The notes under the pieces were generated by a model. It was not told the origin of the DNA. It did no database searches and saw only the letters and a list, made by a program, of their open reading frames with translations. Made by a program: the position numbers and the translations under genes. This document shows positions 1 to 64,000 of a DNA stretch of 64,000 nt, one piece after another. The stretch comes from Gracilaria domingensis (taxonomy: Eukaryota > Rhodophyta > Florideophyceae > Gracilariales > Gracilariaceae): NCBI GenBank assembly GCA_022539475.1, contig VCMS01000049.1, positions 248,001 to 312,000 on the forward strand, read 5' to 3'. Each line of letters opens with the position of its first letter. Position 1 is the stretch's first letter.

Positions 1-2745
1 CGAAGCGATCTGGCACGACGTATGCTGATGACACATGCTGGGTACAAAGAGAAAGATGTGCTTGACAAGAAAAACAACGCCGCGCTTGAAGCTATACTTG
101 ACATGTGCCAGGGGCTTCCTCTTGCCCTTGGAATCGCGGGTGCTTCAGTGCGAGAAAACGGTTTTGTGAGAGGTGTAGAAGAGAAGCAGAGCGCTTGGTC
201 GGATTTCTATGATGACATATTGTCGAAACGAAAAGATTTCTTCGATTTGCTTGATGTGTCTAGTAGGAAGGACAAACTTCCGAAGATTGTGGATATATCT
301 CTGGAGGTGCTAGAGACCCGCAAAGATGGTAGGGACTATCAACAACATTTCAGGGCTTTGTGCGTTATGAGAAAACAACAAACGGTATCGGTTCATATGC
401 TTCACAAGTTGTGGGACATGGAGAACATTATAGAAGCTGAAGAAGTTGTTGAAAGCTTTAGCACCGTGTCAATTGTGCAAACTGGGAGAGAGGATGGTGG
501 TATTTGGATACAGCTTCATGATTTGATCTTGGACATCGCAACTCGTAGAGCATCTCAAGAGCATGAGAGTCAGCAGTTCTTCCGAACGCTGGTGCACAAC
601 TACGTCCCAAAGAATGAAAGGAATGGTATCGGAGAGCAAGGAGAACGAATTGGGTCCGGGAAAAGACGTGATGTGCCTATTCTGAAAAGGTTTTACTTCA
701 AGAGGTTGTGCTGCATGGCTAGTAGTAGTGGAGAAGCTGCAGAGTCTGAGACCATGACCGAGAGGGTGAGCTCCCGAAATAGTTTGCTTCGAGCGTGGTG
801 GGACTCTGAAGATGACGGTTACCTATATGACAATCTTTGCCGTGGATTTGCTCGTGCTGGATACGCTGATGAACTGCTATGGCTACTTTCAAAACCACAG
901 TGGATTGTGAAGCGGCTTCAAACTGGTGGAATCTATGGCGTGGAGGAAGACATAAAGCACGGCACGTCTGAGGTGCTTTGCAAATATTCGGATACCCCAA
1001 ACTTGGTGAAGCATCTGGAACTGGTCGGCAAAGCGGCGCGTATGAGCTGCACTATTGTGAAAGACAACCCTTCAGAAGCGTGGTTTCAGTTACATGGACG
1101 TTTGGTGCGATATGCAAAGCAGTGTAACACAACGCAACGATTCATCGACGAAATCGAGCGTTGCGCTCCGCGACCATGGGCGAGAGGATCTGAAGGATTT
1201 TTACAACCTGCAACTATGGCAGGAATAGATTTGATCGATTCTGAGGATGCAGTACTGTGTGTATCTGAAGACGATGGCCATGTGCTTTTCGTCTGGGGAG
1301 GAGGAGGTAAAGGAGGAGCAGGCGGTGTCGCGCGATACAATCCCACACCTGGCACTCGCGATACGAGGGAACTCAGAATCGAAGAAGAAAAGGACAGTGG
1401 TGCTGCCATAGCCGCACAGTGTGCGGCTTTCTCGCGAGATATGAAGAAAGTGGCAACGGGTCATAAAAAGAGCGGAAGGATTGTGATTTGGGACCGGGAG
1501 ACAGGGAGCATGATAAGAATTCTACAAGGCCACACAGGTTTTGTGAATTCGGTGGATTTCAACTCCGATGGGAGTCTACTGGTGTCCGGTTCAGAAGACC
1601 TCACCGTGCGCCTGTGGGACGCACTGAGCGGAGAAGCTTTAGGCCAGCCTATGGTAGGTCACACCGGTTGCGTGGAGTGTGTGGCATTCAGTGCGGATGG
1701 TAGTCTGGTGGCGTCCGGGTCAAGAGATGGTACCGTTCGATTATTTAACGCTCTGAGCGGAGAGGCTGTAGGGCAGCCGCTCATCGGCCATGCAAGAACC
1801 GTGTTCTGTGTGGCGTTCAGTGGAGTTCGATTGGCATTCGGATCAAGCGATGGCGAGGTGCGGTTTTGGGACGCACGTAGAGGGGAGGCGGTGGGACACC
1901 CTCTGGTTGGACATGACGGCCCAGTGTGGAGTGTGGCGTTCAATAGGGATGGGAGTCGAGTGGTAACCGGGTCGGTGGATGGCTCCGTGCGCTTGTGGGA
2001 CGCATATAGTGGCGAAGCGATTGGGCAGCCTCTACTCGGTCACAAGGACTTAGTGATGTGTGTGGCGTTTAGTTCAGAAGGGAGTCGACTGGTGTCCGGG
2101 GGGCTGGATGGCACTGTGCGATTGTGGCACGCGAATGGCAGGGAAACAGTGGGACCTCCTCTGGTCGATTACAGGGAGAGAGTAACTTGTGTAGCGTTCA
2201 GTTCAGATGGGAGCCGCATGGCGTCCGGGTCGTACGGCGGCGCGATTCGACTGTGGGACACGAATAGCGGAGAAATGGTGGAACAGCCTCTGTTGGGCCA
2301 CAAGGACGTTGTGTGGTGTTTGGCGTTCAGTTCGGACGGGAGTCGACTGGTGTCGGGTTCGGGCGACCGCACCGTTCGATTGTGGGACGCGCTGACGGGG
2401 CGAGGTGTGGGCGACGCGCTTCCTCACGACGGCCTTGTGGTCCGTGTCGGGGTGGATACGGCGTGTTCACTGGTCGTATCGTTCGAGTACGGAACCGATT
2501 GGGGCAGGTTGTGGGATGTGCGGCTGGGGGCGTGCTTGCGCTTCCTGGACTGGCTTTGGCAGCCGATCATCGATGAGCTGGACCTCACATGGTCAACTTA
2601 TTATACCGGCACCAGGAAGGTAACTGAGCGGCACGGAGATGACGCCGAGGTGTTGGGCACGTGCGACGGGCAGATACAGCGAGTGGGCGACCGCTGGTGC
2701 ACGCGCGCCAGTTGCTTCTCTGAGTTCTGTGAGATTATTCGATAG
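1..2745 (+). CDS. NB-ARC (NLR-type) WD40-repeat protein, 5' partial
   Basis: The frame is open from base 1, so the gene starts outside the window and the P-loop part of the nucleotide-binding domain is not seen. Residue numbers count from the ATG at 22. The visible N-terminus has the NB-ARC motif GLPLAL (about residues 36-41) and a winged-helix segment with LHDLILDIA, the place of the MHD motif. Next comes a helical linker (about 283-365) ending in LHGRLVRYA, as in other NB-ARC/WD40 proteins. From about residue 470 to the end lie eight or nine WD40 blades of about 43 residues, with repeated GH...VAFSSDGS...SGS.DGTVRLWDA signatures. Blade 3 is two residues short. By family this is a cytosolic signal-transducing ATPase of the STAND/NLR class: the WD40 propeller senses a ligand and the NB-ARC domain oligomerises. 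The N-terminal effector domain is unknown. No intron is visible. Confidence 0.9.
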   Translation, partial: RSDLARRMLMTHAGYKEKDVLDKKNNAALEAILDMCQGLPLALGIAGASVRENGFVRGVEEKQSAWSDFYDDILSKRKDFFDLLDVSSRKDKLPKIVDISLEVLETRKDGRDYQQHFRALCVMRKQQTVSVHMLHKLWDMENIIEAEEVVESFSTVSIVQTGREDGGIWIQLHDLILDIATRRASQEHESQQFFRTLVHNYVPKNERNGIGEQGERIGSGKRRDVPILKRFYFKRLCCMASSSGEAAESETMTERVSSRNSLLRAWWDSEDDGYLYDNLCRGFARAGYADELLWLLSKPQWIVKRLQTGGIYGVEEDIKHGTSEVLCKYSDTPNLVKHLELVGKAARMSCTIVKDNPSEAWFQLHGRLVRYAKQCNTTQRFIDEIERCAPRPWARGSEGFLQPATMAGIDLIDSEDAVLCVSEDDGHVLFVWGGGGKGGAGGVARYNPTPGTRDTRELRIEEEKDSGAAIAAQCAAFSRDMKKVATGHKKSGRIVIWDRETGSMIRILQGHTGFVNSVDFNSDGSLLVSGSEDLTVRLWDALSGEALGQPMVGHTGCVECVAFSADGSLVASGSRDGTVRLFNALSGEAVGQPLIGHARTVFCVAFSGVRLAFGSSDGEVRFWDARRGEAVGHPLVGHDGPVWSVAFNRDGSRVVTGSVDGSVRLWDAYSGEAIGQPLLGHKDLVMCVAFSSEGSRLVSGGLDGTVRLWHANGRETVGPPLVDYRERVTCVAFSSDGSRMASGSYGGAIRLWDTNSGEMVEQPLLGHKDVVWCLAFSSDGSRLVSGSGDRTVRLWDALTGRGVGDALPHDGLVVRVGVDTACSLVVSFEYGTDWGRLWDVRLGACLRFLDWLWQPIIDELDLTWSTYYTGTRKVTERHGDDAEVLGTCDGQIQRVGDRWCTRASCFSEFCEIIR

Positions 2746-2993
2746 TTTGGTGGCACTCATCTGGCGTTCTTATTGGCTGTCACCGAATGCTTGTGTGCCA
2801 TTTAGCCAATGATTGAAATTAACAGAATCAGCATATTGATCAAAACTTAATGCTATATAACTCGTCTTCGCAAATTAATTAGCTACCCTTGTGCTTATGT
2901 CTACCCTGATAGCACAAGAACTTTTAGGTTCGAAAGGCGCTAAGTCGATTGCCATCGTGCAAGAGGACACAATCCACTTTATCCTTCGAATAA

Positions 2994-5741
2994 TCACACT
3001 ATTCTGTTACCCCTTTTCATAGCAAAACTGGTATATCCGTGACTGCTGCAAGTGTGCTTCCCCAACCATTGCACGTGAAGAAGATTTGATTCCTCACGAA
3101 CAGAGGCTGTCAATCCATTCAAATTACAAACTGCTCTATTGCACAAGTCACAAGTCGAGAATATCCCCTCCACTGCAAACAGCTCAATTTCTTTCCCATT
3201 TTCGTGAGTCATTATTCTCGGATTTAGCCCCGACCCATACGCCTTTGCACTCACCTTCGGTTGTATACCAACAGCCATTTCCACTAAGCCGGTTGATTCT
3301 GAGTTAACAAGTTTGTCATGATCTGTCTCCTTCAGAATCGCCAGCTCGGTGTTCGAAGCTACAACGCTGGTTTTGAGTACAGTTATTTGGTGTGACTCCC
3401 TAAACGTAACTCTCACTTTGCCTGCATATGCCCTGTCGATCCATACAAGCGTATACCCTTCATACTGACTTCTCATAATTTGGATAAGTTCATTCTCGAT
3501 GTCTTTGTCAGGTTCACCGGATATGAAGCAACAGTTTTTCAGGTCCTTCGCTTCAAAGTTGTCCAATCTTCTGCCTCGGGTGTAGTACAATAACTCATCC
3601 TCGTTCCTGTCTCTGCATTTCATAGGCTTGTACGTACAACATGTCTTCAATATCCTCACCATTTCTTTGAATCTTACAACATTGCCATTACAAGCTGAAT
3701 GTAATACATCTACCTCATTTGTTGACAACAACAATTTCATTTCATCTATACAAACCGTATACACCTGTTCACATATGCCGGAGTTGTAACAAGTACCACT
3801 TCTTTCTAGTTTTAAATCCTCTTCCACTGAGCGACGTACAACCGCTGGTCGCAAACAAGCGTCTCCAACTGCCATTCTACCTTGATGCGCGCAAAATACT
3901 CGATCCGTGAACGGTACATAACTCATGAGAGCTTGATGAGCTCTCGGCAAAGTGATGACAACCTTCTCCGTGCTCATCCTCAGTGCTTTGAGCATAGACG
4001 AAGTGGCGGAAAAATGATGTGTCGAATACTCTCGGGAGCTGTACTTCTCCCGTATTACCATAGAAACGAGTTGATTATTCCTTCGAAATGTCGTATTCTC
4101 CAAGGATGAGGACATTCCGAACAGTGTTATCTCTTCATATCCTTCAACTCGATCTTTCTTAAACTCCAAGAGGTCGCTGAGGGGAAGCTCTTCAACTAGT
4201 GACCGATCAATGATATCATCCAGAACCCATTTCTCGTTTTTGTTCTCCCTCTTCCAATATATGGCTCCCCGCAAAAAACCACGGGGCTCCGCCGCAGGTA
4301 ACGCCCTGAGCAGGACAACAGCGTCCATGCCACAGACGGGGTCACTGGAATGGTCCCATGTCATTTCCGAGTAAGGAACACTGCGAATGACGAACCTCCT
4401 GGCCCAGTTCACGAACAGTTCAAACTCCTCTGCCCATTCATAGTCTCTGTGATCAAGGAACTCTCGTCTCCAAAGGCTAATGAAACGAGTGGTGATATTC
4501 ATTGTGTCATCTACATTTAGCTTGTTTCCTATGAACCAACCATATCTCATCATATTGCATTTCATATTGTCGTAGTTTTCCGAGTGTTCAAGCATACCAT
4601 CGCAATGAATAGAGATGTCCAGTCCAGGTTTTACATAGATACCTTCAGCATGTAAGGCAGTAACCATTTCGACCCATAGCCACGGCCTAGTGCGTGCAAG
4701 TCGAAGGCTACAGTCACCTTCACCAACAAACACTGTCTTCAAACATGCATAAGGCAGAAGACCAAACTCATGCCATTTGCGATCCTCCGGAAATTTGGTG
4801 CGATGAAGATTTTGGTCGATCCAAACGCGTACCTCTGTATCCTCCTCACCGAAGAAGACGAGGACAGATCTCACTGTTGCCCAAATAGATTCTGCCTGCC
4901 TTCTTGAAATGGTACCCTGATCGTAGTATGCAGAAGTGTGCTTATAAGAAACTGCAACATGAAAAATATGATTCTCCGCTACATAGTTCGTTGGCACTGG
5001 CGCGTGATAGTTGCGCTTGCCCATGGTAATAAGCTTTTCCACAACATCCCGCTTCTGTCGCCATACGAGGCGTTCACTAAGTCCATGGGCTAAATCGCGG
5101 TGACGTCCTTTGGATGCCATGATGAGACGTAAATAGCTTTCTCGTTGACGGCCATCGACAGAGGTGCTCTCACAAGCATTATGGACCAGGTGCTGTAGAT
5201 TCCACTCGATTCCCGATAACTGAAAATGTTTAGGCCATGAACGATGGTCGAAGTCTTCGATTATCTCAAGTAGCAGAGCTGCTTGGACGTGCTCTTCGAC
5301 TGCAATCGGGATCTGTAATACACGGCCGTAGACTTGCACAAGATGCCGCCTTTCGTTGTCAGAAGCTGCTCTGAACAAGAAGTGTCCGATATTGAACATT
5401 TTGAAGGCGATGGAAGGCAAGTGGGGAAATAGTTGTTTAGGCTCGTTTAGTAGACTGATGGCGGTGGGTCGGTGCAAGTTTTGGGACGGAAAGCTTAAGT
5501 CTAGCTCAATAGACATAGAAACTAAGTCTGATTGGTCCACTGTCGATTCCTGACAGTAATATTTGGTTCTACTCCTGCCAAGCGTCTTATGTCTAGTGAG
5601 ATAGACATAAGAAGACCCAATAATATTGCATGAAAAGGTTTCATAGAGTGGTTTTAGGGCGACTGAAAAGGACATTTGTACGCGAATGCCACGAAAAGGT
5701 AAATTATTGGCTAATATGGCTGTTGATTGAATAACTGCCAA
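2994..5741 (-). CDS. Large protein of unknown function with a possible HET/TIR-like segment
   Basis: A single 915-codon frame with no obvious intron, tail to tail with the NLR gene. I do not recognise the family as a whole. Residues about 258-362 resemble, in order, the landmarks of HET or TIR-like domains: HVAVSYKH, VRVWIDQ, a KWHEFGLLPYACLKTVFV stretch, then RPWLWVEM. HET domains have V-S-Y near the start, a W-(I/V)-D-Q core and a final R-x-W-x-x-x-E. The rest is mixed alpha/beta with no clear membrane segment. The C-terminus (about 870-905) has paired cysteines (CDLC and HTCSSH) that could bind a metal. If the HET/TIR reading is right, this is an immune or self/non-self effector beside its likely sensor. 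That is inference from motifs and position. A second start at Met23 is possible. Confidence 0.75.
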   Translation of the reverse strand: MAVIQSTAILANNLPFRGIRVQMSFSVALKPLYETFSCNIIGSSYVYLTRHKTLGRSRTKYYCQESTVDQSDLVSMSIELDLSFPSQNLHRPTAISLLNEPKQLFPHLPSIAFKMFNIGHFLFRAASDNERRHLVQVYGRVLQIPIAVEEHVQAALLLEIIEDFDHRSWPKHFQLSGIEWNLQHLVHNACESTSVDGRQRESYLRLIMASKGRHRDLAHGLSERLVWRQKRDVVEKLITMGKRNYHAPVPTNYVAENHIFHVAVSYKHTSAYYDQGTISRRQAESIWATVRSVLVFFGEEDTEVRVWIDQNLHRTKFPEDRKWHEFGLLPYACLKTVFVGEGDCSLRLARTRPWLWVEMVTALHAEGIYVKPGLDISIHCDGMLEHSENYDNMKCNMMRYGWFIGNKLNVDDTMNITTRFISLWRREFLDHRDYEWAEEFELFVNWARRFVIRSVPYSEMTWDHSSDPVCGMDAVVLLRALPAAEPRGFLRGAIYWKRENKNEKWVLDDIIDRSLVEELPLSDLLEFKKDRVEGYEEITLFGMSSSLENTTFRRNNQLVSMVIREKYSSREYSTHHFSATSSMLKALRMSTEKVVITLPRAHQALMSYVPFTDRVFCAHQGRMAVGDACLRPAVVRRSVEEDLKLERSGTCYNSGICEQVYTVCIDEMKLLLSTNEVDVLHSACNGNVVRFKEMVRILKTCCTYKPMKCRDRNEDELLYYTRGRRLDNFEAKDLKNCCFISGEPDKDIENELIQIMRSQYEGYTLVWIDRAYAGKVRVTFRESHQITVLKTSVVASNTELAILKETDHDKLVNSESTGLVEMAVGIQPKVSAKAYGSGLNPRIMTHENGKEIELFAVEGIFSTCDLCNRAVCNLNGLTASVREESNLLHVQWLGKHTCSSHGYTSFAMKRGNRIV

Positions 5742-6436
5742 TGGTTTCGCGTTGCTTAAGTCTTTTGAGATAGAGTTAAGAAAAAAGAATTTTGTCCCAA
5801 GAGGGTTAACAGCAATGCATCAAAGCCGGAATACTGCCACGTCGGACAAAGTACCAGTCCCAATCATCGCCACGCACGTGGAGTGCGTGGACACGAAAGC
5901 CACTACGAACCACACTCAACTTCGTCATCGACTCTCTCTAGCTTGCACACGTTTACAAGTACCGTCGTACTCGCATGTTTCGACATGCTTTGCAATTGCT
6001 CTGCTCAGAGCTGGCAACACCTGGTTATATCGCCGTGCACTCCGCAATGAACTGACGACCAACGCAATGATAATACACGCCTCATTGCCAGCTGACGCCC
6101 AAGCGATCGGAGCACACAAAACAGTCTAAGGGTGAGGACTGAAACGGACGGTATCATAGTGACATCGACCCAGCATTGGTGCTGACCCGGTTACTCGCCT
6201 TCTTTCAGTAGTCTAGCCCCAACGGTACAATGTTGACCACAGCTCCATACTTCACCGGGGAGAGAGAGAGAGAGAGAGAGAAGTGCACAGCTTTATGGAA
6301 GATTTTGACAGAGATTATATCTATTCAGTCAGTTTGTCTACATGTATGAAACTTTTCCATCAACTATTTAGATGCGATGAACCACAAGTATATTTTGTAG
6401 GCCAAAGCAAGCCCTCTGAAGTTAACCCTTCACTGT
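5742..6436. other. Intergenic region without a supported gene
   Basis: This holds the upstream region of the 915-residue gene and the 3' flank of the secreted-protein gene. A 125-codon plus-strand frame at 5752-6129 has no recognisable domain and is probably chance. The only clear structure is the AG microsatellite at about 6260. Confidence 0.5.
6260..6281. repeat. AG dinucleotide microsatellite
   Basis: An uninterrupted GA/AG tract of about ten and a half units follows a GGGG run. Confidence 0.95.
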
Positions 6437-7033
6437 TTAGGCGCGTTCAAGGAGGATTCTGGTATGGAGCGCACCGCGCAAGATCTTCACCTCAGCGACG
6501 TTCGTGGACGAGCAATCTGTCTGCGTGCCCGGACGGATGCGCGTGGAAAGAGTGTGACCAGAGATAACAACGCCATCCGACTTCCTTCGCAGCGATACCC
6601 TCAGCTGCGCCGTTCCGTGGTTGGTATTGTCAGAGTTGTGCCATCCAGCGTGGGAAGTGATAGACGTTGAACTATCCCACAAGCCATCCTGGTGAGCCCT
6701 CTCGAAGTCGATCACGGCCACTTCACTTCCACCATTGCCGCTGTTATCTCCACCAAACTCCACGTACGTTGTGGGGGTGTTGCAGGAATATCCGACGTTG
6801 GCTCCCAAGAATCTGGTGCTGGTGTCCAAATCACGCTGATTGGGAGACCATATGTACTCGATGGTCATTTCGAGGTTGCCGAGCTGGTCGTTCGCGATAA
6901 TGAACGCGTTTTGCGGCAAGGAGCACGAAAAACCATTGTCACATTGCAGCAGGTTCTGGCACACATTGCTCACGTGCTCAGCGAGGGCCGGCACGAGCAT
7001 GGCGAGAAAGAAAAGAGCGTAGAAGAACTTCAT
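6437..7033 (-). CDS. Secreted protein A, member of a local paralog pair
   Basis: 198 residues. I chose the ATG at 7031-7033 because it starts a textbook signal peptide (MKFFYALFFLAMLVPALA, cleavage likely after ALA). The frame runs further upstream, but that part is not signal-like. The mature part has the block FIIAN, then an aromatic-rich strand, QRDLDTSTRFL, NVGYSC, a Gly/Asp-rich GGDNSGNGGSEV loop and SSTSITSHAGWH. The same blocks occur in the same order in the gene at 8978-9646, so the two are paralogs. The pattern suggests a compact disulfide-bonded beta-sandwich, perhaps with a calcium-binding acidic loop, in the cell wall or medium. I do not recognise the family name. The two genes point away from each other across 1.9 kb. 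Confidence 0.85.
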   Translation of the reverse strand: MKFFYALFFLAMLVPALAEHVSNVCQNLLQCDNGFSCSLPQNAFIIANDQLGNLEMTIEYIWSPNQRDLDTSTRFLGANVGYSCNTPTTYVEFGGDNSGNGGSEVAVIDFERAHQDGLWDSSTSITSHAGWHNSDNTNHGTAQLRVSLRRKSDGVVISGHTLSTRIRPGTQTDCSSTNVAEVKILRGALHTRILLERA

Positions 7034-8977
7034 GTTGATGAGTTTGAATGTAGAATATTGGCGTTGCTGTTTGCAGTGCACACAAAGGTGGGTTGGTGTT
7101 ATCACTGGATGGGAGAGATCGATGTAGGTTTCATTCTTTAAGTAGCAAATACGGACGGAAGCCATTGATGCTTCAACCGTGCATCTTAGCACAGTGTCAC
7201 TCCTGAAGGTGGGGCATCTCTACCGGGCTTTGAATGAAACAAGCAGGTCATGTGATCGTACGCAGTGTACACCATCTATACGACACAAAGATGCACCACA
7301 ATTCTTGCGGACCGAAAGAGAGGGAATACAGTTATGAAATAGACTGTGAAATAGACTGGCCATTGTGGTATTTTATACTATTGAAAGTTCTACACACGAG
7401 CCGGAGTCGAGTGACAGAGACTCATGGAGAGAGAATGATGTAAACAAGGAGTCTAGAATATTCTCCAGTTTTGGCGATGTCGCAAGGACTCATACTTGGA
7501 GCTATCAAGACCGCGGTGTCGATCGCAGCTTATCCAATTGAACACCTCTAGCTTGATCCCTTTAGTTCAAGAACATAACCCACAGAACATCCAGTAAAGC
7601 CTTAGTGATGCTCTCTAGGCATTAGCGCTCTTATCCTATGTGTCATCAAACTTTGATATAGCATTAATTGCTTTTAATTGAGGAGACGTGGACTGTTCAG
7701 AAGAATAAATTCATGCGTTTCATCTCATGATGTTCAGAAGAATAAACTCATGCGTTTCATCTCATGAATGCTCGGCAGTTGTTGCACCATTTTTAAATGC
7801 AATTTGGTTGAACTTCCGTGGCGCTAATCGTGGGGATGTGAAGAAGAGGTGAGATGAAGGCAATTACAGATCACCATGCTCACAAGCATCATCATGCTGC
7901 ACATTTTCACATATTTCTCAGAACGCCTCTTCGTCTCTTGAGCCGAAATAGGCCATGAAACGCGTGAGTTCAAGAACTGCAGTAGAAGGCTCAAAATTTT
8001 TCCCAAAAGGCATACCTTCGTACAGGACCATAATATGGTCCCATCGTACCGTTTGATGCAGAAAGGGTGTATCTCTTGGATTACATCATTGCTGGACTGC
8101 TTTCAAGAGGGTACGAGTGATAACGAACTGTTCATCTTTTTCAAAAGGTTTGTGTTGCTGTATTACTACCGGCGTGCTTTGAAAACCAATTCCAACAAAG
8201 CAAGTAGCAATCAGAAGTTTATTGATGAACTGCCGTCGAGTTGAAAATTCGTTGCGAGCACTTCTCATACGTCTCGTGCGGTATTTTGTCGATGCATGGA
8301 AGGTACTTGCAAAGAAGATAAGCAAGATTGGAACAGTTGCGTCTGTCATAAATAGAAGCCTGAAGATGAAGCATTCGAATTGTTGCAAGGGCGCTCATCA
8401 CATAAGCACTTTTACGTGGGGATGACAAAGCGTTTTTCAGTATTATTGCATTCGGAGAGCCAATCGCTGAATCTCTTGAAGAAGCTACAATGTGTCACAC
8501 TAATGCAAGCCGAATTGCTCTAGGTCATAGATACTCCCTCTTCCCCAATCATGGTAGTTTGAAAACTTAAAGATCAGATTCAAAAAGCGAACAGTGGAGA
8601 ACTTGAGGGCGTCTGCAAGTCCAACGCATCCATGCGTGCTATTCTAAGAGAGTGGGAGAGCTGCAAGCAGCTTGTGCTTTGCATTGTTCGAATAAAGCTG
8701 TACGTACCAGCCAAGCAGTATCATGCATTCCTTCCTTCATAGCTAAATATTCCTCGCTGAGACACGAGCTGCATTGCACACATGACATTGTTGATATGCA
8801 GTGAACAAATCTCTGTCATCTTTGGTATTGGCTGGTTACCAACAACCGCACTCTACGTTTCATCTTCCGGAACCAAAGGAGCCATAAAAACGATCGATTA
8901 CTCCCTCTCTCCTCACCATCATCACATGGAATTCAAACCATTCTTCATTCATCAAACAACTTAAGCATCCAACCAAA
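7034..8977. other. Intergenic region between the divergent secreted-protein genes
   Basis: No convincing gene. Short overlapping frames at 7.8-8.4 kb lie on both strands and show no domain. This interval must contain both promoters. It also holds a 37-bp tandem duplication. A TATA-like CCATAAAAAC lies about 90 bases before the ATG of the right-hand gene. Confidence 0.5.
7694..7767. repeat. 37-bp tandem duplication
   Basis: Two adjacent 37-base units (7694-7730 and 7731-7767), both starting TGTTCAGAAGAATAAA and ending CATCTCATGA, differ at one base (T/C). This is a recent local duplication. Confidence 0.95.
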
Positions 8978-9646
8978 ATGAAGACTTTCTTTGTTTCCAC
9001 CGTCCTCGTGGCTCTTACCGCCTGTGCTGCGGCAGTCTGGACCGTTGATATGTGCCCCAACCGATGCAATACCAACCGTGTCCTGTCCGAACGTGAGTGC
9101 AGACACCCCGTCACCCGCGGTGTGTGCACCGTCGCCGCATGCTCTAACCCCGACAGTGGTTTTGCCTGTGGGATCCCACGGGACTCCTTCATTATTGCTA
9201 ACACTCATATGCCGCTCGTCGAATTGGTTGTTGAATACTCATGGGGTGCGAGCCAATCTGATCTTGACACCAGCACGCGCTTCTTGAACGGAAACGTCGG
9301 ATGGAGCTGTGAACCTGAAAACAACTATCTTAACTTTGCTGGTGATGACACAAGCTATGGCGGCAGCGAGACCGTTGTCGTGGACGTTGCACAGGCTCTT
9401 GCCGACGGTGACTGGTCTGGATCCACTTCAGTCACTGCTCTGGCAGGATGGCATGGAGATGAGAATGAGGGTGACGTGACGCTGAAGACGTATCTTAGGA
9501 AGAAGTCCGATGGTGGATCTGTCCCGGGCGCCCTTCTGTCCTCGATCGTCAGCCCCGGAGCGCAAAATGGCTGCGCCGCCACTGAAGTTGGAAAGGTTGA
9601 AATCGTACAAGCTCGGCGCCATACCCGTTTCACTCTTCTGGCCTAA
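8978..9646 (+). CDS. Secreted protein B, member of a local paralog pair
   Basis: 222 residues. The ATG follows an AACCAAA leader and opens a signal peptide (MKTFFVSTVLVALTACAAA). After it comes a Cys-rich stretch (CPNRC, EC, GVC, AAC) absent from the paralog at 6437-7033. The shared domain follows: FIIAN, VVEYSWGASQSDLDTSTRFL, NVGWSC, GGSETVVVD, STSVTALAGWH and a C-terminal strand-rich part ending in TRFTLLA. The block order is the same as in the paralog, with many identical residues, so this is a duplication with divergent orientation. A secreted, disulfide-stabilised beta-sandwich with an acidic, possibly Ca-binding loop is the structural guess. The function is unknown. A stress or surface role would fit the neighbouring immune-type genes, but that is speculation. 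Confidence 0.9.
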   Translation: MKTFFVSTVLVALTACAAAVWTVDMCPNRCNTNRVLSERECRHPVTRGVCTVAACSNPDSGFACGIPRDSFIIANTHMPLVELVVEYSWGASQSDLDTSTRFLNGNVGWSCEPENNYLNFAGDDTSYGGSETVVVDVAQALADGDWSGSTSVTALAGWHGDENEGDVTLKTYLRKKSDGGSVPGALLSSIVSPGAQNGCAATEVGKVEIVQARRHTRFTLLA

Positions 9647-10662
9647 GTTGGTACGACTGCAGGCGATAGATATTCTTTACAGTCGTCGTAAGCTTGCATT
9701 TTACTAAACTAAACTTCTGTCCGTCATCTTGCCATTTAGTCTTGATTCACCTCAACTTTGTGCGATCAAGACCTTGTCGCATGAATCGAAGCACAACGGC
9801 TAACCAATGTCGAGTTCATAAGCATTATTTTTCCGCTAAGGCCATGCAGTCTCATTTTCTGGATCTGAATGAGTGTTGACCTCAAAAGAGGAAGTTTACA
9901 TATATCTACATCAGAGCTTGTGGAAGCTTCCTTTTCCATGAAAACGGTTGCTAAGCTCCTCTGCACAGCGTTTTTACTACTTGGTTTCCGTAACAGACGA
10001 GTTAGGCCTTAGAAGTAATGTGGTTTACACATGTTATGCATCAAAGGGTCTATGTTAAACGTTTGGACTAATTCGCGATGATGTTTTAATGGATTTTCCG
10101 GACGAGGAAGTAGATTTATTGGAGTATTTGGGACTGTGACGGGATCTGTGCTGGTTCTGCCCGCCATTAGAATTTTACATAGAATTAAGGGGGTAGCTTT
10201 CCTTTCTGAAGGAAGGCTTTGTAATTAATCGAATTTCCCGCGTCTCTCTGAATATATACGAAAACATTTAGAGTTTTGTTGCGGATTCATAAACATCCAT
10301 ATTTTGTGTTGGACAAGAAAATAAAATACGTTTCATAAATATAAGTTTCAGATATTTGAAGCACCCGGAAACACCAAACGCACAAAATTTCATAGTGTGC
10401 GTTTGTGTATTTGCCATTCACAAGCCTTCCTGAAACCACAAAAACGTAAACCACTCAGGCAAATAAACAGTCATTTGAAAGGTTCTTTTCAGTACGTTAT
10501 TCAAAACAGGTTCCAATCGCAGTCAACGCCTACCAGTGGTACCTTTCATCACATCGCTGCTCAAACGTATCACTGAGGAAAGAATCTACGCACAACCTCT
10601 ACCTCATTCCTCTCCCAGCATCTGTATTATGATTTCGCCTACACAAGTGCCTTCTTTTCATC

Positions 10663-11016
10663 ATGAGCACCAACGACAATGATATTTACGACACACTAAG
10701 CCCGTACGAACAACAAGTCCATCAAAATGGCACCTCTCGTCAAGCATTAGTTTTTTTAGCTTTCTCGCCATTTGAATTCTTGTTTTGGTCTAGATGCAAC
10801 CACCTCTTTAAAATGCTTAAAAAAATAGAACATTCAGCACTTAACTATCTAGATTCACTTTTTCAACCATATCATGATCAATTAACACAATACACCGACA
10901 ACAGATACATTCAGATAAAGAAAGTCTCTAACACTGAGCGCCCAAGATCATTTAAGTCTGACAATGCTTTGGAGTTATTTCTGGCACACACACAAAAACA
11001 AGAAAATAAAGCATGA
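10663..11016 (+). CDS. Hypothetical small ORF, doubtful
   Basis: 117 codons from an ATG in the context TCATCATGAGC. The N-terminus is hydrophilic (MSTNDNDIYDTLSPYEQQ), followed by one short aromatic-rich hydrophobic stretch around residues 29-45 and a Lys-rich C-terminus. No family is recognised and the surroundings are non-coding. It may be a gene remnant or chance. Confidence 0.2.
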   Translation: MSTNDNDIYDTLSPYEQQVHQNGTSRQALVFLAFSPFEFLFWSRCNHLFKMLKKIEHSALNYLDSLFQPYHDQLTQYTDNRYIQIKKVSNTERPRSFKSDNALELFLAHTQKQENKA

Positions 11017-11545
11017 ACCTCTCGTCAGGTTTTGGATGCACCGCAAGTGTATGTCTTTGATCATCCGAATTACGAAAAGAATTCTCAATCGAATTTTACC
11101 AAAAAAACTCTTGATTGTGTCTCTATGCCCTTTTTGCAAGAGATTGATGGATACAAGGCCCAAATTTAACCATTGTATTCGACGCTTTGTGGTGTGTTCT
11201 GTTTCGATGTCGGCCTGAAAGTAAAGCTTGAAGACATTGGCGACGATTCTATCCGAAAAGGATACTACAACAGTTGGAAACACGATCATTACGTTGGTAA
11301 CGTCATTTTTCTTTTTTCTTGTGCTACCAGAATCTCATGGGGTCAAAATGCTCCCCGATCAATGCATGACTCATATATTGCAGAGATTAGATGTGTTTAT
11401 GATGCTTTAAAATCTTTTTTTTAAGCACAACGAGGTCTCAACGTCATTGACGCTGCGTTTGCTTAGTCGAGACATGCGTTTTTAGTGAAGAGGGGCCATT
11501 TGTGCGATGGAACGTGCAGGGGAATTTTAGGTTCTGAACAAGCGA

Positions 11546-11594
11546 CATCATTGCGGTAGAGCGCTGAGTGGAGTATGCGTGCGTTCGAGTCCGC
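11546..11594 (+). other. tRNA-like A-box/B-box pair, possible SINE head or tRNA relic
   Basis: GCGGTAGAGCGC resembles the 3' half of a pol III A box or tRNA D-arm. About 25 bases later GTTCGAGTCC is a good B box or T-loop. The implied T and acceptor stems do not pair, so this is not a working tRNA. A tRNA-derived SINE fragment is possible. Confidence 0.25.
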
Positions 11595-13421
11595 TTTTCC
11601 TTGTATTAATGACGGAGTTAGCTTCAAAGAAAGAGGCCAGTGAGTTTACTTTTGCTGAGTCTTGTGCAGCTACATAACGTTCGTACAAGACTTGTTGGTC
11701 TTAACCAAATTAGAACTGTGTTCTTCGAAGCATTGCAGAAGAACCCTTTAAGCCTGTTCTCTCAATTAAATTTAATGTGAGGATGAGTTGCGTACTCTAG
11801 CTCACTCGCAGAAGCCAAAGGTAGTTTCAGCTCGTTTGTTCTACTAGGACGCTGTCTTGTCACGTGGATGACCACTTAGTCCATCAATCGATTAAAACGG
11901 CAATCTTCTCTCTCCTTCTTTCTTAGCTCGCGCGCTTCACGTCTAGCCCCTTGTCTTTGCTGTTCCTCCCCTATTTCTCCGCGCCGACGTCTCTCTTTCA
12001 GTACAGATAAGTTATACATCTGGGAGATGTCGTTGCTGTTTCGCTGTGCTGCGCGTCTCCCTCGCAGAGCAAGGAGCGGATGTAAATGATTAGGGGCGCC
12101 TAACACAACGTTGTTACTATAGAGCAACGCCTTTTTGCTATCGGATGCATCACGGTTCTCATAATGAGATGGTGCCGATGGCCGGTGACTTGGCTAAGTT
12201 ATGAAAGCTCCCTTTAATTTTGGGTATTGTTGGGATGGTTTGGTTTGACCCTTAATAGGTGGACCCTGCATGGGGAGTGCCTAGTAGGTGTGATAGTCGG
12301 CCATGGGGTGGAGCTGGCTAGTTAGATATTGTGCCACGCCCGTCAGGGAATACCCTGCACCTTGACAGTAGTTCGTCCATGTGTATGACCCTCGGGAGGT
12401 GTGCATTGTAGGTACCGTAGTAGTAATAGTATATATGCTCAGGTGACCTCACCCTGGAGCCTCCAAGTAAATGGACAACTGAGTCGCGTCCTGTTGAGGA
12501 TCTGGCTACAGTAGACAGCTGCCTACGTAGGTTTACCACTCCCCTCGGAGAGTAACCACGATTAGTTTTGGCGCTGCTACCCGTTAGGGTCACCTAGGAA
12601 GCTTGCATCTTGCCATCTCTGGAATCTTTGTTATATCTACCGTTGCATCGTTCCATTGTTGTTGTCATTGTATTTTGTTGTTTACTTTCGTGACTGTTGT
12701 TGTCACCCGTTCACCTGGTTCAGGTATTGCTTCCGCCCCAGTATTGGGTATATATTTTTGGCACGCGTTTGTGCGTCGCTCTGCTATCGGACCTGTTTCC
12801 GCCGGTTGGCACGGTCTGTAGCTCCGCTCCGGTGGGTTGCACCGTGAGCTTTCTGCTAGGAAGTGATAGAAGTCTATGTGAATTGTTAGTCCTTTCGAGA
12901 GGTTAGATATTATTGGTTTACAGTTCACAAGAGTATGGATATATCAGCATCACAGCCTACTCGGATACTAGACACTTTGTGGTAGGCATTGGGTAAGTAG
13001 CTGAATTGTAGTGAGCCTCCCGCTGCAGGCTCTGAATGATAGCTATGGTGTTGGTTTTCCTGCAGGGTTTTACAGCGCTGGATTGGATATATAAGGCTAC
13101 CGCTTTCGGGCAGCCAGAGTAAACGGGCGGTAACTATCCGCAAGTTCCCCGAATCTATCACTTTCCCCCGTTGACACGGTTCCCTTTTTCCCCATCTCTC
13201 CAGGTTCGGATCACACCCCACCTCTGGATCTACACCGTTCTTTGCATCTCACCTCTGTAGGTATTTCCAGTCACCGTCTCCGGTCTTACACCCGGCTTGT
13301 CTCGCGACTCGAGCACGGACAGAGGGTTCTATCGCTGAGCCTACCTCTCATAGGGAGTAGGACTCGGATATCCTAGTGGAGATTCCCCATAGCGTTTATC
13401 GCAGGGTTTTGCTCTACATTT

Positions 13422-13439
13422 TGGTCTCCCGACCTAGAA
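13422..13439 (+). other. Primer-binding site of the decayed gypsy element
   Basis: The 18 bases TGGTCTCCCGACCTAGAA are identical to those after the 5' LTR of the complete gypsy element (27921). They lie three bases after an LTR-like CA end. The complement reads as a tRNA 3' end (acceptor strand, discriminator A, CCA). Confidence 0.7.
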
Positions 13440-13634
13440 CGGTTGAGGACCATAACTGGGTTGGCTGTGTCGCTTGGAATCTGGACACTTGGAATTCCCT
13501 TTTTGGGATATTGAAGGTCGCGGCCCCGTTCACATGGTTGTGACACAAGATCTCTCACCCCCTTTTTGGCTGCAGTTCGGAAGCCTCGCACTTGGTCGCG
13601 TCATAACCCCCGAGTTCGGTTGGCAAGCTGCAGT

Positions 13635-15374
13635 ATGCCACGCCGAGCTACATCCTCGAAAGGAACATCGGTTACCTCGAATGCCCCTGCGAGGTCAGAT
13701 GATACCCGCTCGAGAACATCGGTCCCTAGATCGGGAAGTAATCGTGACAACTCCGAGAACCGGAATGCATCAGTTGATGGACAGAAGATTATAGAACGCC
13801 CTCCGCAGGCAGCACCAGAGACGCCCTCTGCCGCACCGCCGGAAAAACTTGGCTCTCAGGAGTACAGTAATCTGGGCACTCGCCTTAGCGTTGCTAACGC
13901 TGCCCACATATCCCTCATTGAGTCAGTCGAGGAACTCCGTCAACAGGTTTATAAACTCCTAGATAAGGACGTCTCAGGAGAGGTGCGTATCCTGAGGCAG
14001 GAGATGAATTCACTCATGGAGTGCTTCGGCTCTCCAAGGGCTTTTGTGGAGGAAAACCGCCTCGTACGAGAGGATACTCAAGCCGCCGTGGAACGGATCC
14101 ACGCACGCATGGACACCCTCGAAGCCACCATTCGGATGGACGAGGAATCAGAAGCCGCCGAGCGGAATCGTTCGGGGGACGTGTCGAGATCTGTCCAAAG
14201 CGCGTGCCTTCTGGCTCTTCTCAGAGCTAGAGCACGAACCAACGTAGTCCGGACCTGCGGCCCCTGTGAGGCTGTGTGAACGGACGGCGTCGGGGTTGCA
14301 CAGTGGCGGCCCCGGAGTGGGCTGCATGCGCAGACGGACGAGCGGCCCCGGAGGGGCTGTGTCGCGTAGAAGTCGCAAGTCAACGTAGAGTTGAATATAC
14401 TTTATTGTAGAAGATAGATTATTGATGATTCAAGACAGTAAAGTCGTTCACCGACAACTAGCTCTCTACTTAAGTACTGTCCGAGATAGCGTAAACCTGC
14501 TAAACCGCGTATCTCCCCGCTGAGCCAGATTAGTTGCAGGAGCTCTAGACAGGCGCATATGCGCCTCTAATAAACCAAATACAGTCTATCCACGATATAT
14601 CTCCCGAAAGAGATATATCTTCTGTATCAGTAAACGAAGTTCCACCACCACACAAATGCGACTCCTACAGTACTCCTCCTGGGTCCCAAAACCATCGAGA
14701 TCCAGATACATATCTGGAACATTTCATAATGCATTTCTCTACAGGACGAAAGTTCAGTTCGCCAATCCACTAGGAGAAGCCGTCGTACGGAACTACTGTC
14801 GACGAGGGACGCTTCTTTCGATACTGCTCGGGATGGTACGCTGCTTTACGCAGATTCCAACCATGTGAACGGACCGAAAATCCCGTATACGAACGGAACG
14901 ACTCGTTTCCAACGGCCTGGATGAAAGGACACCCGCCCCAGGGTATGGATCTCCGATGCTCGGACTCGTAACCTGCGTTCGGGAATGGCAACGCCGATCT
15001 GTCACCTTTACTATACGGATGGTCACATCTCGCTCCGGTGCCTCCTCTCGATAAAGGATACGCCCATGCTCACCGTAAACTATGAAGCTTTGAATTTGGA
15101 GGAGAAGAAAACCGTCCCAATGATGTCGTACTTGCGTGCGAAGACGGACTTTTCTCACGCTGTTGCAGCACCACCACCGAAGCGGAATATCGAAGCACCA
15201 CCTGTGCATCCAAATCCTCGGCCGATTGCCGAACTCCATACCGGTAAGGCGGGAACCTACGACCAGCGAGCCCAACCACTCGTTCCCGAGGAACCTGAGG
15301 GCCCGCCGCAGGCGGAACTTCAGCGAAACCGAACGAGGGAGTCCCAGTTTCGGGAGAGGCGTCCTCAGATTTGA
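13635..15374 (+). pseudogene. gypsy Gag relic
   Basis: Two parts match the Gag of the complete element. The N-terminal part (13635-14279) has a Ser/Arg-rich start and a coiled coil (SLIESVEELRQQVYKLL ... GEVRILRQEMNSLME), parallel to the VRILRQ/VRVLRSDVNQIME region of the other copy. The C-terminal part (about 14985-15374) has ICHLYYTDGHISLRC where the complete copy has the zinc knuckle CHSCYRPEHTASNC: the second Cys is now Tyr. It then shares a (M/K)SxLRAK block. The central capsid-like region is missing and replaced by unrelated sequence around 14275-14655. Confidence 0.65.
14275..14655. other. Unrelated segment inside the gypsy Gag relic
   Basis: This stretch begins TGTGAACGG and ends near CCACCACACA, which would suit a solo LTR. 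It separates two Gag relics. It contains two GCGGCCCCGGAG...GGGCTG repeats and an AT-rich middle. I find no target duplication, so the solo-LTR idea is only a possibility. Confidence 0.25.
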
Positions 15375-16555
15375 GGCTGATGGCATCCGAGGCATCGTCG
15401 CCTCTCTATAGGTTCGGTACCACGAAGTGCCAGGGATCCTTTAGAGGAGTATATCCCACACACTTAGTCTGCTTTCTTATCCAACACTCTACGCTCCTTC
15501 GTGACGGTTTGGCGCCGGTCTTACACCCGGCTCGTTGCACCATTACAGAACGGCTCTGTTCTTTGGGTTTCCGTGTAGAGCAGAACGTGCTCGCCGGATA
15601 ACCGGGGATTGTTTTCATAAACCCCTGGTGAGGATGATTCCGGGTACTCGGAAGGTATGAATATTGGCCCACGGATGGGATACTTTTGGCAGTATTGATG
15701 AATGGCACCCTGAGGGGTCGGTCATGACGTGGCGCAGATGAGTATTGGTCGCGTGTACGCGTGTGGTTATTTTGACCGTTTCACAGGTAAATTTGGTTCG
15801 ATAGTGGAATAGTTTACTGCCCGCTGCCGCGGGTTGCACACCTTCCACGTTTGTGGACCTGCACTAGCGTGCACTTTATTTATTTAATTTAGTTTAACTA
15901 AGTAATAGGTTACGATATAAGGAGGTGACCTCGCGGCCACCTCCGCCCCTCAGTAAAGGGTAACCGAGTTCGGCTCTGAACTGTTTCGCCATCGCGAAGG
16001 GTACAACTCCTTCCGGAGAAACATCGCGTACGGTACGACTCAGCTTCATCCCTCGGCATCATTCAGGCAATACTGACCATTTCGGCCGTGCCTTTGGGCT
16101 GTTTTATTCCGTGTCTTCGGACTTTTCTTGTTTCTTATTTGTGCAGTTGTACTGCTTTCACCACAATTGGTTGCGTTTCCGTCTTTGTATAGAGTGTGCC
16201 GCGTGGGCTTAATACACATCGTCGTCTCCCGGCGCCGGGTCTGTTGCCGCTTTCCGCACGTCCCGCCGCGGGATTCCTCTCTTTCCCTCCTTTGGTTTCC
16301 CTTTCTTTTCCCCCTTTTGCCTAGGGCTTACACCGCTCTACGGTACCTTCCTCCTCGATCATTCCGTCACTTTTCGCCGGATTCCTGGATCAGGCCCGTT
16401 CACCACTCAACCTCCGTAGGTATATCCCGTATAATGGGTGGTCTTACACCCGCACTTTCCGTGTTCGGAGGGTTCATCCGCTGAGTCTACCCTTTACAGG
16501 GAGCAAGGACTCGAACGCCTTGAGTGCTTTTTCCATCACTGGATTTTGCACAACA

Positions 16556-17065
16556 TTCCGTCCGTAAAGGAAGATCCTGAAAGTCTACGTGGTGTTTTCC
16601 TGCTTGCAGGCATTTTAATACAACCATTGCGACCTGCAGAGATTCATAAACTACACTGTTCATTCCAGCAAGACTATTGAACAGTTCTTCAAATCCCGTG
16701 ATATATTCATTCATATTTTTCCGTGTACTTCAAACGGGAAGGCTTCGACAGCAGTTGAACCTTTTTCGCCACATTTGCTACTGCATATCGCTCACGAATC
16801 TTTCTCGACATTCGATGAGGATTGTCACGAACCGGAAGGCACCTGCGTAACGGTTTGTCTCCTAATCTCTGGATCAGTGTACCTCGTGCTTTGAATATTC
16901 CAAGCTTATGTTCAACAGTAGGTTCTTTTCCAAAAGAATGAAATCGTCTACAACAACCTCCAGAAAATCCTTTGCCTCGAGAGCCGCTTCCGTACTTGCG
17001 CACCAGATTTCGAAATATTCACTCCGGTTGCCCAGAAACTTATATATACAGCGATTGTCTTCCAT
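16556..17065 (-). pseudogene. Copia-type Gag fragment, frameshifted
   Basis: Three minus-strand frames, read in order, track the Gag of the copia element at 18805-23477. First is MEDNRCIYKFLGNRSEYFEI...EAKDFLEVV against the RFFAKRGEDFVLW...ESKDLLTIV of the other copy. Next is KARGTLIQRLGDKPLRR against KARMYLVQSLGDKLLRS. Last is MNEYITGFEELFNSLAGMNS against MSEYIDEMESVFNRLEAMDS. Two frameshifts separate them. The match stops where the LTR of the decayed gypsy ends (16555), so that gypsy probably inserted into, or truncated, this older copia. Confidence 0.7.
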
Positions 17066-17522
17066 GATGAACAGACAGAAAGAGCAATTGTGAAGTAAAG
17101 CAAAAGTAAAGCAATAGGCATAAGGACGAACGGTTTTCGTCAATGCAGTAAATCTGGGCCGATAACCCCTGGCCGTGATCGAAGAAAAAGTTGTGTGCAA
17201 ATTAAGTTATGCAGATTCTTCCCCGCTCCAGTCGCTTCCATAGCGCTTTTATCGTTATTCTAGTAAACCACCTAAACTTAGAACAAACTTTATGTGACCA
17301 ATTCAGTAACGGGTGTCACTCTTACTTCTAGTTACCTCTTAACCTAACTGTAAAAACCTCAACAGCGTTTAAACTATCTCGCTTACGATCAGTTCCACAA
17401 ATTCAGAGCGCATATTTCTCAAGTTGAGATACAAAGCATTTTCGAATACTATTCAAGCATATATCCAATACCTCTGCCTACAAAGATTTTTCTTGGGCAA
17501 AATCCAATTTTTTGGCAGGTTA
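17066..17522. other. Non-coding interval
   Basis: AT-rich DNA between the copia Gag fragment and the Harbinger end. It may contain the 5' untranslated region or LTR of that copia fragment, but I see no second copy here to prove it. Confidence 0.4.
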
Positions 17523-17730
17523 GGGCATCTCCACCGGTTCGCCCAAACACCAACGCCAAGAAGATAGTCCAATTTTGTCACTGCAGGCCTACCCTATCCG
17601 TGTCCGCATTTCCCAAATACCGGCCCAAAAATTTTAAGCTCCCCCAGAATTGAATGGTTTTGGGGCACTCGTCGCATACTTAAATTGAGCCCTTTGGCGC
17701 AGTGGCTCCACCCACCGCTGTCATTGCCAT

Positions 17731-17785
17731 CGCGTTTCTTTCCGAGAGCCGTGGAGGCCCTCCACCGCTCTCGGAAAGGAACGCG
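17731..17785. repeat. Near-perfect hairpin, 27-base arms
   Basis: Arms 17731-17757 and 17759-17785 (CGCGTTTCTTTCCGAGAGC... and its complement) pair with two mismatches around a single-base loop. It lies about 200 bases inside the Harbinger left end. It could be a subterminal foldback of the transposon. Confidence 0.85.
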
Positions 17786-18799
17786 TGCGCAACACGGCGC
17801 ACCAAAACTACCGTCATGCGCGTTGTGTCTTGGGCATGGTTTCGCTTTCCGTCTCCACATTTTGCGAGAAGTAGCAATGCGCTCATGGTAATGAAAAAGG
17901 CTGAGTAAAGAAAGCGGAACCCATTTGACGCCAACCGTACACCCGAGAGGATATGTAAAGCCCTCGATGGCATGCACTACGTTGATGGCGTATCACACAA
18001 TTCTTCCGTGAAGTGTGCTGTGTATCGGACACGGTTCTGAGAACGTGGCTAGCAGTGATGGTGGAAGACAAGGCTGGTGGAACAGCAGCTGCAACTGCAG
18101 ACGTAGGCAGTGCCGAAGGCACCTCAGGAAGATCTGATGTACTGCTCCACCCACAGGGGAAGGGTCGCAATATTGTATGGAACATTCGAGAGATGATGGC
18201 ACTAGTACAGGCAGCCACAGCTGCATCAACGGACCCTGGCGTTTGTTCTGGTATGTCGAGGGCGGAACACGGGGGACGTATTCAAGCGCTGTCTATCAAG
18301 GAACAAAACAGGCCTCAGAGAGCATGCACTTTGCAGAGGACCGGGTGTGAACTGGATTGTCGTATGTGAGATAGTCGTTCCGCAGAAGGATGTCGGAAAA
18401 AATGCGACAAACTAAAGTTGACGGGCACCCGTTTTAAAGCGTGCTATGACCGTCTCATAGCAATGAAACTCACTAGGAATCCTGGAGACAACGGCCTATT
18501 TCACTGTGCGGATCTGCTCTACAGTGACGGAAGCAAGTCTCTTTCGCACATTTACGATTGCATTCGTAGTCCGAACTATCATATCGCGAAATCGTTCAAA
18601 ATTAGAGAGACGTTTACTTTTCTGAATGGACATACTACAGTTCTGCAAGCCTCAGGGGTGGAGCAGGCAGAAAAGCGCAGGGATGTGAAGCCTCAAGGTC
18701 CAATCGGTACCAAGGCGGCAAAGGTGAAGAGGGAGATGGAGCGCAAAGGGCGAGCTTTAACCGGCGAAGTGGGTGTGGCTCAGACAATAAATCGGATAG

Positions 18800-18804
18800 A
18801 GCAT
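18800..18804. repeat. Copia target-site duplication, left copy
   Basis: AGCAT; the matching copy is at 23478-23482, immediately after the 3' LTR. Confidence 0.9.
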
Positions 18805-19064
18805 TGATAGAACTGAATTGATGTCGCAAGATATATCTGATTGTGAATTGTGTTGCGTCATATCTGATGACAGTACAGATTACATTAGTACTTGGTAGTG
18901 ATATGATATCTAGTTAGAGTTTGAATGGATACTTTGATGTGTCTCCTGCTGAATTGGACTATCAAAGTCTAGCGAGCTGGTTTTGAAGGTTTGCAGCTCC
19001 TATGCGGTATATAAAGTTACAGACTGGTCAAGGACTTCAGGGTTTGTGCAGTCGAGTTCCAACA
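18805..19064 (+). repeat. Copia 5' LTR
   Basis: 260 bases, same length as the 3' LTR. It contains the TATA box TATATAAAG at 19008-19016, so transcription should start near the right end of the LTR. Confidence 0.95.
19008..19016 (+). promoter_or_regulatory. TATA box in the copia 5' LTR
   Basis: TATATAAAG, conserved in the 3' LTR at 23421-23429. Confidence 0.7.
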
Positions 19065-19066
19065 AC

Positions 19067-19079
19067 TGGTAGCATCGCC
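19067..19079 (+). other. Copia primer-binding site
   Basis: TGGTAGCATCGCC starts two bases after the LTR end. The first ten bases are shared with the primer site of the TRIM-like element at 57013, implying the same primer tRNA (3' end GATGCTACCA). Confidence 0.7.
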
Positions 19080-19175
19080 TCCAGACGTCGCTGGAGGTCG
19101 ATCCTTTTGTGCTGCTTCCAACCATCTCAAGCGCTATCTGCCTCTCTCCCGAAGTTTTTGTTTCCCGTTTTCGGC

Positions 19176-22100
19176 ATGGTAGTTGCTTCCAATAAGGGCA
19201 TTATGTCGGATGAAGATATTGCGAAGAGAATCCCTAGATTCTTTGCGAAGCGAGGGGAGGACTTTGTTTTGTGGACCATGCGGTTCGAGGCTCTTTTGGA
19301 ATCGAAGGATCTGCTGACAATTGTGACCTCTGACCCAGCAGGAGACGGTAACTTCGAAGCTCTACCAGATGACGTCAAGCTCAAAGTTTCGAAGGCTCGG
19401 ATGTATTTGGTGCAAAGCCTGGGGGACAAACTGCTTCGTTCGATTGCTGGAGAACGCAAGAATCCCTATCTAATGTAGAAGAAGTTGCGAGATCTTTATG
19501 CTACTCAGAATGTTGCCTTGAGGGTTCAGTTACAAACAGAGCTCCACCAAAGACGGTATCGCGAGGAGAAGACAATGTCGGAGTACATAGATGAGATGGA
19601 GTCCGTTTTCAATCGTCTTGAAGCAATGGACAGTGCAGTCTCGGAGTCAATGCAGGTTGCTATACTGCTGGCCAGCTTTGGCAGCGTTAGTGAATCCCCG
19701 TATGGTCCGGTTATCAGCGCATTGCAGACGATGAAAGACGTTGATTTGACCTGGGAGAAGGCCACGGCTTGTCTTCTGCAGGAATATGCAACCAGGGAAT
19801 CGAACGAAGTAACCAGATCTCCCTCGAATGGTGGTTCAGAGAAGGCTATGAAGACCTTGGCCGCGGTGCAGTGCTACAATTGTGGCAAATTCGGTCATTT
19901 TCAGCGAGACTGCAGGAAGAAGATGAATGTCTCTGTCGACTCCAACAGTCGAAGAGAGTACGCAATGGTCATTCGGAATGTTGGAAGCATGGAGAAGGAG
20001 ACTTCTATTGTGTACTCTGGCGCAACGAGTCACATGATAAATACTGCCACCCTGACTCGATAGTTTCGACAGATCTCGCCTAGACCCATTGCCCTTGGCG
20101 ATGGAAGGCGAGTGAAAGCACTCAGCGTCGGAGACCTCGAGCTTAGCGTGGCTAGTAATGATCACTCAACTGTACGGTTCACTCTCAAGGATGTTTTGTA
20201 TGTTCCTGGCCTCGATTGTTGTCTGATATCTTGTCCAGCATTGGTTGCCGATGGGCATGAGGTATCTTTCAATGGTCATGGTTGTAATGTCCATGGTCAT
20301 CCCGGAGGTAACGTCTTGTGTCCTATGAGAGATGCTAGTGGACTGTACGAGGTTCAGGGTACTGTGTATCCCGTGCACCGTGATGTTGTTCACAAGGTTT
20401 CTGAAAGAGACAGAAATGCTATCAAGATATGGCACGAGAGGTTTGGACATTTGGATCAGAAGAGAGTTCAAGCAATGTCCTCTCAGAACGTTGTGACTGG
20501 TCTTGATATGACCGCAAAGTGTGACGTAGGAGTCAGTTGTGTACCTTGCAATGAGGGAAAAATGTCCAGGCTCTCCGTGAAGAGTAGAAGCTTTTCTGCA
20601 TACGAACCCGGAGAGATTATCTATTCGGACATTTGTGGTCCGCTGTCTGTGCCAAGTATTGGCGGTAAGAAGTTCTTTGTTACTTTCACCGACCACTAGT
20701 CTTCGTTCAGATATGTCGATCTCTTGAAGACACGAAGTGAAGCTAAAGAATCCTTTAGTCATTTTCAGAAGTGGTTTGAGGGACGATTCTCTTGTCTGGT
20801 GCGGCAACTCTACTCGGACAACGGTCCAGAGTATGTAGGACTTCGGACTTACTTACGACAAAATGGGGTCGAATGGAAGACCTCTGCCTCGCACACGCCG
20901 CAACAGAATGGGACCGCAGAACGTCTGAACCGGACACTATTGAACATGACTAGGAGCATGCTTAGACATGCGAGCTTGCCCTCAAAGTTCTGGGGAGAGG
21001 CCCTATGCACCGCTGTTTACCTCAGGAACATAACTGGTGTTGACAGTAATGATGGAAGGACACCAATGGAGATGCTCACTCAAAAGAAGCCGTACGTTGG
21101 CAACTTGAGAACCTTCGGATGTGAAGTATGGGTGCATGTTTCTAAGCGGAAGAAGCTTGAACCCAAGTCCAGACGTTGTATTCTGCTCCGCTGTTTTCCA
21201 CATTTGAACTATAGGGTGTACGACATCGGAAGTGGAAGGGTTATCACAGCCAGACACGTCAAGTTCAATGAGAGTGTATTTCCGGGACGTGACATATTTT
21301 CACACCCTTCACCGGCCTCTGTACTTCAGGAAGACAATGGTGGTGAACTCTATGAAGAGGATCATGAAGATGATGAACAACCGCACGGAAGTGAATACTC
21401 TGAGGTTCCACAAGACACTGGTGCGCCCAACGACAACATTGGGTTAGCTGCCCAGCAGAACGATCAGAGCAGCGCTGTTGGTAGTGTCATAGAAGACTCT
21501 AACGTACATGGTAGCGAGCAGAGTGACGAAAGTGAACACACACAACTCACAGGGTCCGCTCTTCAAGAGTTTCTTACTCATTACCCTGTGAGAATGTACC
21601 CTGACAGAGATCGCCGCGCCCCTGATCGCTTTGGTAGCTCTCATGTAAGTGTCGATGTTGGTAAAGGAGTTCCGCAGAATGTGCACGAGGCTTTGGATTC
21701 CGATGAGGCTCAAGACTGGCGCGTTGCGATCGAAGATGAGTTGAACAGTCTACAAGAGATGAACACTTGGAGCATAGTGACACCTTCGCCTGGCAGCAAG
21801 ATCATTCCGTCGCGGTTTGTATTCGCTCGGAAGACAGATGATGATGGAAACCTGGAAAGGTATAAGGCGAGACTTGTGGCAAAAGGGTGTCAGCAATAGC
21901 CCTCAGCGTCGCATTTCGCTCCAGTTGTCGCTTTTGACACAGTCCGAATTTCTCTTGGAATTGCAAGCATTCGGAACTATCACGTCCATCAAATGGATGT
22001 GAAAACTGCTTTCTTGAATGGAAAGCTCTGTTCCAATGGCGAGAAGCTGTATATCTCTCCTCCGCGTGGACTGGACCTCAAGCTACGACGAGGACAGGCC

Positions 22101-23234
22101 CTACTTCTTCACAGAGCTCTTTATGGATTGCGCGAGGGCCAAAAGATCTGGCACAAGACATGGAGCGATGCACTGGACAGTATGGGGTTCTATCCACTTG
22201 CATGTGATGAATGCTTCTACTTTCTTAAGAGTGATGAGTTCTTTGTCTGGGTGCTCGTCTATGTCGATGATATTCTTCTGGTTGGTCCCGATTTGGAGCT
22301 GATTTGCACTATGAAGTCGAAAATGATGAAACGTTTTTCAATGAAGGACATGGGAGTCGCCTCACAGTTTCTGGGTATTCGTATCACTCGCAGGGAGGGC
22401 ATGCTCTGTCTCGATCAGAGTATCATGATCGCAAATCTCTTGCAGAATGCTTCGATGGGTGACAGCAAACCGGTCGCCACTCCTCTCCTTACAGGATCGG
22501 ACCCAGGAGGCCATAATGAGTTGCTTTCTGGTTCCTTGTCTGAGAAGTATCGAGAACATACTGGTGTACTCATGTATATTGCTTTCCGTACCCGCCCTGA
22601 TCTCAGTGTCGCAACCAATGTATTGAGTCGAAACCAGAAGAATCCAACAGACTCCGACTGGATTCGCCTGAAGAGAGTTCTGAGGTACTTGAGTGCTACA
22701 AGGAACTACGGGATGGTTTGTCAATCGAGTAGTCCAAACGGGTGCACTTTGAGAGCGTTTTCAGACTCTGATTGAGCTGGCGATAAGCGAGATAGGAAGT
22801 CTACTACTGGGTTTGTGTTGATGCTGAATGGTATTCCCATCACTTGGCGGAGTATGAAGCAGCGCTCAGTGGCTCTATCGACTACCGAATCGGAGTATAT
22901 TGCTCTGTCCGAGAGCGTGGTGGTTCTGTGGGTTAGGACTCTGCTCGGTGAACTTGGCGTTCACATTCGAGAACCGACTGAGATCTATGAAGATAACAGC
23001 GGAGCGATTGCCTGGGCGTCTTCACAACGACGAGAGAAACACGTGGACATCCGTTATCATTTCGTTCGCGATGCTATTCAGAAGAGTCTTGTTAGGATTG
23101 TGTACTGCCCAACAGATAGGATGGTTGCGGACATGCTGACTAAGCCGCTCCCGATGCAGCGTTTTCGAGATCTGAGGGAGAACCTTGGTATTGTTGATCT
23201 TGCGGCAAGGGAGGGATTGGTAAAACTGAATTGA
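19176..23234 (+). pseudogene. Copia Gag-Pol polyprotein with five in-frame stops
   Basis: One continuous frame of about 1,350 codons without frameshift. In order: Gag with zinc knuckle CYNCGKFGHFQRDC; protease with YSGATSHM, where the catalytic Asp of DSGATSHM is Tyr; integrase with WHERFGH...CVPC zinc site and catalytic residues in YSDICGPL, SDNGPEY and NGTAERLNRTL; reverse transcriptase with QMDVKTAFLNG and YVDDILLVG; RNase H with SDSD, STTESEYIAL, EDNSGAIAWAS and MLTKPLP. In-frame stops are TAG at 19476, 20061, 20697 and 21897 and TGA at 22773. The first and last stand where copia proteins have Trp. The ATG at 19176 lies just after the primer site region. Confidence 0.9.
23207..23217 (+). 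other. Copia polypurine tract
   Basis: AAGGGAGGGA directly precedes the 3' LTR, where plus-strand priming is expected. The tract overlaps the last codons of the RNase H frame. Confidence 0.75.
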
Positions 23235-23477
23235 TGTCGCAAGATATATCTGATTGTGAATTGTGTTGCGTCATATCTGATGACAGTACAGATTACATTA
23301 GTACTTGGTAGTGATATGATATCTAGTTAGAGTTTGAATGGATACTTTGATGTGTCTCCTGCTGAATTGGACTGTCAAAGTCTAGCGAGCTGGTTTTGCA
23401 GGTTTACAGCTCCTATGCGGTATATAAAGTTACAGACTGGTCAAAGACTTCAGGGTCTGGGCAGTCGAGTTCCAACA
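23218..23477 (+). repeat. Copia 3' LTR
   Basis: 260 bases. The polyprotein stop (23232-23234) lies just inside it. About eight differences from the 5' LTR. Confidence 0.95.
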
Positions 23478-23824
23478 AGCATTCGCTGCAATCATCAGTC
23501 ATGGAGAGGGCATCATTGGCGAGAGAGGAACTGTCTTTGCAAAGAGAAAAATTAGATTGGGATATGAGTGTCAAGGTTCTTGGAGCGGGATCGATGGTAG
23601 CCGCTGATGAGAAGCATAGAATTGAGAAGTTGTTATGCAAAGGATTGCTGCAACGTCTCGAGACTCACGAAGAGGAGCAAATCACTGTCAAAAAGCCAAA
23701 AGTTTCCCAGCCAAGCGAGGCGCAACTGCAAAGTAGAGGGAATGATAGCAAGTTTGATACTGCGCTGACATTGCTGGAGCTCTCTTCTGTTGGCAATTAG
23801 CAACCTTTACGAATTGAACTGCGA

Positions 23825-24840
23825 TCAGTAATCTACATCGCTGTGACCATGGGAGTTCCAGATGTTCTCCATTAAAGCTTCTTGCAGAACTTGATGATCC
23901 TCCAAACTTTCAATTGGATCTAATTCAGAACTCCAAAGCTCCGCTTGCTCGTAGCTGCAGTTCGGGTGAAGTGTAGTATTGTAAAGTGTCTCTGTTGTTT
24001 GCATTTTGCTCGAAGGTACACCAAATTTTGCCGTACCGGCATAACCACGCCCTTCCGCAATCATATTGTGCAGGATGCAGGAACACAGGACAATATCGTT
24101 CAACTCCGTGACTTCAAAAAGCCTCGCCGGGTGATCTAGTATTTCAAATTGCTCGTATAGAGCAGCGAAGAAACGCTCCACAGACTTTCTAGCTGATCTG
24201 TTTCCTGCAGTATAGAGCCGTGCCTCCCGAGATTTCGGGTCTGGATGAGGTTTCGCAAAGATGCAAAGCCGAGGGTATATTCCATCAGTAAGATAGTATG
24301 ACCAATCTATTATTATGCCTGTGACACACACACCGATGGTCTCACTGCGGGCCATTTTCCATTCCTCATGTCATTAAAAAGGGAGCTTTGTGACATTATT
24401 GATATGTCATTCCTCGCTCCTGGAGATCCAAACATGACATGCCAGATCCGTAGCTTGTCATCATAGACAACTTCTATTCGTAGCATCGTCTTTGTTTTCG
24501 TGCAAATGTATTGCCCGTCCGACGCAACAGGGCAATTTCTCCATCGCCACCTAGCGCAATCCAGAGCTCCAATGTAACGTGGAAAGCCAAGCTGCTCATA
24601 ACCAGATTCAAGGTCTTTTCGTACAGTAATATAAGGTCTACTCAGGTACTTTTCACTGAAGCAATGCACTACAGAACGACAAAACATTTTGAATGTCTTC
24701 AAGATCGTCGATTCATGACGTTTTATATATGAAACAAAGTGTTCAGCGGCTACACGGGAGCTTAACGGAAAAAGAGCCGCTGTAAGTTTCTCGTCAGTAC
24801 TTTTGCCACATTTGCGAGCTGCAATTTGTTTTCCACACAA
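23825..24840 (-). pseudogene. PIF/Harbinger DDE transposase, frameshifted
   Basis: Two overlapping minus-strand frames (24840-24313 and 24355-23825) together cover the Harbinger (DDE_Tnp_4) domain. The first has GFPRYIGALDCARWRWRNCP (first Asp in LDC), then IWHVMFGSPGARNDISIMSQ and SLFNDMRNGKWP. A frameshift near 24320 leads to the second frame with IIDWSYYLTDGIYP (second Asp), ARKSVERFFAALYEQFEIL (Glu) and LCSCILHNMI. All three catalytic residues are present, so the break is the frameshift. The N-terminal part upstream of 24840 is not recognised. It belongs with the Myb-like gene on the other strand. Confidence 0.85.
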
Positions 24841-25754
24841 AACGGTTACGTCTTACAAAGCGCAGCACGTAAGTTTTTGTGTACACAGCTGGTCACACTG
24901 AATTTTTTTGCAAAATCTAACGTAGTAAAATGTCTTTCTTGAATTCTTTGTCAGCAAAATTAATCCTTGTAGATTTGTTGCGCTCCGATATAAAAGTGTA
25001 TATCTATGTGTTCCTCCTGCCCTCTAACAGATCTCTCATACTTTGTTTGGAGTGTCATGATTTGAAACAAGAGGAAGATTAGCAAAATTGGGTCATCAAT
25101 ATTGTCTTTATCACTAGGAAAAGAAGAGGATGATAATAACATTGAAGGTGAGTGTTACAAGCCAGTGTGATTTCAAAATGGCAGCGAGGCATCTACGAGT
25201 CGTGGAATACTGCGGTGTTTGTGTTTGGGCTCGTCTTGAATACGTGATGATGTCACTAGACTATCAAGCCTTTCTGGGTTGCATTAGACGGTTAATCACT
25301 TTCATACAAATTGCAAGAAATTTTTTAGAATCAGGCGTACCAATAGGGACGCTCTCACAGATATTGAGTGGATTGAAGCTAAGGGAGAAGCCAAAATACG
25401 CCGTGTTTTAAGTTATGCACTTTCTTTGAAGAAAATATGTTATTCTATATAAAAGCGGTAAGATTTGACCGCATATCAACTAGTTACCTACTAATGCCAG
25501 AACAATGCTTACTTGGCACAAAACATAAAAATATTCTTTAGAATAGCTCTACATTACTGCAAAGCGGGCGCCCAAGGCACTAGGAGCTTTGCTATCATTT
25601 TTTGAAACCTAAAATATCTAATGTAATAACATTCACAGATCACGTCATTGTAACGTTATGTGGCATACTTTCATGTAACTCTACAATACGTTTTTTCTTA
25701 CGTTCTTTTGTTTGTAATTTTGGTTACAGTAGGGCAGGCTCATGCGTCAAAAAA

Positions 25755-25846
25755 GTGGGGTCAAAGCTGAACACCATAATTCCGCGCTTTTGAGTGCTTC
25801 TTCAAGGAAAGCTGCCATCTCAGAGGGTGTTCAGCATTGACCCCAC
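25755..25846. repeat. 21-bp inverted repeat around a 50-bp spacer
   Basis: 25755-25775 (GTGGGGTCAAAGCTGAACACC) pairs with 25826-25846 with one mismatch. No target duplication is evident. It may be a tiny foldback element. Confidence 0.85.
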
Positions 25847-25856
25847 GGTACGATCA

Positions 25857-26135
25857 TTAAGTACATCTGAAAGTAATACTTTCTTTACTCTCATCGAAGA
25901 GTCTAGAGCACTCCGACCATCGTCTATTCACGATACACAACCATGAGAACAATGCAGGCCCTTCACAGATTTTGAAATGAGCATTACATTCAACACACTT
26001 GCAAAAAAGGCTGCCATCCCCACGTCTACCGTAGTATACTTTCCAACTTCTTTCTTTGATATAAACTTTGCAAAAGCGACTTGAAGACCTTTTGTCGCGT
26101 GGATTCATTTCCGCTTGAAAACAAAAAGAACACAA
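25857..26135 (-). CDS. Small Cys-rich ORF, possible zinc-binding fragment
   Basis: 92 codons with KVYIKERSWKVYYGRRGDG followed by LFCKCVECNAHFKIC, a possible zinc-binding motif (C-x-C-x2-C). It could be the N-terminal zinc finger of a transposon protein or of an unrelated lost gene. There is no upstream or downstream continuation that I can support. Its 3' end touches the inverted repeat at 25755-25846. Confidence 0.3.
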   Translation of the reverse strand: MCSFCFQAEMNPRDKRSSSRFCKVYIKERSWKVYYGRRGDGSLFCKCVECNAHFKICEGPALFSWLCIVNRRWSECSRLFDESKESITFRCT

Positions 26136-26389
26136 GTCTCCTAACCTCCGCTACCGTCCAATTATTCTTTCTCAAACCTAAAAGAGACCAGCAGAACAAC
26201 CAATCCCGTCGTAAGAAATCTCTCAGAGCACTTTCAATGTATATCTAGAAGTCGAAGAGTTCTGTAGAGCATCTCCATCGCTCATTTATAAACCGCTCTC
26301 AGAACCTCGGAGCTTTTGAAACAGAACGTTACCAATTTAAGCTTGCATCTGTCATTACCACTATCACTCATTCTGCACACTACAAAAAT

Positions 26390-27175
26390 ATGCCTTATAA
26401 ACACAAGTGGTCCGGCAAACTGAAACCAACGTACTTCTGCAAGAAGTCCAAATCTGTGCATAAGCGAACTGAGAACTGCTTCATGGTTCGTGCTATGCGC
26501 ATGCGCGTTACCCGCAAAATGCTCCATGCCGTTTTCGCAGTCAAAGAAAGACGCATGTCATTTCATGAAGCCAGTCGAAACTTCCGCCTGCCTGTTTCTT
26601 CTGTCTCTTCTATCCAATACTGGCTCCACCGCATTAACCTGGTCAGCAAGCCAGTGACGTCGAAAAGATATGCACTAGCCGACAGTGAAGAACAGCATAT
26701 AGTGCAGGTGCTTAACCATTACTCCAAAACTGCAAGGCACATGACCAGGAACAACGTGAAGGATACTGTTCATTTCTTGGTCCAGTCGTTTCAGATCGAA
26801 AGGCAGCAGAAGCTACGGTTCAAAAGTGGTCGCCCGGGCGACGATTGGTGTAGAGCTTTTCAGACTCGACATGAAGACGTCATCATATATCGCAAGGTCT
26901 CTGTCCAGGAATCGCAGAGATACATATCGACAAATGCAGAGGTTCTAACCAGTCATCTTGCAAAGATATCTGAAGTGATACAATGTACAACATCGACCGT
27001 CGCAGCCTGTTCAACTTAGACGAAACGGGGTTTTCCGTTGACAAAGAAGAAAAGAAGACGCCTTGCACCAAGCACTACATCTCAGTTGATGATGTTCCTG
27101 AAATTCAGAGCGCGTCTTCCGAGAACATATCCGCCTTACCTGCCTTGCGTGCGTATCAGCCGAAGGTATCGCAGT
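26390..27175 (+). pseudogene. pogo-like (CENP-B/DDE_1) transposase, 5' part
   Basis: The first frame (26390-27019) has a psq-type helix-turn-helix (KMLHAVFAVKERRMSFHEAS...RLPVSSVSS) and a CENP-B-type domain with SGRPGDDWCRAFQTRHEDV, the landmark of pogo/Tigger proteins. Near 26980 the frame shifts by one base. The second frame gives RRSLFNLDETGFS, the first catalytic Asp motif (N-x-D-E-x-G-F). The gene is then cut at 27175 by the gypsy element. The second half is at 38045-39063. Confidence 0.8.
27171..27175. repeat. Gypsy target-site duplication, left copy
   Basis: GCAGT; identical 5 bases at 38040-38044 directly after the 3' LTR. Confidence 0.95.
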
Positions 27176-27917
27176 TGTAGTGCAAATCGCGCCAATATTA
27201 TGCGTATTTTACAGTGCATATTATGCACCGGGTGTCCATTGCTGGGCCCCGGCCTGCTGGCACATTTCTTAGAATTAGTAATTTATTTTGCCTAATATTT
27301 TAGGAATTTACACTGGCACGCCTCGGCCTCCACAGTACTTAGGAGTGCCGACGGCGCGCCAGCTTCACTCAGTAAACCTCAAGGAGGCGTTTGGCTCTGA
27401 TCTTCTTGCCGCTTGCGCACGGTCACAAGCCCCATCCTGGGGAACACCGGCGCAATTCCGGGCTGATCAACCAACCTCCGTCTCTGAGGAGTACTAATCC
27501 GTCGTCACGGCACTTTTCTTATCTATTTTATTGTCTTTATTTCCGTCTTACGGCTTTCGCTACTCTGCCCTACATTGTAGGTTTGTCCCATTTGTCTCGG
27601 AAGTTTTCCCGCTTATCGCGAGTCAGTGCTTCGCAGTGCGGCTCGTTTGCTGATCTATTGTCGTCCCATACCGTTGGGCTGGATACCTCCACTCGCTGTG
27701 GCTCGCCGGAACCATCCGAAAACGTACGCCGATTCTACCCTTTCTACCTCCGACTGCACGCCCAGATCGGGGCCACCCGGATTTACACCCGGCTCGTGTT
27801 GGTCCTATCGGAGGGTTCTGCCGCTCGACTGCCCTTCACAGGGAGCAGGGCCTGAACACCCTGAAGTGCTCATCCACGACGCAGCTTGTTGTTTTCCCGT
27901 CGAGGGTTTGCACCACA
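27176..27917 (+). repeat. Gypsy 5' LTR
   Basis: 742 bases, TG...CA ends. It matches 37298-38039 over its full length. Confidence 0.97.
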
Positions 27918-27920
27918 AAC

Positions 27921-27942
27921 TGGTCTCCCGACCTAGAATCGG
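27921..27942 (+). other. Gypsy primer-binding site
   Basis: TGGTCTCCCGACCTAGAA and four more bases. The reverse complement can be read as a T-arm with a TTCGATT-type loop, a CTAGG stem strand, a seven-base acceptor strand, discriminator A and CCA. So the primer should be a tRNA ending TCGGGAGACCA. I cannot name the tRNA. Confidence 0.85.
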
Positions 27943-28123
27943 ATTTATTGGCCAACAATCGTTGAAGTTGGTTCGTCTGTCTGGAGCCCAGATAGTTGAG
28001 AATATCCTTTCTTACGGTTCTCTCATTGTCCGTTTTCGGAAGTTGTTTTGGTTGCCAATTGGCTGACTGTGTCGGTGAACGATGTAGTCCCGTCGCAGGA
28101 GTAGCGCGCCACGTGCCGCTTCT

Positions 28124-30091
28124 ATGCCCGGTTCGTCCGGCTTGCCGGCAAGTTTGCCTCCGTTTCCGAAGGACGCACTGGAGGTCCCAGGCAATGGCGA
28201 CCCGAAACCGGCTTCCCGGGGCCGCCGTTCTGATAACGGGACCCCACCCACTCGTGAGCCAACCGAAACCACACCTGCGGCTGATGCCGCCGCAGCGGTT
28301 GACGTTATGTCGTCGCGGTCCGACGAGTATACCCTCCGTGAATTAGAGGCTCAGGTTCGCATCCTGCAGAACTCCCAAGTGGGCCTCATCCGGGATATTA
28401 CGAAACTCCGGCAACGGCTCGATAAAGCCGGTGTCCGGGATGTTTCGAGCGACGTCCGTGTTTTACGGTCTGATGTCAACCAGATTATGGAACACCGACA
28501 GGTGTCGGCTACCCTGCACGAGCAGGCTTCCGCACGCCTGGACCGCCTGGCCACCCGTCTGGAGACGGTCGAGCAAATCATCATATCTGATGCTGTTGCG
28601 GCGGGAGCCCCGGTTTCTGAAGGTTCTCAGCACTCGCGCCGTTCCCAGGATCGCCCGGCAAAGAAGAAGGTCAAGGTCAAGTCTGACTCATCTTCTTCAT
28701 CCTCTTCTGATGAGGAGGGCCTTAAAAAGGGATCGTCTACCGTCTCTTCGGACAGCGCGGAAGAGCGCTCTCGCTATCGTGCATCCCGTTCGCGGGCTAC
28801 TGAAGCCACCTCTGGTGTTGCACGAGGCCGTACGAAAGGACGGAGACACCTTGGATTGAAGGAATTGAAGCCGACAAACTTACTGTATCGGAAGCTGCTA
28901 TCGTACCGATATTATCGGCTTGATGACACGACGCCACAGAGGACCCCACGTGGGACTGGCAGAATGCGAAATCATCTGCGACAAATGGAGCTCACGCTAA
29001 AGCCCCACAAATTCTCTGGGAAAGATCCAATTCTTGTCTTGGATTTTCTTAACCGCTTCGTAGCGGAAGCCGATGTACTTCGGATGAGTGAGGCACAGGC
29101 CTACATCGCGCTGCCGTACTTTTTGACGGGCGTAGCCGAAGATCAATTCAATTCGGTTCGTGGGTCGTCTCGCGCCTCCGAAGGAGGAGTTACGTGCTGG
29201 CCGGAAGCAGTACAATATCTCCTGCGCTCTTACGAGACAGGCAATGAGATACAAGGTGCTATACTCGCGCTGCGAGACACGAAGCAAGGAGCCGATGAGT
29301 CGGAAACCGTTTATTCGACCCGCCTCAATAAGGCTTCCCACAGATGTGGCAACGTGTTCTCCGCAGCTGAGCGGTGTACGATGTTTGTTGATGGACTGGA
29401 TTGATCAATTCGGACGTTGGTAGCCCATTATCGGGAGAACAAACGCCGGACTACCTATCTGGAACTAGTCCAATTTGCCCAAGCTGAAGGAGATGCAGCT
29501 CGCGCACGCACTGCTGTCAAGACGCGCACGCGCTGACTCCTTCATGTAGAAGGCCGGGACTCTTCACTGCCTCACTCACGAGGTTCTGTTCAAGAGGGTT
29601 ATGATAACCTACACCTGTTACAGGACGATGGTTCAATGCCGAGTCCGGAATTGCCGTCGACGACGAAGCAGTCTACAGTGGACGTAGACCCCGCTCTGTA
29701 CGCCGGACGTCAAGTACCGGCATTGCCCGTGCCGCACTCTGGCGGATATCGAAGCCAACGCCCTGGATGGAGGGACCCGTATCCTCCTCGACATGAGCGC
29801 CGTCCGCCCAACGCGGATCTTCTTCGTCACCTTATTTGTCATAGCTGTTACAGGCCAGAGCACACCGCCTCGAATTGCTTAATGCCCATACGGGATATGG
29901 CGAAGATAGTGCCTCAATATGAGTCGTTGACGCCCGCCGAGCGGGAACGTGTTCCCGACAAATCGTCGCTTCGTGCGAAGGCGGAGACTCAGTCTGGAAA
30001 CCAGGAAACGGTGCCATCGAATGGTGGGACTGTAGCCGCCCCTGCGCAGTCGCAACCTCCGCAGATTGGCGACGAAGCTCAGAAAAACTGA
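28124..30091 (+). pseudogene. Gypsy Gag with two in-frame TGA codons
   Basis: One frame from ATG 28124 to TGA 30089, interrupted by TGA at 29402-29404 and 29534-29536 but without frameshift. The N-terminal third is a coiled coil (VRILQNSQVGLIRDITKLRQ, VRVLRSDVNQIME). Then comes a basic/Ser-rich linker (KKKVKVKSD followed by Ser runs), a capsid-like region (LKPHKFSGKDPILVLDFLNR, QAYIALPYFLTGVAEDQF) and a zinc knuckle CHSCYRPEHTASNC. It forms the virus-like particle and binds the RNA. The same protein is seen as a relic at 13635-15374. Confidence 0.85.
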
Positions 30092-30272
30092 GCAAGGGAG
30101 CCTCCGGCAATGGAGAAGCACCCCGAGCGACGGGGTTTAGAACGCCTAGGGCTGAGAAGCCTCGCTCCCCGGTCACAATCCTTTCGAGGAAAATGGCCAC
30201 TATCACTTTAGTGTCTTGCGTCGCCCGTGGATACGGTCGAAGAACAGCCGGCTCCCGGATAGAGTCCTGGTC

Positions 30273-32852
30273 ATGGCGAAACGTAACTACAAAGTTTACG
30301 CCGACCTAAGTGTTTCCGACCAGTACATGGTTCGGCAGTTGTCCGTGCTCGATACAGGAGCTGGGCCAAATTTCTTGGTTGAATCGATGACTCCGCCGCA
30401 CTTGCGGTCTCGTGTTCGTGCGGCGCCGCAGATTGATATAGCGGATGCGAACAATCGGCCTCTTTCGACTGTGGGAGTAATAGACCTGCTCGTCAGGCTT
30501 GGCCGCTACGTGGCGAAGCTCGATTTCTTGGTTTGCAAGCAACTCGCTGCGCTGGTTATCCTCGGCTGCGACTTCTGTGACCGCTTCGTCGATGCAATTC
30601 GACCGTGGAAGCGAACCATCGAGACGGAAGATGGGACTACTGTACCGATCGTTTGGCGTCCCCTTCGCCGGGCTTTGAAGAAGCAAGTCCCTTTGCCTGC
30701 GGCACAGAAGCCTACAGCCGATGAACGGAAGTCTACAAAGCTCCGAGTAGCTCGGTCTATTTCCATCCTGCCTGAATCACAGGTCTGGGTTACTGTGACG
30801 TCCCCACAATGTGGCTTACAAACGGTACAACCGTTGCCTGCGTTACAGGAGAAGCATCAGCTTGCCCTCGCTAATGGGATTGTTTTCGTCGAACCCGAGA
30901 AGCCTTTTCAGGTGCTGGTTGCGAACTTCAGCCGTTTTCCTCAACGGTTGGTTAGGAGCCAAGTTATTGGTTCATTGCTTCCGCACCCTGCGGCTATAGT
31001 GCCTACTCAGGTTTCTATTGCCGAAGTTCTCGGTATCCTCGAAACTGAGGAGGGGGAGGCGGAACGGAACAATGCCGAACCAAACCCTGGTCTGAACAGC
31101 TCGTCGGAAAATGCTACGCCGACTTCGTCGGATGCGAATAACCACAGCCTGTCGAAGGAAGCAATGCCGACCTCGTCGGACAATAATGATAAGGACCTGA
31201 GTGTTGCTGACACGAAGGATAAGGCAGTACAAGAACTGGAGTCTCTGGATCTTGAACATGTCCCAGAGACTCACCGCGATAAATTGCGGCACATGCTTGA
31301 GGAGTTCACGCCCATGTGGGATGGCACACTGGGTAAGATTGGTATTACCGAACATCGGATTGATTTGCTACCGAATACTCGGCCCATTTGGCGGCACCCT
31401 TACAGGGCAGGACCGACAGCTCGGCAGGAGGAGAAAGCTCAAGTTGAGGAGATGCTCCGCGCTGGAGTTATCGAGCCGGCTCAGTCACCATGGGCATCGC
31501 CGGTGGTGCTCGCGCCCAAAGCTGATGGGTCTTGGCGATTTTGCATCGATTACCGCAAGCTAAACGCGGCTACAGTCAAGGATGTATATCCTATCCCACG
31601 AATGGATGAATGCATCGATTCGTTGGGCGACACGAAAGTGTTCACAACCCTAGATGCGAATTGGGGCTACTGGCAAGTTCCCTTGAGGGCCGAAGATCGT
31701 GACAAGACAGCCTTCGTCTGTCATGAAGGATTGTACCGATTCAATCGGATGCTCTTTGGGTTAACGAACGCGCCAGCCACATTTCAGAGAGCTGTGGATA
31801 TTTTGCTCGCCCGCTTCAAGTGGAAGACTTGCCTGGTTTACCTGGACGACATCATTGTCTACTCCAGCAACCTGGACGAGCACTTGACCCACGTACGGGA
31901 TGTGATGCGAGTCCTACGAGATGCAGGCATCACACTCAAGCTGAAGAAGTGCGAGTTCTTTACCGAAACCGTCAGGTATCTCGGCCACGTTATCCGTCCT
32001 GGACGGCTTTCGATTGACGAAGTACGCGTGAAATACCTCAAAGAGGTTAAGCATCCGAGGACGCAGACGGAACTCCGATCTTTTCTCGGCTTGTGCAATG
32101 TGTATCGCCGCTTCATTCCGAACTTCGCGGATATCGCTGCACCTCTGAACGAGCTTCTTTGCAAAGGACAGCCAGTCGACCTGGAAGAATTCGACGACCG
32201 CAAGGCCGCGGCTTTCTCGTCGCTCGTGGACGCGGTGACATGGCCACGTGTTTTATCCCTGCCTAGGGCTGGTTTGCCGTATGCAGTAGATACGGATGCG
32301 AGCGACTACCAAGTCGGCTGTGCCCTGTTCCAGACCACCAATGATGGCGAGCGATTCCCAATTGGGTATTGGTCAAGGAGCCTCAACGTTCACGAGAAGA
32401 ATTACTCGGTATCCGAGAAGGAGTGCTTGGCAGTTGTCTGGGCATTACAGACACTGCGGCCCTATCTTATGGAGACCCGCTTCATTGTTCATACCGATCA
32501 TTCGGCCTTACGCTGGCTACTCTCTATAGCAGAGCTATCTGGCCGCTTGATGCGGTGGAGACTTCGCTTGTCGGAATTCGACTTCGAAATTCGTTACAAG
32601 AAAGGACTCCTGAACACTCAGGCTGATGCACTGTCCCGCTTGGAAACAGCGGCTGAAGCTGCGCCAGTCGATGATCTGGAGATACCGTGCTTCTTCGCGG
32701 AAGACGGCTCGAGCGATGCCGATGAAGAATCGGAAGGATGGGACATCTACGATGCTGTTTTAGCCGTGTCAGACACGCAACACGAACCGGGCTCTTTCGT
32801 ACCGAGCAAGCCGGAGGAACTCATCCGGGAGCAGCACACCGGAGATTCGTAG
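30273..32852 (+). pseudogene. Gypsy Pol: protease, reverse transcriptase, RNase H
   Basis: Starts at the ATG at 30273, in a frame different from Gag. The frame is open somewhat further upstream, so the true join to Gag is unclear. Protease motif VLDTGAGPNF. Then a spacer rich in Asn/Ser. Reverse transcriptase has WRFCIDYRKLN, FTTLDANWGYWQVPL, FGLTNAPATFQ and the catalytic YLDD at 31839-31850. RNase H has AVDTDASDYQVGCAL, SEKECLAVVWAL and VHTDHSALRWLL. It stops at 32850, and integrase continues in the next frame, so a one-base indel near 32840 probably broke a single Pol frame. Reverse transcriptase copies the element RNA in the particle. Confidence 0.9.
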
Positions 32853-35364
32853 TCGTCTAAATGGTGGAGCACAGTTGCCTTTCGTCGAGAACGACCAAGG
32901 ATTTCTAATCCGAACTGTCGGAAACAGGCCACAGATTGTGGTTCCGCACTCACTTCAGTCACGAGTACTGCATTTGTCGCACTATGCGAAGTTGTCAGCC
33001 CACCCTGGTGGCAGAAAGTTGTACTACACCTTACGGAAGAACTTTTACTGGCCAGCAATGGCTTTCGACGCGTATGCCACTGTTCGTGGATGTTCTGACT
33101 GCGCGAAGAACCGCGTCAAGCTGCAGAAGTATTCCAAGAAGTTGGTACTATTCCCTGCTAGGGCTCCACTGGAGGTTGTGGCGATCGATCTACTCGGTGA
33201 GTTTATTCGCACCCGCCAGGGAAACCGGTTTTTGCTTGTTATCACCGACCGCTTTTCTAAGCTGGTACGCACTGTGCCTTTAAAGAATGTTACTGCTAGT
33301 GCGGTCGCCCAAGCTTTCGTCACACACTGGGCTTTTGTCTACGGACCGCCGATTGACCTACTATCGGATAATGGACGGCAGTTTACGGCTAAGTTCTTTC
33401 AAGACGTCTGCCGCATCTTGCGGATACAAAATTGGTTCACGACTACCTATCATCCCCAGAGTAATGGGCAGGTTGAGCGATTTAACCGCACTATGCTCAA
33501 TGCATTGCGAACATTTGTTGCCGAGCATCCGTCGGAATGGGATCAGTACGCCGATGCCGTGACATATGCCTACAATACACAGGTTCATCGTACGACTCAG
33601 ATCTCGTCGTTCGAGCTGGTGCTATCACGCGCCTCACCTTCGGTGGCCATCGAGCCACAGCCAACTTTGGACAAGTTCCCCTCGCCCCGTCTACACAGGG
33701 ACGCCTGGAAAAACTGGCTTAAGAACATTATCCCTACAGTTGGGCAGAATATCGCTAAAGCACAGGCCGCATACAAGCGGAATTTTGACGCTAGAGTGCG
33801 TAAGAACGCCCCGCATATCAGAGAAGGTAGCTATGCCTTCGTGCAGAAGGAGTACTACAACCTCGAGAAAGAGAAGCGACACAAGCTTTCTCCTATCGCG
33901 GACGGCCCGTTCCGGGTTATTGCTGTTACCGACACAACGGTTGTCCTTGACATCAAGGGAAAGCACGAGCGTTTGTCGTTGGATCGCGTAAAGCCTGCGC
34001 CAAAGCCTGTTTGGCAGGAATCGCAACCGCCATCGTCGGCTTCTACCGCACCTATTGTGGAAACAGCCGTCGAAACGGAAACAGCCGCCGCAGCGGGAAC
34101 TCGCAATCAACCGTCTGTGTTGCCGCACCCGGATCGCAGACTTGCTCATCTGCCAGCTAAGCCGGAATCTGACCCATCGATCCCTACAGCCGCATATGTG
34201 CACACGCGGATAATGACTTCTACGAGGATACTGGCCACCGCCCCCGACGCTTCGACTGAGGAGGGAGAGGAGGTAAATCGCTCTGTGTCGTTGTCGCCGT
34301 CGTCGACGGAATCGTCTTTGCAGGCTTCTGTTTCGCACGAGCGCGCGACGTCGTGCGACACGCAGCCGGAAACCCGGAATGAAAAGGACGACGCGCAGGT
34401 ACCGCGCAAGCCTCAAGAGGAGGAGCTACGTTCGCAGGCCCGAAAACGGCAGCACAGAACCGATGTGGTACGTGATATGCTGCCGGAAAGCCGGAAGAGT
34501 CGCACAGGTTCGCTGAGGCCTTCGGAGAAGGACGCGCCGTTACCACGAAATCCTGAGTTGGAAAGCACCACTACGGTGAATCGCAAAGCCGGAAGACCCG
34601 AAGGAGAGAAGTTAGTGAAGAAAGACCGTGCTGTTACGGCAGATCCGACTTCGGGAGATTTTGGTGCAGCACCAAGTGCCGAAGCCGTCGAAAATACGGA
34701 ATTAACCACCAGTGTGGCAAGCAGTCAAGCCACAGCAAGTGGGCAGCACTCAAGCACCGCCGACGAGCGCACGGCGCGCCAAGTGTCGAGCTTCGTGGGA
34801 GATCCGCCTCCAACCGAGGATTACAGTGCACAAGCCGGGCACGTGCCAGCCATAGACCTGGCGCCGCCTAAAACCGGTTCAGAAATTTGCGAGTTTGAAT
34901 CGGCTCTTGAAAGCCATGCAAAGGCGCAGGTGTCGCAGACCGCAGTGCGCGGCGAACCGTCGCCACGGCATGTGCCAGAACACCACTCGCTGGCACACCG
35001 CGTTGCGGACCGTTCACCGTCGCAACGGGAGATTATGCCGGAACCCCGGAAGCTCACCATTCGAGAAGAACGAAGTCCGTTTACAGCCCAGCAGCATGGG
35101 AAGAAGAACCAGGAAACTGGAAGCCTGACAGTCAGGAAAACACCATGGTCAACGTCGCCTTCGCCTGGTGTGCAGGATGTGTTGCCGTCAGGACCAAAGC
35201 CACCTACATTTGACGATGCCCACGACGGAAACAGGAGCGATGACGCCTCGAAAGAGGATTCCTCGACCAAGCCGCATCCTGAGCGGAAGGTCCTCGATGA
35301 GGAATATGTTATCGACCGTCTGGTAAGTCACGGCTACGCCCCTGACGGGGAACTACTGTATTGA
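32842..35364 (+). pseudogene. Gypsy integrase with a long hydrophilic C-terminal tail
   Basis: The frame is open from about 32842. It has an H2C2 zinc site (HLSHYAKLSAHPGG...CSDCAKNR) and a catalytic core with VVAIDLLGEF, LLSDNGRQFTA and HPQSNGQVERFNRTML (D, D, E all present). A GPY/F-type module follows (YAFVQKEYYNLEKEKRHKL, IADGPFRVIAV, LSLDRVKPAP). About 450 more residues follow, rich in Ser, Thr, Glu, Pro and Lys and without recognisable fold. This tail is unusually long for an integrase and could bind chromatin or host factors. It is separated from reverse transcriptase by the frame change at about 32840. Confidence 0.85.
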
Positions 35365-37284
35365 GTCCGTTGGTACGGCTATGCCTCTTCAGCGGATACG
35401 CACGAGCCTATCGAGCATCTTCCTCGCTCTAAGGTCCTACAGTACCACCGTCGCACACGGACACCGATACCGGCTACGCTGGACAGAGCCCAAGTGGGTT
35501 GACCACCCACAACTAGTGAGCTATGCCGTCTCGGACGGAATAGGCCGCTTCACGGGGATGGAATTGCATCATGCAAAACGTGCCGCTTCACGCGGATGCA
35601 ACGATGTTGATACTAACAAGCCGCCCTAGACGGACGCTACTGAAAAGCAGCAATATGCCGCTCTATGCGGACAGTCTCTGCCTGAGCAGACAAGCCGCAA
35701 AACGCGGAAGCCACCTACAGTGGAGAAGAAGATGAAGAAAGAAGCCTAAGAAAAAGGAGAAGAAGCCAGGACACTGGAAGGAAGACTAAGAAGTTTTATC
35801 GCTACAGCCCCTTCTGCGGAAAGTAACCCCTCCCTTGTGGTCCATTCGCAACAGCCTCGAACGAGGTATTGCCCACTGAGAAGGGGGAGAACAAGAAGAA
35901 AATTTTGAGCCATGCCGGCAACGGCTTGATGAATGACATCTACTATACGGGGCATGATTTAACGTCTACACCACCCTTAGGTGCCATTACATGTCGCCTA
36001 TAGCCGAATCTCGTCGGTTTCTTTGCCGCGGAGACCGATTTACATTCGCCATTACTGGGAAATTGCGCTTGACCGTTCTGGCTGTTCACGGCTTCATAGC
36101 CCAGTTTTCTTGGAATGTATGCACGCTCATGGGTGTCTGGTATCTTCTTTACCGTTCTACGGCATGTCCCGAGTCCGTTATTGACGGTATGTCTTCATTT
36201 ATAACGAAGGTCTGAGCACTACAGTACTGCCAGTACACTGGATCGGACTTATGCTGTATCCGTCACACGGCATCCCCTAAAATCTCGGCATCGCTCGACG
36301 AACTCTTTAGATTCGTATGAAGCTCTTCTGGGAGGTCTCTTTCTTTTTGGGAAGGCTGGACGCGAAGTTCTGAAGTCATCTCGGTCGGTCAGTCAACTTG
36401 CCCTTTTGGGATGTCCGAACTGGAACGATCGCGTTTGACCCAATTAATCGGGAGCAAATTCCGATCTCTTGAAGTACATCGACTCTACCTAGAGACACTC
36501 AAAGTTGAGTCGAGTGGCGTACTGCCATATGTAACGGTTGTGGAGTTATAGCGTTCGCGAAAACACCCTCTGTCGGGCTATTTTTAGCACAATTTGGGAC
36601 AGCGCTATCTCCGCAACGCGGCAGCCGATTGAGACGGGAACTGCCATCCGAGTACAGCTTCGGCAGGCCTACAAGTAATGCAAGAGAACGCTGAGTTCGG
36701 TAATCGTTCAAGCCGCTCTGCGGAGATGGTCAGTTTGCCGAATTTCGGTTGTTTACAGGATACCTGAACCGAAACGACCTCGTTTGAGGCACTTCCCGCT
36801 CTTCAAATACGGCTTTCTTGGGCTCAATCGTCTTGAACGACGCAGGAAAAATACCGGACTAGCCGGTGTGCTCCGTACTTGACGGCAAGCCGAAAACTCG
36901 GAAGTGCCGAAACTGATGAAGGACGTACTGTAGCCGATATCAGTCCGGGATTTTCGCTCAATGACGCCCGCCGACGTGGACGGAAGCCTCTCTGAGGAGT
37001 ATGTAGGATTAATTGGCACTTGTGTAGGAGGCACGTACAGCCGCTAGGATGCGGAAGGGAAGCCCAACACTGGAAATTTTCGCGAACGACCTGAGAAACC
37101 TGCGGGCAGTCCGGACCCGTCGTTGTCGTTGTCGACACCTCGAGAAGGAGGCTCGTGGTCATTACCCTACGCGGGAAGCCCCCTGGAGGATCTGGGACGA
37201 TTCGACCGAGGAGTTCGGCTTGCGAGGATGGATTGCCGGGTTCCGGGCTCGTCAACAGCATCTTTGCGCGTTGTGTCTCTTCCT
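35365..37284. other. Long 3' non-coding region of the gypsy element
   Basis: 1.9 kb between the integrase stop and the purine tract. Short frames on both strands have no domain. Local repeats such as TATGCCTCTTCAGCGGATACGC-like phrases (GCCGCT-C-ACGCGGA...) recur at 35.4-35.7 kb. Confidence 0.5.
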
Positions 37285-37297
37285 GAGAAGGGAGAGA
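37285..37297 (+). other. Gypsy polypurine tract
   Basis: GAGAAGGGAGAGA lies immediately before the TG of the 3' LTR. Confidence 0.9.
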
Positions 37298-38039
37298 TGT
37301 AGTGCAAATCGCACCAATATTATGCGTATTTTACAGTGCATATTATGCACCGGGTGTCCATTGCTGGACCCCGGCCTGCTGGCACATTTCTTAGAATTAG
37401 TAATTTATTTTGCCTAATATTCTAGGAATTTACACTGGCACGCCTCGGCCTCCACAGTACTTAGGAGTGCCGACGGCGCGCCAGCTTCACTCAGTAAACC
37501 TCAAGGAGGCGTTTGGCTCTGATCTTCTTGCCGCTTGCGCACGGTCACAAGCCCCATCCTGGGAAACACCGGCGCAATTCCGGGCTGATCAACCAACCTC
37601 CGTCTCTGAGGAGTACTAATCCGTCGTCACGGCACTTTTCTTATCTATTTTATTGTCTTTATTTCCGTCTTACGGCTTTCGCTACTCTGGCCTACATTCT
37701 CGGTTTGTCGCATTTGTCTCGGAAGTTTTCCCGCTTATTGGGAGTCAGTGCTTCGCAGTGCGGCTCGTTTTCTGATCTATTGTCGTCCGATACCGTTGGG
37801 CTGGATACCTCCACTCGCTGTGGCTCGCCGGAACCATCCGGAAACGTACGCCGATTCTACTTTTTCTACCTCGGACTGCAAGCCCAGATCGGGGCCACCC
37901 GGATTTACACCCGGCTCGTGTTGGTCCTATCGGAGGGTCCTGCCGCTCAACTACCCTTCACAGGGAGCAGAGTCTGAACACCCTGAAGTGCTCGTCCGCG
38001 ACGCGGCTTGTTGTTTAACCGTCGAGGGTTTGAACCACA
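37298..38039 (+). repeat. Gypsy 3' LTR
   Basis: 742 bases. About 28 differences from the 5' LTR by eye. Confidence 0.97.
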
Positions 38040-38044
38040 GCAGT

Positions 38045-39063
38045 CGACCCGATGTTTGTTTTCAGAGGATGTAGGGTACGCACACAAACAAACAATCAAA
38101 CGGAAAGTGTTGAGCCCATTCATGAAGTTTTGTCTCGTGGAACCCTGTTAGCTGCTCAAAGAGACGTTGCCGGTGTTGAAGCCAACACTTTTTACCAGTG
38201 GGCAACCCATTTGGTGGCGAAGACGGAAGACCTCCGAGCGAGTGGGCGTCATGTTTTGCTAACGTACGAGGGATACCGCAGTCATATGTCACTTCGATTC
38301 TGTGAATTGGTCGGAATCAATCGTGTGAACACGTACCAGCTGCCAGTGCATACTAGCGCCAACAGGCAATCGCTTGACGTTTTCGCCTTTTCGTCGATGA
38401 AATCCACTTTAAAGGAGCTTTTTGCGGATTCTCTGGCCTCTTTGGCATTGTTCGACAAGAAGGTTGATGTGTTACACGAGTGTCGCTTGATAACAAAGGC
38501 CTACGGAAGAGCAATGACCCGTGGAAACATTTGGAGGGGATTTGTGAAAATTAGCCTCTGTCCTACAGATCCAAATCATGTGCTTAGAGAATACAGACGG
38601 CGTTGTTTTGATTGCGATTCAGAGCGAGTTAATGTCACTTAAATGATCTCGATATTGCACGAGAAGAGAGCAAAGACGGGCGTAGAGATGTTGAGACCTG
38701 CTGTTTTGACAAAAACGGGACTTATCGACAACAGTAGAAGAGTGATTTTGACCTGTGACGATTCGTACGAGTTTAGGAAAGACCAAGAACAGAAACACAA
38801 GACGAAGAAGAAAGCAAAAAAATCTAGATAAAGCTAAGTCATCCAAAGAAAGAGCCAAAGTTGTTCAAAAGAGTTCCGCGAACATTGCAACCCCGATACA
38901 AAGCTCTCTGCGACGGAACGAACGTTTTGGCAGCAATCGTGCCGTGCCCCGATCCCTCGAGGAGCGTTGTCGTATAGCTCGAGATAATGCTCTCACCAAA
39001 CCTTCCGTCCCGGTTGCCGAAATGCCGCGAAACTGTACTAGCGACGAGGTGACTGCGTCATAG
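38045..39063 (+). pseudogene. pogo-like transposase, 3' part
   Basis: Continues the gene broken at 27175. It carries QWATHLVAKTEDLRASGRHV, then LLTYEGYRSHMSLRFCELVG, the place of the second catalytic Asp (LLLDGHxSH in active pogo proteins), which is Glu here. QLPVHTSANRQSLDVFAFS is the LPPHTTHLLQPLDV equivalent. The first frame ends at 38642 and further frames to 39063 carry a Lys/Arg-rich tail typical of the C-terminus. The frame relative to the 5' half is also shifted. Together with the Asp-to-Glu change this marks a long-dead transposase. Confidence 0.75.
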
Positions 39064-40295
39064 ACTGTTTATGCGACGAAAACTGCTCTTGGTTAAGCTT
39101 TGTGATTGTTTCAGCAGATTGGAGATTAAAACCGCAAGAACGTTTAGCGCACAATAACATGGACTTAGGAACTTCATATGATAGTTTTTCTTCAACTTTG
39201 ATACTATGGTTTTTTTAAATGAGCCTGTTTTGGTCTCTACACTCTTAAAAACGTCTTATCTGGAGCTTGCGAAAAACTACGTTCGTTGTCATAAAATGGC
39301 AATTTGGGCAATAGAAAAAATAAATTCAATCTTTGTAAGTTTTTAAGTTTTGATAGAGTGACGTGAAAGGGGTGCGCGCACGTAGCATTACCGCTGCAAG
39401 TTACAAACATGGTGTTCTATTTAACACAATATCTCGCAAATGTTCGCGAATATTCGCGAATCTTTTGAATATTTGCGAACATCTGGAAATGCAAATATTC
39501 GGAAACGAACAAAAACTTGTGCCAAATATTGACGTATACGTTTGTTCATATCGTACTATCTCCCGTTTCCTAAACATCTTCGTTCATGCCTGTTAGATTC
39601 TGTAGACAACGCAGACGTATGTCAATTAGTTTTGCTATATTCGCGCGCTAAAGAGCCGAATATTCGCGAATATAGGCAAAAATTAAGAAATGTAGAGAGC
39701 GAATAATCTGGCTTCAGAGATAATTGACGTAATTCAAGCTAGTAGTACGTAAAACAATAGTTTGGCTTCCACATAACACATTTCGTTAGTTGGCGGAAGA
39801 ACTAGCGTCTTTATAAAGAACGTGAAGAACTGGAATATTCGCGAACATATTAATGTTCGGTTGAAGGAAACAGTAAGTTGGATCTCGCCTTTGCCACACA
39901 TTGACATATAGCAAAATAATTTACAAATTTAAGAAATTGTGTCACGTAAGACAGTGTACAAGTTGTCGAATGGTTGCTTCTGACAGTTCGTAGTACACGA
40001 ATTTTGGTCGCTGGCATTGTTGTTCTTATTTGATTACAACGAAGCGATTATATATTTAAATACACGCATTACCGCAAGCTCCTGTTCTGTTCCGTGACCG
40101 TTTTGCTTGGTTCAAAGCTTCTTTAGTGGGGAAGATATCGTGCTTTCTGGTAGTGTGCCAGGATGTACCAGAAAGAAAAAAACGTTGGAATGAGAAGGAT
40201 TTTCAGGTGCTGTTCAAGTGTTGAGCCCACCCCCCTGTAGTTCATGTCAAAAGACGGAGATTTCCGCGAGCTCCGTGCGCCCCTTGTACGCATAA
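39064..40295. repeat. AT-rich region with TTCGCGAATATTCGCGAA motifs, diverged relative of the 45.1-46.8 kb element
   Basis: No gene. Between about 39430 and 39870 several copies of (G)TTCGCGAATATTCGCGAA and half sites appear, and ATGTTCGGTTGAAGGAAACAGTAA resembles ATGTTCGTTGAAAGAAAACAGTAA at about 46303 inside the nested element. So this is probably an older or truncated copy of the same element. I found no GAAACTCGGG ends here. Confidence 0.5.
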
Positions 40296-40453
40296 CCCCA
40301 TGACACCAAGGTGAGGTATTTTCCTCACCCAATTTTTTGGGTGCAGTGGGATGTGCTGGTCCCACTCACTCACCCAGGGTGCAGTAGTCCCGACATAAGG
40401 TGCAATGCACCCTGGCAAGGTGCGCTCACCTTGCTCCAGGGCGCACTCACCTT
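40296..40453. repeat. Left terminal inverted repeat of the piggyBac-like element
   Basis: The outer 146 bases match 46842-46987. The inner twelve (CGCACTCACCTT) match 45090-45101, on the far side of the nested insertion. Confidence 0.9.
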
Positions 40454-40945
40454 ATGGTGGGACCACATTCATTCGGGCAATGATGTTTATCAGCGGAACT
40501 AAGGCTCTTAGGCTCTTCTTTGGCTTCTGTGATACGTATTGGACAGTCCAACAGAGCCCAATTCAATAGTCGCACCAAAACGGTTGGACTGCAACAATTG
40601 CCCCTTGTATATCACCAATCTTCTCTACGTTTACGCTTCTTTTCTGGACCCGATCATTTTTGCTCAACAAATTCTATGACACTTTTTCCATACAATCGCT
40701 AGAGTTAGACAATAGAACTGTCAACAGCTTTGGATTAAGTGAATCTCGTGCGTATATCATTACCGTATGTGGGATGTGAGCAATGTCTATTGGTTTTCGC
40801 CTTTGCTTCAGCATCATGCGCTTAGGATACTGACTTGTGTTCTACCCTGCTTATACAGAACGACGTAAAAAGCAAATCGTAAAGTAAGACCCGTGTTGGT
40901 GTTGCAGAAGTTTCAGCATCAAACGCACTCTTTTTATCTCTTTAC

Positions 40946-43900
40946 TTAGTGGCTTGGTACGCTGCTTCCGGCAACGTTTTGCGGTTCATTCAACCCACGT
41001 TTCATCAGTTCCTGTAGTTCTTCATTTGGTATTGTTGCTCTGACAAGCACTCTGTTTTTGTGCCAAGGATCCCAACAGCGAGAGCAAATTGCTTGCCTAC
41101 ACAAAACACACCATAGCTTTTGTCTGGCACCCCCTTTCTTTCTGAAAACTTCTCCGTTCTTCTTAATAGTGTGGCTGTAAGAACAAAGAGAGCAATACGA
41201 CTCTTTCCATTTCACCTTTCTATGCAACCGTGAGCCGGACAATCTCCTAATCGTATCCTCTGCTCTGTTGTACTTTTCTACAACGTTGCGCTTAAACAAA
41301 GGCTCTATCTGCAACGAAGGCAAGGAATCACCTTCAATGCTGTTTGCAACGTTACAACTTTCACGTGTGTGCTCTCTTGAGTTCTCTAATTGTAAATTCT
41401 TCTTGTACTCTTTCGCAAGTTGTCTCGCGTAATCTGCAAATGTTGTGCATCTGGATACATCGTGACGTAACTCCCTGTACCCTTTGCCTCTGGGTACATC
41501 CTGCCACGTCTCTGGTAAAGCTCCACGGTTCTTGGCTTTTGACAAACGGTATAAAACGGCGGCATTATTGACCTGAGCGCACAGAAGTCTTCCAATTATG
41601 CTAACGATCGGGTTCTCCGAGGCATTTGTATAACAAAGGGAAGTCAATACTCTGCTGAACTCGTCCACTCCTCCCTTGAAGTGGTTCCAATACACAAGAG
41701 CAGCAGGTCGGATCATTCTGGCTGGAGGAAGAGTCCCATTTTTCTCCACTAAGTGTTTGTAAGCACAGGTTAAGTTGTAGTAAGTGGCATAGGAGTGAAG
41801 ATCTGTAGCATGCGTCAGGGGCAGCGTGTTGTCGTATTCCTTTGGGATATGACTTGCACTTTCTCCAACCCACTCGAATCATCCAACCCTTAACGAAGAC
41901 AATAAATAACTGTACTGGTACAACAAAGTATTCGTGAACTCAATGATTGACGCATAGATAATTTCTCCGACGCCAGTTTTGCTTCCTTTTGCAACCACAA
42001 AACATACTTTTTCTGTTCCTGAACACAAAGCGTGGTGAAGACACTGCATTCGATAGCCCGTGGAAGGAACAACGTCTTGAAATAGTTGCAACACGTCTTC
42101 ACTTGTTCCAACAGATTTTAACACCGATAACGCCCCATACTTCCTCCGTACTTCTCTGGCCTTCTCAATCGTTCTTAATGCGGTCATTGTCTTTATCTCA
42201 ACAGCACATACGTTCTCCTCATCGGCTTTAATATTGGTGTAAGACATCAAAGCATCGGGGCTGTCAGAAACCATTGGTTCAGACTTTGAAGAAATTAGAC
42301 CAACTGTGCGAATGTAACCAACTTTAAGCTGGACTGTATCGTCGACATGACCCTCTCGGCATCGAATCGCAGCGCTATTGTCAATAAAAAGTGAAGGTAG
42401 TGCCTTCAGAACCTGTCCTTCGTTAAAAAGTCCTTCCTTCATTCCTAAAGTGCTCACTAAAGGTTTCATGACCCAGCAGTCAAGCGAACTTTTGTACATG
42501 GATTCGCGAAATGATTTCACATCATTCTGTAATTGCTGGTCTTCGTTGAGTACCTGCGGACTACTGTCCTCGAGAGTTATTCTTCCATATGAAACGTCCG
42601 ACTTCAATTTCAAAACCTTTTCTACAAATGGAGTTTTTCTAATAGATCCAGGCACAGGATGCCCCACTCTGCTCATGATTGAAATAAGCTCTGCTCTGGT
42701 CTTCGATGAAATGACCTCAGAACTTGACTGAAGCAAAAAATCTCTTGCTTCTTGAAAGTCGTTGAGGGACTGGCTAGAACAAAGTTCAATATTAACAGTG
42801 TGGCATATATGCTTAGCCCGCACCTCCAGACACAATCGCACCTCCTCATAATCATCACGGAAACGTGTAGATCCCAATCCAGTTTCTTTAGCTCTTGTCA
42901 AGTCGGAGAGAGCTCTGACGTTCGCTTCAAAATTCTGCGCTAAGGTTCGTACAAATGTGCTGCTTGTACGGGACGTAAATTCAAATGCCCGCGCCAAGAA
43001 CCAAACCGGATCTTCAGATTGCAGTAAAGTGACCTCTTCAGTCTTTGCCAACAGCTGTGCAACCTTTTGCCGGCCATTGTGACTTAGCAAATAGTCATGT
43101 GTTCCTTCCGCCCTCAACTCGTTCTGAAACACTCTGTGAAATCTCTCACGCTCTTCTGCACTATTAACAAGCTTAAACCCGGTCTTCGTTATCAAAACAA
43201 ACTTCGACGAATTAAACATTGGGTCATTATTATGATAGACACTTGCGATACGTCCGCTGTAGCTTTCACGGTATACAATAGCTTCCACTGGGCGACCTGT
43301 GGAACTTTTCGGTTTGCGGCGAGCAGAGTAAATTGCTCTACACCCCTTTTCGCTGACAGCAACTCCTTTGTGACGTTTGCGAATAGGTCCATCCCCAAAA
43401 ACGAAAGGATAGTCAAGTGTTCGCTTATGAGTTCCAAGAATTGTAGCACCAAGTCGATCATTAATAAAGTTGATAGACTCTTGATGACTGTACCCTCTGT
43501 CGGCTGCAAAGACCATATCAACCATAGGTCGAATAGGACCGGACGTAGGCACACCTTGCAGTAGCCTTATTAGTCGCTCCCATCCATCTAAAGACTGCTC
43601 TCCGACTCTTGAGAAGTGACGCGCGAGAAAGACGGGATTCAACGCAGAACAAATCGCATTATTAACAGGACCAAGCGCCTTTTTTGGGTTGTTAACGTGG
43701 CTGAGTGCTGTCAGCTGTGCAACAGCACGAGAGCGCAGCCGCTGGTGATCATCGTCTAAACTTAAGATACTACGGCCTGGAAGCAGTAAAAATAACCTGT
43801 TGATTGATGCCAGTTCATCCTCGAGCTCAGTGGTAAGAGCATTGGCTCTTCGCGGTAGATTTGACCATCCATTTCCATAGCTTTCAACGCGCTGTCTTCG

Positions 43901-45055
43901 CTCCGGATTGAAACATAAAGCAGACCAAATGTCATTGTACCGCACCCCAGATATCCCGACTTGAAAGAAGAAGTCTGTGTTCTCCTTCGCCGTCATAGTC
44001 TGCACAGATGTGGAGTACGAAGCAGCCAACACGTGCTGAATAATTACTCCTTTGATTTCAAAAGCAGAAGTAAGAGGTTTCTTGCGGGCACGGAGTACGC
44101 GATTGACATTAAGAGCTACTTTCGAAAGAACGTAGTCCGGAAGAAAAACATCAAACGTCGAGAGGCGTGTGAGGTTGCTCTCATTAGTTTCAGCCCGACC
44201 GTTGCTTCCATCTTCTTGAATTTCCTTCGTAACGTTTTTAAGGATCATGTTCGCCTCGTATAGAAATTTTTGACCTAGCTCATTGTTCAACTCATCCACT
44301 TCAAGATCCAAAACTTTAAAGGGGGAAGCATACTGCTAATTACCAAGACCTGTCACATTGTTTCTGTTACAATCATTTGAAACATCGTCTTCACATTCTG
44401 TTCCAGTCTGCCCAGAACCCATGCTTTCCTCGAGTGTACAATCCATTTCATTGTGGAACAACGATGCCCAAACGTCTTCAACGGCCGTAGTGCGTGCTTC
44501 GATTGCGTTTGTAGTTACGCTCTCTAGGCTATTCCGGGCATCAAATGTTTGCCTATCTCGGTACAAATTTCGACCTTCTGTTGCTGGAATTGTTGTAGAC
44601 TAGTTGTGTTGGTCGCCGTCATTAATCAGATCAATAGTTGATCCAGTGGTGCATGTTTCTGACTGACTGGCATTTGGCACGACGTACGTTGGGTCCATGT
44701 CACTGCCTTCTCGTCCTTCCTCTGGATTGTGGTTTGTGTTCATTGTGTTTAGTGTTTGATCGTCTTGCGAGTGGTAAAGATTTGTGTGCGTTGGAAACGG
44801 TGATGTGGAAATACTGAGGTTGATCGGTTCATTGTCTTTTTCGTGCACAGGTGGAGAGTGCAGTGTAGTTTGAACTACAATCATGTCTTGGTCTGCGTCT
44901 GAGTGAAACTGATCGCCACTGAACGATTCAATTGGATCGTTTGGACTCGGAGGAGACGTGTCTACCTCACACTGCGTTATGGGAGGATGTCGCATCTGTA
45001 AGATCGTTAGATGGCAATGACGATAGAGCAGGATATTGAAAGAGGCTAGGTGCAA
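40946..45055 (-). pseudogene. piggyBac-like transposase with inserted YqaJ/lambda-exonuclease-type domain
   Basis: One minus-strand frame of about 1,370 codons with stops TAG 44600-44602, TAG 44336-44338 and TGA 41879-41881, and no frameshift. Numbering from 44311: an acidic N-terminal tail lies upstream. Then a piggyBac-like region (about 85-135), a likely first Asp in LSLDDDHQRLRSR (about 186) and a second in AADRGYSH...GATILGTHKR (about 271), and a YRESYSGRIASVYH strand. Residues about 600-775 look like a YqaJ-type PD-(D/E)XK nuclease: EGLFNEGQ, VSDSPDAL, CAVEIKT, YRMQCLHHAL...KVCFVV. After the TGA, piggyBac resumes with YWNHFKGGVDEF (third Asp, GGVD) and NNAAVLYRL. A Cys-rich zinc end follows (CSLC...CVLCRQAICSRCWDPWH). 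The nuclease lies between the second and third catalytic Asp. Confidence 0.75.
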
Positions 45056-45101
45056 TATCTTTCTGTCCGAGTTGCTGGGCCCTGGATCAAGGTGAGTGCG
45101 C

Positions 45102-45106
45102 CCTGG
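45102..45106. repeat. Target duplication of the nested element, left copy
   Basis: CCTGG; repeated at 46842-46846. Confidence 0.7.
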
Positions 45107-46841
45107 GAAACTCGGGAAATGCAGAAAATGAACTATTTTTAAAAATTATAGTTCAATAAGCAGTAAAAGCGTTGATTAATAATGTTTACAGCAAGGCCTT
45201 TCCCAAATGTGGTAAGTTACAAACAGATAAATTTTAACTTTGCATACACGAAAGCTCATGTGCACAATACAGTAGGCATGCTAAAAGAAGAATGGCTCTG
45301 AAAAAGCCTTTACTATTATTTTAATGATAAATTTGAATATATTTGATGATGACTTCGAACTTATCATCGTGAACTTGTGATAACATGCATAACATCACCT
45401 TCCAGACGCCTGAGCTTTGGTGTTAGAAAGTGTTAATGTCTTGGATATTAGGTACGCCTGTTAATTTCAACTTGTAGTTTCGTGAGCTTAACATTTGAAT
45501 ATTCCGAAACAAACGAATTTTAAGCTACAGAGGTGACAACTTGCAACATTTTGCCAGTTTTTGGTGTAGGTAACAAGATGAGACTTCAAAAAGCTTTTTT
45601 TCTACATTATCAAATTATTTGATTGTCGAAGCTCAACACTATTATGATTGAGCTCTTGTTTGAGATCGAAGTCTCATTTGAAAATGACACTCGTTTCACT
45701 GGAGCTTGCGGGAATCGCCGTTTGTTGACATAAACTAACAAGTAATTACAGGCGTCAGCATGTAAGACATTGTAGATTTATTTGGACCAATTTCACATAA
45801 AGTTACAATCACGTGATAGGTGTCACATTAGATATTGTAGGTTTCCAAAAATGATTGTTATTCGGCAAAAAGATCTTGGAAATGTTCGTGAATATTCGCG
45901 AACAATGCGAATATTGGCGAATGTTCGAAAAAGCAGAAGTTTAAGAACGAACAAAATAGAGCTCCCGAATTTTACTAGAAGCCGTGCAGTATAACCTACA
46001 ATTTTTGTTCTATGTAACGACCAGCTATAGATCTATTGAGATGTAGTGAAGAGTAAGAAAGTAGTTTCCAAGAAACGTAATGTTCGCGTGGCGAACATGA
46101 AAAATATTCGCGAACATGAGCGTTTTTTTAAGAATTTGAAGCGGCGAATACTTCTTTTGTAGAAGTCAAAAACCGTATCTGAGTTCTAGGCGTAGACAGT
46201 GCTGGTCATGCTTTCAAACTATATGCTTTATGTCTATGAAGACAAATTACTTTGTCTAATAAGGTTTGTTCTATCTCAAAATGTTCGCGAACAAAAAAAT
46301 GTTCGTTGAAAGAAAACAGTAATTTCAACATACGGTCAAGTTGTAGGCTTCTTTAGCAAAAAGTTTGGGTAAATACCAGAGCGTGACAGGAACAACCTGT
46401 CAACTTACAAAGGTATACGTTTTTAATAAAAATTGAGACTAATCCTTTGGACGAACATTGTTGTACTTTCTGAAACAACTGCAAAATTTTGCTCTTTCAA
46501 TATCAACTTCCGGTGTTTCCCGCAAGCTTCTGATCTCAAGAACTCTACAAAAGTCATCAACCGATGTAACTCTTGTACATGTAGTTGATGACTGAAATGT
46601 TGCTAAAGAGAACAAACGCTCATTAGTCTACTGTAAATCAATCAATACAAAGGTAAAGTCCAGATTGATACCTTTTCCAATAGGCAGTATTCTTCTTTCG
46701 TAAGATTTTTGTAAACCGTTGCATGGCTGGCACGTCTTTTAGTTCCAATTCTAGGGTAACTTTAAAATTAGCATACTTACATACGGTTGACATACGTAAG
46801 GCTCGTCAAATATTCTGCTTTTTTCGCAATTCCCGAGTTTC
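45107..46841. mobile_element. Nested non-autonomous DNA element, 1,735 bp, unrecognised superfamily
   Basis: Ends are inverted repeats: GAAACTCGGGAAATGC at the left and the complement of GAAACTCGGGAATTGC at the right. They are flanked by CCTGG direct repeats that restore the piggyBac inverted repeat when the element is removed. The interior is AT-rich with several palindromic ATTCGCGAAC/GTTCGCGAAT sites (around 45885-45925, 46080-46125 and 46280-46300). No gene of size is present. Five-base duplication and 16-bp ends do not settle the superfamily. Confidence 0.8.
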
Positions 46842-46987
46842 CCTGGAGCAAGGTGAGCGCACCTTGCCAGGGTGCATTGCACCTTATGGCGGGACTACTG
46901 CACCCTGGGTGAGTGAGTGGGACCAGCGCACCCCACTGCACCCAAAAAAATTGGGTGAGGAAAATACCTCACCCTGGTGTCATGGGG
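46842..46987. repeat. Right terminal inverted repeat of the piggyBac-like element (outer part)
   Basis: Reverse complement of 40296-40441 with about five differences, one of them a T6/T7 length change. Confidence 0.9.
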
Positions 46988-47957
46988 ATAAATTGCGTTC
47001 ATCATCATTGTACGCAACAAGGACAAATTCAGTCCCGGTTTCTGAGAGGCCTGTGGACGCCATTTTTGGGCGGAATGACGTGGGTGGTGACAAACCCGAG
47101 GAGAGCAACAAAGATTGTTCGAGAGTACCAGCCTAAACGGCGAAAGACGATAGTGTAGCTCAGCGATAGGGACAGCCCAGAACAACAGAAACAGAGCAAC
47201 ACACCCGGTAACCAACGTGTCTCGAAAGCCCACAGCCAGGTGGAGCGACAACAGGAAGGTACCACGGTAATGCAAGACACGGCCCGAGTTCGTGAAGGGA
47301 ACGAGGGCGTTCGAATAGTAAAGAAGGTCGCAATGTGCGAACGAGCCCAACAGAGGGCACCACACTGCAACTTCAGGAAAGGTGGCGGGAGACCGAGCCG
47401 CCAGTAAAGAGGAAAGAGGGAGGAAAGGTTGGTGGCAGGGAAGCACAGACCGTGCTGAGGGGAAATGGTGGGTGCCAAAAGGAGGAGGTGGAAGTCGACG
47501 ACGAAGAAGGGGAAGAAACAGTTTGCAAAGGTGGAGAGGGAGGGTCGTCGAGAGAGAGTGGTCTACCCGAGCCGAGTTAGTGGTGAGGTCTCGAGCTCGG
47601 GGGTTTATATAGAAAGCTGAACTTGAGATATAGTCTGACGTGGCGTGTTCTTTCTATTCTACACCTAGAAAGAATGGAGTTATTTCCGTGACGTTTCTCT
47701 AAAGTGAGTACATGATCGGTCTTCCATGTCGGGGTGTTGTCCGACTCCATTACACGCTATGATGTATGTACCTGTGACGGCGTTATGTTATTCGAATATT
47801 TGTCAATGTCCCCTTGGTCCCCCAGTTACCCAGGTATGCCCTATCAAAGTCCTGTGCCGACTGTCGCGAACCAGGATAAATGTCTTTCCACCCGATGCTC
47901 TGCCACTAGTTTTCCGTTCCTCACGATCCCGATCTTAGTTACTTTTCTCCGTCGAAC
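46988..47957. other. Intergenic region, no gene supported
   Basis: Overlapping long frames on both strands (for example 46895-47446 minus) cross the transposon end and show no domain, so they are probably chance in a purine-rich strand. It contains the upstream region of the acidic-protein gene. Confidence 0.4.
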
Positions 47958-48416
47958 ATGTCGGCCAAGCAAGTTCTGACTATGGTTACTGATGATGATA
48001 CGGACCATTCTGGTGTTCCCCATATGCCTTCAACAGTGATAGAGCGCGAAGCTGAAGAGGTTGATAGTGATGCCGTTGCAAAGGAGGAGGCAGAAGCGGA
48101 CTCCGATACTGATATCGAGGAGAGAATTGAGGCCGAAATTGCAGACTTCGAGCTTGTCTTGTATCGCCTGTTGTCCGGCGAAGCAAGGGAGGCTGCCAAC
48201 CTTTACAAAGGTATCCGGGCTTTGCCGGCTTTGTTTGTGCCAGGTTTGGGCTTTGGTCTTACGCTCTTTGCCTTAGCGCGGCGCTCATCGCGCCGCGCTG
48301 CCGTTGTCGATAGGGTGCGCTTAGCGGCGCGCGACACGGTCAGTGTCGCCAGCGTCCCTGTCGCCAAGAAACAGAAAACAGGAGACGGGGCATCGAGCCA
48401 GTCAGTTGCGACTTGA
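47958..48416 (+). CDS. Small acidic protein of unknown function
   Basis: 152 codons. An acidic N-terminal half (EREAEEVDSDAVAKEEAEADSD in two pieces) leads to a helical LVLYRLLSGEAREAANLYKG. A short hydrophobic stretch follows (LPALFVPGLGFGLTLFALA, about 90-108), then a basic end with KKQKTGDG, which could be a nuclear signal. The DNA near its 3' end contains GCGCGGCGCTCATCGCGCCGCGC, a hairpin like those in the array 120 bases downstream. The family is not recognised. It could be a retroelement Gag start or a host gene. Confidence 0.45.
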   Translation: MSAKQVLTMVTDDDTDHSGVPHMPSTVIEREAEEVDSDAVAKEEAEADSDTDIEERIEAEIADFELVLYRLLSGEAREAANLYKGIRALPALFVPGLGFGLTLFALARRSSRRAAVVDRVRLAARDTVSVASVPVAKKQKTGDGASSQSVAT

Positions 48417-48538
48417 TTCAACCTGTGCTGAATGTTGAGGCTGCCGCGTGGCTTTGCTTCTTGCGCGATGCTTCTGCCTTTCCAATAAACTTCCCCTGCT
48501 TGCGGCGATATGCGGCGCCACCTCTCTTCTCCTTCTGT

Positions 48539-48822
48539 GCCGCGCGCTACGCGCGGCGTCTTTCATCACCGCCGCGCGACAGCGCGCGGCACTCTTCATT
48601 CCGCACCGCGCAGCGCTGCGCGGCGCTCTTCATTCTGCGCCGCACAGCTCTGCGCGGCGCTTCCCAACGCCCCGCGGGAGCGCGCGGCGCATTTCCTTCT
48701 ACGCCGCGCGACAGCGCGTGGCGTACCTCATTCTGCGCCGCGCAGCGGTGCGCGGCGCCCGGCGGCTGTGGCGCGCGATGATGCGCGACGCCTTCCTGAA
48801 GCGCCGCGCAACGCTGCGCGGC
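48539..48822. repeat. Array of nine GC-rich hairpins, about 33-bp period
   Basis: Units begin at about 48539, 48571, 48605, 48639, 48670, 48703, 48737, 48770 and 48803. Each is a short hairpin of the form GCCGCGC-N6-GCGCGGC followed by a spacer of about 14 bases, often like GCTCTTCATTCTGC. Units differ in loops and spacers. A related hairpin lies at 48276-48298 in the upstream gene. Confidence 0.9.
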
Positions 48823-49078
48823 GCTCGGTGTGTTGGATGAGGGCGCAGCTTCTTGCCGTCGCCCTCATCTCTTCTTCCGCTGAGCTGGAAAAATTCTTGG
48901 GGGGGTGTCCCAGAGAATTCCTTGGACACCCCCCCCCGCAAACGCCACCACAAGGCCCTTCTCCATCGTTTATCATGTAGCATTCTCTTTCCTTAGCCTT
49001 ACGAACTAATAAGATGCCATGCCATTCGATCGCTAGTATAGAACAATACGACGAAGCCTACCTGCAACGCTCAGCAGA

Positions 49079-51070
49079 ATGGCGCCTGTCAACACACGGC
49101 ACAAGAGTCTCGTGGACGTTGGTCTTGGCGCCTTCGCCTTTCTGTGCAGCGTTGATCGTACCGCAGTTTCCATAACACGCCGTCTGCCAGTGCTCTGTAT
49201 CTGTATCACCGGATGGGTCACTCTTGCCATTGTGACGTTGACCACGCCGTCCGTGATTGGAGGTGAAAGTGTCACCGAACGATTCAGTGAGCTCGCACCA
49301 GTGCTGGTTTTGTCCAGCCCTATGCTGTGGGCGGCGCTGAAGGTCGTGCAAATGCTACTCGAGCTCATGGACCCCATCCAAGGCGCGCTCGCACTCGTCA
49401 ATGCCTGGTTAGGCGCTCATCTTGGTGCTTTTGATGAACCGCTGTGCTTGATTCGTACGCGATCCATCCATGCTCACTTTCATGCGACCAAAAGAATAGG
49501 TTCGAAGTATATTCGTCTTGCTCCTCTTGTCCGAAGTGTTCATCCAATGAAATCGAGTGACTGTTCCGGCACGGATCGCCACATTAACCAGAGAAACCAT
49601 CCTGGGAATGGTCCAACGTTCGAGACGAAGTATTCGCTTGCGTTTCGATGGACAAGGGAACTACTTCCATTTGCTGCCAGTGACGGCATGTTTCTTTCGC
49701 AGCACGTGACAACAGATTCATTTCTGAAACACTTCTTTACTTTTCGTTCGCAATCGGTTGCGGAAGAGGACTCGCAGAACTATCGGGTCAAGTTTTTGCC
49801 GCTTCACACCTGGTTTTACCGTCTCCGATATGTTCGATATCAGTTGAAGCGTCTTTCTCGCCGAGCTGCCCCGCATGCCGTTAGCACCGACTCGCAACTC
49901 GCAATTGACAACATTCCATCTAAATGGGTGGTGCGACCACACGATCACCGTACGGCCATGTTGTTGCTAATACGAAGGTCAGCGTACTCATGGCCAGCCT
50001 TTGTTGCCAAGTACTCACAGGCGGTCTTGAGTCTGGTCATTTCGTCCTTTGACACCCTCGTGGGTGAATTGGGATCCTTATTGTTATTGTCGGCAATGGA
50101 GTATTCTCATCCTCTCAAGCTACGACGCGATAATGCTCAAAGTTTACTTCTCACCAACTGTGCCGTGGTGAAGGATCTAGAGGGTCTTCGTGAAACGTTG
50201 CAGAATGTTGGTCTAGATTCGTTCATGGTGCTCAGCGCGCATGCTGTATTGCTCAAATATCTCTTCACCGTCTTCCAAGGCCGAAGAGATATGCTTAGCA
50301 AAGCTATCACGATGATTCGAGTGGGACAACTGTGGCGAGCAAAGCCCCCGATGTACATGCAAAACTATCTGTCTCGATTTCAGCAATTGTTTCTTTCGGA
50401 ATTCGAGTTGCCTGTGTTCGATGCGGACGAAGTTGACGCTATGGCTTTAATGTCGTACGATTCACAATCTTCTGAAAACATTGGCTCTTCCATGGGTCAG
50501 AACGATTCTATGATCTTGCTGAGCCGCAGTATTTCAAATCTGGCTAATCTCAGGCTCCAGCAAACAGCAGAAAACACGTCAAGGGATGGTGCATTGATTT
50601 TTAGCACCCTCTTAAACAAGAGTTCAGAAGTTGAAACGATGCGGAAGGAAGTGATACAATCGTACTGCATGGGATGGAGCATTGGGCTTTCACAATCTAA
50701 TCTGTACAATGCGTTCGACTTCGAAAACTGTTTCGATGACGAAATGCGCTCTCGGCTTGTTGAGATGCTCCGTGTCTGCATTGATTGCCATGCTGCCATG
50801 CTTTGTTCGGCATTGAACGGCCATTCATGGTTCGACACCTCTCTGTCACAAAATAGCGAATACAAGGGAAACATCCGTGACCTGAGAGCGGACATGAAGA
50901 AAGTTGAACAACTCGACGTGTTGGTCGCTCTACACAGGAACGAAATTCGAGCTGCAGCTTGGCTTTTTGTGGATGAAATTGCGCAAGACGAGTGGCTGAA
51001 TTGGCAGAAGTGGTGCATCGCTGATGCCCTTGAACTAACGGACCTGGTTTTCAGACAAGATGATGGATAA
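49079..51070 (+). CDS. Conserved-looking 663-residue protein of unknown function, probably membrane-attached
   Basis: A long intact frame from ATGGCGCC, a good start context. Two hydrophobic stretches near the N-terminus (about 36-56, LPVLCICITGWVTLAIVTL, and 71-95, around LVLSSPMLWAALKVVQ) are likely membrane segments. A further one may lie near SLVISSFDTLVGELGSLLLL. The rest is helical and charged with scattered Cys and no catalytic motif that I recognise. The absence of stops over 2 kb in a repeat-rich region supports a real, selected gene. Its neighbours (a truncated transporter and a carbonic anhydrase) give no clear hint of its job. Confidence 0.75.
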   Translation: MAPVNTRHKSLVDVGLGAFAFLCSVDRTAVSITRRLPVLCICITGWVTLAIVTLTTPSVIGGESVTERFSELAPVLVLSSPMLWAALKVVQMLLELMDPIQGALALVNAWLGAHLGAFDEPLCLIRTRSIHAHFHATKRIGSKYIRLAPLVRSVHPMKSSDCSGTDRHINQRNHPGNGPTFETKYSLAFRWTRELLPFAASDGMFLSQHVTTDSFLKHFFTFRSQSVAEEDSQNYRVKFLPLHTWFYRLRYVRYQLKRLSRRAAPHAVSTDSQLAIDNIPSKWVVRPHDHRTAMLLLIRRSAYSWPAFVAKYSQAVLSLVISSFDTLVGELGSLLLLSAMEYSHPLKLRRDNAQSLLLTNCAVVKDLEGLRETLQNVGLDSFMVLSAHAVLLKYLFTVFQGRRDMLSKAITMIRVGQLWRAKPPMYMQNYLSRFQQLFLSEFELPVFDADEVDAMALMSYDSQSSENIGSSMGQNDSMILLSRSISNLANLRLQQTAENTSRDGALIFSTLLNKSSEVETMRKEVIQSYCMGWSIGLSQSNLYNAFDFENCFDDEMRSRLVEMLRVCIDCHAAMLCSALNGHSWFDTSLSQNSEYKGNIRDLRADMKKVEQLDVLVALHRNEIRAAAWLFVDEIAQDEWLNWQKWCIADALELTDLVFRQDDG

Positions 51071-51783
51071 GTGGGAACTGGTTCTGACGGACAAAGGTGA
51101 ACCAAACGACACAAGTTCCCAAGGGCCTGTTGGGAAGATCGTCTCGGAAGGCCATAGCTCTGAGCCGTTCCTTTGGTTGCTGATTCGAATTTTGAGTTAT
51201 TGTTGTTAACCAGCTAGCCGAGGTTACGCTCAAGGTCGTTATTGCTGCGGAGTGGTGAGTAGATCTAGTGGTGAGTGACAAGATCGGGACATCGTTGACC
51301 GTCATGCAAGAGAACAGGATTCACTACAAACAGATGCATGTCATGCAAACGTATAACTAACAATTCACGCTGTAAGCAGAGTCATTACTTCCAACAGGTG
51401 ACTCTGGGAGGGAGGGGCGGGTTTTCGAAGGAGACCGGCGCGCACGAAGGGGGTCCGGGATGGAAGAGTAGAGCATGATCGTCGGCTCGCGAGTGGTGGG
51501 GGTGCGCCAGTGAAAGCGCTGAAACAAAATTTGTTTGCATTTAATGCGACGGCGGTGTGTCTATCTAGTATACTATATGTGCCACGGACAGCGCCGTCGA
51601 TCCAAAGATCTTCTTTCGCTCTCGCGCGGCAGATTCGCTCAAATAAATCCACTTCGTTCCTCGAAAATCCAAGGGCGCGTCGCGCGTCGTTGCCTCAATG
51701 CGATCATTACAGAGAAGTTGGAAATACTGTTTACAGGGTCGCTCATGTCCTCCGCGGCAAGCCCGCCGCGGCGCCATCACCGA
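51071..51783. other. Intergenic region, no gene supported
   Basis: Downstream of both the 663-residue gene and the truncated MFS gene. It might hold remains of the missing half of the MFS protein, but no frame here shows transporter motifs. Confidence 0.4.
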
Positions 51784-52767
51784 TCACCCGCGCGCCCACG
51801 CCGCGCATCGCATCGGCAGCAAAAACACCGTCCACAGCGCGCGCGCCTCCATCAACAACGACAGCGCCGGCTGCTTTAAGTAGTAGGACATCACCATCAA
51901 GCCCCAAAACCCGAACCACCTCGCCCTCCCCTCAACCACCTCCCGCACCAACCGCTCAACCTCCTCGCGTTTCCGAGCGTCACACGCGACCAGCCTCGCC
52001 GACGACGCGCCCGCGCCATGCGGGTGCGCGATGTAGCGCAGCGCTTTGTCTGCATCGGCGAGGCGGCCGCGCGCGACGAGCCAGCGCGGCGACTCGCACA
52101 ACCGGGATGACAGGGCCATGACGAGCAGTTCAAGTAGCGAGGTCGCGACGACGGCACCGCGCCAGCCGAGGTTGGACAACTTTGGCGCGAGCTTTTCGTG
52201 ATCCGGGAGGACGTACGGCAGCAAGCCCGATATGAGGATACACGTGCTCCAGAACGAGCGCCACGACGCGGGGACCATCTCCGGCAGGATGATGTAGCAC
52301 GCCAGCCTGCAGCCGCCGACGCTGAGGCCCATGAGCACGCGGAAGGAAAGCAGCGCGAGGTAGTTAGACGACAGGGCGCACGCAAGCTTGCACGCAAACG
52401 TGCACAGCGTGCAGAGGCGGAACACGGCCTTCCGACCGCGCAGGTCGATGACGGGCCGCCACGCGAAGAAGCCCGCGATGACGGCCAGGCCGCACGCGGT
52501 GTGGAGCCAGTAGAACTGCGTGTCGGAAAGACGCCATTCGCACGTCAGGGGCTGTTGGATGAGGGCGAGAACGAAGGTGTCGACGGGCTCGGCGGCGTTG
52601 GCGAGGGAGGCGAGAAAGACGAGGTAGTACTGGTAGCGAAGGACGGAGAGGGGCGGCAGGAAGTAGGGGTCCAGTACGTCGTCGACGGTGAAGGGGCGCG
52701 GCGCCGGCGGGGCGGGCGGCAGCTGCAGCGAAGTGACTTGTTCCCGCGGGCGTTGCTCGGACGGCAT
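51784..52767 (-). pseudogene. MFS transporter (SV2/OCT-like), C-terminally truncated
   Basis: I start at the ATG at 52765-52767 (MPSEQRPREQ). The open frame extends further up but looks non-coding. 327 residues carry only the first six or seven membrane segments and the central loop. Landmarks of the organic-ion/SV2 branch of the major facilitator superfamily are present: the loop-2-type RPVIDLRGRKAVFR, FRVLMGLSVGGC...EMVPASWRS (helix 4 to 5), and ESPRWLVARGRLADADKAL before the central loop. Normal members have 12 segments and about 450-550 residues. After MVMSYYLKQPALSLL the frame goes into a Trp/Ala/Arg-rich end without further helices. So the gene is probably broken, or the rest lies in an unseen exon. 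The substrate is unknown. Confidence 0.7.
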
Positions 52768-53145
52768 TCTGCGGAGACGCCGCGCGCGCGGAAAAGCGTC
52801 CGGCCACTGTGACGGTGCGGCGCCCGTGGTGCACAGTGACGAATCGATCAACCACAGACGAATTCTTACGTGTCCAGAAGGATGTCGTGGACCCGACAGA
52901 CAACGTGGACACACATGCCATACTTTGGCGTTCTCGGGAAATGCATTTATACCAAAAGAATTGTTGCACAAGCTAATTAACAACGTGCATGCCGTTCTGA
53001 CGCGTAGAATTAACGATGTGTTTCCATTTCTGAAGAGCTTTTTCGAAGAGTGAAGGGCAGTCACGCACGTCACGCTCATCCATACATCCTTTGGCAACAC
53101 GACGATGTACGTACATCGTCGAAGCGTCAAGGCGCATTAACACAA

Positions 53146-54054
53146 TCAATCTTCAACAGCTCTGGAGAAGGTCCCGAACGACCCCAACCCAAACAAGGAA
53201 CGCCTCCTTCCCTTGGCCGGAAAAGAAACATCCCGTCCATTTAGCTCCTGCACATCGCGCGCGTTCCCAAACGCCTCGCTTTCTGTCAGCCTCAAGAAGA
53301 ACGCCACCTGCCACCTCGCCACCGTCTGTCGCCGGTTCGACAACAGCCACGTCACCCCCTCCGTGCACGGGGGCGTCGTTAACGACCCTGAATATCTCCC
53401 AAACCCTTCAACCCCCCTCAGAAAAGCGCCCGTATTTACCCGAAACCTTTCCAAGCCCACGCGCACCCTCGCCAGAATGGCCGTCAACGCGCCGTTACTG
53501 CCGCCCGATAAAGGCGCCCTCGTTTTACAATCGCCGTCCCGGCCGTCCGAAAACATGATGGACAACACCAGCAACGCGCCACTGTCCGACGCGTGTACCA
53601 TGTGCGCTTCAAGCGGGTACGCCACGCCACCGATGCGATGCTCGCTGCTTGAGTGGAAGTGAATGTTCACCAGGCTATAATGCACACCCTCCAGCTGCGC
53701 CCCACCACACGAGCCGGGATGCTCGCACGCTAGCTCAAAGTTGGAAGTTGTTCGCTCGAAGCGCACCTCGGCTGTAGTGGTGTATATTGTGGGCCTTGCT
53801 CGCAGCGTTTGTGCGTCGGGGACTGTTCTGGGGCATGGGAAGTCGATCGGGCTTTGGGAGAGACCGGAGCCGCATACGGCGAAGCTGGGGTCTAGAGTAG
53901 CCCACATGGGCGGACCGTTTGGCGCGGACGGGTCATAGGAGAACAGGTCCAGCTCTTCTTCTTCACGGTTTGTCAATGGCAGCCGATTGTTGATCGCGTG
54001 TGATGCATTGAGTAAGATTATCAAGAACGCGAGCGAAAATAGACCGTACGACAT
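53146..54054 (-). CDS. Alpha-type carbonic anhydrase, secreted
   Basis: 302 residues. Signal peptide MSYGLFSLAFLIILLNASHA. The alpha-CA fold landmarks are in place: QSPID (67-71), IHFHSSSEH with zinc ligands His132 and His134, the third His151 in YPLEAHMVH, and the substrate pocket GSLTTPPCTEGVTW (223-236). Cys61 and Cys230 stand where the family disulfide forms. The enzyme interconverts carbon dioxide and bicarbonate. A secreted form would work in the cell wall or periplasm-like space to supply inorganic carbon for photosynthesis. It is intronless. The truncated MFS gene lies 379 bases downstream on the same strand. The final 30 residues are basic and not part of the core. Confidence 0.95.
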   Translation of the reverse strand: MSYGLFSLAFLIILLNASHAINNRLPLTNREEEELDLFSYDPSAPNGPPMWATLDPSFAVCGSGLSQSPIDFPCPRTVPDAQTLRARPTIYTTTAEVRFERTTSNFELACEHPGSCGGAQLEGVHYSLVNIHFHSSSEHRIGGVAYPLEAHMVHASDSGALLVLSIMFSDGRDGDCKTRAPLSGGSNGALTAILARVRVGLERFRVNTGAFLRGVEGFGRYSGSLTTPPCTEGVTWLLSNRRQTVARWQVAFFLRLTESEAFGNARDVQELNGRDVSFPAKGRRRSLFGLGSFGTFSRAVED

Positions 54055-54130
54055 ACTGTTACTGCAATTGGAAAGGTATTGTGCTGCATCAGCACTGCTG
54101 ATCGAGATGGAGAGATCGCGTCACAGCCTT

Positions 54131-54140
54131 CATTTTATAG
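54131..54140 (-). promoter_or_regulatory. TATA-like box upstream of the carbonic anhydrase gene
   Basis: CTATAAAATG on the minus strand, about 80 bases before the ATG. Confidence 0.5.
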
Positions 54141-56063
54141 TTTTCGATCCATGAGGAATGGCCACTCTGATGCTCAGCTAGACAGATTGCGCTCATCTGT
54201 GGAGAAACACTATTCTCTCGGCGATGTGTGATGTTCGATTACGAGGGCGTATTGAATACAAAGAGAACTGTATTCTACGCAGTCCGTGAGCGTCTAGTAA
54301 GGGCACGTTCGTGAACGCAGAATATGCAAGAACACCATTAACACACTTCAGCTTACTAAGCTACGCATGGCCCACTTGACTTGTTCCCCACATCAGTGTA
54401 AGAACTCTAGAATACTATGTGTGTCGTTGGTACCGAATCAGGTCTGCGCGACGCAGCTCTTAGCTTCTATCTAGCTCACATCATTGTTTCTTCGCTGTAT
54501 TTTATCGCGCAAGTCCGTTTGAATTTGGATGCTCACTAACTCTCCCTGCACGGGCCCGAGAAGAAAACAGAAACTGTCAAGTCTGTGGGGAGCAACGACG
54601 CGGAGCCACACATGTGGCATGACGTGGCATGATCTTAGACCCGTTCGGAAGTTGTGACACCTTGGCTGATCTAACTAGACGCGTTGGAAAGCTTCCACGG
54701 GTAAAGTTCTCATATTTGCTTAAGTGGATGGTCACCATGACAGCATATGACAACATTGTTTTTGCCACAGAGAGAAGGGACTCGTGTGGATCATTCCGGA
54801 AATGGAGGTCACCAATTGGTAGACGCAGACTTTGTGAGGCATTGGGCGTGACAAGCACATGATAAAACTCACATATTCCTGGTTATTTATGGCTTACACG
54901 CCACACATACATTGTCAAATGTGGCTCGCTGCCACCCCTGAACAAGTCGTTCTTGTTCACTTTCATGCGCAATATCGCTTAGATCCATGAAGTTCGAATA
55001 TCACTACGAACGTGTCAGAAAGTCAATCGTTTGACAAGCCACTATAAATGGTCTGGCTGCATCTAAGGCAAAACTCCCCGAATTACAAAATCTTTGAGCC
55101 TTCACACCCCAAATTTTACGTTGTTTTAAGGTTGAAAGACATCATCGTCATTTGCCTTCTTTGTTTGAAACTGTTGGGTCTTATTACTTTACTTTTGCGA
55201 TCCACCTCATTTTCACAATGTCGACAAAGCAAAGTTTCGAACTTGCATGGTTAATGGCACCGAAGAATCGTATTATACGAGTAGAGTTATCTTTCTCACC
55301 GTTGCGCTACGGAGTCCGTTTTTGAATATAGGGAATGAAACGGGTTGTCACAAGCCGAGTGGAAAATATGAGGCACTGGCAGCTTACCGTCAGAAATAGA
55401 ATCCTTTTATCTTTGTACTGTAAACAGCGCTTTGCCGACATAACTATGGTATGGTCACGGCAGTTCTTCAGCGTTACGGACTTCGTGTAGATTTTGCTGT
55501 AAAGCATGGAAGCCCTTCGAGTAACCTAGATCGCAAAAAGCGCGGGCGGATACTTTGTAGCCCAGTGAAACCGATGCGCTTCACAATGGCAATTTTGAAT
55601 TTCCGGAATTAAAGTTTGGTGTTTCAACGTAAGGCAGAACATTGATGATGCATTGCCAAAGCGTTCCTTGTCCTGCCTTTCCGCATATAATGTGCGCAGT
55701 AGCATCGATGATGATACTCGAACAGTTCTCGCCACGGTCTGTAATTCGCATTTCGTCAATTCATCTCTGTGATTCGTAGCGCCCCCCGCTGAGGCAGTGA
55801 GGAGTTGTGTTGATACCCTCGTAGCGGAGCAGGAAACGATTCCCGAACCGTGTTCTAGAAGCTACATACGTGCGACAAGTCGGACCACACTTACAGCAAA
55901 GCTCCTGCAGGCATGGCAAAAGCTCTAATCAGATCAAAATGCAAAGCCAATTTGCCAAAATCAAATAATTTACAAGCCTAAAGCACGGTTTTGGCTATCT
56001 ATTGGCGGTAGACCTTTTTAAATAAGAAACATTTTGTCTCTTTTTGGAGTAAGAGGCTGTTTA
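54141..56063. other. AT-rich intergenic region
   Basis: No convincing gene. Short complementary frames at 54577-54862 mirror each other and show no domain. Confidence 0.45.
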
Positions 56064-56734
56064 GGGCCGTTCTATGACTTTGGAAAATAAGGAAACAGAA
56101 ATTTTGAAACCCAAATTTTTCCATGTTTCCAACGTACGGGTCTTTCTACAAGTTGAAATTACTGAGTTGGAAAATTAATATGAAGCGTTCATTCAATGTT
56201 GTGAAGCATTTTCAATCTCTTGACAAAAGTAAAACACTTCCAGTTTTTACAAAAAAATATGTATTTTCGTAAATACACTTTACGTTTCTCTCTCACAATA
56301 CAAAGTATTCGGTTTTCTATTACGATGATACAATCGTACACTATTACCAAAGGAAGTATGATACAGACAATAATGGAGCTAGTACAAAAACAGGGCTTTT
56401 GCGGGACAAAAAATATACGTTACTATATGCTCTTTTACAAAACTGTTGTTGATTGTTAGCGAGATAACACAATTTTGTATTTCGGTTGTGCAATAAATGT
56501 AAAATATAATTTTTTTTCGTGAAAAACATGAAGCCATTTTAGATTTTCGGAACATAATTACATTTTGGAGGAAATTAAGGCATAAACAGCTTTCGTTTCC
56601 ATGAAGGCGAAACGATTCGGGCTGTTTTCATAAACGGATGCGGAAACGTTTTGGCGTCAACGTGTGCAATGGCTATTGCACAAAACGTGACTGACCGTTT
56701 TCGTTTCGCAAATTAACAAAATCCTATAACGCCC
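56064..56734. mobile_element. PIF/Harbinger-type MITE, about 671 bp
   Basis: Diverged inverted ends: GGGCCGTTCTATGACTTTGG at the left and, as reverse complement, GGGGCGTTATAGGATTTTGT at the right. They are flanked on both sides by TTA (56061-56063 and 56735-56737), the three-base target of Harbinger elements. AT-rich interior with no gene. It may be mobilised by a transposase such as the one at 23.8-24.8 kb, though the ends of that element are not the same. Confidence 0.5.
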
Positions 56735-56784
56735 CTTAGAGGTGCATGACGTCTAACTAATATGGCCTAGAATTGCAGGTATAC

Positions 56785-57010
56785 TGTAACACTATGAGAG
56801 CCTACAAGCTCGAAGTCACGTCTGATCCCCGTGCTTCGCTTGTCGCTTACGTGTTACGAGACACTACGAGACAGTAGAGACAGAAGATAGCTTTTATCAT
56901 AGTCGTAAATCTCTCTAAACCTGTTACAACATCTGTACTAAATTAAGTGTCAGCCAGCCTTCCCCTTCCTCTCAAAAAGACAGACTTCATTCACCATCCA
57001 TATTGTTACA
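56785..57010 (+). repeat. TRIM left LTR
   Basis: 226 bases, TGTAAC...GTTACA ends. Confidence 0.85.
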
Positions 57011-57012
57011 TT

Positions 57013-57022
57013 TGGTAGCATC
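57013..57022 (+). other. TRIM primer-binding site
   Basis: TGGTAGCATC, the same ten bases as in the copia element at 19067. Confidence 0.6.
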
Positions 57023-58577
57023 TGTTTTCGAAACTCGCCGCCTGTATCCCACACACTAACACTCAGTACGATGCTTCATTCTACACAAATCTTTATTGGG
57101 CTCTCTTTATCCGACCGGCATCAATCGCATTCGACCATTCCACTGTTTGACTTAAAGACTTCGGGAATTGCCGTCCTTTTTCAGAGAGAATAAGCGAACC
57201 CTCCGTCCTTCTCGATCGCGGACAAATCTTGGACATTGCCGTCCGTCAGCATTCAGACATGGCGCACATTGCCGTCCCTGAGTTCTCATCCGCATTTGAA
57301 GTCGAGACTCTACGCTGCTTAGTTTTTCTCTGTTGTAAATCGCCGTCCACCTGACACCTTTGGTCATCACTTGCTGCTACCGAAAGAACTGAACCAACCT
57401 TGCTCCGGGTGTACAGAAACACCTTTCCGGGGTGTACCACTGTCGCTGCTGATCGCCTTATATCAGCAACTTTGCTCACGAATCGCTCTTGGACACGCCT
57501 CGGCCTCTCGCCAACCTGTAAAATTCGCGTGAGTTGCCGCACATTACCCATCTCAGACGCAAGATTATAACCCGTCGTGGATCATATATAATGTCTCAAG
57601 GACGTCACTAAACCTTTCTTTCGCCGCAAGAGGCACTCATGGTTCGAGTCTTTATTGCTTTTTTCTCTAAGTGTAGTATAGCTCGGCCGGATCAACGGGG
57701 GCTCTCCAAGCCCAAGTGGTGATGTCACGGGCTCCCGGGCACGTGTGTCTACTCTACCACGTGGGACGGTACGAGCAGGCTTGGCAAGGACTAATTAATT
57801 AATTTTCATTAATTTAGAATTAATATTTACTAGGTAAGGTAGATATGTGGCCGGGGTGATGCACCAAAAATGCATCTCCCGGTGGCCCACGTGGCACTAG
57901 GCCCGTGAGAGCCGGAGGGGCGCTCATGTGTAATAAACCTCCAAGACGCCAACCTCCTACACCGAATGGTAAAGGCAAGCACCAACTAGGCTAATTCGAC
58001 ACCAGTTCGGTTCTACAGTCACCCATTCGTAAGTCTAGTAGTCTTCTATTAGTTTTGCTGACCTCGAGGGTTATACGTGCCTGCAGCAAACCAGTGCAGG
58101 CGTATTTACCACTTGGTCACCGTGCACTACAGGCAACGGCGGTTGTTGCCGACCTATTCGGTCTCACGCGTTTCATCCCTCCGCAGGGTCGAGCCCACGC
58201 AGGGCTCCCCACTCACAGCTCGCTCCGATCTGCTTTACCACACTAAGTGACGTCGATCTCTCGTTTTCGCTCGGTCGCTGAAATTATGTTCTAAACGTTG
58301 CTAACTTTTGATGGTGGCTTGTGTAGTATGCGATGCACAAGCACTTATGAAGGTCTCAGTCTAGTTTCACGAGAAAGACTTAAAACATCGGTTGTGTGCT
58401 CTTTTCTTGACATCTTCCGCTTCTTTTTGGCTACGCTTTATATTCTGAAACTGTCTATTTGGTTTTTTCTTGCTTCTCCGCAGATTCCTGCTACGTACGC
58501 ACTAGTTGTACTCTATCCTACATCGGTCGACTAACCAATTGTTCAACGAGGACGTTGGACTTCAAAACCGGGGTGAG

Positions 58578-58801
58578 TGTAACACTATGAGAGCCTACAA
58601 GCTCCAAATCACGTCTGATCCCCGTGCTTGGCTTGTAGCTTACGCGTTACGAGACACTACGAGACAGTAGAGAGAGAAGGTAGCTTGTATCATAGTCGTA
58701 GATCTCTAAACCTGCTACAGCATCTGTACTAAAGGGGGCGTCAGCCGGCCTTCCCCTTCCTCTCGGAAGGCCAGACTTCATTCACCATCCATATTTTTAC
58801 A
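58578..58801 (+). repeat. TRIM right LTR
   Basis: 224 bases, about 88-90% like the left copy by eye, so the insertion is older than the copia and gypsy insertions. Confidence 0.85.
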
Positions 58802-60158
58802 AATACGGCTTATTTTAAACCAAGAGACAAAATAAGAGAGCGCGCCGCACTTAGCGGCCAGAAACCTTAGCTTGAGACTCGGTCGCGCCGCGGACCAGAT
58901 TACCTTTGGTTTAAAAACCGGCAAACCACAATGATTGCTACAGTCGAACTACAATCTTCTTGAGCTACGGCGGACCAGCAAATCCCTTTAACTGATATCA
59001 TTTTTTCCATTTCTATACATCATGAACCAGCTGCTCCGCATCTATCCACACCATCAGCACCACTGCGTAGTCTCCAACGTTTATTAATGAGCAAATTGAA
59101 AAAATTTGCTCAATTGAACCCTAAGCACGTTACTTTGATACTACGTTTCACTTCAAAAGCTGAAATTGATCGATCAAACATACGTTAGAGTCGCAGAGCA
59201 AGCTCGTAATCGCCATGTCCCAGACCACATTCTCGTGGAACAACAAAACGCACACAACATGACTTGGAGACGTGCCGATACGGCACAAATTAGCACAAAA
59301 ACGTGCGTAATACGGAAAATTCCGTCACGGACATGGCGCAGAAAGTTGAAATTGCATCTCTACGGGGTAGTGCGGAAATTGACGGGCGGACCGCGGCAGC
59401 ACGTGGTAAAGAAATTGATGAGCAGCACATGTTGGATCAAGCAGTCCTTGACTACAAACACATGGCTTCGAAGAGAACGCACAAGATGAAAGATGGAGCT
59501 GAGACGGCGTTTGTTGGCAACAGAGAGTCGCGGGCAGAAAAAGAAAAGCGCAATCGAGAACGAAAGGAAACCATTTGGAAAAACAAACGTCTACGTCAGT
59601 AAGAACGAGATCAAAAGGAAATCCGCAGAAATGCTGCAGAAATGCAAGCGTTGCGTGCGCAAACCCGCATCGCTAATGCCGCATTTGCGAGTGCGGAATA
59701 ACTACGCCGACATAATCAACAATCTGGGATACTTGTTAGGCTCTTTGCAAGGAGCAACAATCTGGCGGTCGTTGAAACAAGTACGCTCTTACCGCCGTCC
59801 TTGCCGGCGGAGCAACTCACTATGGACCCGAGTTTACTTGCACCATGTGACAGAGACCAACTCATAGGTACCGCGACTACTGCTGAGACGGAGTAACCAG
59901 CAAACTATACGCAAGTAGGGAGCCCTAACGCGGGCTGCCCCGCGTCGACGGAAGATGAGAGCAAAACACAGTTTCAATGTTAAGCGTCGCGGCGCGATGA
60001 GCGGTAGTTCTTCGCTCCGCTCTCCTCGCTCCCTCGCTTCGCTCTATCGCCACGGCTCGCTCCGCTGCGGACTTTGGGCTCACCGATCATCGCGCCGCGA
60101 CGAGGTAAAACGAGCCGTTTCTTTTATAGAAATGTTCAAAAAACCAATTGAATAAAAT
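58802..60158. other. Interval without a recognised gene
   Basis: Overlapping frames at 59166-59867 encode charged Lys/Glu/Arg-rich peptides (for example AEKEKRNRERKE), without domain. They may be remnants of a coiled-coil or transposon protein. It contains the inverted repeat at 59985-60102. Confidence 0.35.
59985..60102. repeat. Perfect 16-bp inverted repeat around a Ser/Arg-codon-like repeat
   Basis: CGTCGCGGCGCGATGA at 59985-60000 is perfectly complementary to 60087-60102. The 86-base loop is rich in CTCGCTCC/CTTCGCTC phrases. It resembles the GGCGCG...CGCGCC hairpins at 48.3-48.8 kb. Confidence 0.9.
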
Positions 60159-60396
60159 CGAACGTTTTAAACCAGTTTTGAACGTATTTAGAAAGAGGAC
60201 ACGTTCAGAAAATCGTTCAAAACGCTTACAGTTAAGCGATACTACTGTAATTAAGCTAATCCTTTAGACCTTGCTTTTCGACCAGCGGATGACTACTCGA
60301 TTTACCAATCTGCGACCCCAGTTTCTAGCGCACGTCCCCAGGCGACTTCGTCGCATCTCCACGCAAATCCTGCTTCCTCCAGCTCACAACCGGAGC

Positions 60397-60800
60397 AGCC
60401 TCGCGCTGGCTTGCCCGTGCGCGACAGCGTAAAGACCGCCCAAGGCGTTCCGCGTGCGCTGCGTCGCACAGGCGTGCCGGCGCGCAACAGCGTACCCACT
60501 GCGTGAGGCGTGCCGCGCGAGCAGTGTCGCAACGGCGCGCCTGCGCGCGAAACCATCCCAAGCGCGGGAGGTATGCCGCGCGCGAAACATCGCGCTGGCG
60601 CGCCCCCGCCCGAGAAACTACCTAGCACATGAGGCATGTTGCGCGCAAAGCGTCGGGCCGGGGCGCCCGCGCGCAGCAGCGTACCAAGCGCGCGAGGCGT
60701 GACGCGCGCGCAGCCTCGTGCCTGCGCGCCCGCGCGCCCGCGCGGGACGGCGTAAAGAGCGCGCGAGGCGTGCCGCGCGCGCAGGGTTTTGCCCGCACGC
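60397..60800. repeat. 63-bp GC-rich minisatellite, about six copies
   Basis: Units of 63 bases, starting near 60419 with GCGCG(A/C)ACAGCGT and each containing GCGTGCCGCGCG-like text. As 63 is a multiple of three, the minus strand stays open (60835-60302, 177 codons) and reads as 21-residue repeats with an R-A-G-A-P core. The open frame is a by-product of the repeat and probably not a gene. Confidence 0.85.
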
Positions 60801-61341
60801 CAGCGCAGAACGTAGTACTGCGTACGTATGCACATACGCTTCGCATCCGCAGTGTCACTCGCACACTAACGCGAATTACAGGTACCACGCACGCGAACCG
60901 TGCTACGCACGCACCGCATTGGAAGAGCCTGTATGGAAAAGGACAATCACTCTGCGTACTGGAACTGTCGCCGCTCTGGTGATCCTTGTTTGATGAATAC
61001 ACTCTTTTCCTCAATGTCCGCGTGAACTATACGCAGAGGGAGGAAACGACTCAGAGCTACGATACCCGAACTCGAGCGATTCTGTTTCAGAGTTGTCTGC
61101 ATACCTGGGTTACATAGGACATCTACAAGTTGGGGTACAAAAGCCGGTATACCTTTATTGTCGTGACCATGCGTTAATGCGACATCAGGACCTGTGTTGT
61201 TCACTCAAGATATCATCATTGTTCATGAAGGCTACACTAATGGGCTGATAAGGAAATCTTTTCTTCAACTTCCGTCGTCTTCGAAAGAAACCTTGTACGC
61301 CTGACGCAGACTTACTCGTTTGGATATCTTGTGATTTCGCT

Positions 61342-63670
61342 TCACAGCTGCAGTAGAGGCAAGAGCGAGGTACACCTCGTCGAGAGCCGTGGAAAAACTG
61401 CGAAGGGACTCACGCATTTGTCCCCAAACAAGCGCGGCTGTGCCTGTTTAAGCTTTTTGAGTAATGAGCTTGGTGTGACACAAAGTTTGAGATAGTCCGA
61501 AAGAAGCATCTGTGCGTGTGCATCATCAATAGCAATATTTTCAATCATTTTGTGGCACTGATCTGTGAGAGACCCTTTGCCTAACTCGAGGACAGCGGAA
61601 CCAAAATGACAGGTAACGTAGTTCCTGAACTCTTCATAGAAGCGATCGCGACGAAAAGCAAGTGCATGGACAGCACTATAAATCCTACTCCATAGACGTA
61701 ATAAAGACACTTCCAATCCTGTCCTTTCGCTTACACTTATAACATGCGAAAACTGTAGGCAAAGCAACGTAGCTACAAACGTAGTATAAACATCAGCCAT
61801 AGTGGCAGAGGTGCTCTCCAGAAGACCGATAAAGGTAGGTAGAGGGTTAAAGAGAAAATAAGCTTCACGAACTCGAGACCGAAATGACTTGCCGGAAAGT
61901 AGAACTGTCAGATCTTCATACATCTCAAAGCTTTCATCATTATTCCGTTGAGTTCGCTCATTCACCGATGCGTAAGGTAAATATGTCAACACACTCTGTA
62001 CCTTGAGCAATCGCGAGAGCATCAAATTGACAGTAGTCAACTGCGTAGGAGAAAACAATAACATGGTGTAAACATTTTGTAGCTTCTCTAAGCAAATTGA
62101 TTCGTAAATCTTTCCCACCAACCCCACGTTCTTAACCGTCTTTGAAACATAAAGTGCATCTTTGATAGTTAGGGGAAGTGCAGCTATTTTGCCAATGTCC
62201 ATGCTGAAGTTGTGCAGACAGTGCGTAGCACAACCGTAGCTTTACTTAATGTATTCTGTTCCACTAGAATGTTTCTTAATACCCTCATGCTATTGCATGA
62301 GTCAGATATAAATTCAAAACAAGTAGAAATACCCGTTCTTTGATCCATGCGTTGGATACACTCTGGAGCTTTGCTGCCAAGTGTTGGGATGTCTCACGGT
62401 GTAGGTCGGTCTTCATGTATTCAATAAAAATCGGTAGTGGAGTGTGAAGAATGACGTTGCTCACAGATTTGGAGAGCTTATTAGTGGCGCCACCAATTGA
62501 AAGAACTCCACCATTGCTCTCTCTGATAACGTTAAGACATGTTCCCATACAATCTTTAAACTTTTTCGAGAAGTTCACCACCAATCCTTTGAACCGAAGG
62601 CACTTTCCAAATTGGGGCCAACTTTTGAAAAAAAGTAAACCATATCTTATGTTCAAAAAGGCCAAAAGGTGAAGCAGATTCATGTATTGCTTTTTCCAAG
62701 AACAAATCGAACATTTTACGTCTTTCGATTGATGTTAGGATTTCGTTATTTCTGGTCATGTTTTCATTTGAATTTGTTATATTGCTATGCTTTTATTTAG
62801 TTATTTATTGTTTTGATGCTTTATTTGAATTTCTTGTGATCTAGCGATCCGATGTGATATCCTAATGATCCTCAAAGTCTTTGTTTGACATTAGTCGTCA
62901 AAATGTTACCAAGAAATGTCACGTGTGATGTCTGACTATTCAGTTGACGTAATGACTGATTTCAAAGTTTCAGTGCCTTGCTGGAACGTCTACAACTAGA
63001 CAAGTTGCAGGAACTTCTAGAAGCTTCTAGAAGACTCCACTGTCGATTTCTACGCATAATTTCTACTAATTCCGACGCAATAGCCAGTACTCATATAAGG
63101 ACGTTAGTTTGAGGGATATTCAAGAAATCTGCGTTAGCGACCTTTTTTGCGAAGGTTTTATTCTCCATATAAACCCTGGTGGACTGCCTGACTTCTCCTC
63201 CGCAGTCACCATCGTTCACGTTCTCAACCATCGACTTAAGTCTTCAACCACCGATCAAGTGTTCTAACATTTGAGATAGAACTACGTAATATATGGCTCA
63301 GTGGTCCTCTTCCAAAATCGCGGAAGGCGTTAGAAGTCACTGCACCCTGCATGCTATCATGTGAAGAGCCGGGAGTATTGCCTTGAGGCTGTGCAAGAGT
63401 TGGTTTTGAAGTGTTCTGATCAATTAGAGCTTCTATGGACCTTTTGGTTTCTGTGCAATTCCGAGAATGTGTGTCCATGTTTACGGAACTTGCTGATACC
63501 GATTTCGGGCAGTTTTTGCATTTGGCTCTCGAGGTTTTAAAGCCCGTGGGTGGTGCTATTTTGTCGAAGAATGCCCAACGATTGGCTTTAGGACGTCTAT
63601 GATTGGTAAGCGAATGCGTTTGAGGTGTTATTCGTGCTAGGTTTACCAAAGATGGTCTACAGTTGAGCAC
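61342..63670 (-). pseudogene. hAT transposase with BED zinc finger, frameshifted
   Basis: Minus-strand fragments in order. 63670-63236 has a BED finger: KANRWAFFDKI then KCKNC and NMDTHSRNC. 62759-62556 has HESASPFGLFEHKIWFTFF...LAPIWKVPS, the hAT landmark before the catalytic core. 62683-62285 has GGATNKLSKSVSN and LHTPLPIFIEYMKTD. Just upstream of 62202, CATHCLHNF, the hAT C-x-x-H motif, leads into DIGKIAALPLTIKDALY...KVQSVLTYL. At least three frameshifts separate these parts and the C-terminal dimerisation domain is not seen. In contrast to the copia and piggyBac genes, decay here is by indels. Confidence 0.75.
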
Positions 63671-63802
63671 TGTTTAGCTTCCTGAATGCTTGGGACAGGT
63701 ATTTAAGTTCAAATTTAGAATAGGAAATCTGTAATGTACTGTAGGACTTTTTTGAACGTGATGTGAACGTTTTATACGTTTACAAAACGTTTAAAACGTT
63801 CG

Positions 63803-64000
63803 CAAAGAGAATTGAACGCTTTCAATGTGTCTATAGTTTCTTTACGTACTTATCACTGACTCCAGTTCATCGTCTTCATTTTCTTGGGCTGCTAAAGCAG
63901 CTGGCTTAGCTTCTTACCGCGAGCGAGGCTGCAGAGGATGACCACGCTGTCTCATCTGCCAGTTGCAGAGAAGCGCAGCGGTGTGAAACGAGATAGGAAA
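63803..64000. other. Right-hand flank, no gene seen
   Basis: 198 bases without a recognisable feature. Confidence 0.4.

Follow-up and report, generated by a model that had tools for sequence, protein, structure and literature searches.

The piggyBac transposase is a leading tool of genome engineering, prized because it always targets TTAA and excises cleanly. YqaJ, RecE and lambda exonuclease are recombination exonucleases, and lambda exonuclease digests DNA 5'-to-3'. TnsA is a restriction-like PD-(D/E)XK enzyme that makes a 5' cut. For piggyBac, the position of the insertion domain and a mechanism with a hairpin and a 4-nt overhang have been described (PMC7351741). ISL2EU transposons (PHIS superfamily) encode a YqaJ domain together with a DDE transposase, mostly as two separate ORFs, with a THAP domain and a different target from that reported here (PMC4482050). 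KolobokP is a eukaryotic DDD/E transposon lineage with an additional endonuclease, in this case a His-Me finger homing endonuclease beside a Kolobok transposase (PMC9587614),. Transposition of bacterial Tn7 pairs a PD-(D/E)XK nuclease with a DDE enzyme in one reaction, a combination likened here to that of the present element, but in Tn7 the two are separate proteins. The domesticated, piggyBac-derived PiggyMac of Paramecium makes cuts staggered by 4 bp about a central TA, the sole conserved part of the site; the account of it mentions no nuclease domain where the enzyme is described, and what trims the 5' nucleotide once PiggyMac has cut was, by the same account, not yet identified in 2012 (PMC3408717).

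The window analysed here is a stretch of 64,000 nucleotides from the red alga Gracilaria domingensis (contig VCMS01000049.1, positions 248,001 to 312,000). It contains a transposon that resembles piggyBac (T. ni piggyBac and piggyBat) in its DDD core, GGVD third motif, C-terminal cysteine-rich finger and 4-bp duplication, and also in terminal inverted repeats (TIRs) that start with CCC (PMC12732532). It differs from piggyBac in a nuclease insertion of about 500 residues, in NTAN rather than TTAA targets and in matching PF13843 below the cut-off.

The element and its copies

The transposon in the window exceeds the coding part that was first noted (Table 1); it is flanked by a perfect 4-bp duplication and has TIRs of approximately 150 bp. 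The motifs AADRGY, SDSPDAL, CAVEIKT, YRMQCLHHAL and FKGGVDEF and the cysteine-rich end all share a single minus-strand reading frame, and every motif named in the preliminary description is present. Aligned with an intact copy, this frame has zero frameshifts and three in-frame stops (TAG at 44600-44602, TAG at 44336-44338 and TGA at 41879-41881), and because these stops come before the final stop at 40946, the window copy is dead. No whole empty site of this insertion was found in the same genome, just both flanks and short repeats.

Table 1. Coordinates of the transposon copy and its features in the window
Feature	Position	Strand	Basis or size
Whole transposon copy, CCCC...GGGG ends	40296..46987	-	6692 bp
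Target site duplication ATAA (TTAT in element orientation), first copy	40292..40295	.	sequence
Target site duplication ATAA, second copy	46988..46991	.	sequence
5' terminal inverted repeat, outer ~147 bp	46841..46987	-	inverted-repeat arms I1, I2
3' terminal inverted repeat	40296..40441	-	inverted-repeat arms I1, I2
Transposase-nuclease coding frame, broken by three in-frame stops	40946..45055	-	ORFs and alignment to intact copy
Region before D1; PF13843 positions ~3-95 match here in other copies, not in the window copy	43763..44155	-	
First catalytic Asp (D1) motif SLDDDHQRLRSRA	43724..43762	-	comparison across copies
Second catalytic Asp (D2) motif AADRGY	43490..43507	-	comparison across copies
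Conserved TLLQSEDPxWFL segment, first half of insertion	42983..43030	-	conservation
Possible SAP/Rho_N-like segment (weak)	42593..42703	-	Rho_N E=0.24, 1/5 copies, not window
YqaJ/lambda-exonuclease-like PD-(D/E)XK domain	41882..42520	-	profile comparison and conserved residues
FNE motif of nuclease domain	42419-42442	-	
SPD motif (SDSPDAL) of nuclease domain	42248-42268	-	
ExK motif (CAVEIKT) of nuclease domain	42188-42208	-	
Q motif (YRMQCLHHAL) of nuclease domain	42026-42055	-	
Third catalytic Asp (D3) motif RPAALVYWNHFKGGVDEFSR, includes FKGGVDEF; piggyBac counterpart KPQMVMYYNQTKGGVDTLDQ	41651..41710	-	
C-terminal cysteine-rich zinc-finger motif YCSLC...CVLC...CSRCWDPWH	41060..41197	-	

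The arrangement is more than a chance product: the same genome has at least 61 matches to the first ORF of the window copy and at least 83 to the second. The preliminary description had staked its reading on the existence of undamaged homologues that keep the two catalytic sets together in a single frame, and these exist: at least five copies on different contigs carry both halves in a single ATG frame of 1240-1374 aa, compared with 500-725 aa for beetle piggyBacs (PMC12732532). Distant relatives on contigs C165, C112, C17 and C9 have the same domain order at 26-32% identity, and an open frame of 916 codons is reported for both C165 matches. At 29 of 73 core places, counted after pieces of one copy had been merged by hand, there was no nuclease match within 4.5 kb. 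A nuclease-free sister lineage was considered, but the four of the 29 that were read, L016, L026, L029 and L023, are copies broken off within the insertion, with the C-terminal part also gone; downstream of one nuclease-less core place, the nuclease end is kept beside the C-terminal part (L050, contig C230). Relatives of the element were not found in the viral_contigs and genome_contigs sets, nor relatives of L164 in viral_contigs. A lambda exonuclease scan of viral_contigs returned at least 80 near-identical copies and was uninformative.

The piggyBac-related core

The three catalytic Asp residues lie in piggyBac contexts and order, with GGVD around D3, and are kept in nearly every copy (D1, first position, 14/15; D2, 15/15; D3, 17/18). 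The cysteine-rich end scored 36.0 against a piggyBac profile (shuffle maximum 25.7) and the N-terminal part a modest 27.8 (best shuffle 25.2), both with 60 shuffles and a mixed alignment; hhalign runs of the N-terminal part against thinner piggyBac alignments yielded nothing meaningful. PF13843 matched five of ten N-terminal parts at a common position (E 5.5e-4 to 0.033) and the other five not at all, and the best score, 19.8 bits, is below the curated cut-off of 22.4 bits, which canonical piggyBac copies of the same genome exceed. A Pfam search of the window ORFs gave neither a piggyBac nor a YqaJ match. The PDB search with the first window ORF returned solely a glycoside hydrolase (E 0.32, taken as chance), and those with the second ORF and the family profile returned nothing.

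The element is best explained as a DNA transposon that moves by cut and paste and belongs to a piggyBac-related lineage, the qualifier "related" being used because the targets are NTAN and not TTAA and because PF13843 stays below its cut-off. The original assignment as piggyBac-like is upheld by the Asp contexts, GGVD, the cysteine-rich end and the 4-bp duplication, but not by TTAA specificity or the PF13843 cut-off.

The insertion between D2 and D3

In all six aligned copies, D1 and D2 are separated by 85 residues and D2 and D3 by 614-619. By residue numbers, the first distance is 78 in piggyBac (D268/D346) and the second is 101 in T. ni piggyBac (PMC7351741), while D2-D3 in a canonical piggyBac of the same genome is 150. 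The extra residues therefore number about 500, in line with the 400-500 initially proposed, and contain the YqaJ/lambda-exonuclease-like domain, which occupies the slot used for insertion domains in DDE/D transposases. A SAP/Rho_N domain within the insertion is a weak lead.

The YqaJ-type assignment also held up on comparison of profiles. With hhalign the insertion matched a YqaJ profile, made from 13 phage exonucleases plus a single YqaJ gene found in this genome, with a score of 39.8, a probability of 73 and the catalytic residues in register; the E-value of 3e-5 holds for that single comparison, and the maximum among 100 column shuffles was 19.4. The 13 phage exonucleases alone gave a weaker 35.4 (best shuffle 31.9). 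PF09588 matched weakly in two of six nuclease segments (E 0.11-0.17), the best reaching 13.2 bits against the Pfam cut-off of 22, and four of the six had no match; the RecE-like recombination exonuclease phrog_434 also matched weakly in two of six. Searching PDB with the nuclease profile gave no exonuclease, only FtsI and others at E 0.57 or worse, taken as chance, and a single-sequence AlphaFold2 model had a mean pLDDT of 34.8, too low to be of use. The order of FNE, SPD(A/G), E(I/V)K and Q is that of YqaJ, lambda exonuclease and RecE, but the domain differs from YqaJ nucleases (PF09588) in being embedded in a transposase, and its stretch before ExK is longer than in the phage proteins. Across 22 nuclease segments, K and Q are invariant, and the acidic residues are kept in 20 (E of FNE), 21 (D of SPD) and 21 (E of ExK). 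There is very little doubt about the YqaJ-like transposase-nuclease architecture, and the conserved residues suggest that the nuclease is probably catalytically competent.

The nuclease co-evolves with the core, their distances being correlated among 11 copies (r=0.90, 0/2000 permutations), and mean column identity is 63% for the nuclease and 78% for the core. In nine divergent pairs, synonymous sites of the nuclease are near saturation (pS 0.72-0.89, with pN 0.23-0.40), so for most of the divergent pairs no dN/dS ratio could be derived and raw proportions are given. The one close pair, C266-C20, gave a nuclease ratio of 0.46, with too few changes to tell.

Target sites and ends

All nine copies with both ends have identical 4-bp duplications of the form NTAN, seven of which are non-palindromic and therefore discriminating, and all seven sites of one-ended copies are also NTAN. 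TTAA was the target of one of the nine and two of the seven, so that TTAA specificity was not found among the two-ended and one-ended copies of this family. The ends start with CCCC, except for the 5' end of the C495 copy, which is read as truncated, and TIRs in the family are roughly 80-365 bp, as in some bee piggyBacs (PMC10140906). Non-TTAA duplications are known from some piggyBacs of ordinary build (PMC12732532, PMC10140906), and another family of the same genome (L061-L065) may use CTAG; loss of TTAA does not, therefore, by itself demand a nuclease.

Possible roles of the nuclease

The reading that is favoured, with some reserve, is that the DDD core cuts and joins while the built-in nuclease removes the 5' overhang of the old site before gap repair. 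The RNase-H-like core would, as in piggyBac, nick the 3' ends, make and open 4-nt hairpins and join the ends to a target whose strands are cut 4 bp apart about the central TA. The 4-nt 5' overhang carried from the old site would then be mismatched at the new one, because the outer two bases differ between successive targets, and the nuclease, belonging to a 5'-to-3' exonuclease family, could remove this overhang or the whole 5' strand before the gap is repaired. Such 5' trimming is what NTAN targeting would need. That 5' strands or flaps are the substrate of the nuclease during transposition, taken by itself, is put forward tentatively. It is possible, but doubtful, that two working nucleases in one chain, one of them an acquired 5'-acting exonuclease, free a piggyBac-type element from TTAA so that any NTAN may be used with perfect duplications.

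That the architecture arises from two adjacent genes run together, or from a chimaera or assembly artefact, can hardly be maintained: the window copy is indeed split by a stop right after the nuclease, but the single-frame copies on different contigs, the shared order in the relatives on C165, C112, C17 and C9 and the correlated divergence led to its rejection. Kolobok also gives 4-bp TTAA duplications, yet its termini are 5'-RR...YY-3' (PMC9587614) and not CCCC...GGGG; ISL2EU carries a YqaJ protein, yet mostly in a second ORF and with the target A|AT|T (PMC4482050), as opposed to one frame in five copies here. With the piggyBac-like D3 context and cysteine-rich end in addition, both were rejected as very improbable, being set apart by their published descriptions.

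A division of labour as in Tn7, where each end is cut on both strands by the heteromeric TnsA-TnsB transposase (PMC8188705), would have the PD-(D/E)XK domain cut the second (5') strand where the transposon ends and leave the hairpin dispensable. Two nuclease centres within one chain would fit this, but it is considered unlikely, as the piggyBac hairpin residues near D3 seem partly kept (YWN...GGVD against YYN...GGVD), the 4-bp NTAN duplications agree with piggyBac geometry and the homology found is to YqaJ exonucleases, the nuclease family compared. Little probability is likewise given to a YqaJ-like domain that has lost cutting and, as an insertion domain with a structural part, would only bind the target DNA or shape it. 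The small insertion domain of piggyBac lines the target-DNA channel (PMC7351741) and conservation is lower in the nuclease than in the core, but mere DNA binding would not demand that the acidic residues, K and Q be kept in 20-22 of 22 segments. Resection at the donor site, in which the nuclease would chew 5' ends after excision, direct the donor break to homologous repair with the sister copy as template and so raise copy number, is quite improbable; the weak phrog_434 match and the large number of family members in the genome speak for it, and the failure to find, in the same genome, an empty counterpart to the window insertion speaks against it.

Implications

The element is a further example of a complete enzyme domain lodged inside an RNase H transposase fold. 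A natural relative of piggyBac with a nuclease in the insertion-domain slot and NTAN targets would show target choice and end processing changing jointly, and the combination could show how piggyBac-like elements become less strict about where they insert. Such a relative also opens to test the question why 5' trimming is needed at piggyBac-type breaks that conserve TA alone, such as those of ciliate DNA elimination. If removal of the 5' overhang by the built-in nuclease is true, the element would be a self-contained form of the missing 5'-trimming step at NTAN breaks of the PiggyMac type.

Copies of the transposon in the window and the genome

The motifs by which the preliminary description had recognised a piggyBac-like transposase with an inserted YqaJ-type nuclease were all recovered at their places, in a single frame on the minus strand. 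Alignment with the intact copy on contig C42 of the same genome needed no frameshift, and located in-frame stops at 44600-44602, 44336-44338 and 41879-41881. The 5' terminal inverted repeat (TIR) is interrupted by an insertion of ~1.73 kb with imperfect inverted-repeat ends (77%), which is probably a nested transposon.

The window belongs to a genome of 77.9 Mb in 680 contigs. Contig C680 alone carries ten of the twelve phycobilisome-family matches in it, as expected of a red alga with a plastid contig and perhaps also of other algae that have phycobilisomes. The genome was searched for family copies, and the first and second ORFs of the window gave at least 61 and at least 83 matches respectively. 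Both halves lie within a single ATG frame in five copies, which form alignment A1 together with a sixth, L006. In alignments of five rows each, mean column identity was 78% for the part up to the insertion (N-part; A2), 54% for the insertion's first half (A5) and 71% for the part following the nuclease (C-part; A3). For the nuclease itself it was 63% (A4, six rows, window included).

Features of the window, and copies and related loci elsewhere in the genome (G000)
Feature	Position	Length	Remark
Transposon containing the window copy	window 40296-46987		bounded by ~150-bp inverted repeats; ATAA on both sides
Insertion in its 5' TIR	window 45107-46840	~1.73 kb	repeat arms 45102-45140 and 46808-46846
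Ty3-type retrotransposon pol	window 30216-35364		RVT_1, RNase H and integrase, spread over two neighbouring ORFs
Ty1/copia-type fragments	window 20724-22775		integrase, RVT_2
WD40-repeat protein	window 22-2745		probable host gene
Sugar transporter-like	window 51784-53130		probable host gene
Carbonic anhydrase	window 53146-54054		probable host gene
L002		1337 aa	single ATG frame, both halves
L004		1240 aa	single ATG frame, both halves
L005		1374 aa	single ATG frame, both halves
L007		1316 aa	single ATG frame, both halves
L012		1339 aa	single ATG frame, both halves
L006		1204 aa	C-terminus shifted
Two TIR matches, opposite orientation	G000:C86:91790-92684	0.9 kb apart	probably derived from the family, non-autonomous
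L164	G000:C117:131700-132400		the one locus reported to match PF09588 (YqaJ)

The nuclease domain

Catalytic motifs were scored in an alignment of 22 nuclease segments, taken from those ORFs of the retrieved loci that were 100 aa or longer and spanned more than 75% of the profile; some of the segments differ very little from one another. The E of FNE is kept in 20, the P and the D of SPD in 21 each, the E of ExK in 21, and its K and the Q in all 22. Using hhalign against 13 phage YqaJ/lambda-type exonucleases and L164, the nuclease scored 39.8 over 120 columns (probability 73, E 3e-5), and 100 column shuffles reached at most 19.4. The alignment brings D, ExK and Q into register. Against the phage proteins only the score was 35.4, with one shuffle up to 31.9, and against L164 only it was 28.6 versus 23.9. 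Single-protein scans gave weak matches, each in two of six segments, to PF09588 (E 0.11 and 0.17) and the RecE-like phrog_434 (E 0.054-0.055), and weakly agree in direction with the hhalign result. L164 and the transposon nuclease have the order SPDG, EIKT, Q in common, and L164 may be near the source of the latter.

Across nine divergent A1 pairs, the nuclease is close to saturated at synonymous sites (pS 0.72-0.89). In these pairs pN is 0.23-0.40 for the nuclease, 0.19-0.29 for the DDD core, 0.35-0.53 for the first half of the insertion and 0.47-0.57 for the N-terminal tail. Of 40 merged stretches, 11 have each of the three parts >85% complete, and in these the core and nuclease distances are correlated (r=0.90; 0 of 2000 permutations as high). 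Distant relatives on C165, C112, C17 and C9 (26-32% identity) match both core and nuclease in the same order, separated by ~160-215 residues judging from coordinates; on C165 each match was reported with an open frame of 916 codons. A nuclease match lies within 4.5 kb of 44 of the 73 core places and is absent from 29. The four examined among these (L016, L026, L029 and L023) end inside the insertion, without the C-part; a nuclease-free sister is possible among the remainder, to which C159 and two distant places, C100 and C104, belong.

Comparison of the core with piggyBac

The first and second catalytic aspartates are 85 residues apart in all six aligned copies and the second and third 614-619; the corresponding distances in L069, one of this genome's canonical piggyBacs, are 110 and 150. 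In T. ni piggyBac these residues are D268, D346 and D447, and the insertion domain (372-433) follows the fifth strand, the topological place described for all insertion domains of DDE/D transposases (PMC7351741). The third motif, YWNYLKGGVDEFSR, is similar to piggyBac YYNQTKGGVDTLDQ. PF13843 matched a common profile segment in five of ten N-parts (E 5.5e-4 to 0.033), in every case below its cut-off, and gave no match for the window, L012, L028, L020 and L010. In a comparison with a profile built from piggyBac and piggyBat together with three copies from this genome, the N-part scored 27.8 over 129 columns up to the first aspartate (maximum of 60 shuffles 25.2), and the C-part 36.0 (maximum of 60 shuffles 25.7) in an alignment limited to the cysteine-rich end.

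Ends and target sites

TIR start motifs were taken from observed ends and then searched across all merged stretches. Both ends were recognised in nine copies (the window, C42, C50, C2, C284, C1, C57, C171 and C263), and the 4-bp duplications are identical in every one: TTAT (three), CTAT (two), CTAG, TTAA, ATAC and GTAA. CTAG and TTAA, being palindromes, would look the same whether duplicated or part of the repeat end; the remaining seven duplications are discriminating. All seven one-ended copies also have a central TA (TTAA, ATAA and CTAG twice each, CTAA once). The target of the family is therefore NTAN. Sites read by eye were TTAA on C266 and ATAT on C374, and the 5' end on C495, also read by eye, is without CCCC. 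C155 and C311, with inverted repeats on both sides but unrecognised outer ends, were left out of the counts with the remaining stretches.

A possible role for the nuclease

After hairpin opening, the excised piggyBac end carries a 4-nt TTAA overhang (PMC7351741), which would match each new site if all targets were TTAA. At NTAN sites it would mostly not match, yet all nine duplications are perfect. The old overhang must somehow be removed. This could be done by host flap nucleases, or by a 5'-acting nuclease built into the transposase. The insertion domain of piggyBac lines the target channel (PMC7351741), and the nuclease, occupying its place, would be a natural candidate. The domesticated PiggyMac of Paramecium likewise makes a 4-bp staggered cut centred on TA, and the unpaired 5' nucleotides left need removal; the 2012 paper does not name the enzymes responsible (PMC3408717).

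Departures from TTAA, and also long TIRs, have been reported in some piggyBacs of ordinary size (PMC12732532, PMC10140906). Another family of the genome (L061-L065, on C302, C357, C38, C99 and C40) looks like canonical piggyBac, and its ends, read by eye, are CTAG followed by TGTCTAT on both sides; CTAG may be a fixed target, or, being a palindrome, part of the repeat. These ends suggest that departure from TTAA does not alone require a nuclease domain, though their target would be fixed. Removal of the old 5' overhang by the built-in nuclease is put forward tentatively, at somewhat short of even chances.

Searches confined to the open PubMed Central library yielded no piggyBac carrying a PD-(D/E)XK domain, whether of the YqaJ type or any other. 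The parts of this transposase-nuclease are known; their arrangement is new.
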